A DNA stretch of 64,000 bases from Clavaria fumosa. Its lineage: Eukaryota > Basidiomycota > Agaricomycetes > Agaricales > Clavariaceae. The notes beneath the pieces were generated by a model. That model was not told the origin of the DNA. It did not search any database and saw only the letters and a list, made by a program, of their open reading frames with translations. Positions 1 through 64,000 of the stretch are shown in pieces. Location of the stretch: contig OX637802.1 of NCBI GenBank assembly GCA_951802425.1, positions 3,224,001 to 3,288,000 on the forward strand, in the 5' to 3' direction. Numbering within the stretch: the stretch's first letter is position 1; each line of letters starts with the position of its first letter. Made by a program: the position numbers and the translations under genes.

Positions 1-1
1 G

Positions 2-541
2 CTCCCGATCCCACTCGGCCTCTTCCCCACCACTTCCGCCGCGAACGGGAGCGGCGGTTCGAGCGGTGCGGCGGCGGCTCCGTGCGTTCCCGAACCGGGC
101 ACTGCCGCGTTCCACGCTGTGTCTAAGGTTGGGAGCGTGGTGTCACCCGCGGTGCTGTGGACGCTGCACGACCTGACGTCGACGATGAACACGATGGCGT
201 TCTGCGCGGACCGATCGGTCGCGACTCTCACCCTGCCGCTGCTGGCGCGCCACTTCCCGGTGACGTTTGCGCGGATGATGTGCTCAAGTCTGCTACCGTC
301 AGAGGAGTCGGAGGCGGATATGGAAGACAGCGAGGGCGAGTTGTGCTGGCCTGGCCATAGCAGCGGCGCAGAGGGCCTCGGCTGGGTGTGTCTGATGGGC
401 AGGTCTATGATTAGAGAGTTTGGAGTTGGTATCGGGTACAAGGGCCTCGAAGGCGTCGTGCCCAAGCCCAATTCAGAAGAAGACGCGAGCCCGGAACAGC
501 AAACCCCTGCGGGCCCACCTCCAGGCACTGTGCCCCGATGA
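2..541 (+). CDS. 3' part of an unrecognised protein-coding gene, cut by the window edge
   Basis: An open frame runs from the first bases of the window to a TGA at 539-541, so only the C-terminal ~179 residues are visible and the true start lies outside. The segment is Gly/Ser/Ala-rich at first. It then has a more ordered stretch of about 60 residues with hydrophobic runs (around the LTLPLLARHFP motif), an acidic patch (EESEADMEDSEGE) and a Pro-rich tail. I recognise no domain. Base composition is GC-rich with frequent CpG, like the other genes of the first 13 kb and unlike the transposon region. It could be a last exon or a single-exon gene. The frame is credible because it stays open with fungal-like codon use; the identity is unknown. 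Confidence 0.5.
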   Translation, partial: LPIPLGLFPTTSAANGSGGSSGAAAAPCVPEPGTAAFHAVSKVGSVVSPAVLWTLHDLTSTMNTMAFCADRSVATLTLPLLARHFPVTFARMMCSSLLPSEESEADMEDSEGELCWPGHSSGAEGLGWVCLMGRSMIREFGVGIGYKGLEGVVPKPNSEEDASPEQQTPAGPPPGTVPR

Positions 542-1631
542 GACTATTCTTCTGCTTCATGAACGAAGCACGGCTATTCTGATTGCCATCGACGACCAAC
601 CTCTTGACACCACGCCATGTCGCTACTTCATTGAGAACCCGATGCGAAACATTTATCTGGGAACCTTTTTGTTAGTCTTTTGGTTGTCTACTTGCGAACG
701 ACGGCGATTCTTGTAGCTCTCACTGTCTTCGGAGCACAATTCTCTCCCATTTCTCACTCAGATCTGCGCCCTGTTTATCGGCATAAACAGGCCCCGCGAC
801 ATGGTCTTGAGAAGCCGTGCTTATCCACCCGTGGAGCTTTGTTTTCTTTTTTTGGCCCTTTCCTCTGTAACGACGATGTATCAAGATATGATTCGCGACC
901 ATCGCTTGACTCCTGTCTGCACAAAATCATTCACCTTCGACTGCGGAGCGCGTTCGCATCGTTACATGAGGCCTGTACCCCATTTGTACCTATTTCGGGG
1001 GAACTGTATTTCCCGACATGGCTTGAGAGGTGTCAATATTACATTGTAAGGTGTCCTAGGGCCATGAGAAGATCTACACTTAGATAATGTTCTGATTATT
1101 TTTATGTACATTATTTGATAGTCAAAACTTGCACTGTCGTGGTAGTGGTGGTTGTCGTCACCATTGACGATGTTGATGATGATGGTGATGAGAATGGTTG
1201 GTGTTTCAATGCTTGAGATGAAAACCATCAAGGTTGGTTGTTGTACAACTTGTAGTATTGTATTTTCAAGTTCCACTGCCACATGGCTGTTTGGCAGCAG
1301 AACGCGGAATGTCGAGTCTGGCGCGTGCGGATTCCTTTCCCTTGTCCTTGCGAGAGCTAGCCTGCGAGACAACCATCATCTCAACCCTCCGCCACTTGGT
1401 GTCTCTCCGCTCTATTCCCTGATTTCTATTGGTTTGTTTGGACTCATCGGTCGAGTCTCTCCTCATCGTCCCCTCGACCCCCTCGGCTTCTTTATCGCCG
1501 AAGCACAATACGGGTCATTCGTGAGCTGACCAGCCAGCAGTCCTGCGTTCGAACTTGTTGCTATCGCGACACCTGCGCCCCCTCGTCCACCCCGATACGG
1601 CTTTGCTCCCTTGCCGCCGTCTCAGGCTGCC
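542..1631. other. Intergenic region: 3' flank of the first gene and promoter of the ankyrin gene
   Basis: No convincing coding exon is seen. Short open frames here overlap each other on both strands and lack family resemblance. Pyrimidine-rich stretches lie at 1370-1500 and 1560-1620, just before the proposed ankyrin start, as is common in fungal promoters. No clear TATA box was found. Confidence 0.4.
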
Positions 1632-4600
1632 ATGCCTGGCCCTTCGAGGACCGCTTTGAAGACGGAGGCCAAGTATAACGTCACAACGGAATGTAAGGGT
1701 CTCCCGTACTTGTACTCCTACTCAATCTACCTTCTTGTCGTTCACACTCTCCCCATCCAGTTCCTCATCTTGGCCTCCACGCCGCCGCCGCCACCGGTAA
1801 CATCGGCCTCGTCCAGTATGCTCTCACCCACGGCCAACCCATCAATTCTGTTCTTGATGGCGTCCTGCCTCTCCATGCTGCCTGCTCCGGCGGAAGCGAT
1901 CTCGTCGTCCAGCTGCTTATCGACCATGGCGCGGACGTGAATGCACCGAGGTCGGCAAACTATCCCTTTGTTCAAACCGCCACCACCTCCTAATCGATTT
2001 ATCTTCTCCAGACTCCCTCGGCGCTACTCTAACGAAAAGCACCGCGACGCCTCAGCACCCATAGTTGGTGTCTCTGGCTCCACCCCGCTCCACTTCGCAG
2101 CCGCGAACGGACACACCACCGTTGTATCGACCCTCCTCAAGAATGGCGCGGACCCTGATATCGCAGACAAGTACGGCATCACCCCAGAGACACTTGCCAG
2201 GCAGAATGGGTGGCTTGAATGCGCTGACCTCCTGCGCGACGGCTCCCTCAAGAGGGACAAAGGCGACGACCCGTACGGCCGGATCACAGAGAGTCTGTTG
2301 CTGGCTCCCTCCTTGGAAGACCCCTCCCGCAGGCGCCTGCACGTTAAGCGTTCCGTCGACCATGCTCTCAATGCCCTCAAGTCGACACTCAACAACCGAT
2401 CTGAAAGTCATCTCCATCGCGCCTTCAATTCATCTCCTCCTCCGCCCTCCCCGCCCATGACATCTAAGACATTGGGCACCTACACCCTCTACCCTGCCCC
2501 ACCCGCTCGGTCCACCGATGACCTCTCTCGTCGCCCGTCCCTCCCTCACATCTACGATACTCTACCACCCATCGTGAAGCCTCCACGTTCGCATCGCAGG
2601 CCCCAGTCCGCCGGTAGTGGCGAAGACGAACGGCCCATTCCGCCATATAAACTCGGAACGAAATACTCTCTTCTAAATCTTTTCAAGCGTGCTAGCGAGT
2701 CGTCCTCTGCTAGCCAGCTGGCGGAACCTGTCCTGCCCCCACCTTCGCCATCCGGTGACTCGACCCTCCCTACGCTGACGCAGTCGCCCTCACACATGGA
2801 CACATATGTCCACGTCGCCTCGCATACACGCATCCCCTCGGGGAGCGACGATAGCAGCTCACATGACTCGATTACGCCCGTTTCGTCCGCCCTTTCGTCC
2901 CACGTAGCCTCCCGGCATCCTTCGGTGCTGAATGTGATCCAGGCGCTACCTGTGTTTGAAGACGACGAGCGGACACGCACTAGTAGCCTGCCAAGCCATG
3001 CTGCCGCCGCCTTCCCGCGCAGTATCCCCGGCAACCGGGTCATCTCCTCTTCCCACGCCCACGGACAACAGCAGCAACCACCATTGCAGCAACAAGTGCA
3101 ATCGCCGCTGCGCGAGTCACGTCACAACTCAAGCGCGACCACAGTCTCTTCAACCGGCCTCTGGACAAGCACGCAATACCACCAGTATCACCACCATCCT
3201 CATTCGCCCCACCGACTCGCCTTCCGGTCCAACTCGACTCCGGCGAGTGCAGCCAAGACCCGAAACTTGTTGTCTCTGAGGGTCGGCATCGCGGGGGACA
3301 TGAGTGGAGTGGACATGACTATACCTGAGTTGGCGACGAGGACTCAGGACTCTCAACCGATCAAGATCCACATCGACGAAGAGCAGGAGGATGAAGACGA
3401 GTTCAAGCGACGGGTCATGTGGAAAGCTGAGGCAGGCAGCGGTGGCTATGAGCGGCCAAGGCTAGGGACTCTACGAACCTCTGACTCATCTGGCCGTGGT
3501 TCTTCGCTCGCGTCTTCGTCATCATCGCTATCCCCGATCCTTTCCGCGGACGCAGGGGCTGTTGTGCCAGACTTGCCATTCCCGCTAGGTGTGTCGGTGT
3601 CGGCGACCGGGCCCGTTGGTTCCCATGCTGGAGGTGGTGCAACATCGTCGTCATCTCCACAGCCAGCGTTGGTCGCGGGGGGGCTTACGGCTGCCACAAA
3701 TTTTGGACCCAAGGGACAGCACCGACATAGGGGGAGCTCCATCAGCAGCGCGAGCACGGACAGTAGCGCGGGCCCGCCACCCCCTTCAGTAAGCGAGACG
3801 AACACGCCGTTAACAATGGTGACAGCGAAATCATCAATGAGCACCAGCTTAGGCGACGACACAAGCAATGGAATAGGGACGATAGGGTCTACACCTAAGC
3901 TGGACTCGGAGAAGTCAGCCGACGTGGCAATGCGCCGAACACTCGAAGACTCGCCACGCAGCGCTGGCAGTGGTGCGGGTCTGTCCGAGCGTCGGGCGCA
4001 CGTTCCACTTGATATCGACATCCGCTCCATCTCGTCACACGCGCAGGCAGAGGCGCTCGTACATCACAGGCAACAGTCCATACTCGATATGGCCACTAGT
4101 GACAACCTAGATCCGCCAAGCGCAGTCGCGGGAAATACCAGCGTGAGCGGAGGTATAGGAGCCGCGCGATCCCCGCTTAGCGCGAAACTCTTAGCGTATG
4201 GGGAGAGTTTAGCGCTAGAACGGAAACTAAAGAGGGAGGAGGAAGAGCGGGCAGCGGCCGATAAAGCAGAAGTGCCAACGATGACAGCTGCTATACCCAC
4301 GGCTCAATTGCATCGGTCGGCTTCGAGAGGGTCGCCCAGGGACATCGGGGATCGTTTGACCATGGAGCGGCAACTGAGTCTCGAGCGACGCCCGAGACGC
4401 AGCGATCATCGACGGCCAAACATGAGCGTTGAGGGTAGTTTTGATATACGTGAATATTCCCGTAAGCCAGGCCATTATTAATATTTGTATTCAGACTATT
4501 GACCCGGCTGGTTTCCTTAGCCCTTCCAGATCGCGCCTCTCACTTGCAGACGGATACGTTCCTACCTCCGCATTCGTCATCACGCCAGCTCATCCAGCAA

Positions 4601-5068
4601 AAACTGCACCATCAGAGTGATACGCTTGTTAATCCTGCATGTGAGGCTGACTGCCCATCTGCGAGTGCGCCCTCTCCTCCATCGAGCCCAACCCAAACCT
4701 TGTCGACACCACCAGCACCACCAGCACCGACGTCTGGGTCTGAGGTTATAGTGGCCCATTCCCCATCACCCGGCCTTGACTTTGTGTTCAAAGACTCTGC
4801 ATTGTCACTGTCATTGTCGCTACCATCGTCAGCAAATGTCCCGATAGGGGCAATAAATGTTGATGTTCCTGAGAGCCCGTCTGCAACGACGGCAGACGAG
4901 CGTGACATTGCTAGTGCTAGCAAGCTGTCACGAATGGGATTTGCCACTGCAGATGGATGGCAGCCTTCATCGACGATATCGGCGCCGTGGTCCCTTCCCC
5001 CCCGCTCAGGAAGCAAAGTCAAGTTTGGGATCAGGTCGCTCATGCAGAGCCTCAAGGGCAAGTCGTGA
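1632..5068 (+). CDS. Ankyrin-repeat protein with long disordered C-terminal region (four exons)
   Basis: Proposed exons are 1632-1692, 1761-1950, 2012-4461 and 4521-5068, giving 1,082 residues. The three introns are 68, 61 and 59 nt, all GT-AG and phase-consistent. The start is the ATG at 1632; an in-frame upstream TTG is not needed. Residues ~22-84 and ~107-160 form about four ankyrin repeats (motifs LHAAAATGN, LPLHAACSGG, TPLHFAAANGH, DKYGITPETLARQNGW), a protein-binding fold. The remaining ~900 residues are Ser/Pro/Gln-rich and probably disordered. The exon-3 frame meets a TAA at 4479-4481, but this lies inside a good intron. Splicing joins a further ~180 residues that end in a basic motif (SKVKFGIRSLMQSLKGKS), so I prefer the longer model. 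Similar ankyrin proteins are widespread in basidiomycetes, with roles mostly unknown; partner and location cannot be read here. Confidence 0.8.
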
Positions 5069-5849
5069 ACCTGGTTCATTTTTGCTATTTCTTCCATTGT
5101 CATTTTTCTGTTCCACTTTCTTTACTGTATGTCATGGGACTCTTGGTGTACATGCTGTGCCCTGTAAATGTGGTAGTCCTCAATGAAGTGTCACTCACAT
5201 GATGTCTGTTCTTCTGATTATTGAATTGTACCTGATCAACCTGGACATGGTTCAGTTGGATATTCTAGTATAAGATGGGGAACCAGATTGTGTTTATCCC
5301 CTGCTTGAAATGAGATAATGGATTCTGCCAGATATCTGATTTTCTAGTAATATATACAGTAGGTCCAGCAGAAGATATCCTTCAGACCAGAATTACAATC
5401 TCTGGTTCTGGAACCAGTGGTTTGTGCCTTGTGCCTCAGTACCTGAGGGGCAGGCACCAAGCCCACTTTCAGGGATACTGTCACACCTGTGTTGCTCCCT
5501 TTGGGCCTGGACTAGAATTATGATCTCCAGTCCTGAACTCCAGTGGCTTGCACCTCATGCCTCAGTACCTGTACCTGCCCCACTTAAGGAGCTGGCACCA
5601 AGTCCACTTCTTGGGATAGATTCCCCACATGATCCCACCCTGACCTCCTGACCCATTGTGAACAGACTTTCATAGTTATGCTTCAGGAATTGACTAGATG
5701 TAGTTTTGCTTACAATCTATTAAGTACAACCCACATAGTTGCTTGGTGGCAGAGCCACCAACTTGATAGTAGCACCCAAACTCCAGATCTACTTTCTAAG
5801 TGCTGCTGTACCATGCATCTTCCACATGTTGCATCAGGAGACCTAAAAC
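5069..5849. other. Non-coding 3' flank with an imperfect ~100-bp duplication
   Basis: No gene is supported. Two diverged copies of a ~100-bp unit lie at about 5386-5483 and 5510-5619. Both run from an ACTAGAATTA/ACCAGAATTA start through CTCAGTACCTG and GGCACCAAG to a GGGATA end. This suggests an old transposon fragment or local duplication. Confidence 0.4.
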
Positions 5850-6050
5850 TTTCTTGACAATTTGAACCTATTTGCACTTGATTGGTCTTGATTTGTTTCT
5901 TGACTGTCTTGAATTCTCAAGTCAAGACAGATCAAGACAAAAGGTTCTTGATTAAGTAGGTCCATTTTCTTGATTTTCTTGATTTGTCTTGACCTGCTTG
6001 ATTTTTGCAGTCAAGACTATCAAGACAAAATCAAGACAATTTGAGGTTTC
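5850..6050. repeat. Cluster of TCAAGACA / TGTCTTGA motifs in both orientations
   Basis: Within ~200 bp the heptamer TCAAGAC or its complement recurs more than ten times in both orientations, so the stretch can fold on itself. A related cluster lies at 13925-14065. Dense short motifs in both orientations are typical of the subterminal regions of non-autonomous DNA transposons, but clear terminal repeats were not found. Confidence 0.4.
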
Positions 6051-6150
6051 CTGATGTGGTTCCTTTCCATGCCTTCCCCACCCATGTTCCACATGTCTGC
6101 CCTAGCCTCATGTGTGACTCACTTCCACTTTATATGACTCATGGCTGGCT

Positions 6151-6590
6151 TATGTACATAGTGAATAGCATGGGTTACCCATGGGTTTTGCATGGGTTTT
6201 GAGTAAAGGGGATTGTAGCCCTTCATTTCTTGATGAAAATAAATAAAAATTGCATTCAAAATGATCCAGAATTGACTGAGATATGGGCAGTACAAGTTTT
6301 ATGGCTGAAGCTTCCAAACTGAAGCTTCCTCACCTCAATCTTTGCAAGAGAGTCATCAAAATGTGAGGTTTTTTAACATTTTGATGACTCTCTTGCAAAG
6401 ATTGAGGTGAGGAAGCTTCAGTTTGGAAGCTTCAGCCATAAAACTTGTACTGCCCATATCTCAGTCAATTCTGAATCATTTTGAATGCAATTTTTATTTA
6501 TTTTCATCAAGAAATGAAGGGCTACAATCCCCTTTACTCAAAACCCATGCAAAACCTGCAGGTAACCTGTGCTATTCACTATATGTACAT
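6151..6590. repeat. Long near-perfect inverted repeat (foldback/hairpin element)
   Basis: Arms of about 213 bp (6151-6363 and 6377-6590) are nearly exact reverse complements around a 13-nt AT-rich loop. Within the arms, GGCTGAAGCTTCCAAACTGA has an exact complement. Differences are confined to a few positions near the outer ends. No reading frame of note is present. The structure fits a foldback MITE, or an inverted duplication that would give a long hairpin if transcribed. Confidence 0.85.
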
Positions 6591-6773
6591 GACTCATGGT
6601 GACTTGGGTAGCTAGTTCATGTAACTTCACATTGCTACCCAACTCCCTTTATCTCATCTGCTTGTGTGTGACTGAGCCACAAGCTTCCTCACACAGATTC
6701 AAAGCAGGGCTGTCTTAGGCTGACAGGACTGTGGCCGTTTTTTCAACATAACGGGGGGGGGGGGTTGAGCCAA
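6591..6773. other. Short non-coding stretch with a 12-G homopolymer
   Basis: This lies between the foldback and the 42-bp tandem array. A run of twelve G lies at 6753-6764. Nothing else is recognised. Confidence 0.4.
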
Positions 6774-6983
6774 ATACACTCTGAGAATGTGCACTAACAA
6801 GCTTCAAGAACAGTAATACACTCTGAGAATGTGCACTAACAAGCTTCAAGAACAGTAATACACTCTGAGAATGTGCACTAACAAGCTTCAAGAACAGTAA
6901 TACACTCTGAGAATGTGCACTAACAAGCTTCAAGAACAGTAATACACTCTGAGAATGTGCACTAACAAGCTTCAAGAACAGTA
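6774..6983. repeat. Five tandem copies of a 42-bp unit
   Basis: The unit starts ATACACTCTGAGAATG at 6774, 6816, 6858, 6900 and 6942, and the five copies look identical. It ends about 10 bp past the stop codon of the minus-strand ferric reductase, so it lies in that gene's 3' UTR. The unit length is a multiple of three, so a minus-strand frame stays open through it as a repeated 14-residue motif; this is probably not translated. Confidence 0.95.
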
Positions 6984-6992
6984 ATACAGGCT

Positions 6993-9078
6993 TTACAGAC
7001 CAAAAGGTTCAACATGTAGGGCAATTCTTCTAGGACCAGACCCACTCATTTTGGCCACTGCATTTTGCGCTTCCCATGTCAAACTCTGAGGGCCACTAGC
7101 ACAGACTGCTGAACCACCCGTCAAAGCGAAGGACAGAGCTGCCTCTCCATTCTGTGACCTATCTACAGGTATCCCTTGCTCGATGTGATTACAATCACAG
7201 GAGTCGAGAAATCCACACAGCAGATCGATGACAGAGGGGCGTGCTTCAGTGACGACCATGTTGGAGATGTTGGGTATGTCTCCACGGGAACATTGGCAGG
7301 TGACGAAAATCGAGATACGCAGGTTCAATGATGACTTTACCGCACGAGTGGCGATGTCCAGGAGCATGGGTGAGAACCATTTGATCGATGCTATAATGTC
7401 CTATCAGCAGGGTCATGGAATTAGCTGAACAGATATGAGCAGCGCACCAGACGATCTTGTGTACCAGGCGAAGTGTATTATTCGAGTTCGCTCTCCTCGA
7501 CTGCGTGCTGAGGTAATGCACCTCGTGACAATATCTTCAAGAATTCCCATCGCGAAAGTCGCGCCTGATCCGCCGGCAATGAACAACACAGATTCATACT
7601 CTCCAACATCTATACTGCACCCTCCATAAGGACCATCGGTGATCACCTGCACCCGGCATTCTCTGGGGTTAACCGCGGCATTCTTCCCAGAGGTTCGATT
7701 GTCTTTCGCAGCGTATGCATTCAAGGCACGGGTCCAAGCCCCAGAAACACGTGCTCCCAATACTAGTGTCGAATTGAACGTGCACGACGACGATGGCGCC
7801 GACATGATAGAGAATGGATGCGACTCAAACATATGCCCGTCGAAAATGACTCGTATGCGCACGTACTGGCCTGTCACCCAACCTACATGACAATCTTGAA
7901 CACGGATCTTGACATGGGGGTGGTCAGCGGGGGCATGAGCATAAGAAAGACATCCTACGATGGTCATCTGGTTGTCCACGGCTTCAAGCAAGGCATCCCT
8001 GATGCGGTAGCGGAAGAGACGAAGCAGCAGATCGAGTCCATACAGTGCAAGGGATGGGAAAATCCACGGATAAGCATAAATTGTGTGATAGCATAGCGTT
8101 ACGACAAAGCTGACGGTAAGAACAACGCTAGAGGTGCATTGAGGCTGAGTAAGCATCATTCAGATGGTGTAGCACGCACTGCAGAATCCGGAATGCCTGA
8201 TAAAAGCGATTCCTTATAGGATATAGCGAGAAACCAACTATGCTGCTGAGTATTACAAGCGTCGCAATGCCGGAACATTCTTTCTGTTGACCTAGAATTG
8301 GGGTGTTGAATTGTAGATGATCGCGAATCCAGAGGCTTCCATGAGTCATCGCAGCCAGCCACATGAATCGTCCGGACCACCGATGAATGTAATTGAGCTT
8401 TTCATATCCAAAACCTGGTCCAAGAAGGAGGGAGAAGACTGAATTTTTCGTGGCGAAAAGGAATATAACTGGGAGCTGGGCGACTGCAAGAAAGCCTAAG
8501 ACAGATCGCCTAAGCAACATAAGGGGAGCGGAGGCTGAGGAAGTGAATACCAGGACGGTTTGGATTGCTGATGATCGGAGCATTCACAAATATTGACACC
8601 ATCAATAGAGAGAGGTATACTACAACCAGAAGAACTGCCCGCCCCGTGATTGAGGAAAAGGTGTATCCATGAAAAGAAAAAGGCGTACTTTGAGCAAGAT
8701 TTAACTTCAAGCGAGGAGGAGACCACCAGGATCCTGAGCGCATTCCATAAATCTTACAACAAAATCTAGCGATCATCGTCGTAGGTGGATGATGTTCATT
8801 GATAGTCACAGAGGAAGGTGATTTAGATTGATCTTCCGATACTCCCTTCACTCTGACAGACATTACCCGATTTCGCCTTTGCAACTTGAATAGCATGTTG
8901 GAGAAGACGAAGAGGGCGACTGCGCCAACCCATGTGTATGTGAATCGACGTTGCCATTTAGGATCCTCTGCGTACGAGCTGTCCCCTCGTCAGCATGACG
9001 GCGAATGAAAATGCGAATTACAGTGATGTACTCGTAGAGGCGAAGGCTTGCAGGTATGTCAAATCCTGTGTCTGACAT
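6993..9078 (-). CDS. Ferric/cupric reductase transmembrane protein (FRE family), five exons
   Basis: In gene order the exons are 9078-9022, 8965-8551, 8495-8180, 8127-7448 and 7390-6993 on the minus strand; introns are 52-57 nt and the protein has 621 residues. The phases agree at every junction. The AG acceptor of the first intron (8966) is the least certain. The membrane core has the two bis-haem pairs of the family, His195/His209 and His263/His277, each spaced by 13 residues. They lie in KLNYIHRW...MTHG and RILHVV...CYH. An FAD-binding motif HPFSI (366-370) and an NAD(P)-binding GGSGATF (448-454) follow, and the C-terminus ends in a typical LHVEPFGL. Such enzymes move electrons from cytosolic NADPH across the plasma membrane to reduce Fe(III) or Cu(II) for uptake. 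Substrate preference cannot be told. No frameshift or stop interrupts the model. Confidence 0.88.
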
Positions 9079-10511
9079 GGTGACCACGAGGTTGAAGTGA
9101 ATACAGAAGGGACGCAGGCTTTGGATTGAAAGGGCGTGAGGGGCGCACGGCACCGGTTCGGGAACGTGTGGTGAATTGACCCAGGTGGTGGTTTATTGTT
9201 TGTCGTGACGTCGGGCCATGATGAACGTCTCCAACAAGAATTCCTCGCTGGACATTGAAGTTGTCAGTCAATTCTACTGCTTGCACCAGAATTCTAACAT
9301 CAGAGCTCTAAAGCCCGAGTTCTCAGGTTCTGGACAGGCACATGACAACAGAAGTCCTGCGCGCAATCCTTCATTCTATCCTGTTCCACCGGCTTTTCGG
9401 GTCAGTCAAACCCAAAACATTTGAAGTTCTGGACATCAGCATGGTAGGTGGATTACCCAGTCATATGCTTGGCCTCTAATGAGCTTGCCGAAGCCCGGGG
9501 TCGATGACCCAGAAATGGAACATCTTATTGATGATAAGGTGGAAGCTTTTTGGAAATGCATAGAAGGGGGCATGATTAAGCAAGGCCAGGTAGCATTCTG
9601 CTCAATGCATTGCCCTGCGAAATCCTGACTCGTGCCTAAAGATCCTGGTGATATTTTCCGAGCGGCGCCAAAAAAAATCTTGGTTCTATGTAGGAGAAGA
9701 GGATATACCATGGGAACAATGGTCCCTCTCTTCCGATCCTATCTGCTGTACCATCTCATTTTCAGGCAGGACTATCAATGCTGAAGTGCGCCAGCCCAAG
9801 TCTGAACGAGGTGAGAGACCTGATCTAACCTCATCTTCGTGATGATGGCCTACGTCACACAGATCGCCAAATCTTCAATGCCACCTTGGCCTCTACTTTG
9901 TCAGCCACCTTGCAGATGATGATCATGCACACTTCCTCTGAGCATGGGCGAGCTGCTGTGCCTGTCATAACAAGTGCTTCTGGGATATCACCATTTCCTG
10001 TTAAGATTGTGGTCAAGGTTGGTGGCATCGAGGTCCGGTGAAGAGTCTTGCAGATATTGTGTCTAGCACATAGGCTCTAGTGAAAGATATTACAGTAGTC
10101 CAATCAGTTGTGGCTCAAGCCATGCACCCTAATGACAAGTGTTGTGCCACCTCCACACACCCTGCTGGGCAAGGTAAAGAAGAGCCTTCAACACCTCTGT
10201 TTAGGGTTGCCAAAGTTCAGTTCTGAACTGACACAAAGAACCAGAACTGGCCAAACTGACAGTTCAGGACTTTGGGTATACCAAAGAACTGGGTTTGAAC
10301 CAGTTCAAACTGAAACTTTTTTTCTTTTTTTTGGGGGGGGGGGCATGCCAGTGCTGAATTGTTTGTGTGGTGCAGCAAAAAATGACATGCATCTGGCTTA
10401 TTATGTTTGCACATGCCCTTGCCAAACATACCCTATACCATTGCACAGCTCTGGTGGATGCAGCACATGGCCAACCTGGCTTGAAAATTTTACATACTAC
10501 TCTTACATGAT
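9079..10511. other. Intergenic region without a supported gene; possible repeat remnants
   Basis: Short frames on both strands have no recognisable domain. The part next to 9079 should hold the ferric-reductase promoter. Around 10205-10320 short AGTTC/GAACT motifs recur in both orientations, and a run of ten G lies near 10334. This resembles the end of a non-autonomous transposon, but no terminal repeat or target duplication could be fixed. Confidence 0.35.
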
Positions 10512-10763
10512 CCAACATCTCATTCACAGCACAGCACCCACTGGCATTCACAATGGGGAAATCAGGCATTGGGTGGGGATCCCATGTGAACTGCAATATC
10601 TCAAGCGACTAATGAGCCATTACAGTAACACTTTGAAACTTTCAAAGTGTTGATGGCTCACTAGTCACTTGAGATATTGCAGTTCACATGGGATCCCCAC
10701 CCAATGCCTGATTTCCCCACTGCATTGTGAATGCCAGTGGGTGCTGTGTTGTGAATGAGACAT
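10512..10763. repeat. Foldback hairpin, arms ~125 bp
   Basis: Two nearly exact reverse-complement arms (about 10512-10638 and 10640-10763) meet at the palindrome CACTTTGAAACTTTCAAAG. Sequences such as GGGGATCCCA and CTGATTTCCCC/GGGGAAATCAG sit opposite each other, with a few mismatches near the centre and outer ends. No coding content is seen. Immediately right (10763-10880) a GGTGCTGCAT-type motif recurs at roughly 36-bp spacing. Confidence 0.8.
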
Positions 10764-11174
10764 CGGGGTGCTGCATCATCAGCAAGAATGACAGAGGCCA
10801 TGTAGCAAAAGAGACTGGCAGGTGCCATGTGATGAACAAGAACAGTGGGTGCTGCATGGTGAGCAAGAGCAATGAGTGCTGTCCCCTGGGGCACTGGACC
10901 CAATGGCTAGAAGATGTGACTGACCAGTCCATTTGGATGATAAACAGATACATGGCATCCACCACCAATGAAAGCACACTGGCTCACCTACCAAACCTTC
11001 AGAACCCCACAGGATCAGCAGCCCTGATAGCAACAATGAACCATGACAAGAGCAGGGCACTCCACACGGTATTTCCCCCTCACCACCCAACCCATTCACC
11101 CCGGAAGAGCAATACCCTCCGCCGGCACTATTCACACATCACATCAAAAACGCAAGCTAGTCAACTCCACAGAT
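10764..11174. other. Non-coding stretch with degenerate ~36-bp repeats, then 3' flank of the MYST gene
   Basis: GGGTGCTG-type motifs recur between 10740 and 10880. Nothing else is recognised before the stop codon of the minus-strand gene at 11175. Confidence 0.35.
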
Positions 11175-13280
<2,106 letters not shown>

Positions 13281-13924
13281 TAACCAGTAGATGAAGATCG
13301 AATTCCTTGAACAGTGAACACGGTGGCAGTGCGAAGACTTGGGGACATCAGTTTGACCTCACAACTAGTGCTTATTATTAATAAGAAAGAGATGGGAATG
13401 AGGGCAGGTGTACATGCACACTACCACCATTCCCACCTTGGCAGTTTATCATTTCAGGTTGAGCAAGCTTCCCGCTGTCTCGACGTGGCTCGCTCACTAT
13501 TGAAGTCACTTGCTGTTACCTCTAGAATGTGTGAAGTGCAATGTGTGCTGCATGTTCTCATTGTAAATCCAGATGAGCAATGCTGTTCAACTTGTCATTC
13601 GTCATTGCCTACCTGCCGCTAGGGGTGTTGTTCTCCACCATACTTACCACCATGCCATCCTCCATCAGGAAACACAAGTTCAAAAAGCCAAAAAGGGCTC
13701 AAGGTTCAAAAATGACCTAGATTTGGTCAAAAGTCATTGTTGGTCAGGTTTCAAAAAAAAATTAAAAGTTGAAAAAAGTTGAAAAAGTTGGGAAAGGCTT
13801 AAAAATCTAGACCATGAGTGGTTGTTACAAAGGAAAATTATTCACTTTTTGGCTTTTTTACTTGAGAAAGCAAAAAGTTGAAAAGTTTTTGTGTAATTTC
13901 CTGATGTTGGCCATCAGGAAACCT

Positions 13925-14065
13925 CAAAATGTCTTGACCTTAGTGGTCAAGACAGATCAAGAACTTTTTGGTCAAGAACTCTGTCTTGAAAATGCAAAAC
14001 AAACCTACTTATACAAGTTGAAGTTCTTGATTCAAGAACAATCAAGTGTACAAGATGTGATAAGG
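13925..14065. repeat. Second TCAAGAC / GTCTTGA motif cluster
   Basis: TCAAGA-type words recur in both orientations about ten times, matching the cluster at 5850-6050. Their shared content suggests two copies of one non-autonomous repeat family. Confidence 0.4.
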
Positions 14066-14079
14066 GGTCAAGACAATGG

Positions 14080-14400
14080 TTCCACTGCTGCCACTGCCAT
14101 TGTGCACTGCTACTGCTGCCATCATGTGCTGATGCCACTGCCACCACCATTGTGTGCTGCTGCTGCTGCCACTGTGGTTGTGCACTGCTGCTGTGGTCAC
14201 CACTGTCATCTACTGCTGCCACCACCATTGTGTGCCACTGCAGCCACCATCATTGTGCACCACTGCTGCCACTGTCATGTGCCGCTGTGGCTGTTGTCCT
14301 GTGCTGCTGCTGCCACCATTGTGTGCCACTGCCACTGCCATTGTGCACTGCTGCAGCTGCCATGCCACCACCACCATCATGAGTTGCTGCTGTCGTCATG
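14080..14400. repeat. Imperfect minisatellite of TGCTGCTGCCAC-type words
   Basis: About 320 bp are built from TGCTGCTGCCAC, CCACCATTGTG and close variants. All three plus frames therefore stay open for long distances as Cys/His/Ala/Val-rich translations with no domain. Confidence 0.7.
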
Positions 14401-14867
14401 TGCTGCCATCATGTGCTATGAACATGCTGTGTACGTGGAAGATCTAGAAGAGGCAATGGTCAATGTCGGAGGCGGAGTTGGAGTCATGTTGCTAGAGCAA
14501 GAAGGCAATGGCAGTTGAGTGGATGATGCAAGCTCAGAAGGAGAAGCAATGGGGGAAGGCACCAGGTTGGCAATCCCAGCAACAAGCAGCTGGCCAATGC
14601 CCTCACCCCCTCCTTGATGCTGCCCAGCACTGCAGCATTGAGGTGGTGGGCCAGGCTGGGACTCAGTAAATGGTCAGCCAACACCAGACCCTGGTAGCAG
14701 CATGTGTGAATTGGTTCTCATTACCATTTTCCAGTGTTGTATGTATTCCTCTGATTTAGAACACCTAGAATGATATATGGCCAATTGTAATCACAAGCTA
14801 GCTGCTCTACTTGTCCCATACATTAGCACCTCTGTTCACTGGCTGATTGCATGGTACATTGACTGCT

Positions 14868-15204
14868 CTAATTGTCCCATCCATTAGCATCTCTGATTGA
14901 CTGACTCATTGTATGATACATTAAGTCTTCTAATCATACCATGCATTGACTCCTCTGATTCAATGGCTAATACACAGCCACCTCTAGTTGTATGATATAT
15001 TGACCACTCTAGTCAAATAGCCAATATATTGACTGCTCTAATTGTCCCATACATTGGCATCTCTGATTGACTGACTCATTGTATGATACATTAAGTCTTC
15101 TAATCATACCATGCATTGGCTCTTCTGATTCAATGGCTAATACACCTCTAGTTGTATGATATATTGACCACTCTAGTCAAATAGCCAATATATTGACTGC
15201 TCTG
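14868..15204. repeat. Tandem duplication of a ~160-170-bp unit
   Basis: A block holding TGACTGCTCTAATTGTCCCA, TCTGATTGACTGACTCATTG and GACCACTCTAGTCAAATAGC occurs at about 14868-15026 and again at 15028-15204, nearly identical, with a partial third copy to ~15280. The function is unknown. Confidence 0.7.
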
Positions 15205-15638
15205 ATTGTCCCATACATGAACACCTCTGATTCACTGGCTGATTGCATGATACATTGACTGCTCTAATTGTTCCATACATTGGCACAGTCAGCCAGTCAG
15301 CCAGAATAGGAAATCAAGGGAAATTCAACATGATGAGATTGAGTTATATAATACACCCCCTGGTTTGAGTGATATTAAACCAAGGATATTGGGTTGTACA
15401 AAGCACTCTTGCTACAATCTAGTCTAATGACTGAGCAGGATCAAAGAGCTTAAGCAAACAGGCTCTACTACAGACTCAACAGCAGGTTGATATTACCATC
15501 TGGTCAGATGATTTATGACTTTCACCCAAAAAACAGGTGACAGGCAATTAACTGGAGGATATTGAGTGATACAATATACCCCCTTAATTTGAGTGATTAC
15601 AAACTACAGAATATCAAGTGATACAATACACCTCTCAA

Positions 15639-16196
15639 TGTCAGCCCAGGTCCCTCACAGAAGTGTAAGGGGGGAAGAACTTGATTTCAACATGGGGAAC
15701 TACAACTACTACATGTGGGGTATATATACTAGTGGGCAAGGCAGCACAAGGGATGAGTCACATGGGCAGGAATGAGGCTATGTGCTCTGAGTTGCAAGGG
15801 GTCAGAGAGGTGAAACAGGGCAAGGGGAATACTAAATAGGGAAGGGAGTGGCAAGGCACAGACAGGGGACAATGATAGGGAGAATGCTTGGCACAGTCTT
15901 GGCTGCCTGAGGGGAGACCTTGGTTAGCCCTGATTGTTTGATGGGGGACATCAGTACTGCTATCCTGGATCCACCTCCATCACAAATTCCAACATGTGGG
16001 AAAAGCTGCAGGCACCAGTTGGGGTCATGTGACAGGTAATGCTGTTAACGGCTGATAACACCTTTAACACTCCTGCAAGATTATGGGTGGGCACTAAAGG
16101 TCATGGTCCATCATGTGGCTTCACCATTCACTATTCGCTATTGACCTTCAGAATATGTTCGGGTTCCAGTGGTGGCTTAGGTAAGCAGTCCTGACA
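15639..16196 (-). repeat. 3' LTR of E1 (558 bp)
   Basis: The LTR begins TGTCAGGACTGC (from 16196 downward) directly after the polypurine tract and ends in CTGACA at 15639, so TGTCAG/CTGACA form the terminal inverted repeat. A TATATATA box lies near 15720-15730 on the minus strand. No target duplication can be tested because the partner LTR is missing. Confidence 0.7.
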
Positions 16197-16207
16197 TGGC
16201 CCCCTCT

Positions 16208-19200
16208 TCAAGGCTGGGCATCACAACTGGCCAGTTTCACTTTCTCTGGATGTTCGAGGAAGAAGTCACAAAGGAGCAATGAAATGTTGGTGAGATTCTG
16301 GTGGGGTTCCCAGGTGTTTTTTTCAACAGGGTAGCCTAGCCATTTCACCAGGTACTTTAGTCCACATCCTACTTTCTTTACGTCCAGAATCTCTTCAACG
16401 TCATATTCCAGGTGGTCATCATCAATGGTGGCAGAGGAGGGGGAGGTTGGGACTGAGGAGTGAAGGAAGGGGGAGTGTATGGAGTCAGTAGTGCTTCATT
16501 GAACACATTATGGATATGCCAGGCTGGTGGTAGTTTGAGGCAGTATCCAGCAGGCCCCACCTTCTCCACAACAGCCACAGGCCCAGCACACTTGTTATCA
16601 AGTTTCTTATTGGGGCAATCCATCTTTAAGTTTTGTGTGTTGAGTCACACAAGGTTCCCCTTTTGATACTCATGGCTGGGTCATTTCCCACCATCATAAC
16701 TCTTCTTCATGGCCAATGCCACTTTCTCCATAGCCTCCTTAGCAGCCTGTTGTGACTCTTCAAGCTTGGCCATCCACTCATCAGCTGCTGGATTTACTTG
16801 AGTCTGAGGGTGTATTCCTCCATTCCAGGGGTGTCATCCATAGTCCAGGAAGAAGGGAGTGTAGCCAGTCACAGAGTGTTCTCAGTTATTTAGCATGAAC
16901 TCTGCAGTGCTTAGCCACTCTGCCCAGTTGTCCTGGAGATGGTCCACATATCCCCATAGGTAGGTCTCAATCTCCTGGTTCACCTGTTTGGTTTGTCCAT
17001 CAGTCTGGGGGTGGAAAGCAGTACTCAGATTCACTTTTATTCCAATCATACAGTAGAATTCCTTCATAAATTGTGAGATGAATTGTGGCCTGCAATCACT
17101 GATGACTTTCTGAGGAATACTGTGGTTTCAGAACACCCAATCACACAAGATCCTAGCAGCTCCCAGACTTGTGAGGTTGAACCCAATCACCTCAATGAGT
17201 GTCTACTTGGTGAATTTATCAACAATGACAAGGATGGAGTCAAACCCATGGGACTGTGGGAGGGGCCCTACTATGTCCCAGCTGATTACCCACCATGGGC
17301 TGTCTGGCACTGGATGCAGGTAGAGGGGGGCAGCACATTTGGTCCTGTCAGGCTTGGTTCTTTGGCAACCTTTGCATCCAGCCACATAGCATTCTACATC
17401 TTTTACCATTTCAGGCCACCAGTAAGACTTGAGTACTGCAGCTTTCATTTTCTTAGCTCCAGGATGCCCTGCAATAGGGAGGTCATGGTCATAGTTGAGC
17501 ACTGTCTCATGCACAGCAGGGGGTATTCACACAGCATTGTTCTTCCACCATAGTCTGAAGCAGTCTTGCATCCAACTGTCATCAAGTTCATCAGGTTTCA
17601 GAACATATTCCATACTATTTTTCTGGAGTAGTGTCTCCATTTCAGAGGCAAAGCAGGTACAGGTTTCTACCTCAGAGGAGAATACTTGGATCAGAGCATC
17701 TCTGTAGTCCAGCCTTCAAGATGAAGTATTGGCTTTCATGTTACTTTTACCAGTCTGATATTTGATTTTGAAGTCGAAACACTGGAGTTCTCTGTACCAG
17801 TGGATCTGTCAGGGCTTCAGCTTCTGGGGCTTTCTGAAATACTGGAGGTTGGCATGATCAGTCCAGATCTCAAAAGTTTGCTCTGCTCCAATAAGATTTG
17901 CTCTCCATTCTCTGAGTGCTCTGATGACCACAAGAAACTCCTTGTCATAGACATCATAATTTCTCTCAGCAGCAGTGAGCGCCTGGGAGATGTAATTGAC
18001 TGGTCTCCAGGTACCATCTGTCTGTTGCTGGGAGAGTCCTCTGCCAATGACAAGGTTACTCACATCTGTTTCTTCCTTCCATTTACCCAAGTCCTGAGGT
18101 AGAGCGAGGACTGGGGCCAAGACAAGTGCTTTCTTTAAGTCCAGGAATGCTGCTTCCTGTTCTGTCTGCCAGCACCATGGGACATTGCCAGTAAGTTTAA
18201 ACAGAGGTTTGGCACATGTGGACAGGTTCGGGATGAAGCGACGCAGATTGTTGATGATCCCCAGGAAGCATTGGAGTTCCTTAACATTTCTAGGGCATGG
18301 CCAATTCCATATAGCTTCCACCTTTGCTGGATCATGTTCCAGTTGGTTGTGTGAGAGCCTGAGTCTGAGGTAGAACACCTTGCTTTTCTCAAACTCACAC
18401 TTACTCAGCTGGAGGCACAGTCCATTGTTGCAAAACCTTTGTAGCACACAGTCCATCCAGTAGCGCTGTGTCACAAGATCATTGGCAAACACAATGATGT
18501 CATCAATGTATGTAAGCACATGTCTGCCAGCAATCTCCTCTCTCAGGATATGACTCATGAACCTTTGGAATGTGGCTGGGGCATTCTGAAGCCCAAACCA
18601 CATAACCATGGGTTCAAACAATCCTTGTGAGGTTAAGAAAGTGCATTGCTCCTGGTGTCCTTCCCAGAGTCTCATTGACAGGAATCCTCCCTTCCCATCA
18701 ATCTTAGAGAAGATCTTCACTCCCCACAGCTTGTCTATACAGTCTCAGATGCATGGTAGTGGGAACTTGTCCTTGATCAGATATGAATTGAGTTTTGAGT
18801 AGTTGATGATGGGCCAAAGTTTGTCCTTTTCTTGCTTAAAGAAGAACAGGCTGGCATAGGGAGATTTGGAGGGCCTTATTCTCCCAGAAGCCAACTGCTC
18901 ATCTATCCAGCAGTTCATCTCAACTGTTTCTTCCCTAGTCAGCAAGTAGAGCTTGGAGGATAAGTGGCCTGGGTCTTTGCAAAACTTGATCTTAATATCA
19001 AAATTGGGTTGCAGTTTAGGCAACTCATCCCACTTAGCCTTGCTGAAGACTGTTGGATACAACAACAGCCAGTCTGGCATAGTTCCAGCATCCGAAAAGC
19101 AATTGTCCATAACCATTTGTAAAGCATTATCATAGTCACTGTTTTTGGGATAACGGTACTGGTTGTTAAACCTATTGTATTGGAAGCAGCTCTGGGGGCA

Positions 19201-20195
19201 GCACCTGAAGTATACTTTCCCCAAGGTCCAATCAATATCTGGATTATGTCTCAAGAGCCAATCATGTTCCAATATAACTTTATGTGACTTCATTGTGCCA
19301 AGTAACAAATGGATTCATTCTTGATGGTCTCCTATTATCAGGATAAGGTCAATTCCATACTTGATAGGACTAGTGTTGCCACAGCTTCAGCTTGAAGTCA
19401 GCTTCAAGCTGAAGCCCAGCTGGTCATAAGCCAAGCTGAGCCAATTGATCAGCTTGGCTTGACATCAGCTTGAAGCTTTCTCCAAGCTGCACAGCTGCTG
19501 CTCAAGCCACAGCTCCCAAGACGTCCATCAATGGGGCAAAGAATTGTTTTTTTCCTCCTCCACTGCCCTCCACTGCCCTCCACTATGCTTATCTGTGTCT
19601 GCAACTGTTGTCTATCACCAGGCAGCTGCTTCTCTCTATTCTTGTATGCATGGTTAGAGACATTGATGTCTGTCAATCCTGCCCTGGAGGAAGATCTTCT
19701 TGGAGACATGTTACTGGATGACTTTGACACTGTGTTTGACAAGGTATTAGCCACCATTGCCCAGGATGATGATGATGAGATGTAGTTCTATGATGGTATT
19801 TTTGTAATTCTAGGCCAGTTCCCATTATTAGCTGGCTGCAAGCCACAGCTAGCCAGCTGTAGCCACAGCTACAGCTTGAGTCAGCTTCAAGCTGCAGCTG
19901 GAGCTGCAGCCATAGCTACAGCTTCAGCTTGGGCGAAACAAGGTCAGCTTGTGAAGCCGAGCTGCGGAACACTAGATAGGACCATCTTTGTTTAGGGAAC
20001 CATCCATGTTATACACTTTGATTGGTGTTGGCAGGGGTACTGGTTCCAGTCCAAGGTCTTTGCACCAGGCAAGGTCCATGAAACAGTTCATGCATCCTGA
20101 GTCTATCAGGACCTTAGCGCTCCCCCACTGTGCCATGGTAAGGGTCTCAGAGTGAACCAGCAGAGTCAGGTCTTGCTTTCACTTTTTCAGTTTTT
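16208..20195 (-). pseudogene. E1 pol: protease, RT, RNase H, integrase (broken)
   Basis: Recognisable parts in order on the minus strand: the protease active-site motif IDSGCMNCFMD (~20080-20120, beyond the hAT insert); RT from ~19308 with YIDDIIVFANDL near 18500; RNase H (YDVYDKEFLVVI near 17960); the integrase zinc finger (HDLPIAGHPGAKKM...CQRTK, 17340-17500) and core (SWDIVGPLP, ADGQTEQ-like segment at 16900-17050). Stops and frameshifts separate these pieces. At the codon after FFLDYG the frame has TGA, as in E3 and E5. Not functional. Confidence 0.85.
19371..19974. mobile_element. Non-autonomous hAT-type MITE inside E1 pol
   Basis: The 604-bp insert starts TAGTGTTGCC and ends GGAACACTA, giving a short terminal inverted repeat (TAGTGTT). 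It is flanked by an exact 8-bp duplication GATAGGAC at 19363-19370 and 19975-19982. Removing it restores the pol alignment. Many AGCTTGAAGC/CAGCTTCAAGC words near both ends are typical hAT subterminal repeats. The 8-bp duplication and TAGTG-type end point to hAT. No transposase is encoded; a short plus-strand frame near 19531-19785 has no recognised domain. Confidence 0.88.
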
Positions 20196-20371
20196 CTTCT
20201 GAGATACCAATGGTCACTTTCAGTATTTCAGTATTTTTCACTTTCTTGCTGTCTTTGTCCTCAGCCTTATTCTCACTCTGGGCATGTCTCTGTTGCAAGA
20301 TCATATATCTACAGTTACAGGGGCAGGGGTGGGAACATGGCTCATACTATTATAGAGATGTAAGTTTGGAC

Positions 20372-21857
20372 TTACTCTGTCTCTCTTCCAAAATCCTGCT
20401 CCTGTGTAGGAGCCAGGGGACACTGCTGTTGTTGTTGTTGCTGGGCCACCTGGGTGCCAGCCATCTGTCTCTCTCTTTCATAAATCACAAGCTGGTCATG
20501 AAGCAACACCAACTCATTCTCATAATCTTCCACTTTGAGCTGTGCAGGGACCATGTGGCCTTGGGACATAGGGGCAAGTGTCCAGGAGGTGGCAGTTTCA
20601 GGCGATGTGACCAACTGGCCACAGCAGAAGCATCGATGCTCAGCAGCAGGGGCATGCATCTGGTCCACAATCATCTGGTCACCAGCACCAGCAGGACAGG
20701 GTAAAATTTGTGGAGCAGGAGCATGTTGCTGCTGCTACAGGGCAGAGGGTGCGACTTGGGGGGGCATTGGGATCGGATAGCATGGGGGTGTCAGGGGCAG
20801 GCAGAATTGCTGGGACTGGGTTTGGGCAGGGCAGCCTGCATTCTGCTCGCACACAATTGTGTTGAGCCTCCTCTGCTGGGCATCCAGCCTCTCAACCAAG
20901 CCCTTCCACCCAATGTAGGTGGTTGGCATCAGGTTGACACCATAAACGCATGTGGTTAACCTCCCGTTGAGGTTCAGCTCCAACCAGTGTACTAAAATAT
21001 CTGAATCCCCATTTGGGTCCAGATTGGCTTTGCACATCAATGTTCTGAACTGTGTGAAGGGCTCTGCTGCTTCTAGCAGACCCTGTTTCAGCTTGGCAAT
21101 GTCATTCAAGGCAGTTGTGGTAATGTTAGGGTTGTCAAAGGCCCTCCTTAAATCCATGACAAACACATCCCAGGTTCCTACTACTCCAGTGTTCAGTATT
21201 TCATCAGCTCTCACGTTTGCCCACTCTGCAGCAAACCCATCTCCAGTAATCTTACTCAACATGAAAAGGATCTTGTTGAGGTCTGTGGCATAAAGCCCCT
21301 GGTTGCCCAGGAACTGCAGTTGGAGGGACCTAAGGAAGGTCCAGAAGTTCTTCTTGTTGCTGTCAAAAGGGGTGACAGCTAGGTCCAGCCTCAGCATTTT
21401 GGCTGTGGGGATGGCATCAGCCATTTCGGGCTCAGGCAAGGGTGGTGGTGAGGGTGCAGGCAGTGATGGACTCTTGAGTCAGGGTGGCGGTGCTGGAGTC
21501 ATGGGTGGCTGTGGTGGTGGTGGTGACAGTGCTGGTTGGACTAGGTGCTCATCTAAAGTCATGAAGTCTATGGGGGGCTCAGTATGAACTGGCAGTGCTG
21601 GGGGGGATGGGGTTGATGGTTCAACAGATGAAGGTGATGGGGCAGTAGTCATGGAGGATGAACTGCTCATATCCAATGAGGCAAAGTTCTGTCTGGACCT
21701 CCATGGAAATGTTCATTGGTTTGGGTGCCAGCTCATCATTGTTGGAGTTGACATATTCCTCAAGGTCATCAAGGTTGATGTCAATGGGGCTAGTGGACAC
21801 CAATCTTGTTCTGGAGGCAGTGGTGTCTGGTAGGGCAACTCTCAATGCTTCTCTCAA
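20372..21857 (-). pseudogene. E1 gag remnant
   Basis: The frame at 21439-20735 encodes a capsid-like segment (LDLAVTPFDSNKKNFWTFLR, then ILVHWLELNLNGRL) homologous to gag of E2/E3. A Pro/Ser-rich N-terminal part lies at 21857-21479, and a degenerate zinc knuckle (RCFCCGQ) is near 20630. At least two frame changes break it. Confidence 0.75.
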
Positions 21858-21899
21858 TCTGTTCTCTCTCCTACATTCCTCCTGTCTGTGTAATATGGC

Positions 21900-22033
21900 A
21901 AAGTATGGGGCCAGTCTTCATTCCTCCTCTATATCCAGGTGGAGCTTGAAATATGGATATATATACCCAGTCTATGTAGCTGAGTTTAAAAGTGCCTCTT
22001 GAACCACAACCACCACCTTCCTATTTGAGAAAC
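21900..22033 (+). promoter_or_regulatory. Putative promoter with TATA-like sequence for the micro-exon gene
   Basis: ATATGGATATATATAC lies at about 21953-21968, some 65-80 bp before the proposed ATG at 22034. Placement is by inference only. Confidence 0.35.
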
Positions 22034-22629
22034 ATGTCTGACAAATCAGTAAGTGACTGGCTGATTAGTGTAAAGTTCTGATATACACATTCCTCATTTG
22101 GCACAGGGAACTGAGCCAAGGGAGTCTGGCAAGGTATGTGATTTATGATAAACACATTTCTCATTTGCCACAGGGGGATGAACCTGCTCTTCCAAGAGGG
22201 CCTGGTAAGGTATGTGATTAGCATAAATTTATGATAAACACATTTTTCATTTCACACAGGGAGATGAACCTGCTCTTCCCAGCAGACCAGGCAAGGTATG
22301 TGATTAGTGATAAACAAATTATCATTTTTCATAGGGAGATAAATCAAGGCCAAGCAAGGTATGTGATTAGTGTGAGTTCTGATAAACACATTGCTAATCA
22401 TAATTCTCATTTGCCACAGGGAAAACAACTGGCAAGCACAGGGGAATCAAGCAGGGTATGTGATTATTCTAGATTCATGCTAATTACAATTCTAATTTTG
22501 CACAGAATGGAGTTCCAGAAGCACAAAGTGATTCAGACAATGTGTGTGGTTTGCATAACTCAACCTGAGTCCTCAACTTATTTTTTGCAGACAAACCCTG
22601 ATCCAGAGGAAGAAAGTGTTCTAAGTGGA
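22034..22629 (+). other. Micro-exon array: eight short exons, all phase 0
   Basis: Exons read 22034-22048, 22107-22133, 22174-22209, 22260-22295, 22335-22358, 22420-22455, 22506-22541 and 22591-22629 (15, 27, 36, 36, 24, 36, 36, 39 nt). Introns are 39-61 nt; six of the seven begin GTATGTG, GTGTGTG or GTAAGTG, and all end in CACAG, GCAG or ATAG. Every exon is a whole number of codons. The peptides are related (GTEPRESGK, GDEPALPRGPGK, GDEPALPSRPGK, GDKSRPSK), so the exon plus its intron was duplicated repeatedly. The next exon, 26532-26573 (42 nt), lies beyond E2 and is also phase 0. Confidence 0.7.
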
Positions 22630-22640
22630 GTATGTGATCA

Positions 22641-22931
22641 TATCAGACTGGGTCTCACACAACTTAAGCGTAAGGTCATGACGACAATACTAAGATAAGG
22701 GGAAAAGAGTACAAAAAAGGAAAAGTGAAAGTACTTATAGCGAACGCTTCGGCACTTGCCGACTTTCCCACGCTCGGACCCTTGGATCACGTGATGCGCC
22801 CAGGCCCCAGGTCATGTGATCTTACATGATTACATAATCCGACCCAGCCACAGGTCATGTGACCTTCCAACAACCCTCCCCAGTTTCTCCACAACTGCAC
22901 TTTGGGATGGCTTACATAAGCGATCCTAACA
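22641..22931 (-). repeat. 3' LTR of E2
   Basis: 291 bp, sense start TGTTAGGATCGC at 22931 and end CTGATA at 22641. It is preceded by the polypurine tract AAGAGGGGGGTGA. A TATAAGTAC box sits upstream of the ATCTTAGTATT motif used for priming (see the primer-binding site). Confidence 0.95.
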
Positions 22932-22942
22932 TCACCCCCCTC

Positions 22943-24589
22943 TTAAGGCTGGGCGTCCCGACCAGCTAGCTTGGCCTTGTCGTACACATCGTAGTTCTTC
23001 TCAGCTGCAGTGAGGGCCTTGGAGATATAGTCAACAACTCTCCAGGTTCCATCCGCCTGCTGCTGCGAGAGCACTCCACCAGTTGCCAAGTTGCTTGCAT
23101 CTGTCTCTACCTTCCATCTCCCTTTGTCCTGAGGCAGAGCCAAGACTGGGGCCGATACAAGTGCCTGGCGGAGATCTCGGAAGGCTGCTTCCTCCTCCTC
23201 CTCCCATTTCCACGGAACATTCCCAGTCAGCCGGAAGAGTGGCTTTGCCCGGGCAGAAAGATTCGGGATGTGCTGGCGGAGGTAGTTCAGCATCCCATTG
23301 AACCTCTGGACATCCTTCACATTCTTAGGACGTGGCCAATCTCGGACTGCCGCACCCTTGGCCGGATCATGCTCTAGTCTGTTGTGGGAGATCTTCATCC
23401 CCAGGAAGATGATCTCACTCTTCTCAAACTCGCATTTACTGAGTTTGAGACACAACCCATTCTCTCCAAACTTCCTCAAGACCCGATCCATCCAGTACCG
23501 GTGTGTAGCCAAGTCCTCTGCAAACACAATGACATCATCCACATAGGCCCTCACATGTCCTCCTGCAATCTCCTCCCTCAACACATGATTCATGAAGCGT
23601 TGGAAGGTGGCAGGGGCATTCTGCAGTCCAAACCACATGACAGCTGGTTCGAAGAGTCCACGGGGTGTCAGGAAGGCGCAGCGGTGCTGGTGCTCGGGCC
23701 AGACCTGCATAGATGGGAAACCTCCTTTTGCATCAATCTTAGAGTAGATCGACGCTCCTTTAAGCACATCCACTGTGTCTCGGATGCGGGGAAGGGGGTA
23801 CTTGTCCTTGATCAGGTGTGCATTCAGCCTCGAGTAGTCGATGATTGGCCGCAGTTTGTCCTTCTCATGTTTGAAGAAGAAGGGGCTGGCATACGGGGAT
23901 TTCGAGGGCCGGATTCGTCCAGAAGCAAGCTGCTCATCCACCCAACGGTTCATCTCCACCATCTCCTGCCATGTCAAAGAATACAGCTTGGAGGAGAGGT
24001 GCTCAGGGTCCTTTTTGAATTCGATCTTAATATCGAAGTCTGGTCGGGAGCGGGGAAGTTCATCCCACTTCGCTTCACTAAACACCAAAGGGTAGCGGCT
24101 GGGCCAATCGGGGGTAGGGCCAGAGTTGGGAAAACGGGTGTCCAGAATACTCGTGGATGCGAGGGTACTCGTTTTCAGGGGTGCAGGGGCTCGAGGGGAT
24201 GGGGAACACTGTGGGGGGCAGCGGGTAAGGCTCAGCTCTGCCTTCTGCCAGTCAATATCCGGGTTGTGCCGCTTGAGCCAGTCATGCCCAAGGATGACCT
24301 TGTGGGACTGGGTCTTTCCCAGCAGAAAGTGGATCCGCTCCTGGTGGTCACCAACTCTCACCAGCACCTCTATCCCATACCGGACCTTTCCATTCCTGTT
24401 CTGTGTCCCATCCACATTATACATGGTGATTGGGTTCAGCAGGAGAGATGGCTCCAGTCCCACTCCTTTTGCCCACTCCAAATCCATGAAGCAGTTGGTG
24501 CACCCTGAGTCGACAAGGGCCTTCATTGTAGTCCCTTTGCCAGTGCTGAAAGCCTCCAAGTGCACCTGGATGGCTAGCTCTCGTGGCAC
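22943..24589 (-). pseudogene. E2 pol: protease-RT-partial RNase H fused to the pol C-terminus
   Basis: The frame runs from MPRELAIQVHLEAF through an aspartic protease with intact DSG (ALVDSGCTNCF) and an RT with the YVDD motif (AYVDDVIVFAEDL) into RNase H (NYDVYDK). It then jumps directly to AKLAGRDAQP, the last residues of pol in E3 and E5. The joint lies in GACAAGG, present at both ends of the missing piece, so the deletion probably arose through 7-bp microhomology; it keeps the frame. In E3 and E5 protease follows gag in one continuous frame, whereas here an 11-bp duplication shifts the junction. Confidence 0.9.
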
Positions 24590-25629
24590 ATGTGTGGCAC
24601 ATGTTTCCGCACTTCTGGCCGCACTCTGGTTAGGCGCTCTGCCAGTCTCACTTCCTCCTTCACCTCAGCCCCAATTCGGGTATGTCTCCGCTGCAAGATA
24701 GTATATCGGGGTATACTTGCAGCAGGCACAGGGACGGAAAGGGGGCTGGCACACTTCTTCTCCCCAGTGGGAGTCCTCCTCTCTCTCTCACACAGCTCTA
24801 TGCAGGCTCGGAGCCATGCAATCTCTTTCTCATATCCCTCCACCATTTGGGGGGCACATGGTGCTGCCCGGGTTTGGGCCCTTGGGGCCTGCGGACGCGT
24901 ATCAGGCAGGGGGCAGAAACGGACAGCATGGCCAGTCTGGTGGCATCGGAAACAACATCTCTCATCAGCAGGGGCCCATCCTCGGGCCATGGCCACATCT
25001 GGAGTACACAGCAGAGGGGTCACAAGAGGTCGCGAAACGGTCACGGCAGGTCGCGGTAGGGTCGCGGTGGGTCGCAGTGTCCGTTCCGTGAGTATCCCAT
25101 CCAGTCGCCTTTGCTGGGCATCAAGCCTCTCAGCCAGCACCTTCCATTCTCCATATGTCTCTGGCATTGGGGAGACACCATAGATTCTCTCCACCAACCT
25201 CCTACTCAGGTTCAACTCCAGCCAATGGACTAGGATTCCTGAGTCCTTCTCTGCACTCAACTTCGCCCGTTGGAACAGCATCTCGAATTTCGCGAAGAAC
25301 TCTGGTGCTGTCATGGCACCCTGTTTCAGCCCTGCAATATCGGCAAGGGCAGTCGCACAGTCATTCGGGTCATCGAATGCGCGCTTCATCTCCTCCACAA
25401 ACTCTGCCCAGGTTCCGGCCTCGCCACTACCCAGGATCTCTTCTGCCTTCATATTCGCCCATTCTGCAGCGAATCCATCTCCAACAATTTTGCTCAGAGC
25501 AAAGAGGACCTTCACCAGGTCCACAGCATAGGTAGTCGGGTTCGCCATAAACAGGAGGCGAAGGGATCGGAGGAACGTATGGAAGTTCCTTTTCTGCCCA
25601 TCAAAGGGGGCAATGGCTAGGTCCAGCAT
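24574..25629 (-). CDS. E2 Gag (capsid and CCHC zinc knuckle)
   Basis: The likely start is the ATG at 25629 (MLDLAIAPFDGQ); the frame is open upstream only through a leader GTG. The capsid-like part holds GFAAEWANMKAEEILG and ILVHWLELNLSRRL. A single CCHC knuckle (CFRCHQTGHAVRFC) lies near the middle and a coiled, charged segment follows. The frame ends at 24574, because an 11-bp tandem repeat (ACATGTGCCAC) shifts it away from pol. Gag packages the element RNA in virus-like particles. Confidence 0.85.
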   Translation of the reverse strand: MLDLAIAPFDGQKRNFHTFLRSLRLLFMANPTTYAVDLVKVLFALSKIVGDGFAAEWANMKAEEILGSGEAGTWAEFVEEMKRAFDDPNDCATALADIAGLKQGAMTAPEFFAKFEMLFQRAKLSAEKDSGILVHWLELNLSRRLVERIYGVSPMPETYGEWKVLAERLDAQQRRLDGILTERTLRPTATLPRPAVTVSRPLVTPLLCTPDVAMARGWAPADERCCFRCHQTGHAVRFCPLPDTRPQAPRAQTRAAPCAPQMVEGYEKEIAWLRACIELCERERRTPTGEKKCASPLSVPVPAASIPRYTILQRRHTRIGAEVKEEVRLAERLTRVRPEVRKHVPHMCHES

Positions 25630-26184
25630 TCTATAGCACTGTAAAATAAAATTCCGGGCCTTCGGCACTCAGGATTTCTTCGATCTCTTAACAGTCCTGT
25701 CCTCTCAGGCTGCTCTTCTAGGTACTTATGTACCTATAGAACTCTTATTCTATGAATCTTTTGTTAACGTGGGGCACGAATGGTATCCCAGGTGGTCACT
25801 CCACAACTCCTAATGAGTTGCCCATGTGCCCTTCTGACAATGGTCACAGAGCAAGGGCTCTGTCCACTGGACCAGGAAACTACAGAAGACTATGTAGGGG
25901 CTTTCCTTGCCCTGTACACTAAGCGATTCACTGGTACATAGCTGTAAAATAGAGATCCGGGCCTTTGGCACTCGGTATCACTTGGGGAGGGTCACAGTTG
26001 ACTTCCTCTGGGTCTGGTCACGTGTATGTACACACAGTAAAAATTTCACGCAGTTCTGTTACACACTGCGGGCAGGGTAAAGAAGAAGAGGATGATAGGG
26101 GCTGAGCTGTGACAACGTGTCACAGTTTGAGATTAAGGGTCCAGGCTAGCCAGGTTAGGACACGGGGCTAGGGCGGACGGGCGG
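25630..26184 (-). other. Long untranslated leader of E2
   Basis: About 550 bp separate the primer-binding site and gag. Two direct copies of a ~30-bp sequence (GAGTGCC.AAGGCCCGGA...TATTTTACAG) lie ~310 bp apart. Between them is a structured stretch with TGGTCCAGTGG, resembling a tRNA A box, and the hairpin ACAGAGCCCTTGCTCTGT. The same leader occurs in E5 (35325-35889) and in E3 (49094-49190 plus 57166-57637). Confidence 0.6.
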
Positions 26185-26196
26185 ATCTTAGTATTA
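26185..26196 (-). promoter_or_regulatory. Putative self-primer binding site of E2
   Basis: Right after the 5' LTR the sense strand reads TAATACTAAGAT. Eleven of these bases (AATACTAAGAT) are the exact complement of ATCTTAGTATT inside the LTR, about 43 nt after its TATAAG box. No tRNA 3'-end match was recognised. Confidence 0.65.
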
Positions 26197-26487
26197 TATC
26201 AGACTGGGTCTCACACAACTTAAGCGTAAGGTCATGACGACAATACTAAGATAAGGGGAAAAGAGTACAAAAAAGGAAAAGCGAAAGTACTTATAGCGAA
26301 CGCTTCGGCACTTGCCGACTTTCCCACGCTCGGACCCTCGGATCACGTGATGCGCCCAGGCCCCAGGTCATGTGATCTTACATGATTACATAATCCGACC
26401 CAGCCACAGGTCATGTGACCTTCCAACAACCCTCCCCAGTTTCTCCACAACTGCACTTTGGGATGGCTTACATAAGCGATCCTAACA
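26197..26487 (-). repeat. 5' LTR of E2
   Basis: 291 bp, differing from the 3' LTR at two CpG sites only. Three palindromic boxes (ATCACGTGAT at 26342-26351; GGTCATGTGA-type at 26367-26377 and 26409-26420, plus-strand view) lie upstream of the TATA-like box and may bind bHLH-type activators. Confidence 0.95.
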
Positions 26488-29400
26488 GATCAGTCTTCCA
26501 TGTGATACACCAAATCAATAATATATTCTAGGACCAAAGCCCTATGGTGTGCAGCCCATCACAGGAAATTCAGGTATGTTTACTATTAATATTAGAGACT
26601 GTTGTCTGACAGATTGAGATAGCCTGTTGCATGGGACTGTGAACTCAGGACAAACCTGGAAACAATGACTGAGAGTGTCAAGAGTGACACTCTCCTTGGC
26701 TATGCATACATCAATTTTGCCACCACAAAGGCACAAATCATGTGGGATGGAACTGGACCTATTTCCAAGGCCCAAGTCTCTGCACTTGACAAATATGTAG
26801 ATCAAGATGGTCTGCAAAATGATTCAGTAACCAATGCCATGTTCTGCCTTGTGGAAAAGGAAAAATTCAAACTCAGTTCAATGAAATCATTCTGGCTGAA
26901 GAACTTCTGTCATCTCCAGTTTGCACTTGGGGTTAAGGAGGAGGAAGTAGTGCTAGAGATGCTTGCAGGCAAACATTGTCATGCTTGGATTATCACCAAG
27001 GCATTCAAGAATGAACTCAACAAATGTGGTAAACTTGTGGCATCCTTGAAGGAAGCAGTAGAAAAGAAAAAAGATGAGATGAAAATTAGGGAAAATCTGG
27101 AGTTGAATGAGGAAGCTTTGGAGCATTGTGTGTGGCTGGTGGGCTTTTGGGACAAAGGTGTAGACCAACTTACTCCATCATGAAGACCTTGTTGAACCCT
27201 AATACCATTAACCACAGGGGCACTGGAAGCCTCACCATTGGGTGACATTGTCAAACACAAGTTGGCAGAAAATCACAAGACCATTCAAAGGATAGATGAC
27301 CCTGCCTCTCAATTGGTGTGCCTTATACAGTCTCTCTAGGGCAAACCAAAGATGGCATTCTCCAGGGATTATCTGGGAGCTATGCTACCAGCAGAATGGA
27401 TATTTGCCAGATAATGAACAACCCAACAATCCTGGCCCTCTTTTGCACCTATTCCAGCACAAGTACTTGGAGGGCATGGCACATGTACTCAATCCATGAT
27501 TTTTCAACCAACTGCACTGGGTTTCACTCTCTGTGTTTGGTTTTTTTTCCAATCTATTTTTTCCCACATGCTCACTTGCTTGAATGAATAATTATAGCTT
27601 GTAGTGCATATTTGGAATCACCAGCTCCTAGTCCTGGAGTACCTGACAATGTCAATCTCAATGCCTGACTATGAGGCAATTTTGGACTCACTCTCTGGAC
27701 TAGAAGGGGATGCTCTATGTGACCAGCAACACAGAGCCACACAGGGTGCCATTCAAACTCTCCCAAAAATTGTTGCCAGTGGCCATGGCAACTCCTTCTT
27801 GAGGAGTGGGATGATGTCTACACCAGACATCTCTCACAGCTCTGTGATGAATTGGGGCAGATAGGTGGCAGATGGAATATTGCCTTTGAACAGTACTTTG
27901 ATGAGGTCATCAGTAGAACTGAGGCAGCATTCAAACTATTTGGTGATCCAGATGAGGGCTCAGTGGATGCAGAAATTGAGAATGACTTTGTCAACAAACT
28001 CAAATGGATAAAGGCAGCAAAGGTCCAGGAAACCTTTGTTGGACTCAAGCTCAAGTTGCCTTTGCTTGGTCTTGGTTTTATGATTCACATTCAAGAAAAG
28101 TTTGAGCAGCATGAACTTGCACTAGCAGAGGTGATTGTTGTTATTCCACTATCCTTCATTGCACAGCACCAATGTCAACCTTTTTGTGATAGATTGCCAC
28201 TTGGGTTGAGCCTTTTCCCTACATCCCTTTCAACCAAAGGTCAAACACCTCTTGGCAAGATCATTGGGATGGGGTTTCATCAAGAAGTCAAAGATCAATG
28301 AAAAGGATGTCAGCCATCTTTTGGGAAATGTCAGTATCATGAATGCTCCTCTGTTGTATCCCGCTAACACAATGACAGATTATAACATTTCCCTTCCAGG
28401 AGAATGCTGGGGTTAGGATGCTGTGCAATAAGATGAAGCAAGAGGGTGGATATGTTCATTCCAATCCATGGCCCCATTGTACAAACAGTGAACAAGGCAG
28501 GGAAGTGCAGGAATGGCTCAAAGAATGGATAGCAGCTGAGGCCAAGATTGCTAAGCAAACAAATGGCCTGATAAATGTGGACCCTTTCTATACTCCTCCC
28601 CTCCCTCAAGATCACTGGATATTGGACACTTGCCTTGATCTAGACAGTCTCAAGACAGCCCTTGCACAAACATCCTTTAACTGGTGCCACAAGACTAGCC
28701 GCAAGTAAACAGATCTTTGCATGATGGCTTGTTGTGTTCCCCAAACAATTGCTGATATGCCTGATCATGTCAAGTGGATGGCAGATTCATCCATTGTGTA
28801 TCTCCAGAATAGGCCCTTGAAACATCTCCATGGTTATGTATGCCTTCAGAACTGGGCATACTGGGATGGACTGCTACACATCAAGGTCCATGCCATCACT
28901 GATTCACACACTGGTGAAGAGATCCCAGAGGTTAAAAATACAGCATTGGTTAGGAGAGCACAGACTATCAAACCTAACCAACTTTTCCATCAGATTGGGG
29001 TAGAGGAGAAGATGACAGGGGCAGTGGCTAAAATCATGAAGATTTTACAGCAGCCAGGTATTGGAACCATGAAGCCATTGACAATGAGTGGGTTTTTATT
29101 CCTGCTGTGGAGAAAGCAGCAAAAGGACTGTTTCAGGTAAATCCTAAGGTTCCATTATACATTATATGGGCAACACTAAGTGGCATACTACAGGCACTCT
29201 TCAAGAAGATGGAGTTGGGCCAACATCACCATGACAATCCAACAGAATGTGCCACTGATGAAGATGTTCCAGCAGAGGAATTGGCAGAACACATAAGGAA
29301 GGCCTGGGCAACATCTGCTGAGACTGCTGATGCTGGAATGATTAGGGATTGCTGCTAAGGAAACATCAGAGGTGGATGTTGGTAGCATCAAGATGTCATT

Positions 29401-29722
29401 GATTCAAAAACATCAGCAAACGGTTCTGGCACTACAGGAGAAGCAAATAAAACACAGAGCTGAAATTTCTGACCTACTGTCTGGCCTACCTGTCAAGAAG
29501 AGAAATGTTGCCACTAAAGCTCTGAAAAAGCAGTCCAACACTGCCCTGGAGACAGCTGCTATCAACAAGTTTGATGCTGACCAAGGTATGTTCAACTATG
29601 ATTTATGCAAGTACCATTGACCTAACAAGGATTATGATAGACACAGAAATGGTTGAGATAGAATCTGGTTCAGAAATGGCTGAGGTGGAAGTTTCTAGAG
29701 CTACTAGTCAACCTATCCCAAC

Positions 29723-30340
29723 TTTTAAAGTGTGCCAAGTCCTAAAGTTTGCCATCCAATATTTCAGATTCTAAGTACCAAGTCTCCCAGGTGCCATGAC
29801 TCAGGTCCCAGGTCTCCCAGGTGCCTCAGGTTTCAGGTCTCCCAGGTGCCATGCCTCAGGTGTCCCAAGTCCCATGTACCCCAGGTCCCAGGTGTCTCAG
29901 GCACTAAGTCTTCTAGGTGCAACATTGCCAAGCACTTCACATTCAGTCTTCCATGCAAATTTGGGACCTGCAGCAAATAGGACTTGGTACACAATAATCT
30001 GGGATAATCAAGGCCAGGAACCTGGCACATATGGAACCTGGCATGGCCTTGATTATCCCAGATTATTGTGTACCAAGTCCTATTTGCTGCAGGGCCCAAG
30101 CTTGCATGGAAGACTGAATGTGAGGTGCTCAGCACTGTTGCACCTAGAAGATTTAGGACCTGAGACACCTGGGACACCTGGGACCTGGGGTACATGGGAC
30201 ATGGGACACCTGAGGCATGGCACCTGGTAGACCTGGAACCTGAGACACCTGGGAGACCTGAGACCTGAGGCATGGCACCTGGGAGACTTGGTACTTAGAA
30301 TCTGAAATATTGGACTTGGCACACTTTAGGTCCCAGGACC
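29723..30340. repeat. ~600-bp foldback built on a CCCAGGTGCC-type minisatellite
   Basis: Arms of ~290 bp (29723-30015 and ~30040-30340) are inverted copies around the centre CCTGGCACATATGGAACC. The outer part of each arm is a degenerate repeat of CAGGTCTCCCAGGTGCC; the inner part holds ACACAATAATCTGGGATAAT and its complement. Each strand therefore reads a similar Pro/Gly/Ser-rich frame (29796-30230 + and 30273-29833 -), which is not a real gene. Confidence 0.85.
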
Positions 30341-31559
30341 CAAGGTGCTCAAGTCCCAGGTGCCCAGTAGGGTGCAATTTGGTCCCAGTATCATTATTAG
30401 TTTCTGCAGCCAGTGGGATCATGTGAATTGCATCATTGATTGCTTATAAGTGGCTCAGTCTGCAGAGTGATGAGATGCTGTAAAAGCTGGGAAGAGAATG
30501 TGTACTTCTGAGGGCACACATCCTGAAATTCTGCTATCATTGGATGCAGACTCCCCTACACTTCAGGTGTCAATGACTGGAGTGACAATGGGATTTCAGA
30601 CAATGATATCCAAACCAGCTAAGCATAGGACAAACCAGGACTGAAGCCACCAGTATGGGCTAGAAGAAGAAGGTGGACAAAGCAACATTAAAAAAGATCT
30701 GCCATACCATGTGACATGCCAGCAAGTTTTTTTCTTTGCCTTCTTTCCCTGGCTTCTCTTCCACCCTTCCACCCATCAGATTTTATGTCTTCCTCACTCT
30801 CTGGTGCTGAGTCAATCCCTGGTGCTGTCCTGTCTGGCAATGAGGAGACTCCATCATCTGGGGCCAAGATGTCTGATACCAATGAGGATGGGGAAGGTGT
30901 GTCTTAATTTGATCCATTTGACATTTTCTCTTTTTTTTGATCCATTTGACATTTTCTCTTTTTTTTCTTTGCAATCTTTTGCATCCTTTTCTGTTGGGGT
31001 CTTGGCATCATGAAAATTTTCTTCACATTTACCTAACCTGTTGCTGTCCATTGTGGATGCACAGGGAGGAAGGTTGTGCTGCCAGTCACAGGCATTGCAC
31101 TAGCAGTTGGGGTCTCAGTATGATATTGGTTTATCTCCAAACTCCTTGGAGGGATGATGGAACTCATCCAGAGCCACTCCAAGAGTGGGTTGATAGTTGT
31201 AGTAGGGTGACAGTCTCTGATGGTGTGGAAATCCTTCTCTATCTACCTGGGAGTCTGGTGGTTAAGCAGCAGTTTTGTTTGATAGCTTCTTTGTGTTCAG
31301 AGCTGCTTCACCTACCCAGTTTATTCATCCAGGAGACACTCTTTAGGCAACAGAGGAATTTGCCTCTGCTTGCCCTCCCACTGTAGGTGCTGGTGCAAAT
31401 AGGAATCAAGAAAACTCATATGTTCAGAGGGCTAATGAACATTCTGGTGTTGTCAAACTAGTGTCTGGTTGGCATGCAATTGGCCACAAGGTGAGTGAAA
31501 GTTGAATTGGGGATCAATGTTTTACTTAGGATGTTTCAATAGCATGAATCTATTGTTCC
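30341..31559 (+). other. Degraded exon-like stretch upstream of the dioxygenase fragment
   Basis: A TATA-like TTATAAGTGG lies near 30448. A short frame near 30716-30907 (Ser/Glu-rich, ending DTNEDGEG) is followed by two direct copies of TTTGATCCATTTGACATTTT at 30908-30965. These may be N-terminal exons and introns of the gene that follows, but the splice pattern could not be resolved. Confidence 0.3.
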
Positions 31560-31926
31560 TTCCCACAATTTGGTTAAGAGTGGCAGATGTTTCAGTTCTG
31601 CAATGGCTTTCAAGAATGCATTCTCATTTACATCAATGAGAGTCAATGCCATACTCCAATATCTAGATCCAATTCAGCATTCAGCATTGGTTCAACTGAG
31701 GGATGCTGTTCATCAAAAGTATACCCTTGTAACGGCTCTTGATTCTATTGATCCATCCCTCATGGAGGGGCAAGCAATCATGTGGAATCAACAGACCCCA
31801 CTTCATGTTTATCAAACTGATCCAGTCCAGGCATGGGTGCCTTTATTGACATTGGGGAAGTTCAGGAAGGGGCATCTCTGGATCCCTAGATTAATGAGAG
31901 TCACATGTGTCAGTGTTCTACAGTGA
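31560..31926 (+). pseudogene. Fragment of a fungal TET/JBP-like 2OG-Fe(II) dioxygenase domain
   Basis: The frame contains LRDAVHQKYTLVTALDSIDP, then MWNQQTPLHVYQTDPVQAW and LGKFRKGHLWIPRL. This order matches my recollection of the fungal TET/JBP-type double-stranded beta-helix domain, where HxD metal ligands sit in the LH.D..DP segment. Here the position after His reads V-Y, so the acidic ligand appears lost. The frame ends soon after (TGA at 31924-31926) without the distal His/Arg segment. Such enzymes oxidise 5-methylcytosine in DNA, and fungal copies are often carried by transposons. The family call rests on memory of the motif pattern and needs a profile search. Confidence 0.5.
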
Positions 31927-32123
31927 GGTGAGTGAGATGAGAGTAGGTAAGGGTGAAATTGAATAAAGAGAAGGGTGTCAGGGTGAGGCTGACCAAGGTA
32001 CTTTCTTAAGGCTATGTAAGCCCTGAGCTCAGGTAATTTGCTGGATTAAGCAAGGTACAGCATTATGAGAGCACCTGTCATGGGCCAGCTCATTAGCACC
32101 CTTCTGCTTGCCTGATTATGGGC

Positions 32124-34034
32124 AATCATCTGTTGAAGCAGTGTGCAGCCAGCTCCTATGAGCTCTTTTGTCTTGTGGAAAAAAATAATGAACCATTTTC
32201 CCCATTGACACATCCATATCATGCTTGAGGAACATCATACATAATCAGAGTGTCAGTGCCATGTCCCATGACATCAACACCAAAGATTTGGTGTTAGGGA
32301 AGGTATGTCACCTCTGAATACAGACCATGAAGTGCAGTTAATGTCTTATTCATAGATGCTTTCACCTGTAGCCATCACACCCATTGACACCCTCTGGACT
32401 TGGGTAACACTGGCAGTCACTAACCTCTCACTATCAGCCATTGAGCTGAGGGTGCCTGCTGACAAAGTGTCAAGCTTCTTTCCCTGCAAACCCCTCAGTA
32501 CTGGCCTTCACATTCTGGTGCAGTGAGGTAAGCCTCAGAGATGCTTCATGTGCATGCTGATTTGGCTCATTCTTTTCAATCTGAAGCCTGCACCACTTCT
32601 TCATCAGTGCCACAAGATGCACACACCACTTCTGGCCCAACATCACCAATCATTAAAGGTAGGTATCTCTATTTGTAGAGTGATGGTGCAGACTGAGTGT
32701 AAGTTCCAGAGATTTGGTGCCAACATGAAGAAACAGTTTGAATCTTATACAACAAAGTGCTAGGCCATTTCTTAGTCCAAGTGAGTGTCAAGGCTGTATT
32801 ACTTATACCTGCTAAGAACAATGCTTCAAGGTTCAAGGGACACCTGCTAGTGGCAAGACAACACTCATGAACCTTCTGCATAACTACATGCAGTTGCAGG
32901 ACCCCAATGCTCACATATATAGCATTGAATCTTGGCCTGATCATGATGTCCCCTCCCACTATCTGGACCAGATCCAACATCATTGCCCATCTTTTGATAT
33001 TTCTTGCCCTGATCAGAATGTATACATGCTCTTCAACAATAGCCAGGAAATGTTATGAGGAGGGACATGGACCAATTGAACTTCTCTTCACTCAGATGGA
33101 ATTCAAAGATGCCATTGCTAGGTATTGGGGACCTGGTGGCCATGCTGTTTCATTGGGCTGTGGGTCATGCAGGTGCAATTGCAGACATTCTGCATAGACT
33201 CTCAATGCAGGTGAGGCAGTGCCCATTCATAATATCATGCTCACTCTTAATATCATGCTTGTCTTTCATAGAGATGCCAGGAGATGCAATGTGGTGGGCT
33301 ATGGATGATCAACAAGTTTCTCAAAAGCAATTCCCCAAAAGATTTGATCAGCATACTTATCATGTTCCAAGAAGTTGCTTGTGGGCTGCCAAAGAAAGAT
33401 GATATACAGAACCCTACATTTGCAGGCATCTTCCAGCAACTCCTCCTTCAAGGCTCTATCAGGAATGACTCAACAAGTAATGAGCTATGAGTGTGCTTCC
33501 AATGTGGCTGGGTGCATTTTGACATCATCCCAAGGAGAGGTTCACTATGCATTCCCATCACCACTTCATGTGGCTCACCTCACTTGGAACCTGGTGCCAA
33601 GCAACCCCACATGCCCCTTTGAAACAATTCTTGACTTGGCTATGACAGCTATTTGACACTTCAGGCCTACCCAGTTGCATTCACCCAATCATATTGGGAT
33701 AGCCTTTAGTAATCAGCCAGTCAAGGCACAATATCAGGATGAATTCTATCACAGTGTTTTCAGAGCTACTGAAGGAGGAACTATCATATTGCCAGAACAT
33801 GCATCTTCTTGCTCTTCCTCAGGTCAAATTGACTTCTTTGTTTCTGTGAAGGGATGGGGAATAGAAGTGATAAGAGAAGGAAATAATCTTGCAGAACATC
33901 ATTCCTGCTTTGATATTGAGGGTGTGTATGGTCAGTGGCTGTCTGATCACCATATGGAAGACTATATCATCCTAGATTTTTGGACAAGTTTGCCCCAAAA
34001 ACCACACCCTGGTGAGTGCTTTCCCCATGGTTGA
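32124..34034 (+). pseudogene. Crinkler (CRN)-like protein: Ubl header, P-loop NTPase, PD-(D/E)XK nuclease; broken
   Basis: Three blocks are visible. (1) 32124-32526: a ubiquitin-like header as in fungal CRN proteins (LFCLVEKNNEPFSP; INTKDLVLGK; an intron at ~32308-32355; then LSTGLHILVQ), with a frame slip near 32234. (2) 32690-33056: a P-loop NTPase with GTPASGKTTLMNLLHNYM around 32840-32880, in a different frame from the preceding LLIPAKNNASRF, followed by a stop. (3) 33470-34034: a nuclease-like domain with YQDEFYHSVFRATEGG, GQIDFFVSVKGWGIEV and DYIILDFWTSLPQKPHP (Asp and Glu of a restriction-like fold). In active homologues such proteins combine NTPase and nuclease modules and act as nuclear effectors or in conflicts between elements. 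Several frameshifts and stops make this copy inactive. Confidence 0.7.
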
Positions 34035-35016
34035 AATTCTTTCTAACTCCCAACCCAGGTTTTGATAAATTGTTTTCCAAGAAAATTTCAGCAATGCAGG
34101 AATGCTCAACCATTTGCTGTCCCTGACACAGTATTATTGGGAATGGTATACACAGTCTAAGCTATGGTAAACAGATGCATGATGACAAACAAGACAGAAG
34201 GGACCACAAGAGGGAGACATGAGGGAAGCACCAGAGAGATGCATGAGGGAGGCACAGGAGTCATGCATGATGGGAGAGGATGACAGGACATGGTGAAAGG
34301 GGATGTTGGGACCAAAGGATGCAACCAATAACAACCAGGGTTGACAAAGGACAGTGCATGGAGTACAGGAGTTGTCAGAGGAAAACAGAATAGGGGAATA
34401 CAGCTCAAGCTAGTTCTCACTCACAGCAATGCATCAGGAAGTGTTGAATCTTCTTAACCAAACTTAGTTGAACTGATCTTGACTTTCTGCACTTATGCCC
34501 TAAATCTAGAAGTGGGATGGCTAAATCTGTGCTCTGAAGCCCTGGAGAACAACAGAATGGCAAAAGGTCTATGTTGCAGTAAAGCAACTAGGTGTCCCTG
34601 CAGGACTGGGGCAGTGATGTGCCAGCCTGGCTTGGCATGAAAGCCCCAGCTTTTGGGGGCTCATGGCCTGTGAAGATCCCAGGCTGGGCCAGAGCCATGA
34701 TCCAGGGCTTGGCCTTGGCCTGAGCTGTGGCCTGGAGGAACAAACTACTGTATTTACTCTCACATGTTCCCTTGTCCATTGCCTCATACAACTTGGTGAA
34801 GAACTCACCTTTACCCTCAGCATCCTGTTCATCACTTGATACCACATATACCTGATGCCTTTTGCCTGGGTGCATATCAGGAATAATAAAGTCTTCTACA
34901 AAAATTGGGAATCGCATTTTGGTTCAGCAGCCTCATCTGATTCATCTCCTGCCCCACTGATACTACCCATAACTGCAGGACTTTTGCTGGGATTCAATGA
35001 GGGTAGAGTTGGGGAT
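34035..35016. other. Unassigned region left of E5
   Basis: 34180-34300 is a degenerate GAGGGA.GCA-type purine repeat. A minus-strand frame at 34917-34588 (charged, begins MRFPIFVEDFIIPDMHPG) has no recognised domain. At 34610-34750 a AGCCTGGC/AGCCCCAGC-rich stretch resembles that right of E5 at 41533-41670. Confidence 0.3.
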
Positions 35017-35021
35017 GGTGA

Positions 35022-35312
35022 TGTTAAGATTGCTTACATAAGCCATCCCAAAGAGGAGTTATGGAGAAACTGGGGAGGGTTGTGGGAAGGTCACATGACC
35101 TGTGGCTGGGTCAGATTATGTAATCATGTAAGATCACATGACCTGGGGCCTGGGCACATCATGTGATGTGAGGGTCCAAGCATGGGAATGCCAGCAAGTG
35201 CCGGGGCTCTCACTATAAGTACCTTGTCGTTTTCGTTTTTGTACTCTTTTCCCCTTATCTTAGTATTGTTGTCATGACCTTACCCTTAAGTTGTGTGAGA
35301 CCCAGTCTGATA
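35022..35312 (+). repeat. 5' LTR of E5
   Basis: Starts TGTTAAGATTGC, ends CTGATA. The TATAAGTACC box, the ATCTTAGTATT motif and GGTCACATGACC are kept. It differs from the 3' LTR at many sites, mostly former CpG. Confidence 0.95.
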
Positions 35313-35324
35313 TAATACTAAGAT
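35313..35324 (+). promoter_or_regulatory. Putative self-primer binding site of E5
   Basis: TAATACTAAGAT directly follows the LTR. AATACTAAGAT is exactly complementary to ATCTTAGTATT in the LTR, as in E2 and E3. Confidence 0.65.
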
Positions 35325-35889
35325 CTGCCTGTCTGCCCTAGCCCTGTGTCCTAACCTGGCTAGCCTGGACCCTTAATCTCAAACTGTGACACATTGTCAC
35401 AGCTCAGCCCCTATCATCCTCTTCTTCTTTACCCTGCCTGCGGTGTGTAACAGAACTGCTTGAAATTTTTACTGTGTGTAGATACACATGACCAGACCTG
35501 GAGGAAGTCTACTGTGACCCTCCCCAAGTGATACTGAGTGCCCAAGGCCTGGAACTTTATTTTACAGCCACCATACCCCTCACAGTGAATCGTGTAGTGT
35601 ACAGGGCACAGAAAGGCCCTCTACATAGTCTTTCTGTAGTTTCCTGGTCCAGTGGACAGGGCCCTTGCTCTGTGACCATTTTCAGAAGGGTGCACAGGCA
35701 ACTCATTAAGAGTTGTGGGGTGACCACCTGGGACACCTTTTGGGCCCCACGTTAGCAATAGTTTCATAGAATAAGAGTTCTATAGATACATAAGTACCTA
35801 GAAGAGCAGCCTGAGAGGACAGGACTGTTAAGAGATTGAAGAAATCCTGAGTGCCCAAGGCCTGGAACCTTATTTTACAGTGCCATAGA

Positions 35890-36850
35890 ATGATGCTGGA
35901 CCTTGCTGTTGCCCCCTTTGATGGGCAGAAAAGGAACTTTTGTATGTTCCTCCAATCCCTTCACCTCCTATTTATGGCAAACCTGACTGTCTATGCTGTG
36001 GACCTGGTGAAGGTCCTTTTTGCTCTGAGCAAAATTACTGGAGAAGGATTCGCTGCAGAGTGGGTGAATATGAAGGCAGAAGAGATCCTGGGTAGTGGTG
36101 AAGCTGGAACCTGGGCAGAGTTTGTGGAGGAGATGCATGCATTTGATGACCTGAATGACCGTGTGACTGCCCTTGCCAATATTGCAGGGTTGAAACAGGG
36201 TGCCATGACAGCACTGGAGTTCTTCGCAAAATTTGAGGCACTGTTCCAACAGGCAAAGTTGAGTGCAGAGAAGGACTCAGGAATCCTAGTCCATTGGCTG
36301 GAGTTGAACCTGAGTAGGAGGTTGGTGGAGAGAATATATGGTGTCTCCCCAATGCCAGAGACATATGGAGGATGGAAAGTGCTGGCAGAAAGACTGGATG
36401 CCCAGCAAACGTGATTTGATGTGATAGTCATGGAATGGACACTGCGACCCATCACGACCCCTGTGCGACCTTTTGTGACCCCTGTGCAACCCACCGCAAC
36501 CTTTCCGTGACCTGCCGCGACCCTCTCGTGCCCTCTGAATATGGCCATGGGCTGTGGATGAGCCCCTGCTGATGAGAGATGTTGTTTCTGATGCCACCAG
36601 ATTGGGCATGCTGTCCAATTCTGTCCCCTGCCCAATATGTGTCTGCAGGTCCCAAGGGCCCAAATCTGTGCAGTACCAGGTGCCCCCCGAATGGCGGAGG
36701 AGTATGAGAAAGAGATTGTGCAGCTCTGAGCCTGCCTGGAGCTGTATGAGAAAGAGAGGAGGGCTCCTGCTGGGGAGAAGAACTGTGCCAGCCCCCATTC
36801 TGTCCCTGTGCCTGCTGCAAGTATACCCCAATATACTATCTTGAGGTGGA
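35890..36850 (+). pseudogene. E5 gag (broken)
   Basis: The ATG at 35890 begins a capsid frame closely matching E2 (MMLDLAVAPFDGQKRNF; ILVHWLELNLSRRL) that stops at 36412-36414. The zinc-knuckle part continues after this with stops inside the knuckle (CF*CHQIGH). One codon is missing near 36136 relative to E2. Confidence 0.85.
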
Positions 36851-39800
36851 GACATACCCGAATTGGGGCTGAGGTGAAGGAGGAAGTGAGGCTGGCAGAG
36901 CACCCAACCATGGTGCAGCCAGAAGTGGGGAAACACATGCCACGAGAGCTAGCCATCCAGGTGCACTTGGAGGCTCTCAGCACTGGCAAGGGGGCTACGA
37001 CAAAGGCCCTTGTCGACTCAGGATGCACCAACTGCTTCATGGACCTGGAGTGGGCAAGAAGAGCAGGACTGGAACCGTCTCCCCTGCTGAACCCAATCAC
37101 AATGTACAATGTGGATGGGTCACAGAATAGAGAGGGTAAAATCTGGTATGGAATCAAGCTGCTGGTGATGATGGGTGACCATCGTGAATGGATCCACTTC
37201 CTGCTAGGGAAGATCCAAACCCACAAGGTCATCCTTGGGCATGACTGGCTCAAGCGACACAACCCTGACATTGACTGGAAGAAGGCAGAGCTGTGCCTTT
37301 CCTGCTGCCCCCCACAGTGTTCTCCATCCCCACAAGCCCCTGCACCCCTGAAAAAGAGTACCCTCACATCTGCGAGTATTTTGGACACCCATTTTCCCAA
37401 CTCTGGCCCTACCCCCAATTGGCCCAGCCGCTACCCTTTGGTTTTTAGTGAAGCAAAGTGGGATGAGCTTCCCTGCTCCCAACCAGACTTTGATATTAAA
37501 ATCGAGTTCAAAAAGGACCCTGAGCACCTCTCCTCCAAGCTATACTCACTGACATGGCAGGAGATGGTGGAGATGAACCATTGGGTGGATGAGCAGCTTG
37601 CTTCTGGACAAATCCAGCCCTTGAAATCCCCATATGCCAGCCCCTTCTTCTTCAAACATGAGAAGGACAAGCTGTGGCCAATTATCAACTACTTGAGGCT
37701 GAATGCACACCTGGTTGAGGACAAGTACCCCCTTCCCCGCATCTGAGACACAGTGGATGTGCTTAAGGGAGCATTGATCTACTCTAAGATTGATGCAAAG
37801 GGAGGTTTCCCATCCATGCAGGTCTGGCTGGAGCACCAGCACTGCTGTGCCTTCTTGACACCTCATGGACTCTTTGAACCTGCAGTTATGTGGTTTGGAC
37901 TACAGAATGCCCCTGCTACCTTCCAACACTTCATGAATCACATGTTGAGGGAGGAGATTGCAGGAGGACATGTGAGGGCCTATGTGGATGATGTCATTGT
38001 GTTTGCAGAGGACTTGGCTACACACTGGTACTGGATGGATTGAGTCTTGAGGAAGTTTGGAGAGAATGGGATGTGTCTCAAACTCAGTAAATGTGAGTTT
38101 GAGAAGAGTGAGATCATCTTCCTGGGGATGAAGATCTCTCACAACTGGCTAGAGCATGACCCAGCCAAGGGTGTGGCAGTCCAAGATTGGCCATGTCCTA
38201 GGAATGTGAAGGATGTCCAGAGGTTCAATGGGATGTTGAACTACCTCTGCCAGCACATCCCGAATCTTTCTGCCCAGGCAAAGCCACTCTTCCGGCTGAC
38301 TGGGAATGTTCCATAGAAATGGGAGGAGGAGGAGGAAGCGGCCTTCCGAGATCTCCGTCAGGCACTTGTATCAGCCCTGGTCTTGGCTCTGCCTCAGGAC
38401 AAAGGGAGATGGAAGGTAGAGACAGATGCAAGTAACCTGGCGACTGGTGGAGTGCTCTCGCAGCAGCAGACAGATGGAACCTGGAGAGTTGTTGACTATA
38501 TCTCCAAGGCCCTCACTGCAGCTGAGAAGAACTACAATGTGTATGACAAGGAGTTCTTGGCTGTGATTTGGGCACTTCGTGAGTGGCAGGCATACCTCAT
38601 TGGAGCAGATGAGACAATTGAGATCTGGATGGACCATGTGAACCTCCAGTACTTCTGGAAGCCCCAGAAGTTGAAACCAAGGCAGGTCCATTGGGTTGGA
38701 GAGCTCCAGTGCTTTGACTTTGAGATAAAGTATTGCACTGGCAAGTCAAATATGAAGGCAGATGCACTCTCCCGGAGACCAGACTATGGAGAGATGGTGG
38801 AGGAGGATGCACCAGTGCAGGTTTTCCCAGAAACGGAAGTCCATGTGTCGTTCACATTGGAAATGGAGATGCTACTCCAGAAAAATAGTGCAGTACACAT
38901 ACAGAAGCCAGAGGAGCTTGATGACGAGTGGATGTGGGATTGTGCTGGACTCTGGCAAAAGGGGATAGTCACTTGGGTCCCCCTAGGAGCTTGTGAGGCT
39001 GTCCTCAAGTTTGAGCATGACCTCCCTGCTGCTGGACACCCTGGGCCCCAGAAGTTGAGAGCGGCACTAGTGAAGGGTTATTGGTGGCCGGATGGTGAAA
39101 GATGCAGATCAGTATGCCAAGGGGTGTGAGACCTGCCAGCGGACGAAGCCTGACCATACCAAGCATACTGCCCCACTGCACCCCCATCCAGTTCCTGATG
39201 GTCCCTGGTTGGTGATCTCATGGGACATAGTCAGTCCCCTCCCCTTCTCCCATGGACATAACGCCATCCTTGTCATTGTCGACAAGTTCACGAAATGGAC
39301 ACTGCTCGAAGCAATTGGGCTCGACCTCATGGGACTTGGAGCAGCGCGTCTCCTCCAGGATCAAGTATTTCATGACCATGGAGTCCCTCACAAGGTTGTG
39401 AGTGACCAGGGCTCCCAGTTCGTGTCCTGCTTCATGAAGGAGTTCTACTCCATGATCCAGGTAAAGGCAAATCCAAGTACTGCCTTGCACCTGCAGACTG
39501 ATGGACAAACAGAATGGGCAAGCCAGGAGATGGAGATCTATCTCTGGGCTTATGTGGACCATCTCCAGGATGACTGGGCCGAATGGTTGTCCACTGCAGA
39601 GTTTGCTCTTAACAATCGTGAGCACTCAGCAACTGGACAGATGCCTTTCTTCCTCAATTACAGATGACACCCTTGGAATGGGGGACTCTGCTGTAGGGAT
39701 GATATGTTGTTTAAACAAGGAAACTTAACAGATATTGACTATCCGGATATTTTGGCATCCAAGATAATTACGCCCGACACGATCTGATAACGATCCGATA

Positions 39801-41214
39801 CTGTCCGATGACATCCGGAACATCCGATAAATATCCGACATCAGACTCTCCGGTCTCTAATTCCCCGTGATGATCACAACCCACAGGTCACACACACCGC
39901 CTATGCCTTTCCATTTCATCACTCCAGCATGGTCAGCGCTCAACGCACTCACTATTCCATTCCCATTCCCGTATTTCATATACCATGCTGTAAATTTCAT
40001 ATTTTGATCCCTTTCAAGTATCCATTCATTGATACATTTCAGACCCTTTGCACTGCCTTGCCCTTTGTTCCTAGTACTCCTTTGCTGTACCACCTACACT
40101 CTCCTTCAGTTTATGAGCAATCCGGACATGTGCTAGTCATCGGATATTCCTTCCCTCCGAACCGCATGACTCCTTTACAAATTAAAGACCCCTATATGAC
40201 CCCTTGTACGATATCGCATTGCCTTCTATAGCTTCTGGAGATTTCCATAGAATTGGGTATGCTGTACTTAGAAAAATGTACTTAAGTATGTACCAGACTA
40301 TACGGAAATCCAGCTTTTGAACGCCCACATCGTGCTGTGATTTTTAGCAAGCTCACCCTTCGTCGTACCTATTGATCTGCTGGCCTTTGTCGTCGCCGGC
40401 CCTTCAAACCTTCGATCCAAACATCGGACTCTATCGGATCCGATACCGGATACTCTGGACAACATATATTTTCACTCTCTGAACCTTTTGCACTCAACCT
40501 CTACATCCTCCAAGGTTCTGTCTAGTGTACCCGTTGTGTAATAAGACCCCCTGAAGAACCCGGCTGCGAACATCTATTTGCAGCCAACACCTGTACAGCC
40601 TACTACACTGCCCACCTTCTGAGGTGAACCCAGCAGCAGACAAGTGGATGGCTAAGCTCACGGAGTCCCAAAGAGCCGCCAAGTAGGTGATGGAGAAAGC
40701 AGCAGCAGTGATGAAGAAGAGCTATGATAAGGGGAAACACCCGAGTCAGGAGTACTCTGAGGGAGATCTGGTCTGGCTGGATACTAGAGACTTGAAGATG
40801 GACTGGCCCTCTAAAAAGCTTGACAACAAGAGAGCAGGCCCCTTTGCAGTTGAGGAGAAGGTGGGACCTGCTGGGTATCGCCTCAAGCTCCCTCGGGCCT
40901 GGCGCATCCATCAGGTCTTCAACGAGTTGCTGTTGATGCCTTACCATCCCCCTTCCTTCCCTTCTCAGAACCTGCCTCCCCCTCCACCCCCTACGATCAA
41001 TGATGACCACCTGGAGTATGATGTGGAGGCGATCCTTGATGTTAAGAAGGTGGGGTGTGGGGTGAAGTACTTGGTGAAGTGGTTGGGATACCCAGTGGAG
41101 GAAAACACTTGGGAGCCCCATAGGAACCTCACTAATGTAATGTTGCTTCTCTGGGACTTCTTCCTCTCCCACCCTGACAAGGCCAAGCTAGCTGGTTGGG
41201 ACGCCCAGCCTTAA
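36808..41214 (+). pseudogene. E5 pol: protease, RT, RNase H, integrase, chromodomain (broken)
   Basis: The frame from 36808 passes from the gag end (VPAASIPQYTIL) into protease (ALVDSGCTNCF) without a break, showing that gag and pol form one reading frame. Stops occur at 37744 and 38041 (CGA in E2, TGA here) and 38314 (TGG to TAG), and a frame slip at ~39092. RT keeps AYVDDVIVFAEDL. The integrase has the HHCC finger and the core Asp/Asp/Glu residues (SWDIVSPLP, VVSDQGSQFV, TDGQTEWASQEME). A TGA follows FFLNYR at ~39664. After the nested LTR the frame resumes and ends in a chromodomain (EYDVEAILDVKKVGCGVKYL...GYPVEENTWEPH), which may steer integration to heterochromatin. Confidence 0.9.
39692..40607. 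mobile_element. Solo LTR (916 bp) of a different retrotransposon family inside E5
   Basis: The insert starts TGTAGGGATG and ends CCTACTACA (TGTAG/CTACA inverted ends) and is flanked by the 4-bp duplication CTGC at 39688-39691 and 40608-40611. Removing it restores GGGGACTCTGCCCACC, as in E4. No genes are present, so it is a solo LTR left by LTR-LTR recombination. ATCCGAT/ATCGGAT words are concentrated at both ends (39735-39850; 40130-40450). Its CpG content is higher than that of E5 around it, suggesting it is younger than its host. Confidence 0.85.
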
Positions 41215-41225
41215 GAGGGGGGTGA

Positions 41226-41516
41226 TGTTAAGATCACTTACATAAGCCATCCCAAAGAGGAGTTATGGAGAAACTGGGGAGGGTTGTTGGAAGGTCACAT
41301 GACCTGTGGCTGGGTTGGATTATGTAATCATGTAAGATCACATGACCTGGGGCCTGGGTGCATCACATGACCCAAGGGTCCGAGCATGGGAATGCTGGCA
41401 AGTGCCAGGGCTCTTGCTATAAGTACCTCATTGTTTTCATTTTTGTACTTTTTTCCCCTTATCTTAGTATTGTCATCATGACCTTACCCTTAAGTTGTGT
41501 GAGACCCAGTCTGATA
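41226..41516 (+). repeat. 3' LTR of E5
   Basis: Begins TGTTAAGATCAC after the polypurine tract AAGAGGGGGGTGA and ends CTGATA, followed by the target duplicate GGTGA. Confidence 0.95.
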
Positions 41517-41521
41517 GGTGA

Positions 41522-42600
41522 TGTGTTTAGGTCTAGTGATGGGAAAGCCCAGCCTGGCCTGAAAGCCCTGGCTCAGGCCTGTGTAAAACACTAGCCAGGC
41601 CCTGCACCAAAGCTCAGGCATGGCTGGGGCCCAGCCTGGCTCAAGCCCTGGCCTACTATGCAGGTGGTGAAGTAACCCAAAGCTTTTTGGCTGGCATGAA
41701 GAAATGATCAGGAACAATGCATTAATGCAATGTCTCTCACCTTTGTGTTGTACTTGCTTTTGGTTCTCATCATCACCTTCACTTCTGCTCCCATTGCCTG
41801 ATGTGTCAGTCTGAACATAATCAGAGTAGTTTCTGCCTAGATAAGTAGTCCCAGAGAGGTAGTCCAGGTAGAGCTCCCATTTGAGGGCCTTCTAGAGTAA
41901 CTTTCATTCACTGCTGCTGTGCAAGGATTCAGTCCTGCTTGAGGTTTTTAAATACATCTTCATAACTATGGATGCTACCCTAAGGGTTACAAAGGTAATC
42001 AAGCAGTGTAAGTGTGTAACATGGTTATAAGAATGAAGCTTACCTACAGTAAGAGACTAATGGTGCTGCACAACTAAACAGTAGCAGTTACAATGGTCCC
42101 TCAGCAAAGCCTGGCCTGGGCCTGTTGCAATTTGTGTTATGCATATTTGTGCCTGTTTGTCACAAATTGTATTGAATACATATGGGGCTGCCTAGTCCTC
42201 TTAATTTACACCATTTTTCCTCTCATAACTATGCCTATCAAATGCCTTGTTCCTGAGTTATTTATTGCATATGTTTGTGTAACCAAATATGAAGATTCAC
42301 TTATATCTCCCCTAATATAACAGATTTTGCAATGCAAGAATTTGGCTGTGTAGCCCTAATGATATACTATAAGGTTGTCTATATAAGTCTTACCTCATAT
42401 TCATCTTATAAATTATCATAAATTTGTGCATTTTGTGCCACCCACCAAGTGCACTGAAAACAGCAACAACCATCCCAAACCCAATTCTAAGTCCATCAAG
42501 TCACCCTCAGTAACTAACCCTCAGAGATTTTTCTTCTTCCTGATAATCCCATCACTCTAGTCATCCTGACAGTGTCTTAGTAAAGATTTTGTTAAGTACT
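41522..42600. other. Unassigned AT-rich region between E5 and E4
   Basis: TAGTGATGGGAAAGCCCAGC at ~41534 resembles a hAT-type end with AGCCCTGGC subterminal words, and a similar sequence lies at ~34611, but no partner end or duplication was found. The rest (41700-42600) is AT-rich without a credible gene. Confidence 0.3.
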
Positions 42601-44342
42601 GAGGCAGGTTCTGAGAAGGAAGGAAGGGGGATAGTATGGTGTCAACAGCAACTCATTGAAGACCTGATGGATGCACCATGCCTGGGGGAGTCTGAGCCAA
42701 TACCCTCCTGGTCCCACCTTCTCCTCAATTGTGAAGGGACCTGCTCGCTTATGGTCAAGCTTCTTGGAGGGCCAGTCCATTTTCAGGTTCTGGGTATCCA
42801 GCCAAACCAGGTCTCCTGTAGAGTACTCATGGCTCAGATGCTTTCCAACATCATAGCTCCTCTTCATCACTGCTGCTGCTTTCTCCATTGCTTCCTTGGC
42901 TGCTCTTTGGGACTCTGTGAGCTTAGCCATCCACTCATCTGCAGCAGGGTTTACCTCCGAGGGTGGGCAGAGTCCCCCATTCCATGGTGCCAGCCATATT
43001 TGAGGAAGAAAGGTGTCTGTCCAGTCACCAAGTGCCCACAGTTGTTAAGGGCAAATTCAGCAGTGGACAACCACTCAGCCCAGTCATCTTGGAGGTGGTC
43101 CACATCAGCCCAGAGATAGATTTTCATCTCCTGATTTCCCTGCTCTGTCTGCCCATCAGTCTGTGGGTGGAAGGCCATACTCAAGTTTGCCTTTACTTGG
43201 ATCATGGAGTAGAACTCCTTCATGAACCAGGACACAAACTGGGACCCCTGGTCACTCACAACCTTATGGGGGACTCCATGGTCATGGAATACTAAATCCT
43301 GGAGGAGGTGTGCCACTCCAAGTCCTGTGAGGTTAAGCCCAATCCCTTCGAGCAGTGTCCATTTCATGAACTTGTCAATGATGACAAGGATGGCATTATG
43401 TCTATGGGAGAGGGGGGATGGGACCAACTATGTCCCATGAGATCACTGACCAGGGACCATTGGGAACAGGGTGGGAGTGGAGTGGGGCAGCATGCTTGGT
43501 ACAGTCAGGCTTCATCCACTGGCATGTCTCACACCCCTGGGCATACCAATCTGCATCTTTCACCATGTCCAGCCACCAATAGGACTTCACCAGTGCAGCT
43601 CTCAAATTCTGAGGGCCAGGGTGTCCTGCAGCAGGGAGGTCATGCTCAAACTCAAGGACAGCCTTGCAAGCTCCCAGGGGAACCCAAGTGATTTCCCTCT
43701 TCTGCCAGAGTCCAGTGCAATCCCATGTCCACTTGTCATCAAGCTCCCCTGGCCTCTGTGTATGTACTGTGCTATTTTTCTGGAGTAGCATCTCCATTTC
43801 TGACATGAATGACATGTGGACTTCCATTTCCGGGAAAACCTGCACTGGTGCATCCTCCTCCTCCATCTCTCCATAGTCCGGTCTCCGGGAGAGTGCATCT
43901 GCCTTCATGTTTGACTTGCCAGTGCAATACTTTATCTCAAAGTCAAAGCACTGGAGCTCCCCAACCCAATGGACCTGCCTTGGTTTCAACTTCTGGGGCT
44001 TCTGGAAGTACTGGAGGTTCACATGGTCTGTCCAGAACTCAATCATCTCATCTGCTCCAATGAGGTATGCCTGCCACTCACAAAGTGCCTGAATCACAGC
44101 CAAGAACTCCTTGTCATACACATTGTAGTTCTTCTCAGCTGCAGTGAGGGCCTTGGAGATATAGTCCATGACTCTCCAGGTTCCATCCATCTGCTGCTGT
44201 GAGAGCACTCCACCAGTTGCCAGGTTACTTGCATCTTTCTCTACCTTGCATCTCCCTTTGTCCTGGGCTGATATGAGTGCCAGGCAAAGATCTTGGAAGG
44301 CTGCTTCCTCCTCCTCCTCCCATTTCCACAGAACCTTCCCTG
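42601..44342 (-). mobile_element. E4: truncated gypsy pol fragment of the E2/E3/E5 family
   Basis: On the minus strand it runs from RNase H (WKWEEEEEAAFQDLC) through the integrase finger and core to the start of the linker before the chromodomain (NELLLTPYYPPSF). It then stops matching at 42601 (AACCTGCCTC). Upstream it abuts the 3' LTR of E3 exactly. It is CpG-poor and keeps TGG where E1, E3 and E5 have TGA in the integrase. A frameshift follows that codon, so it is not functional. Confidence 0.85.
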
Positions 44343-44633
44343 TATCAGACTGGGTCTCACACAACTTAAGCGTAAGGTCATGATGACAATACTAAGATAA
44401 GGGGAAAAGAGTACAAAAAAGGAAAAGCGAAAGTACTTATAGCGAACGCTTCGGCACTTGCCGGCGTTCCCACGCTCGGACCCTCGGATCACGTGATGCG
44501 CCCAGGCCCCAGGTCATGTGATCTTACATGATTACATAATCCGACCCAGCCACAGGTCATGTGACCTTCCAACAACCCTCCCCAGTTTCTCCACAACTGC
44601 ACTTTGGGATGGCTTACATAAGCGATCCTAACA
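44343..44633 (-). repeat. 3' LTR of E3
   Basis: 291 bp; CpG-rich and close to the E2 LTRs. Confidence 0.95.
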
Positions 44634-44644
44634 TCACCCCCCTC

Positions 44645-47600
44645 TTAAGGCTGGGTGTCCCGACCAGCTAGCTTGGCCTTGTCAGGGTGAGCAAGGAAGA
44701 AGTCCCGGAGAAGCAGTGCCACATTGGTGAGGTTCTGTCGTGGCTCCCAAGTGTTCTCCTCTACAGGGTATCCCAACCACTTCACCAGGTATCTCACTCC
44801 ATGCCCCACCTTCTTAACATCAAGGATCGCCTCCACATCATACTCCAGGTGGTCATCATCAATCATAGGGGGCAGAGGGGGAGGCAGGTGCTGAGAAGGG
44901 AAAGAAGGGGGGTGGTATGGTGTCAACAGCAACTCATTGAAGACCCGATGGATGCGCCAGGCCTGAGGGAGCTTGAGGCGATACCCAGCAGGTCCCACCT
45001 TCTCCTCAACTGCAAAGGGGCCTGCTCTCTTGTTGTCAAGCTTTTTACAGGGCCAGTCCATCTTCAAGTTTCTAGTATCCAGCCAGACCAGATCTCCCTC
45101 AGAGTACTCCTGACTTGGGCGTTTCCCCTTATCGTAGCTCTTCTTCATCGCTGCCACTGCTTTCTCCATTGCCTCCTTGGCTGCTCTTCGGGACTCCATG
45201 AGCTTAGCCATCCACTCGTCCACCACTGGGTTCACCTCAGAAGGTGGCCGGAGCCCCCCATTCCCTGGGTGTCACCCATAATCGAGGAAGAAAGGTGTCT
45301 GTCCTGTCGCTGAGTGCTCATGATTATTAAGAGCAAACTCCACAGTGGACAACCATTCAGCCCAGTCATCCTGGAGATGGTCCATGTAAGCCCGGAGATA
45401 GATCTCCATCTCCTGGTTTGCCCGTTCCGTCTGTCCATCAGTCTGCGGATGAAAGGCAGTACTTGGATTTGCCTTTACCCGGATCATGGAGTAGAACTCC
45501 TTCATGAAGTGGGACATGAACTGGGACCCCCGGTCACTCACAACCTTGTGAGGGACTCCATGGTCATGAAACACTCGATCCCGGAGGAGACACGCCGCTC
45601 CAAGTCCTGTGAGGTTGAGCCCGATCACTTCGAGCAGTGTCCGTTTCGTGAATTTGTCAACAATAACAAGGATGGCATTATGTCCACGGGAGAGGGGGAG
45701 GGGACTGACTATGTCCCATGAGATCACCGACGAGGGACCATTGGGCACCAGATGGGGGTGCAGTGGGGCAGCATGCTTGGTACGGTCAGGCTTCGTCCGC
45801 TGGCATGTCTCACACCCCTGGGCATACCAATCCGCATCTTTTACCATGTCCGGCCACCAATAACCCTTCACTAGTGCTGCTCTCAACTTCCGGGGCCCAG
45901 GGTGTCCAGCAGTGGGGAGGTCATGCTCAAACTCGAGAACGGCCTCACGAGCTCCTAGGGGGACCCAAGTGACTATCCCCTTTCGCCAGAGTCCAGCACA
46001 ATCTCGTGTCCACTCATCATCAAGCTCCTCTGGCTTCTGTATGTGTACTGCACTATTTTTCTGGAGTAGTGTCTCCATTTCTGATGTGAATGACACACGG
46101 ACTTCTGTTTCCAGGAAAACCTGCACCAGTGTATCCTCCTCCACCATCTCTCCATAGTCCGGTCTCCGGGAGAGTGCATCTGCCTTTGTATTCGACTTGC
46201 CAGTGCGATACTTTATCTCAAAGTCAAAGCACTGGAGCTCTCCAACCCAACGAACCTGCCTCGGCTTGAACTTCTGGGGCTTCCGGAAGTACTGGAGGTT
46301 TGCATGGTCCGTCCAGATCTCGATCGTCTCCTCTGCTCCAATGAGGTATGCTCGCCACTCGTGAAGTGCCCAAATCACAGCCAAGAACTCCTTGTCATAC
46401 ACATTGTAGTTCTTCTCAGCTGCAGTGAGGGCCTTGGAGATATAGTCCATGACTCTCCAGGTTCCATCCATCTGCTGCTGTGAGAGCACTCCACCAGTTG
46501 CCAGGTTGCTTGCATCTGTCTCTACCTTCCATCTCCCTTTGTCCTGAGGCAGAGCCAAGACCGGGGCTGATACAAGTGCCTGGCGGAGATCTCGGAAGGC
46601 CGCTTCCTCCTCCTCCTCCCATTTCCATGGAACATTCCCAGTCAGCCAGAAGAGTGGCTTTGCCTGGGCAGAAAGATTTGGGATGTGCCGGTGGAGGTAG
46701 TTCAACATCCCATTGAACCTCTGGACATCCTTCACATTCTTGGGACGTGGCCAATCTCGGACTGCCGCACCCTTGGCCGGATCATGCTCTAGTCTGTTGT
46801 GGGAGATCTTCATCCCCAGGAAGATGATCTCACTCTTCTCAAACTCACATTTACTGAGTTTGAGACACATCCTATTCTCTCCAAACTTCCTCAAGACCCG
46901 ATCCATCCAGTACCGGTGTGTAGCCAAGTCCTCTGCAAACACAATGACATCATCCACATAGGCCCTCACATGTCCTCCTGCAATCTCCTCCCTCAACACA
47001 TGATTCATGAAGCGTTGGAAGGTGGCAGGGGCATTCTGCAGTCCAAACCACATGACAGCTGGTTCAAAGAGTCCACGGGGTGTCAGGAAGGCACAGCGGT
47101 GCTGGTGCTCGGGCCAGACCTGCATAGATGGGAAACCTCCCTTTGCATCAATCTTAGAGTAGATTGATGCTCCTTTAAGCACATCCACTGTGTCTCGGAT
47201 GCAGGGGAGGGGGTACTTGTCCTTGATCAGGTGTGCATTCAGCCTCGAGTAGTCGATGATTGGCTGCAGTTTGTCCTTCTCATGTTTGAAGAAGAAGGGG
47301 CTGGCATACAGGGATTTCAAGGGCCGGATTCGTCCAGAAGCAAGCTGCTCATCCACCCAACGGTTCATCTCCACCATCTCCTGCCGTGTCAAAGAATACA
47401 GCTTGGAGGAGAGGTGCTCAGGGTCCTTTTTGAACTCGATCTTAATATCGAAGTCTGGTCGGGAGCAGGGAAGTTCATCCCACTTTGCTTCACTAAACAC
47501 CAAAGGGTAGCGGCTGGGCCAATCAGGGGTAGGGCCAGAGTTGGGAAAACGGGTGTCCAGAATACTCGTGGATGTGAGGGTACTCGTTTTCAGGGGTGCA

Positions 47601-49093
47601 GGGGCTCGAGGGGATGGGGAACACTGTGGGGGGCAGCGGGTAAGGCTCAGCTCTGCCTTCTGCCAGTCGATATCTGGGTTATGCCGCTTGAGCCAGTCAT
47701 GCCCAAGGATGACCTTGTGGGACTGGGTCTTTCCCAGCAGAAAGTGGATCCGCTCCTGGTGATCACCAACTCTCACCAGGACCTCTATCCCATACTGGAC
47801 CTTTCCATTCCTGTTCTGTGTCCCATCCACATTATACATGGTGATTGGGTTCAGCAGGAGAGATGGCTCCAGTCCCACTCCTTTCGCCCACTCCAAATCC
47901 ATGAAGCAGTTGGTGCACCCTGACTTGACAAGGGCCTTCATTGTGGTCCCTTTGCCAGTGCTGAAAGCCTCCAAGTGCACCTGGATGGCTAGCTCTCATG
48001 GCACATGTTTCCGCACTTCTGGCCACACTCTGGTTAGGCACTCTGCCAGTCTCACTTCCTCCTTCACCTCAGCCCCAATTCGGGTATGTCTCCGCTGCAA
48101 GATAGTATATCAGGGTATACTTGCAGCAGGCACAGGGACGGAAAGGGGGCTGGCACACTTCTTCTCCCCAGTGGGAGTCCTCCTCTCTCTCTCACACAGC
48201 TCTATGCAGGCTCGGAGCCATGCAATCTCTTTCTCATATCCCTCCGCCATTTGGGGGGCACATGGTGCTGCCCGGGTTTGGGCCCTTGGGACCTGCAGAC
48301 ACGTATCAGGCAGGGGGCAGAAACGGACAGCATGGCCAGTCTGGTGGCATCGGAAACAACATCTCTCATCAGCAGGGGCCCATCCTCGGGCCATGGCCAC
48401 ATCTGGAGTACACAGCAGAGGGGTCACAAGAGGTCGCGAAATGGTCACGGCAGGTCACGGTAGGGTCGCGGTGGGTCGCGCGGGGGTCACAGTGGGTCGC
48501 GGTGTCCGTTCCGTGAGTACCCCACCCAGTTGCCTTTGCTGGGCATCAAGCCTCTCAGCCAGCACCTTCCATTCTCCATATGTCTCTGGCATCGGGGAGA
48601 CACCATAGATTCTCTCCACCAACCTCCTACTCAGGTTCAACTCCAGCCAATGGACTAGGATTCCTGAGTCCTTCTCTGCACTCAACTTCACCTGTCGGAA
48701 CAGCGTCTTGAATTTCGCGAAGAACTCTGGTGCTGTCATGGCACCCTGTTTCAGCCCTGCAATATTGGCAAGGGCAGTCGCACAGTCATTTGGGTCATTG
48801 AATGTGCACTTCATCTCCTCCACAAACTCTGCCCAGGTTCCAGCCTCGCCACTACCCAGGATCTCTTCCACCTTCATATTCACCCACTCTGCAGCGAATC
48901 CTTCTCCAGTAATTTTGCTCAGAGCAAAAAGGACCTTCACCAGGTCCACAGCATAGACAGTCGGGTTCGCCATAAACAGGAGGCAAAGGGATCGGAAGAA
49001 CGTACAGAAGTTCCTTTTCTGCCCATCAAAGGGGGCAACAGATAGGTCAAGCCTCATAGGTTGGGCTACAGGCGGGGCGACATGGTCTGCCAT
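44645..49093 (-). pseudogene. E3 Gag-Pol polyprotein in one frame with four TGA codons
   Basis: Start ATG at 49093 (MADHVAPPVAQ). Order: capsid-like gag, CCHC knuckle (CFRCHQTGHAVRFC), protease, RT (AYVDDVIVFAEDL), RNase H (DASNLATGGVLSQQ, YNVYDKEFLAVI), integrase (HDLPTAGHPGP...CQRTK; SWDIV, VVSDRGSQF, TDGQTERANQEME) and chromodomain (EYDVEAILDVKKVGHGVRYL). TGA codons lie at 48455-48457, 48110-48112, 47996-47998 and 45272-45274. The first three are CGA in E2, so each is one CpG transition; the fourth also occurs in E1 and E5. The protease active site reads VKSGCTNCF instead of VDSG, which removes the catalytic Asp. The single frame matches the Tf1/sushi type of chromovirus. Confidence 0.92.
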
Positions 49094-49789
49094 CACAGGC
49101 CCTGGATGCTGTAAATAAAGTTCCAGGCCTTGGGCACTCAGGATTTCTTCGATCTCTTAACAGTCCTGTCCTCTTAGGCTGCTCTTCTGTCACCCCCTTC
49201 AGCACACCCACCCCCTATCCAAAAGGCCCAGCCAATCGTCGGCCGAGATATAGCTTTATAGGCTTGGCCGATCAACTTGATATACCAAAATCCTGCCAGG
49301 CATACAGGGATCCCATGGTAATGATGATACCCTTTCAAAAGGGTTGGCTGACACCCATCTTAGGAACCAGTGTGGAGGGTCTGAAGCACCCTATTCAAAC
49401 ATTTCTCTCACTTACATGACAAATTAGATCAAAAAAGCTGGGGATCAAGCATATGCACAAGATTAGGAAGCAAAGATCAGATGTGCTATTTGATAGACAT
49501 GTAAATTACAAGGTCATCTGCATCATTTGAGACTCCTTATCATCTGAGACTCCTCTATGACAACTTAACATAGTTGGGTGAGATGAAAACCAATATGCCT
49601 TCTAATAGGTCTTCAAAGGGTAGAAGCAAATGTACCAATCAAATATGCAATGGAGCCATTATAAACTAGAGTGAAATGTGGTTGTCAACTGAGTCAGGAT
49701 ATTCTTTGGAAAAGGATGGGCCTTAATATCCTTTCTGAAGAGTATTCAAATCCACTTTGAATATGTGTTCTAAAGGAGAATGTATTGTT

Positions 49790-50177
49790 ATTGTTCAAAT
49801 ATTCTTGCAATGTAGAAGTTGTGCATGTGAGTCTGTTATCACACCTTGTGATTATATCATTCTGTGGCTGTGCCTGGGATCCCGGGTGTGACAGTCACAC
49901 TGTGACCAACTCTGCATATTAGTATTGTTCAGATATCCTTGCATTGTAGAAGTTGTGCATGTGAGTCTGTTATCTCACCTTGGGATTATATCATTTTGTG
50001 GCTGTGCCCAGGATCCCAGGTGTGACAGTCACACTGTGACCAACTCTGCATATTAGTATTGCTCAGATATTCTTGCATTGTAGAAGTTGTGCATGTGAGT
50101 CTGTCATCTCACCTTGGGATTATATCATTTTGTGGCTGTGCCCAGGATCCCAGGTGTGACAGTCACACTGTGACCAC
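49790..50177. repeat. Three tandem ~130-bp units in the left arm of the foldback
   Basis: Each unit holds CAGATAT(C/T)CTTGCA, GTGCATGTGAGTCTGTTATC and GTGACAGTCACACTGTGACC (the last a self-complementary stretch). The mirror copies are at about 56133-56540 in the right arm. Confidence 0.85.
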
Positions 50178-50611
50178 AACTCTGGATCTGCAACTCATAT
50201 CCATAACTACCAGGGCAGGGCAAGTACAATGATTGGACAGAGGGGAACAAGGTGTGAAGACATGTTCAGAGAAGGAAGGACTACTGTATCTGTAACTACA
50301 AGGGCACAACAAGAACATATCCAAGGCTGGGGAAGGCATCTCAGAGAGGGTGATGAGTGTTGAGAAGGGGTGGTGTCAGCACTGACAGAGCCATCACACT
50401 CAAACATTCTTTCATTTACTTGTGTCTATAGTAGTCTCTTTGTGTTTACCTGCCCTCCTCTCCTTGTATTTACCTACCAGTTTCTACATCATATACACCC
50501 TGGGGCTCTTGAGCATGAGCCAGGGATCACTTTATGACTTATTGCACATGGACAGCAGAACATAGGATGATTTGACACTTGAGATTATTTGAAAGGATGC
50601 TGCTGGCCCAC

Positions 50612-50629
50612 TTAGGGTTAGGGTTAGGG
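50612..50629 (+). repeat. Interstitial telomere-type repeat, (TTAGGG)3
   Basis: Three exact TTAGGG units in the left arm. The complement lies at 55693-55710. TTAGGG is the telomere repeat of most filamentous fungi. Confidence 0.95.
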
Positions 50630-51361
50630 CAGATAAACTGCAATAGATTCAGGGTGATCTCTTATACCATATTCATTTGTCAAAGCTAATCCACAAGTAC
50701 AAATTAATTACAACAAATCAAAAGAAAAACATGTCTGGCATTTACATCAGAGGATGGGTGGCCAAATCCACCTCTGACAAGCCATTCATATGATAATATG
50801 TGCTTCATTGCAAAGGGGGCACTGCAATCTAGGCAAGCCCCACTTCACCAAAGCAAGAGTCCCCAGTCTCAAGTAGATAAGATGATCTGTAAGAAACTAG
50901 GGTGGGAGGACGCTAACCACATGGCAGTCAGCAGTCCATCCCAGAGCCCATATGGCAACCCCAAGGTATGAGCAGCAGATAGCACAAAAAAACTTACAAA
51001 GATGGGGTTGGGGGAGGTTGTCTTGCATAATAGACCACACTCACATCCTTGGCCCATTTGGCCACCCCAGGTGCAGGTATGAATGAGGGTTGGTTGGGGC
51101 CAGCCTGCATATAAGCTGCCACCAAACCAAAAGGCCCATACAGCCACCCTCTTCACATAACATTCTGAAAAGCAACATCAACGAGCACCATACCAGTAAA
51201 AAGTGTGAATAGTAATAAAACCCACATACCTCTGCAGGTGTCAAGCTCATACAGACACCTGAAGGCAGACAAGAGCAGCATTCCCTGTATGGCACTGCAG
51301 TTGCCACACAGAGAATGCTGCCCTTGTCTGCCACAAACCATAAGGTGGACATGGCAGCACA

Positions 51362-52640
51362 GGAAGGGCAGTGGGAAGGTGGGGCAGCAGGGCAGCAGGC
51401 GGGGCAGCAGGTGGGCAGGGCGGGCAGGCGAGGCTGCAGGAGGGCAGGGCGGGCAGGCGAGGCTGCAGGAGGGCAGGGCGGGGCAGCAGGCAGGCAGGGC
51501 GGGGCAGCGGGCAGGCAGGGCAGCGGGCAGGCAGGCAAGGCAACTGGCGGCAGGGCGGGGCAGCGGGTGGGAAGGCGGGGCAGCCAGTGGGCAGGCAGGG
51601 CTGCGGGTGGGCAGGCAGGGCTGCGGGCAGGGTGGGGTTGCGGGCGAGCAGGCGGGGCTGCAGGAGGGCAGGGCGGGGCAGGGCGGGGCGGCGGTGGGCA
51701 GGGCTGTGGGGCTGCGAGGCAGCGGGCAGGCAGGGCGGGGCAGGGGGCAGCAGGCAGGCAGGGCTGCGGGTGGGCAGGCAGGGTTGCGGGCAGGGTGGGG
51801 TTGCGGGCGAGCAGGCGGGGCAGCGGCCAGGCAGGGCGGGGCAGCGGGCGGGCAGGCGGGGCTGCAGGAGGGCAGGGCAGCGGGCAGCGGGCGGGGCTGC
51901 CGGTGGGAAGGCGGGGCTGCCGGTGGGCAGGCGGGGCTGCGGGCAGGCAGGCGAGGCAGCGAGTGGGCAGGGCTGCGGGGCTGCGGGCGAGCAGGCGGGG
52001 CAGCGGGCGGGCAGGCGGGGCTGCAGGAGGGCAGGGCGGGGCAGGGCGGGGCGGCGGGTGGGCAGGGCTGCGGGGCTGCGATGCAGCGGGTGGGCAGGCG
52101 GGGCAGCCGGTGGGCAGGCGGGGCTGCAGGAGGGCAGGGCGGGGCAGGGCGGGGCGGCGGGTGGGCAGGGCTGCGGGGCTGCGATGCAGCGGGTGGGCAG
52201 CCGGGGCAGCCGGTGGGCAGGCAGAGCTGCGGGCAGGCAGGCGAGGCAGCGAGTGGGCAGGGCTGCGGGGCTGCGGGCGAGCAGGCGGGGCAGCGGGCGG
52301 GCAGGCGGGGCTGCAGGAGGGCAGGGCGGGGCAGGGCGGGGCGGCGGGTGGGCAGGGCTGCGGGGCTGCGATGCAGCGGGTGGGCAGGCGGGGCAGCCGG
52401 TGGGCAGGCGGGGCTGCGGGCAGGCAGGCGGGGCAGCGGGTGGGCAGGGTGGGGCAGGCGAGGCAGCGGGTGGGCAGGCGAGGCAGCGGGTGGGCAGCGG
52501 CCGGGCAGGCGGGGCTGCAGGAGGGCAGGGCGGGGCAGGGCGGGGCTGCGAGGCAGCGGGTGGGCAGGCGGGGCAGCGGAGCAGGGGCAGCTTGGCAGGA
52601 GGGGAGGGCGGGATGCCGGGAAAGCGGGGTGGTGGGGCAA
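51362..52640. repeat. G-rich minisatellite in the left arm
   Basis: About 1.3 kb of imperfect units such as GGGCAGGCGGGGCTGC and GGGCAGGGCGGGGCAGC. The strand has dense GGG/GGGG runs able to form G-quadruplexes. All frames stay open for 460-550 codons because the unit lacks stop codons; these are not genes. Confidence 0.95.
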
Positions 52641-53617
52641 CGGGGCTGCGAGGCAGCGGATGGGCAGGCGCAGCAGAGGACGTTCCACCATGTTTGTTTG
52701 GTGCTCACTGTTTAAAGTGTTTCAACATTTGGCTCTGTTTGTTCATGTTGATATGTCATGTGACTCTGCCCAATGACACAATCACAAGCCTTTTCTTGGC
52801 CCTGTACTCAGGCCAGGCTAGAATGGGAGGATTTTATGTACTAGGTTCTATATGATGTGATAAGCTAGAGTCTAGATGTGGGTGCCAAGAGAGGATGATA
52901 CAAACAAAGGCCCAGAGCTGCTTTTGGTAAGCTGCTATGACTGTGGGAAGAAAATTGCATGGCTTGCGAAATATGACTTTTTATACACCAAAAAATCGGC
53001 AAAAATCAGGAGATTCTGAATCTGGATACCCCACATTTGTACCTGCCTTGGTTCAGTGTCAATTCGCAAAATACACAGAAAATATTCATTTTCCACAATT
53101 CTGCAGTACTCTGCAGTACTCTGGCTTGAAAATGGTTAGTGGAGGATACACACATTACCTGTGGACATATGGGGAGGGAGTAGATTAGTTTAACAACCCA
53201 CCCACCATCTCTGTCACCTCCCTGGAATCCATTATTAGGAATTAGGGTTATTGGCCTGGGAGCATGGCTATTTGTTATATTGCAAATTCCAGCCATCAGA
53301 CTACACCCTATGACATCTAATACAATCATACAAAAGCCCATAATATTTGGTGCAGAACTACAGATTCCCCATGTCTATTTTCCCAAAATTCTCAAAATCT
53401 CTCCCCAGATAGCCCCCTTTGTCAAATCACATATTCCTGTTAGCAAATAGTTCACAATGTGTACATGAAGACATGTTCAAAGTTTGGTGAAGTTGGGCCA
53501 AGTTCTCAGGAAGATAGCTCAGAATGAGACTTTTGGGAGACTGTCAAGGTCTTCCTTATCCTTGCCTTCATCTTTGACTTCACTTTAGACTGTCCTCCAG
53601 AAGACATATTCTGGGCT
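52641..53617. other. Unpaired central region of the foldback
   Basis: Nearly 1 kb of moderate GC sequence not repeated in the arms. Short frames (52937-53188 +, 53341-53006 -) have no recognised domain. Nothing resembling a transposase is seen. Confidence 0.6.
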
Positions 53618-54960
53618 ATCCCGCCCTGCCTGGCCGCTGCCCCGCCTGCTTGCCCGCAACCCCGCCCTGCCCGCAGCCCTGCCTGCCCACCCGCAGCCCC
53701 GCCTGCCCACCCGCTGCCCCGCCCTGTTTGCCCGGTGCCTCGCAGCCCCGCCCTGCCCACCCACTGCCTTGCCTGTCTGCCCGCTGCCCCGCCCTGCCTG
53801 CCCGCTGCCCCACCCTGCCTGCCTGCTGCCACGCCCTGCCTGCCCACTGCCCTGCCCCGCCTGCCCGCTGCCCCGCCTGCCTGCCCGCAGCCCCGCCTGC
53901 CTGCCCACCGGCAGCCCCGCCTTCCCACCTGCTGCCCCGCCTGCCCACCCGCCGCCCCGCCCTGCCCCGCCCTGCCCTCCTGCAGCCCCGCCTGCCCTCC
54001 TGCAGCCCCGCCTGCCCTCCTGCAGCCCCGCCTGCCCTCCTGCAGCCCCACCTGCCCTCCTGCAGTCCCGCCTGCCCTCCTGCAGCCCCGCCTGCCCGCC
54101 CGCTGCCCCGCCTGCTCGCCCGCTGCCCCGCCCTGCCCTCCTGCAGCCCCGCCTGGCTGCCCGCTGCCCCGCCTCTACACCCGTTGCCCCGCCTGCCCGC
54201 TGCCCCGCCTGCCTGCTGCCTGCTGCCCCGCCCTGCCTGGCCGCTGCCCCGCCTGCTTGCCCGCAACCCCGCCCTGCCCGCAGCCCTGCCTGCCCACCCG
54301 CAGCCCCGCCTGCCCACCCGCTGCCCCGCCTTCCTACCCGCTGCCCCGCCCTGTTTGCCCGGTGCCTCGCAGCCCCGCCCTGCCCACCCACTGCCTTGCC
54401 TGTCTGCCCGCTGCCCCGCCCTGCCTGCCCGCTGCCCCGCCCTGCCTGCCTGCTGCCACGCCCTGCCTGCCCACTGCCCTGCCGCCAGTTGCCTTGCCTG
54501 CCTGCCCGCTGCCCTGCCTGCCCGCTGCCCTGCCCCGCCTGCCCGCTGCCCAGCCCTGCCTGCCCGCCCGCTGCCCCGCCCTGCCTGGCCGCTGCCCCGC
54601 CTGCTCGCCCGCAACCCCGCCCTGCCCGCAGCCCTGCCTGCCCACCCGCAGCCCTGCCTGCCTGCTGCCCGCTGCCCTGCCCTGCCTGCCCGCTGCCTCG
54701 CAGCCCCGCAGCCCTGCCCACCCGCCGCCCCGCCCTGCCCCGCCCTGCCCACCGGCTGCCCCGCCTTCCCACCCGCTGCCCCACCCTGCCGCCAGTTGCC
54801 TTGCCTGCCTGCCTGCTGCCCTGCCTGCCCGCTGCCCCGCCCTGCCTGCCTGCTGCCCTGCCCTGCCCTCCTGCAGCCTCGCCTGCCCACCCGCTGCCCC
54901 GCCCTGCCCACCTGCTGCCCCGCCTGCTGCCCTGCTGCCCCACCTTCCCACTGCCCTTCC
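53618..54960. repeat. C-rich minisatellite in the right arm
   Basis: The complement-strand counterpart of 51362-52640, with units such as GCCCCGCCCTGCCTGCCCGC. The order and number of units differ from the left arm, so the arrays have diverged by unit gain and loss although the outer arms are nearly identical. Confidence 0.95.
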
Positions 54961-55692
54961 TGTGCTGCCATGTCCACCTTATGGTTTGTGGCAGACAAGG
55001 GCAGCATTCTCTGTGTGGCAACTGCAGTGCCATACAGGGAATGCTGCTCTTGTCTGCCTTCAGGTGTCTGTATGAGCTTGACACCTGCAGAGGTATGTGG
55101 GTTTTATTACTATTCACACTTTTTACTGGTATGGTGCTCGTTGATGTTGCTTTTCAGAATGTTATGTGAAGAGGGTGGCTGTATGGGCCTTTTGGTTTGG
55201 TGGCAGCTTATATGCAGGCTGGCCCCAACCAACCCTCATTCATACCTGCACCTGGGGTGGCCAAATGGGCCAAGGATGTGAGTGTGGTCTATTATGCAAG
55301 ACAACCTCCCCCAACCCCATCTTTGTAAGTTTTTTTGTGCTATCTGCTGCTCATACCTTGGGGTTGCCATATGGGCTCTGGGATGGACTGCTGACTGCCA
55401 TGTGGTTAGCATCCTCCCACCCTAGTTTCTTACAGATCATCTTATCTACTTGAGACTGGGGACTCTTGCTTTGGTGAAGTGGGGCTTGCCTAGATTGCAG
55501 TGCCCCCTTTGCAATGAAGCACATATTATCATATGAATGGCTTGTCAGAGGTGGATTTGGCCACCCATCCTCTGATGTAAATGCCAGACATGTTTTTCTT
55601 TTGATTTGTTGTAATTAATTTGTACTTGTGGATTAGCTTTGACAAATGAATATGGTATAAGAGATCACCCTGAATCTATTGCAGTTTATCTG

Positions 55693-55710
55693 CCCTAACC
55701 CTAACCCTAA
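55693..55710 (-). repeat. Interstitial telomere-type repeat, right arm
   Basis: CCCTAA three times, the mirror of 50612-50629. Confidence 0.95.
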
Positions 55711-57637
55711 GTGGGCCAGCAGCATCCTTTCAAATAATCTCAAGTGTCAAATCATCCTATGTTCTGCTGTCCATGTGCAATAAGTCATAAAGTGATCCCT
55801 GGCTCATGCTCAAGAGCCCCAGGGTGTATATGATGTAGAAACTGGTAGGTAAATACAAGGAGAGGAGGGCAGGTAAACACAAAGAGACTACTATAGACAC
55901 AAGTAAATGAAAGAATGTTTGAGTGTGATGGCTCTGTCAGTGCTGACACCACCCCTTCTCAACACTCATCACCCTCTCTGAGATGCCTTCCCCAGCCTTG
56001 GATATGTTCTTGTTGTGCCCTTGTAGTTACAGATACAGTAGTCCTTCCTTCTCTGAACATGTCTTCACACCTTGTTCCCCTCTGTCCAATCATTGTACTT
56101 GCCCTGCCCTGGTAGTTATGGATATGAGTTGCAGATCCAGAGTTGTGGTCACAGTGTGACTGTCACACCTGGGATCCTGGGCACAGCCACAAAATGATAT
56201 AATCCCAAGGTGAGATGACAGACTCACATGCACAACTTCTACAATGCAAGAATATCTGAGCAATACTAATATGCAGAGTTGGTCACAGTGTGACTGTCAC
56301 ACCTGGGATCCTGGGCACAGCCACAAAATGATATAATCCCAAGGTGAGATAACAGACTCACATGCACAACTTCTACAATGCAAGGATATCTGAACAATAC
56401 TAATATGCAGAGTTGGTCACAGTGTGACTGTCACACCCGGGATCCCAGGCACAGCCACAGAATGATATAATCACAAGGTGTGATAACAGACTCACATGCA
56501 CAACTTCTACATTGCAAGAATATTTGAACAATAACAATACATTCTCCTTTAGAACACATATTCAAAGTGGATTTGAATACTCTTCAGAAAGGATATTAAG
56601 GCCCATCCTTTTCCAAAGAATATCCTGACTCAGTTGACAACCACATTTCACTCTAGTTTATAATGGCTCCATTGCATATTTGATTGGTACATTTGCTTCT
56701 ACCCTTTGAAGACCTATTAGAAGGCATATTGGTTTTCATCTCACCCAACTATGTTAAGTTGTCATAGAGGAGTCTCAGATGATAAGGAGTCTCAAATGAT
56801 GCAGATGACCTTGTAATTTACATGTCTATCAAATAGCACATCTGATCTTTGCTTCCTAATCTTGTGCATATGCTTTATCCCCAGCTTTTTTGATCTAATT
56901 TGTCATGTAAGTGAGAGAAATGTTTGAATAGGGTGCTTCAGACCCTCCACACTGGTTCCTAAGATGGGTGTCAGCCAACCCTTTTGAAAGGGTATCATCA
57001 TTACCATGGGATCCCTGTATGCCTGGCAGGATTTTGGTATATCAAGTTGATCGGCCAAGCCTATAAAGCTATATCTCGGCCGACGATTGGCTGGGCCCAT
57101 AAAAAGGGCATCAGTCAAAATCGGCTGGGCCTTTTGGATAGGGGGTGGGTGTGCTGAAGGGGGTGCTTCTGTGTACTTATGTACCTATAGAACTCTTATT
57201 CTATGAAACTTTTGTTAACGTGGGGCCCAAATGGTGTCCCAGGTGGTTGCTCCACAACTCCTAATGAGTTGCCCATGCGCCCTTCTGACAATGGTCACAG
57301 AGCAAGGGCCCTGTCCACTGGACCAGGAAACTACAGAAAGACTATGTAGGGGCCTTTCCTTGCCCTGTACAATACACGATTCACTGGTACGTAGCTGTAA
57401 AACAAAGTTCCGGGCCTTGGGCACTCGGTATCACTTGGGGAGGGTCACAGTTGACTTCCTCCTGGTCTGGTCACGTGTATCTACACACAGTAAAAATTTC
57501 GCGTGGTTCTGTTACACACCGCGGGCAGGGTAAAGGAGAAGAGGATGATAGGGGCTGAGCTGTGACAACGTGTCACAGTTTGAAATTAAGGGTCCAGGCT
57601 AGCCGGGTTAGGACATGGGGCTAGGGTGGACAGGCAG

Positions 57638-57649
57638 ATCTTAGTATTA
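57638..57649 (-). promoter_or_regulatory. Putative self-primer binding site of E3
   Basis: TAATACTAAGAT (sense) follows the 5' LTR and is complementary to ATCTTAGTATT within it, as in E2 and E5. Confidence 0.65.
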
Positions 57650-57940
57650 TATCAGACTGGGTCTCACACAACTTAAGCGTAAGGTCATGACGACAATACT
57701 AAGATAAGGGGAAAAGAGTACAAAAAAGGAAAAGCAAAAGTACTTATAGCGAACGCTTCAGCACTTGCCGGCATTCCCACGCTCGGACCCTCGGATCATG
57801 TGATGCGCCCAGGCCCCAGGTCATGTGATCTTACATGATTACATAATCTGACCCAGCCACAGGTCATGTGACCTTCCAACAACCCTCCCCAGTTTCTCCA
57901 CAACTGCACTTTGGGATGGCTTACATAAGCAATCCTAACA
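57650..57940 (-). repeat. 5' LTR of E3
   Basis: 291 bp; several CpG sites have become TpG or CpA relative to the 3' LTR (for example CATGTG for CACGTG). Confidence 0.95.
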
Positions 57941-60100
57941 GGTTCATTGTGACATATGATTTTGTTCATCTCACACATCCACTCTGGACAGGATTTTGCA
58001 ACATCATGACCCAAGTTATTTATCCACTGGGATGTTGATTGACTACTCTGGGTGGATTCAGCTGGTAATATCACATAGCCAAGTATATGTTCCTGTTCAG
58101 GTTCTTTATAAGTGCAATTAGAACAAACAATTTGAGAAGATGCAACTATGTCATTAGTATCTCACTCATTTCTTCATGAAATCACAAGTAGTTTGTGATG
58201 TTGGATTTAACATCAAATTTTCTTTAGAATGATGTATAATATGCTTCCTAACTCTGAGATAAAAAAACACCATGGATTGGCAGTCACTGCAAAGTGTAGC
58301 ACAGCCGCATTGAGGTTACATTTTTTGTTTTAGCCATAACTCACTCATTTCTTCATCAAATCACACATGGTTTATGGTGCTCAATTTGGCGTGAAAAATG
58401 CTTTAGAATGATGTATAATACATCTGGAATCTCTGAGATAAAAAATAATCATTTCATGGTACAAAAGGTTTAAAACTACTGTATCTCACTCATTCCTTCA
58501 TGAAATTACAAGCAGTTTGTCATGTCAGAATTAACAAAAGATCTGCTTCAGGATCATGGGTAATATGCCTGCTAACTCTGAATTACAAACTCTCAATGCT
58601 GCCACAAAAGTAATTTTGAGTGTAACATAACATTTTTGTTTTCTTGCACCTCCAGTAAATAAGCTAAATTCTTGTAAATATTAATGTATATACTACTCAT
58701 GCATATCCACTTACTCTCAAAATCTGGTGAGAATCCATCAACTGGTTGCAGAGATATGGCCATAGAAGTGCCTGAGTGCGACTTTCCAGAATGTCGGAGT
58801 TTAGAATTGGCACGACGCGGATTTGCTCCCACGCCTGTAATTCATGTGATGAATTCTTGAAAATATTATTGTAGGGCCTGCTCATAGGTTCCTATCTACC
58901 TACAAAGTTTCACATTATTCTATCATGTGGTTGTGGAGCTACGACATTCAGCACTCTCTGAGTTTGAAAATTAAAATGCAGATTGGGTGCCATGAAATTT
59001 CAACTGCCCTCACACCCACAGTACATTCGATAAAATCACAAAAATATTGGTATAAAACAACCTGATGATTGTCTATGTACTGTCCAAATTTTGTGGGATT
59101 CCATCGGGTGGCTGTTGAGATATGAGTGAAACATTTGTGTCCCAAAAAGGCAGGACTTTGCCACACTGCACAGCATGAAAGAAAAGAAAAGAAAAGATGA
59201 ATGGAAAAATGATTGTCTGTCTTTATTAAACTAAAATATTATTTCTGGAAGAACTAGTGGGATTTAATGAAAACCTGGTATTTTTAAAAATGCTATCATG
59301 ATAGGTTACCTTCATGAATATTTTCAAGATTTCTAGAATTTAATTGAAGTCTGAGATTTTTTTTCATTTTACATGTTGTTTCCTAAATTGTGAGTGAATG
59401 CAAACAGATATCAATGCGTTTTTGAGATATGTCATGTGTCCTATTGTATACTACATCCCATAATATTTTCAGATTTTTCACTAAGAAACTGAAAAGGTTT
59501 TGTCTATATGCATTCAAAAAGATGAATCAATGAATCAATGATGGGCCCTTTTCTGGGGTTGATAAGAATGAATTCTTGATAAATCAAGAACTCATAACAA
59601 AGCTATGGAAGAATGAGGGGAAGCCCTTAGGATATTTGATGTCACAGATGTCAAGGGTAAGTGTCTGAATGCATGTCCCACAATCAATGTCTCATCTGTG
59701 GCATAGCTCCCAGCTGTAGTGAAATTGTGCTACAGCTGTCACAGAGGGAGTGTCAGGTTGGAGATCTTTCTGCTTTGGCCCAGCTGTTGGCAACAGCACT
59801 CAACCTGGAGAACATGCAGTATGCTGTCCTTAACTCATATTGCAATTTGTCCACTTAAAAATGCTTAATAGGGTGTCATTGGCCCTCCAAGTCCAGACCA
59901 TGAAAAATCCTTCCATCTCAGAGAGAAAGGAGCTTGAGGAGAAGAGGAGAAGTGCAGACAACTCCAAGTCTGTATTAAAAATTATGAAAAGAGGTGTGCA
60001 TCCATGTCTCTTTGTAGTGACGGTTGTACAGAAGTGGTTGTGCAAAATTTTTGGGCTTCCAAAGTGGACCAGAAGAGAATGAAGAGTGACGATGGGATAC
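57941..60100. other. AT-rich region with degenerate ~165-bp repeats, no gene supported
   Basis: Units with CTCACTCATTTCTTCATGAA, TTTAGAATGATGTATAATA and ACTCTGAGATAAAAAA recur at about 58150-58265, 58330-58445 and 58470-58600. A related sense (GAATCCATCA.CTGGTTG...AGATATGG) appears at 58730 and in inverted form near 59100. A short Gln/Leu-rich exon-like piece lies at ~59660-59860. No target duplication was found. Confidence 0.45.
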
Positions 60101-60545
60101 AACCAGAGTTTGCATCCTTATTTCTCCTATCTAATTTATCAAAGCAAGATTGAGATGAGTTTGCATTGGAGGAGATGGGAAATCTTGAAGCACAGCTTCG
60201 TGTTGGACAAATCAACAATGCCCTTCAGCATCTCAGGGTTGCACTAGGAGAGAAGTCTCTGATATATCGGGCAAAGGTATTTTCCATATTGTGTAATAGA
60301 AATATACTTACATTTTTGTGCAGGTTTGGAATGCTCACAGCCAGCGGACTTCAACAAGGGCATGGAGTGGAGTCAACAAAATGGAATCACATGTGCAACA
60401 TGCTGTTAGAGACTACAAGCGAGCAAGGGCTGCTCTGCTTAGACTTGACAAGATGGATGCCAAATTTAAAGACATCACGCAAGATGACTTAACACGACGT
60501 GCAAACAGCTGTCCATATACATGGAAAAGTGTCATGTCAATATAT
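60100..60545 (+). pseudogene. Remnant resembling the C-terminal region of KDZ-transposon proteins
   Basis: The pieces EEMGNLEAQLRVGQINNALQ, LRVALGEKSLIYRAKV, an intron (~60276-60323, GTATTT...TGCAG) and then WNAHSQRTSTRAWSGVNKM and YKRARAALLRLDKMDAKFKD follow the order I recall at the C-terminus of fungal KDZ (Kyakuja-Dileera-Zisupton) transposon proteins. No catalytic core is present in the window, so this is a leftover piece. The family call is from motif memory only. Confidence 0.45.
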
Positions 60546-60775
60546 CCGCCAGTTATCTGACCACTCACTTGGTTGTCACGCGCTACTCGGCAAGTGACAG
60601 CCAACTTCGGCAAGCTGCTGGCTGCGAGTGACCTTGTCACAAATGTGACGATTTCAGTTTATTGGCGGTTTTGTGCTCGGTGTGGGTGATTTTCTGTAAC
60701 ATTGTGTGTTTGGAAAGGTGGTGAGGGGTGGATGGGGTGTCTAGTCATTACAGCCCAGGTAGCCATGTACATAGA
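60546..60775. other. CpG-containing junction before the Plavaka exon; possible terminal-repeat region
   Basis: In contrast to its surroundings this stretch holds many CG dinucleotides and short inverted words (GGCAAGTGACAGCC, GGCTGCGAGTGACC, TTGTCACAAATGTGACGA). It may contain the 5' end of the Plavaka element. The other end is outside the window, so this cannot be tested here. Confidence 0.3.
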
Positions 60776-63700
60776 ATGTTTGAGTTCACAGATGGTGCAG
60801 ATGTGCACCTGTGCTGGTGGCCACTACTGCCACTCACTCCGCTGTCATCAGGACTTCCGATGGCCAATCGAGCACCATCAACTACTGCACAGTCATCGCA
60901 AGCTGGAGTCCGAGTTGTCTGCACATGTCAGGCATCTGGATGTGACCTGAATAGCTTCATCAATGAGCATGGTCATTGGCAGCCTGGCCATCTTGTTGCT
61001 CCATCAACTCGCTCTAAGCATCGCAGAAAGGAGAAGAGCTTGATTCCCAGTGCTTTGTCATTGCCAGTATGTCAAATCTAGCTTGTGTATTCATGGGATA
61101 ATGACTGCTAATGACCACACATTGGCTTGCTCACTTCTAGATGGAACTGACAGATGACCTATCACCTGGGGTCACTGAGGAGATGTCATTGCATCCTCCA
61201 TCATCACCGGTATGTCAAATCTAACAAGTGTATTCATAGGTTAGTGACTTGCTGCCTTATGCTCACTTCTAGATGGAACCTATGGATGATCTACCACCTG
61301 TGGTCACTGAAGAGACAAGGTTGCATCATCAAGAGCACAGACTTGACTACCAGGGTATGAGTGATTCTGAAAGTGTGTGCCATTCTTCACCAAACAGCTT
61401 CATGTATGAATGCTAAACTCATACAAGGTATCAGTGGCAGCAAGAAATCATTATTTGCTCTAGTATGCATACTAGCAGCTTGGCTTCATCTTGTCTGTGG
61501 CCTCAGTCACAGCATGACAACTCAATTCATGAAGATGCTGAAAGCTATTGTCCTTATGGCTATCAATTTTGGGCATCTACTTGCCCAAGCTGGAGTTGTT
61601 GACTCTGAGAGTGCTAATCTCACATTACCACATGATGTCCGCACCACCATGACTGCTCTCTCTGTTGAACCCCAAATCATTTGCTCAATCTGTTGTCCAA
61701 AATGTTATAAGAAATATGCCCTCAATTCTCTTCCTCAAGTTTGCCTTCGTCGTGAGACACCTCAAAGTAAACCTTGTGGGGCAACGCTTTGGACCACTCG
61801 GTCAACCCAGAAAGGTCCATGTCTTGTGCCCCAACGTCTATACAGCACACAAGACTTTGAGTCTTGGCTTCAATTCTTCCTATCTCATCCTGGCATTGAA
61901 GAACTCATTGACAAATCATATGCTCACTGTCCATCATCTGATATTATGGATTCCATCTGGGACAGCCCTGCATGGCACAGTCTTGGTGCATTCACAACAA
62001 CTCATGGCAATCTGACATTTAGCTTTTACATTGACTGGTTCAATCCTTTGACAAACAAGATTGCTGGGAAATCTGTTTCATGTGGAGCAATTATGCTCTT
62101 CTGTCTCAATTTGCCATATGGACTTCAGCACCTCCCTGAAAATACATTCTTTGCTGGCATCACACCTGGACCTAAGGAGCCAACTGTTACTACAATCAAT
62201 GCCACAACTGATCCAATTGTCAGCCAGCTTGATTCAATGTGGCATGGAAAAATTATCCCAACACATTGTTGTCCAGAGGGAAGAATGATTCGGATTGGTG
62301 TGCTTCCAGCTATTGGTGATCTGTTAGCTCTCCGCAAGGTTCTTGGCTTTGCTGGAGTGGCATCACACAATTTCTGCTCCTTCTGCAAACTTCAGCATGC
62401 AGATATAGATAATCTTGACATTGGTTCATGGAAGGCACACTCAGGAGTTGAGGTCTGAGCAGCTGCTGAACAGTGGAGGAAGGCAAATACAAAAACAAAA
62501 TGCAATGAACTATTTCTGAGCATGGAGTATGTTGGTCAGCACTTCATCAACTGCTCTATCATGATCCTGTCTGCCACACTGTTCTAGGTGTGATGCACAA
62601 TTGGATTGAAGGAATCCTTCAACATCATTCACGTAACAAATGGGGGATTGGAATATCATCAACAGATGACTCAAAGACTCAGAGAGAAGATTTTGTTATC
62701 CCAGATTCCTGCTTTGACATGGATATGGATGTTGATATGCTTGATGATGAGCTCAATCATCTATATGCTGAAAGTCAGCAATACAAGGACACACCTCAAC
62801 ATTTGAAACACCTTCATTCTGAGGCATCTTTCTCAGTACTGGAAGTGGCAGACACAGTGGATTGTGATAATGATGATGGCCTTGATGAAAACTTTCAGCC
62901 TGATTCAGATTCAGATGATGACAGTGAGAAAGGCACAGAAGAAGGCACCAAGCAATCAAAGTGTATCTTTGATGCTGATGCCATGTCAAAGATCCATGCA
63001 TGCCTTTCTGATGTGGTAGTACCAAGCTGGATAGAGCGACCACCAACAAATCTGGGTGAGAAGTCACATGGAAAGTTAAAAGCTGATCACTGGCTAAAGC
63101 TGTTCACCATCTTCCTACCTCTGGTTCTGCCTGAAATATGGCTTTCATCAACCAATGAACACCACACAGCACTGTTGGATAACTTCTATGACCTTGTGAT
63201 CTGCACAAACATCATCTGCTCATATACTGCATCAAATGCATCAGCAGATAAATATCTTAACCACTACATAAAGTATTGCATGTCCTCAAAACTCCTTTTT
63301 CCAAATGTGAACAGTCGACCAAATCACCACTATGCCATGCACAATGCTGATCTGACAAAATTCTGGGGTCCTCTGATCAAGATCAGTGAATTTGCATATG
63401 AGCGACATAATGGTGCTTTGCAAAAGATCAAAACCAATGGACATATCTGGGAGCTAGACTTCACAATGCTGCGTCAAATCTGCTGCTGTGGCCGTTTGAC
63501 TGCTCTCATTCAAGATATGGAAAACCCACTGAGCAAAGTCTTACAAGTGCTTTCCCAGAAGAGTTGCACTCAGGCTGATGAAACACCAGCAACAATGTCC
63601 TCTCTTGCTGAAGCACAATACAACAGTGAAGGCAAAACTCTTTCCATTGGGATCTATGACTTGATTCTGGCACACATGAACATGCACACACCATCTCCTT

Positions 63701-64000
63701 TTCGCCATTTTAAGGATGTGCCCCATCCAATGGATGCATATATCTTACCTCGAATGGCAGTTCCTCTGCACAACTTGAGGCACAAGGGACATGAATACTC
63801 AACATTCTCTGTGCACCCTGGCAACAGTTCCATCAGCTATAAGTCAAAAGATGGTGTCATTAATGCAGGATTTATTGTGTCAATGTGGAGCCAGGTGCTG
63901 ATGGGACAATCACACAAATTTATCATTGTGTCTCCCCATAAACACCTCTCAGTGGATGACAGTCAGAAGAGCCCTTATTCTTCCAGGCCAGATTTCCTGT
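60776..64000 (+). pseudogene. Plavaka/CACTA-like transposase, interrupted, runs off the right edge
   Basis: Exons 60776-61066, 61141-61209 and from 61273 are clear. The first has a Cys-rich segment (VVCTCQASGCDLNSFINEHG) and a basic end. The core contains TFSFYIDWFNPLTNKIAGKS, GAIMLFCLNLPYGLQHLPEN, FFAGITPGPKEP and FCSFCKLQHADIDNLD. Later come GVMHNWIEGILQHHSRNKWG, WIERPPTNLGEKSHGKLKAD and HWLKLFTIFLPLVLPEIW, the pattern of fungal Plavaka (CACTA superfamily) transposases. A TGA at 62456-62458 (probably from CGA) and frame changes near 61360 and 62510-62585 inactivate it. After 62570 the frame is open to the window end. Confidence 0.8.

What the first reader, a model, noticed from the sequence alone, without database searches (positions are those of the whole stretch)
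49191..57165. An 8-kb foldback transposon with very long arms, minisatellites and no visible transposase
Seen directly: exact terminal inverted sequence, a 7-bp target duplication, an interrupted gypsy leader restored on removal, and arms made of ~2.17 kb unique sequence plus ~1.3 kb GC-rich minisatellite around a ~1-kb centre. Foldback and Galileo elements of insects have comparable layouts and Galileo makes 7-bp duplications, but I know of no fungal example of this type. The near-identity of the outer arms suggests a recent insertion or arm homogenisation.
Basis: partly seen in the sequence, partly recalled or inferred. Interest (0 to 1): 0.9.

Follow-up and report, generated by a model that had tools for sequence, protein, structure and literature searches.

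The report
Palindromic jumping gene in a fungus
This is one worn copy of a family of 7-10 kb mobile DNA elements whose two halves mirror each other almost perfectly; they carry the end sequences of a 26-kb fungal jumping gene that has its own moving enzyme, and one copy keeps a scar suggesting that one half is used as the template to rewrite the other.

Summary
In detail: 7,975 bp, matching ends, 7-bp duplication CTTCTGT, insertion into a retroelement whose leader is uninterrupted in 7 of 7 other copies fetched. It is neither alone nor Galileo-like by kinship. At least eight foldbacks with mirrored arms of about 2.2-2.6 kb lie in this genome; in the five others fetched whole (7.1-9.6 kb) every module including the hinge is mirrored. 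The window copy has lost half of its hinge and 34 bp of its left arm. The same termini bound larger elements (11 of 32 terminus pairs, eight of them 24-27 kb) with matches to KDZ transposase and TET/JBP dioxygenase; in the one read in full the transposase also has a CxC2 cluster. CA..TG ends and 7-bp duplications fit published Kyakuja elements. The foldback is most likely a non-autonomous KDZ derivative moved in trans. In 8 of 8 copies the two arms are each other's closest relatives. One copy of eight has 43 bp of its left flank copied, inverted, between its right end and right duplication: the scar expected if one arm templated the other and overshot. My searches found no KDZ foldback in print. 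New variant of a known kind; trans-mobilisation and the copying mechanism are inferred.

The parts
49184..49190 (+). left target site duplication CTTCTGT
49191..49233 (+). left terminal inverted repeat (CACCCCCTTCAGCACACCC...); 39 bp of it used as the genome-wide pattern
49191..49926 (+). left terminal module; 97-98% identical to both ends of the 26-kb KDZ element, with a 34-bp deletion just after 49224
49789..50176 (+). 2.9 copies of a 134-bp tandem repeat in the left arm, similar to the inner edge of the terminal module
50187..51361 (+). left middle module; 76-84% identical to stretches of 14.4-15.9 kb of the 26-kb element
51377..52690 (+). left GC-rich minisatellite; the 26-kb element has a short GC-rich repeat at the homologous place
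52691..52913 (+). inner arm segment; first 68 bp 82% identical to 16,068-16,132 of the 26-kb element
52914..53618 (+). remaining half (with loop) of the palindromic hinge; the mirrored half is missing in this copy
53619..54945 (-). right GC-rich minisatellite
54961..56135 (-). right middle module (mirror of 50187-51361)
56146..56533 (-). 134-bp tandem repeats in the right arm
56396..57165 (-). right terminal module (full length)
57123..57165 (-). right terminal inverted repeat
57166..57172 (+). right target site duplication CTTCTGT
48691..49190 (+). left flank in a multicopy retroelement, uninterrupted in 7 of 7 other fetched copies; reverse transcriptase/integrase frame at 45272-47980 on the minus strand

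Best explanation
A non-autonomous, palindromic (foldback) derivative of a KDZ-superfamily DNA transposon. Shown: its terminal 0.74 kb is that of about 26-kb elements in the same genome which encode a KDZ transposase and a TET/JBP dioxygenase; both kinds sit between 7-bp duplications; its arm is that element's end plus an internal segment in the same order, running into a palindromic hinge. Inferred: KDZ transposase made by the larger elements acts on the shared ends and moves the foldback. Origin (inferred): a palindromic repeat (30 other loci in the genome) lay in a deleted KDZ element; breakage or fork arrest there and fold-back synthesis mirrored everything on one side, end included, giving a mobile palindrome. 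Maintenance: the arms of a copy are made alike (shown by comparison of copies); the likely way is that one arm serves as template to rebuild the other, which in one copy overshot the element end and copied 43 bp of flank (scar shown, mechanism inferred). The window copy is an ageing member that lost half of its hinge.
For: Shared ends: 99 pattern matches, control 0; 32 facing pairs under 50 kb, 11 with both a KDZ match of 95% or more and a TET match, eight of these 24.4-26.8 kb, three 31-44 kb. In the one 26-kb element read in full: KDZ PF18758 1e-30, CxC2 PF18803 2.6e-27, Tet_JBP PF12851 1.8e-18. Identity to it: terminal module 98.0%, middle module 76-84%. 7-bp duplication directly at the ends in 10 of 12 elements checked. 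Empty sites 7 of 7. In 5 of 5 other foldbacks fetched whole, arms and hinge are mirrored. Arms of 8 copies: within-copy 0-10 substitutions, between copies 11-45 in 112 comparisons; private changes shared by both arms 73, in one arm 14; 8 of 8 pairs are cherries. A 459-bp minisatellite is identical in both arms of L021, against 1,044-1,729 bp in five other copies. Scar: 43 bp mirrored, then the duplication GTAGTCT.
Against: No movement was seen; mobilisation in trans rests on shared ends and duplication length. The middle module is only 76-84% identical to the one 26-kb element read in full, so the direct parent is older or unseen, and the 98% ends must come from later exchange. The hinge repeat was not found in that element, so the hinge-first origin is a reconstruction. 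The scar is one copy of eight; the other seven have none (C10b matches by 1 bp). Differences between arms do persist: C1a 10 substitutions and a 134-bp unit, C4 a 134-bp unit, the window's 34-bp deletion, and minisatellites that differ between arms in 5 of 6 copies. One genome, no reads.
Confidence: 0.8

Rival explanations
1. A foldback of the P/Galileo kind, moved by a P-type transposase.
Against: Elements with the same ends encode KDZ and TET/JBP; 7 bp and CA..TG also fit Kyakuja (PMC12730594). I made no separate genome search for a P-type transposase.
Confidence: 0.03
2. Arms are alike only because each copy came from a different, already perfectly palindromic parent, not because of copying between arms after insertion.
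For: L019 and L021 have arms without a single difference over about 2.2 kb; a fresh copy of a perfect palindrome would look so.
Against: Copies differ by 11-45 substitutions while their arms share 73 private changes, so arms were equalised in each lineage at some stage; in C1:3227889-3237919 the mirrored flank lies between the element and its duplication, so that event followed insertion.
Confidence: 0.25
3. Assembly or library artefact: fold-back reads assembled as palindromes.
For: Fold-back artefacts in long reads are known (listing with abstract start of PMC12870357).
Against: Separate places, 7-bp duplications directly at the ends in 7 of 8 full copies, private changes per copy and small differences between arms, empty paralogous sites.
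Confidence: 0.04
4. The foldback is the older form and the 26-kb elements took their long inverted ends from it.
For: The 26-kb element also has about 3.6-kb inverted ends, and ends are exchanged between families: y-type copies (L026-L028) have 84% ends but a 96% middle module, L024 changes type at about alignment column 600.
Against: The foldback also holds the 26-kb element's internal segment in the same order, most simply a deletion from the larger element.
Confidence: 0.12

Closest known systems
Kyakuja (KDZ superfamily, TET+), Kyakuja-1/2_LB of Laccaria bicolor (Kojima 2025, PMC12730594; parts 1-4 of 7 read, and passages)
   Same: KDZ transposase, AG-type TET/JBP, 7-bp target duplications, 5'-CA..TG-3' ends.
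   Different: These two families are described as having no terminal inverted repeats; the 26-kb element here has about 3.6-kb ones and the foldback is mirrored throughout. 'Foldback' occurs 0 times in the main text.
KDZ1-KDZ3 of Cryptococcus neoformans (PMC12810828; passages read)
   Same: KDZ transposons with terminal inverted repeats, shown to move.
   Different: 9-11 kb, inverted repeats 139-241 bp, 8-bp (KDZ1) or 4-8 bp duplications, CxC1 named; no foldback form in the passages seen.
Galileo / Foldback (P superfamily) of Drosophila (PMC3573991; passages read)
   Same: Very long arms with internal tandem repeats, chimeric copies; repair of one TIR on another TIR was proposed there.
   Different: Different transposase superfamily; here copies are mirrored to the hinge and one carries a mirrored-flank scar.
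Tetris / DAIBAM of Drosophila virilis (PMC4079207; passages read)
   Same: Non-autonomous foldback that shares its ends with another element and has internal tandem repeats.
   Different: 8-10 bp duplications, no autonomous partner found there; here a candidate partner is in the same genome.
Y-chromosome palindromes (recalled; PMC3403216 seen only in a listing with abstract start)
   Same: Gene conversion between mirrored arms.
   Different: Not mobile elements.

Membership tests
KDZ superfamily (26-kb partner) | KDZ transposase core | tested here: met
   PF18758 1e-30, profile positions 98-217 of 217, in one frame.
KDZ superfamily (26-kb partner) | CxC cysteine cluster | tested here: met
   PF18803 CxC2 2.6e-27
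Kyakuja lineage (26-kb partner) | 7-bp target duplication | tested here: met
   AGCCTCA at C8:731235-757123, the one such element tested
Kyakuja lineage (26-kb partner) | CA..TG ends | tested here: met
   CACCCCC..GGGGGTG
Kyakuja lineage (26-kb partner) | AG-type TET/JBP (HxD; Gly331 and Asp337 of CcTET) | tested here: met
   alignment to 7vpn_A, E 4e-22: HRD, then G and D at the places I count as 331 and 337 (residue roles from PMC12730594)
Kyakuja lineage (26-kb partner) | no terminal inverted repeats (described for two Laccaria families, not given as a definition) | tested here: not met
   about 3.6-kb inverted ends
Kyakuja lineage (26-kb partner) | place in the Kyakuja clade of a transposase tree | not tested
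   no labelled reference sequences at hand; hence 'Kyakuja-like'
Foldback (structural class) | very long inverted arms with internal tandem repeats and a small or absent coding middle | tested here: met
   12 of 13 frames of 100 aa or more lie across the GC-rich minisatellites
Galileo / P superfamily | P-type transposase between the same termini | tested here: not met
   of 10 frames of the 26-kb element scanned with Pfam, 3 had matches, to CxC, KDZ and Tet_JBP; no other element with these ends was scanned and no genome search for a P transposase was made

The most novel reading that the evidence does not exclude
A self-renewing palindromic transposon: KDZ foldbacks in this fungus arise by mirroring around a mobile palindromic hinge and are kept alive by templated arm-to-arm rewriting on the chromosome, with end modules swapped in from the current autonomous element, so that a non-autonomous element repairs its own ends and stays recognisable to a changing transposase.
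Probability: 0.35. Interest if true: 0.75.

Novelty: new variant of a known kind. Interest (0 to 1): 0.62.

Why it matters
How foldback elements arise and why their arms stay alike is an old question, and for some, such as Tetris, no autonomous partner was found (PMC4079207). Here a candidate partner, copies with exchanged ends, near-perfect 7-10 kb palindromes and a scar of arm rewriting sit in one genome, so the steps can be tested. It also brings the foldback form into the KDZ/TET group of fungal transposons, for which my searches listed no such report, and offers natural long palindromes for studying palindrome stability in a fungus.

Tried and rejected
RNA genes: Rfam scan of 49000-57500 at gathering thresholds gave 0 matches, ARAGORN 0. 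Coding capacity of the minisatellite: of 13 frames of at least 100 aa, 12 run across the GC-rich arrays in several frames and both strands; I take this as a composition effect, untested. Galileo kinship: see rivals. C12:2036368-2039585 as a full foldback: rejected, 3.2 kb, right end short, no duplication. Iyer et al. 2014 is not held; I know it only through citing papers. Literature searches for a KDZ or fungal foldback. No listed title or abstract start describes one; where more papers matched than were listed (70, 806, 24) only the top 20, 20 and 15 were seen. Passages of two Marasmius oreades papers: one reports TIR motifs of its KDZ elements in a supplement I could not read (PMC8290104), the other has 0 occurrences of KDZ, Kyakuja or foldback (PMC9674265). 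Subscription papers are mostly missing.
Full report
Observation. The window holds, at 49191-57165, an element of 7,975 bp with inverted ends beginning CACCCCCTTCAGCACACCC and a 7-bp duplication CTTCTGT on either side. The arms match over 2,216 nt. Forty matches of the left flank were scored in the genome and eight loci came back, one of them the window; in the 7 others the two flanks are contiguous and overlap by a single CTTCTGT. A 902-aa frame at 45272-47980, minus strand, has reverse transcriptase, RNase H and integrase matches, so the target is a retroelement.

It is one of a family. The left arm gives 109 matches (pieces) in the same genome, a lower bound. A 39-bp terminus pattern with up to 3 mismatches has 99 matches, 48 forward and 51 reverse, and none for the backward control. 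Pairing neighbouring facing termini under 50 kb gives 32 pairs; 11 contain both a KDZ match of at least 95% identity and a TET/JBP match of at least 90%, with lengths 24,404 to 44,199 bp, eight of them 24.4-26.8 kb.

The 26-kb partner. C8:731235-757123 was fetched in three adjacent stretches. It is 25,889 bp, flanked by AGCCTCA twice, and has inverted ends of about 3.6 kb (1-1116 against 24774-25889, 99.6%; 1115-3575 against 22225-24707, 98.8%). Of ten reading frames scanned, three had Pfam matches: CxC2 (2.6e-27; also CxC1 2.4e-07), KDZ (1e-30) and Tet_JBP (1.8e-18). The TET/JBP frame aligns to the solved Coprinopsis CcTET (7vpn, 4e-22) and keeps HRD and the residues that I count as aligned with Gly331 and Asp337, which Kojima 2025 describes as kept in the AG type encoded by Kyakuja (PMC12730594). 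The same paper gives Kyakuja 7-bp duplications and CA..TG ends, but no inverted repeats in the two Laccaria families. I therefore call the partner Kyakuja-like; a labelled transposase tree was not made.

How the foldback is built. Foldback positions 1-736 match both ends of the 26-kb element at about 98%. Stretches of 1010-2153 match its internal 14,411-15,899 at 76-84%, and 3501-3568 match 16,068-16,132 at 82%. Between these the 26-kb element has a short GC-rich repeat where the foldback has the 1.3-kb minisatellite. The arm is thus an end plus an internal piece in the same order, then a hinge.

The canonical form is a palindrome. In five further foldbacks fetched whole (L018, L019, L020, L021, L023; 7,062 to 9,645 bp) terminal module, middle module, inner segment and hinge are all mirrored. 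Three of the five align to their own reverse complement in one piece from end to end (L018 91.6%, L019 98.9%, L021 99.3%); L020 and L023 do so in several pieces, and their minisatellites or 134-bp arrays differ in length between arms. The centre search shows the mirrored hinge in the 8 other foldback loci it hit and not in the window copy. Two of them, L034 and L035, are palindromes on their own. The window copy has lost one half of the hinge and 34 bp near the left end.

Target duplications. Of 12 elements checked, 10 have 7 bp duplicated directly at their ends: seven foldbacks, the 26-kb element, a 650-bp element, and the outer ends of a nested one (C6). Two do not: the short C12 copy, and C1:3227889-3237919.

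The scar. In that C1 copy the 43 bp next to the right end are the exact inverted copy of the last 43 bp of the left flank, followed at once by GTAGTCT, the 7 bp that precede the left end. The seven other full copies have no such tract (six with 0 bp; C10b with 1 bp). I read it as resynthesis of the right arm on the left arm that ran 43 bp past the end and was joined back at the right duplication. It is one case of eight.

Concerted arms. For eight copies both arms were aligned from terminus to minisatellite; y-type copies L026-L028, the short or rearranged L022, L024 and L025, and the C2 copy that was not fetched were left out. Within a copy the arms differ by 0-10 substitutions; the 112 comparisons between copies give 11-45, and in each of the 8 copies the sister arm is nearer than any arm of another copy. 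Of private substitutions 73 are shared by both arms of a copy and 14 are in one arm. A FastTree tree shows 8 of 8 pairs as cherries, with support of 0.95 or more for the six that have a value; the other two pairs have no difference. The minisatellite of L021 is 459 bp and identical in both arms; in five other copies measured it is 1,044-1,729 bp and the arms differ. Against full homogenisation stand those five, the C1a arms (10 substitutions, seven of them at positions 987-1351 inside the tandem array, and one 134-bp unit), a 134-bp unit in C4 and the uncorrected window deletion.

End exchange. y-type copies have ends only 84% identical to the 26-kb element but a middle module 96% identical to the window's; L024 changes from y-type to canonical at about alignment column 600. 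In the C6 y-type copy the inner terminus is preceded by about 0.8-0.9 kb of mirrored sequence that ends in a related terminus (about 80% identical over 115 bp) with its own 7-bp duplication GCCGTCA. Mirroring that includes foreign flank and yields a new mobile unit is what hinge-centred duplication predicts; insertion of one palindrome within another is possible too.

Mechanism, step by step. Shown: shared ends, duplication length, partner genes, concerted arms, one mirrored-flank scar. Inferred: transposition in trans; the origin by fold-back synthesis at a palindrome, a route described in yeast for breaks near inverted repeats (PMC10622511, abstract read); a role in fork stalling of the G-rich minisatellite, which has 158 overlapping G4-like starts in 1.33 kb against 0 in the 2.17-kb unique arm.

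Place among known things. Foldbacks are an old structural class with several transposase origins (Galileo in the P superfamily, others placed with Mutator; passages of PMC4079207 and PMC3573991). Repair of one long TIR on another was proposed for Galileo. A KDZ foldback, a fungal foldback mirrored to the hinge, or a mirrored-flank scar did not appear in the papers my searches listed, of which I saw mostly titles and abstract starts; the library lacks most subscription journals, and one paper's KDZ end motifs are in a supplement I could not read. I rate it a new variant of a known kind.

Limits. One unnamed assembly, no reads, no relatives, no expression data. Counts from whole-genome searches are lower bounds. 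Only one 26-kb element was read in full; L009-L017 give about 10 kb from one end each of nine further places.

Noticed in passing
G000, KDZ matches: Among the 20 matches of at least 95% identity over the full query, in-frame stops are TGA only (13 with one or two TGA, 7 with none); in the neighbouring CxC2 frame one copy also has a TAA. This may reflect C-to-T decay of methylated CG sites in an element that carries a TET/JBP gene; base changes were not examined.
   Followed up: no
window 50612-50629 and 55693-55710: Each arm carries three TTAGGG units, recalled as the common fungal telomere repeat.
   Followed up: no
L034:1-1953 (C9:2756200-2758200): A stand-alone hinge palindrome has an insert-like block of about 220 bp starting AGTGTTGCCA, with a 32-bp direct repeat beside it, at the same place in both arms, as if an insertion had been copied from one arm to the other.
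   Followed up: partly
L032:1118-1907 and its mirror in L033 (C6:2488600-2499600): A foldback nested within the arms of a related foldback with diverged ends CACACCCTTCAGCG and duplication GCCGTCA.
   Followed up: partly
G000 C2:123702-145690 and C10:2500990-2545188: Terminus pairs 22 and 44 kb apart that probably hold nested insertions.
   Followed up: no
window 51041-55281: Long open frames in several frames and both strands across the GC-rich minisatellites, likely a composition effect.
   Followed up: partly
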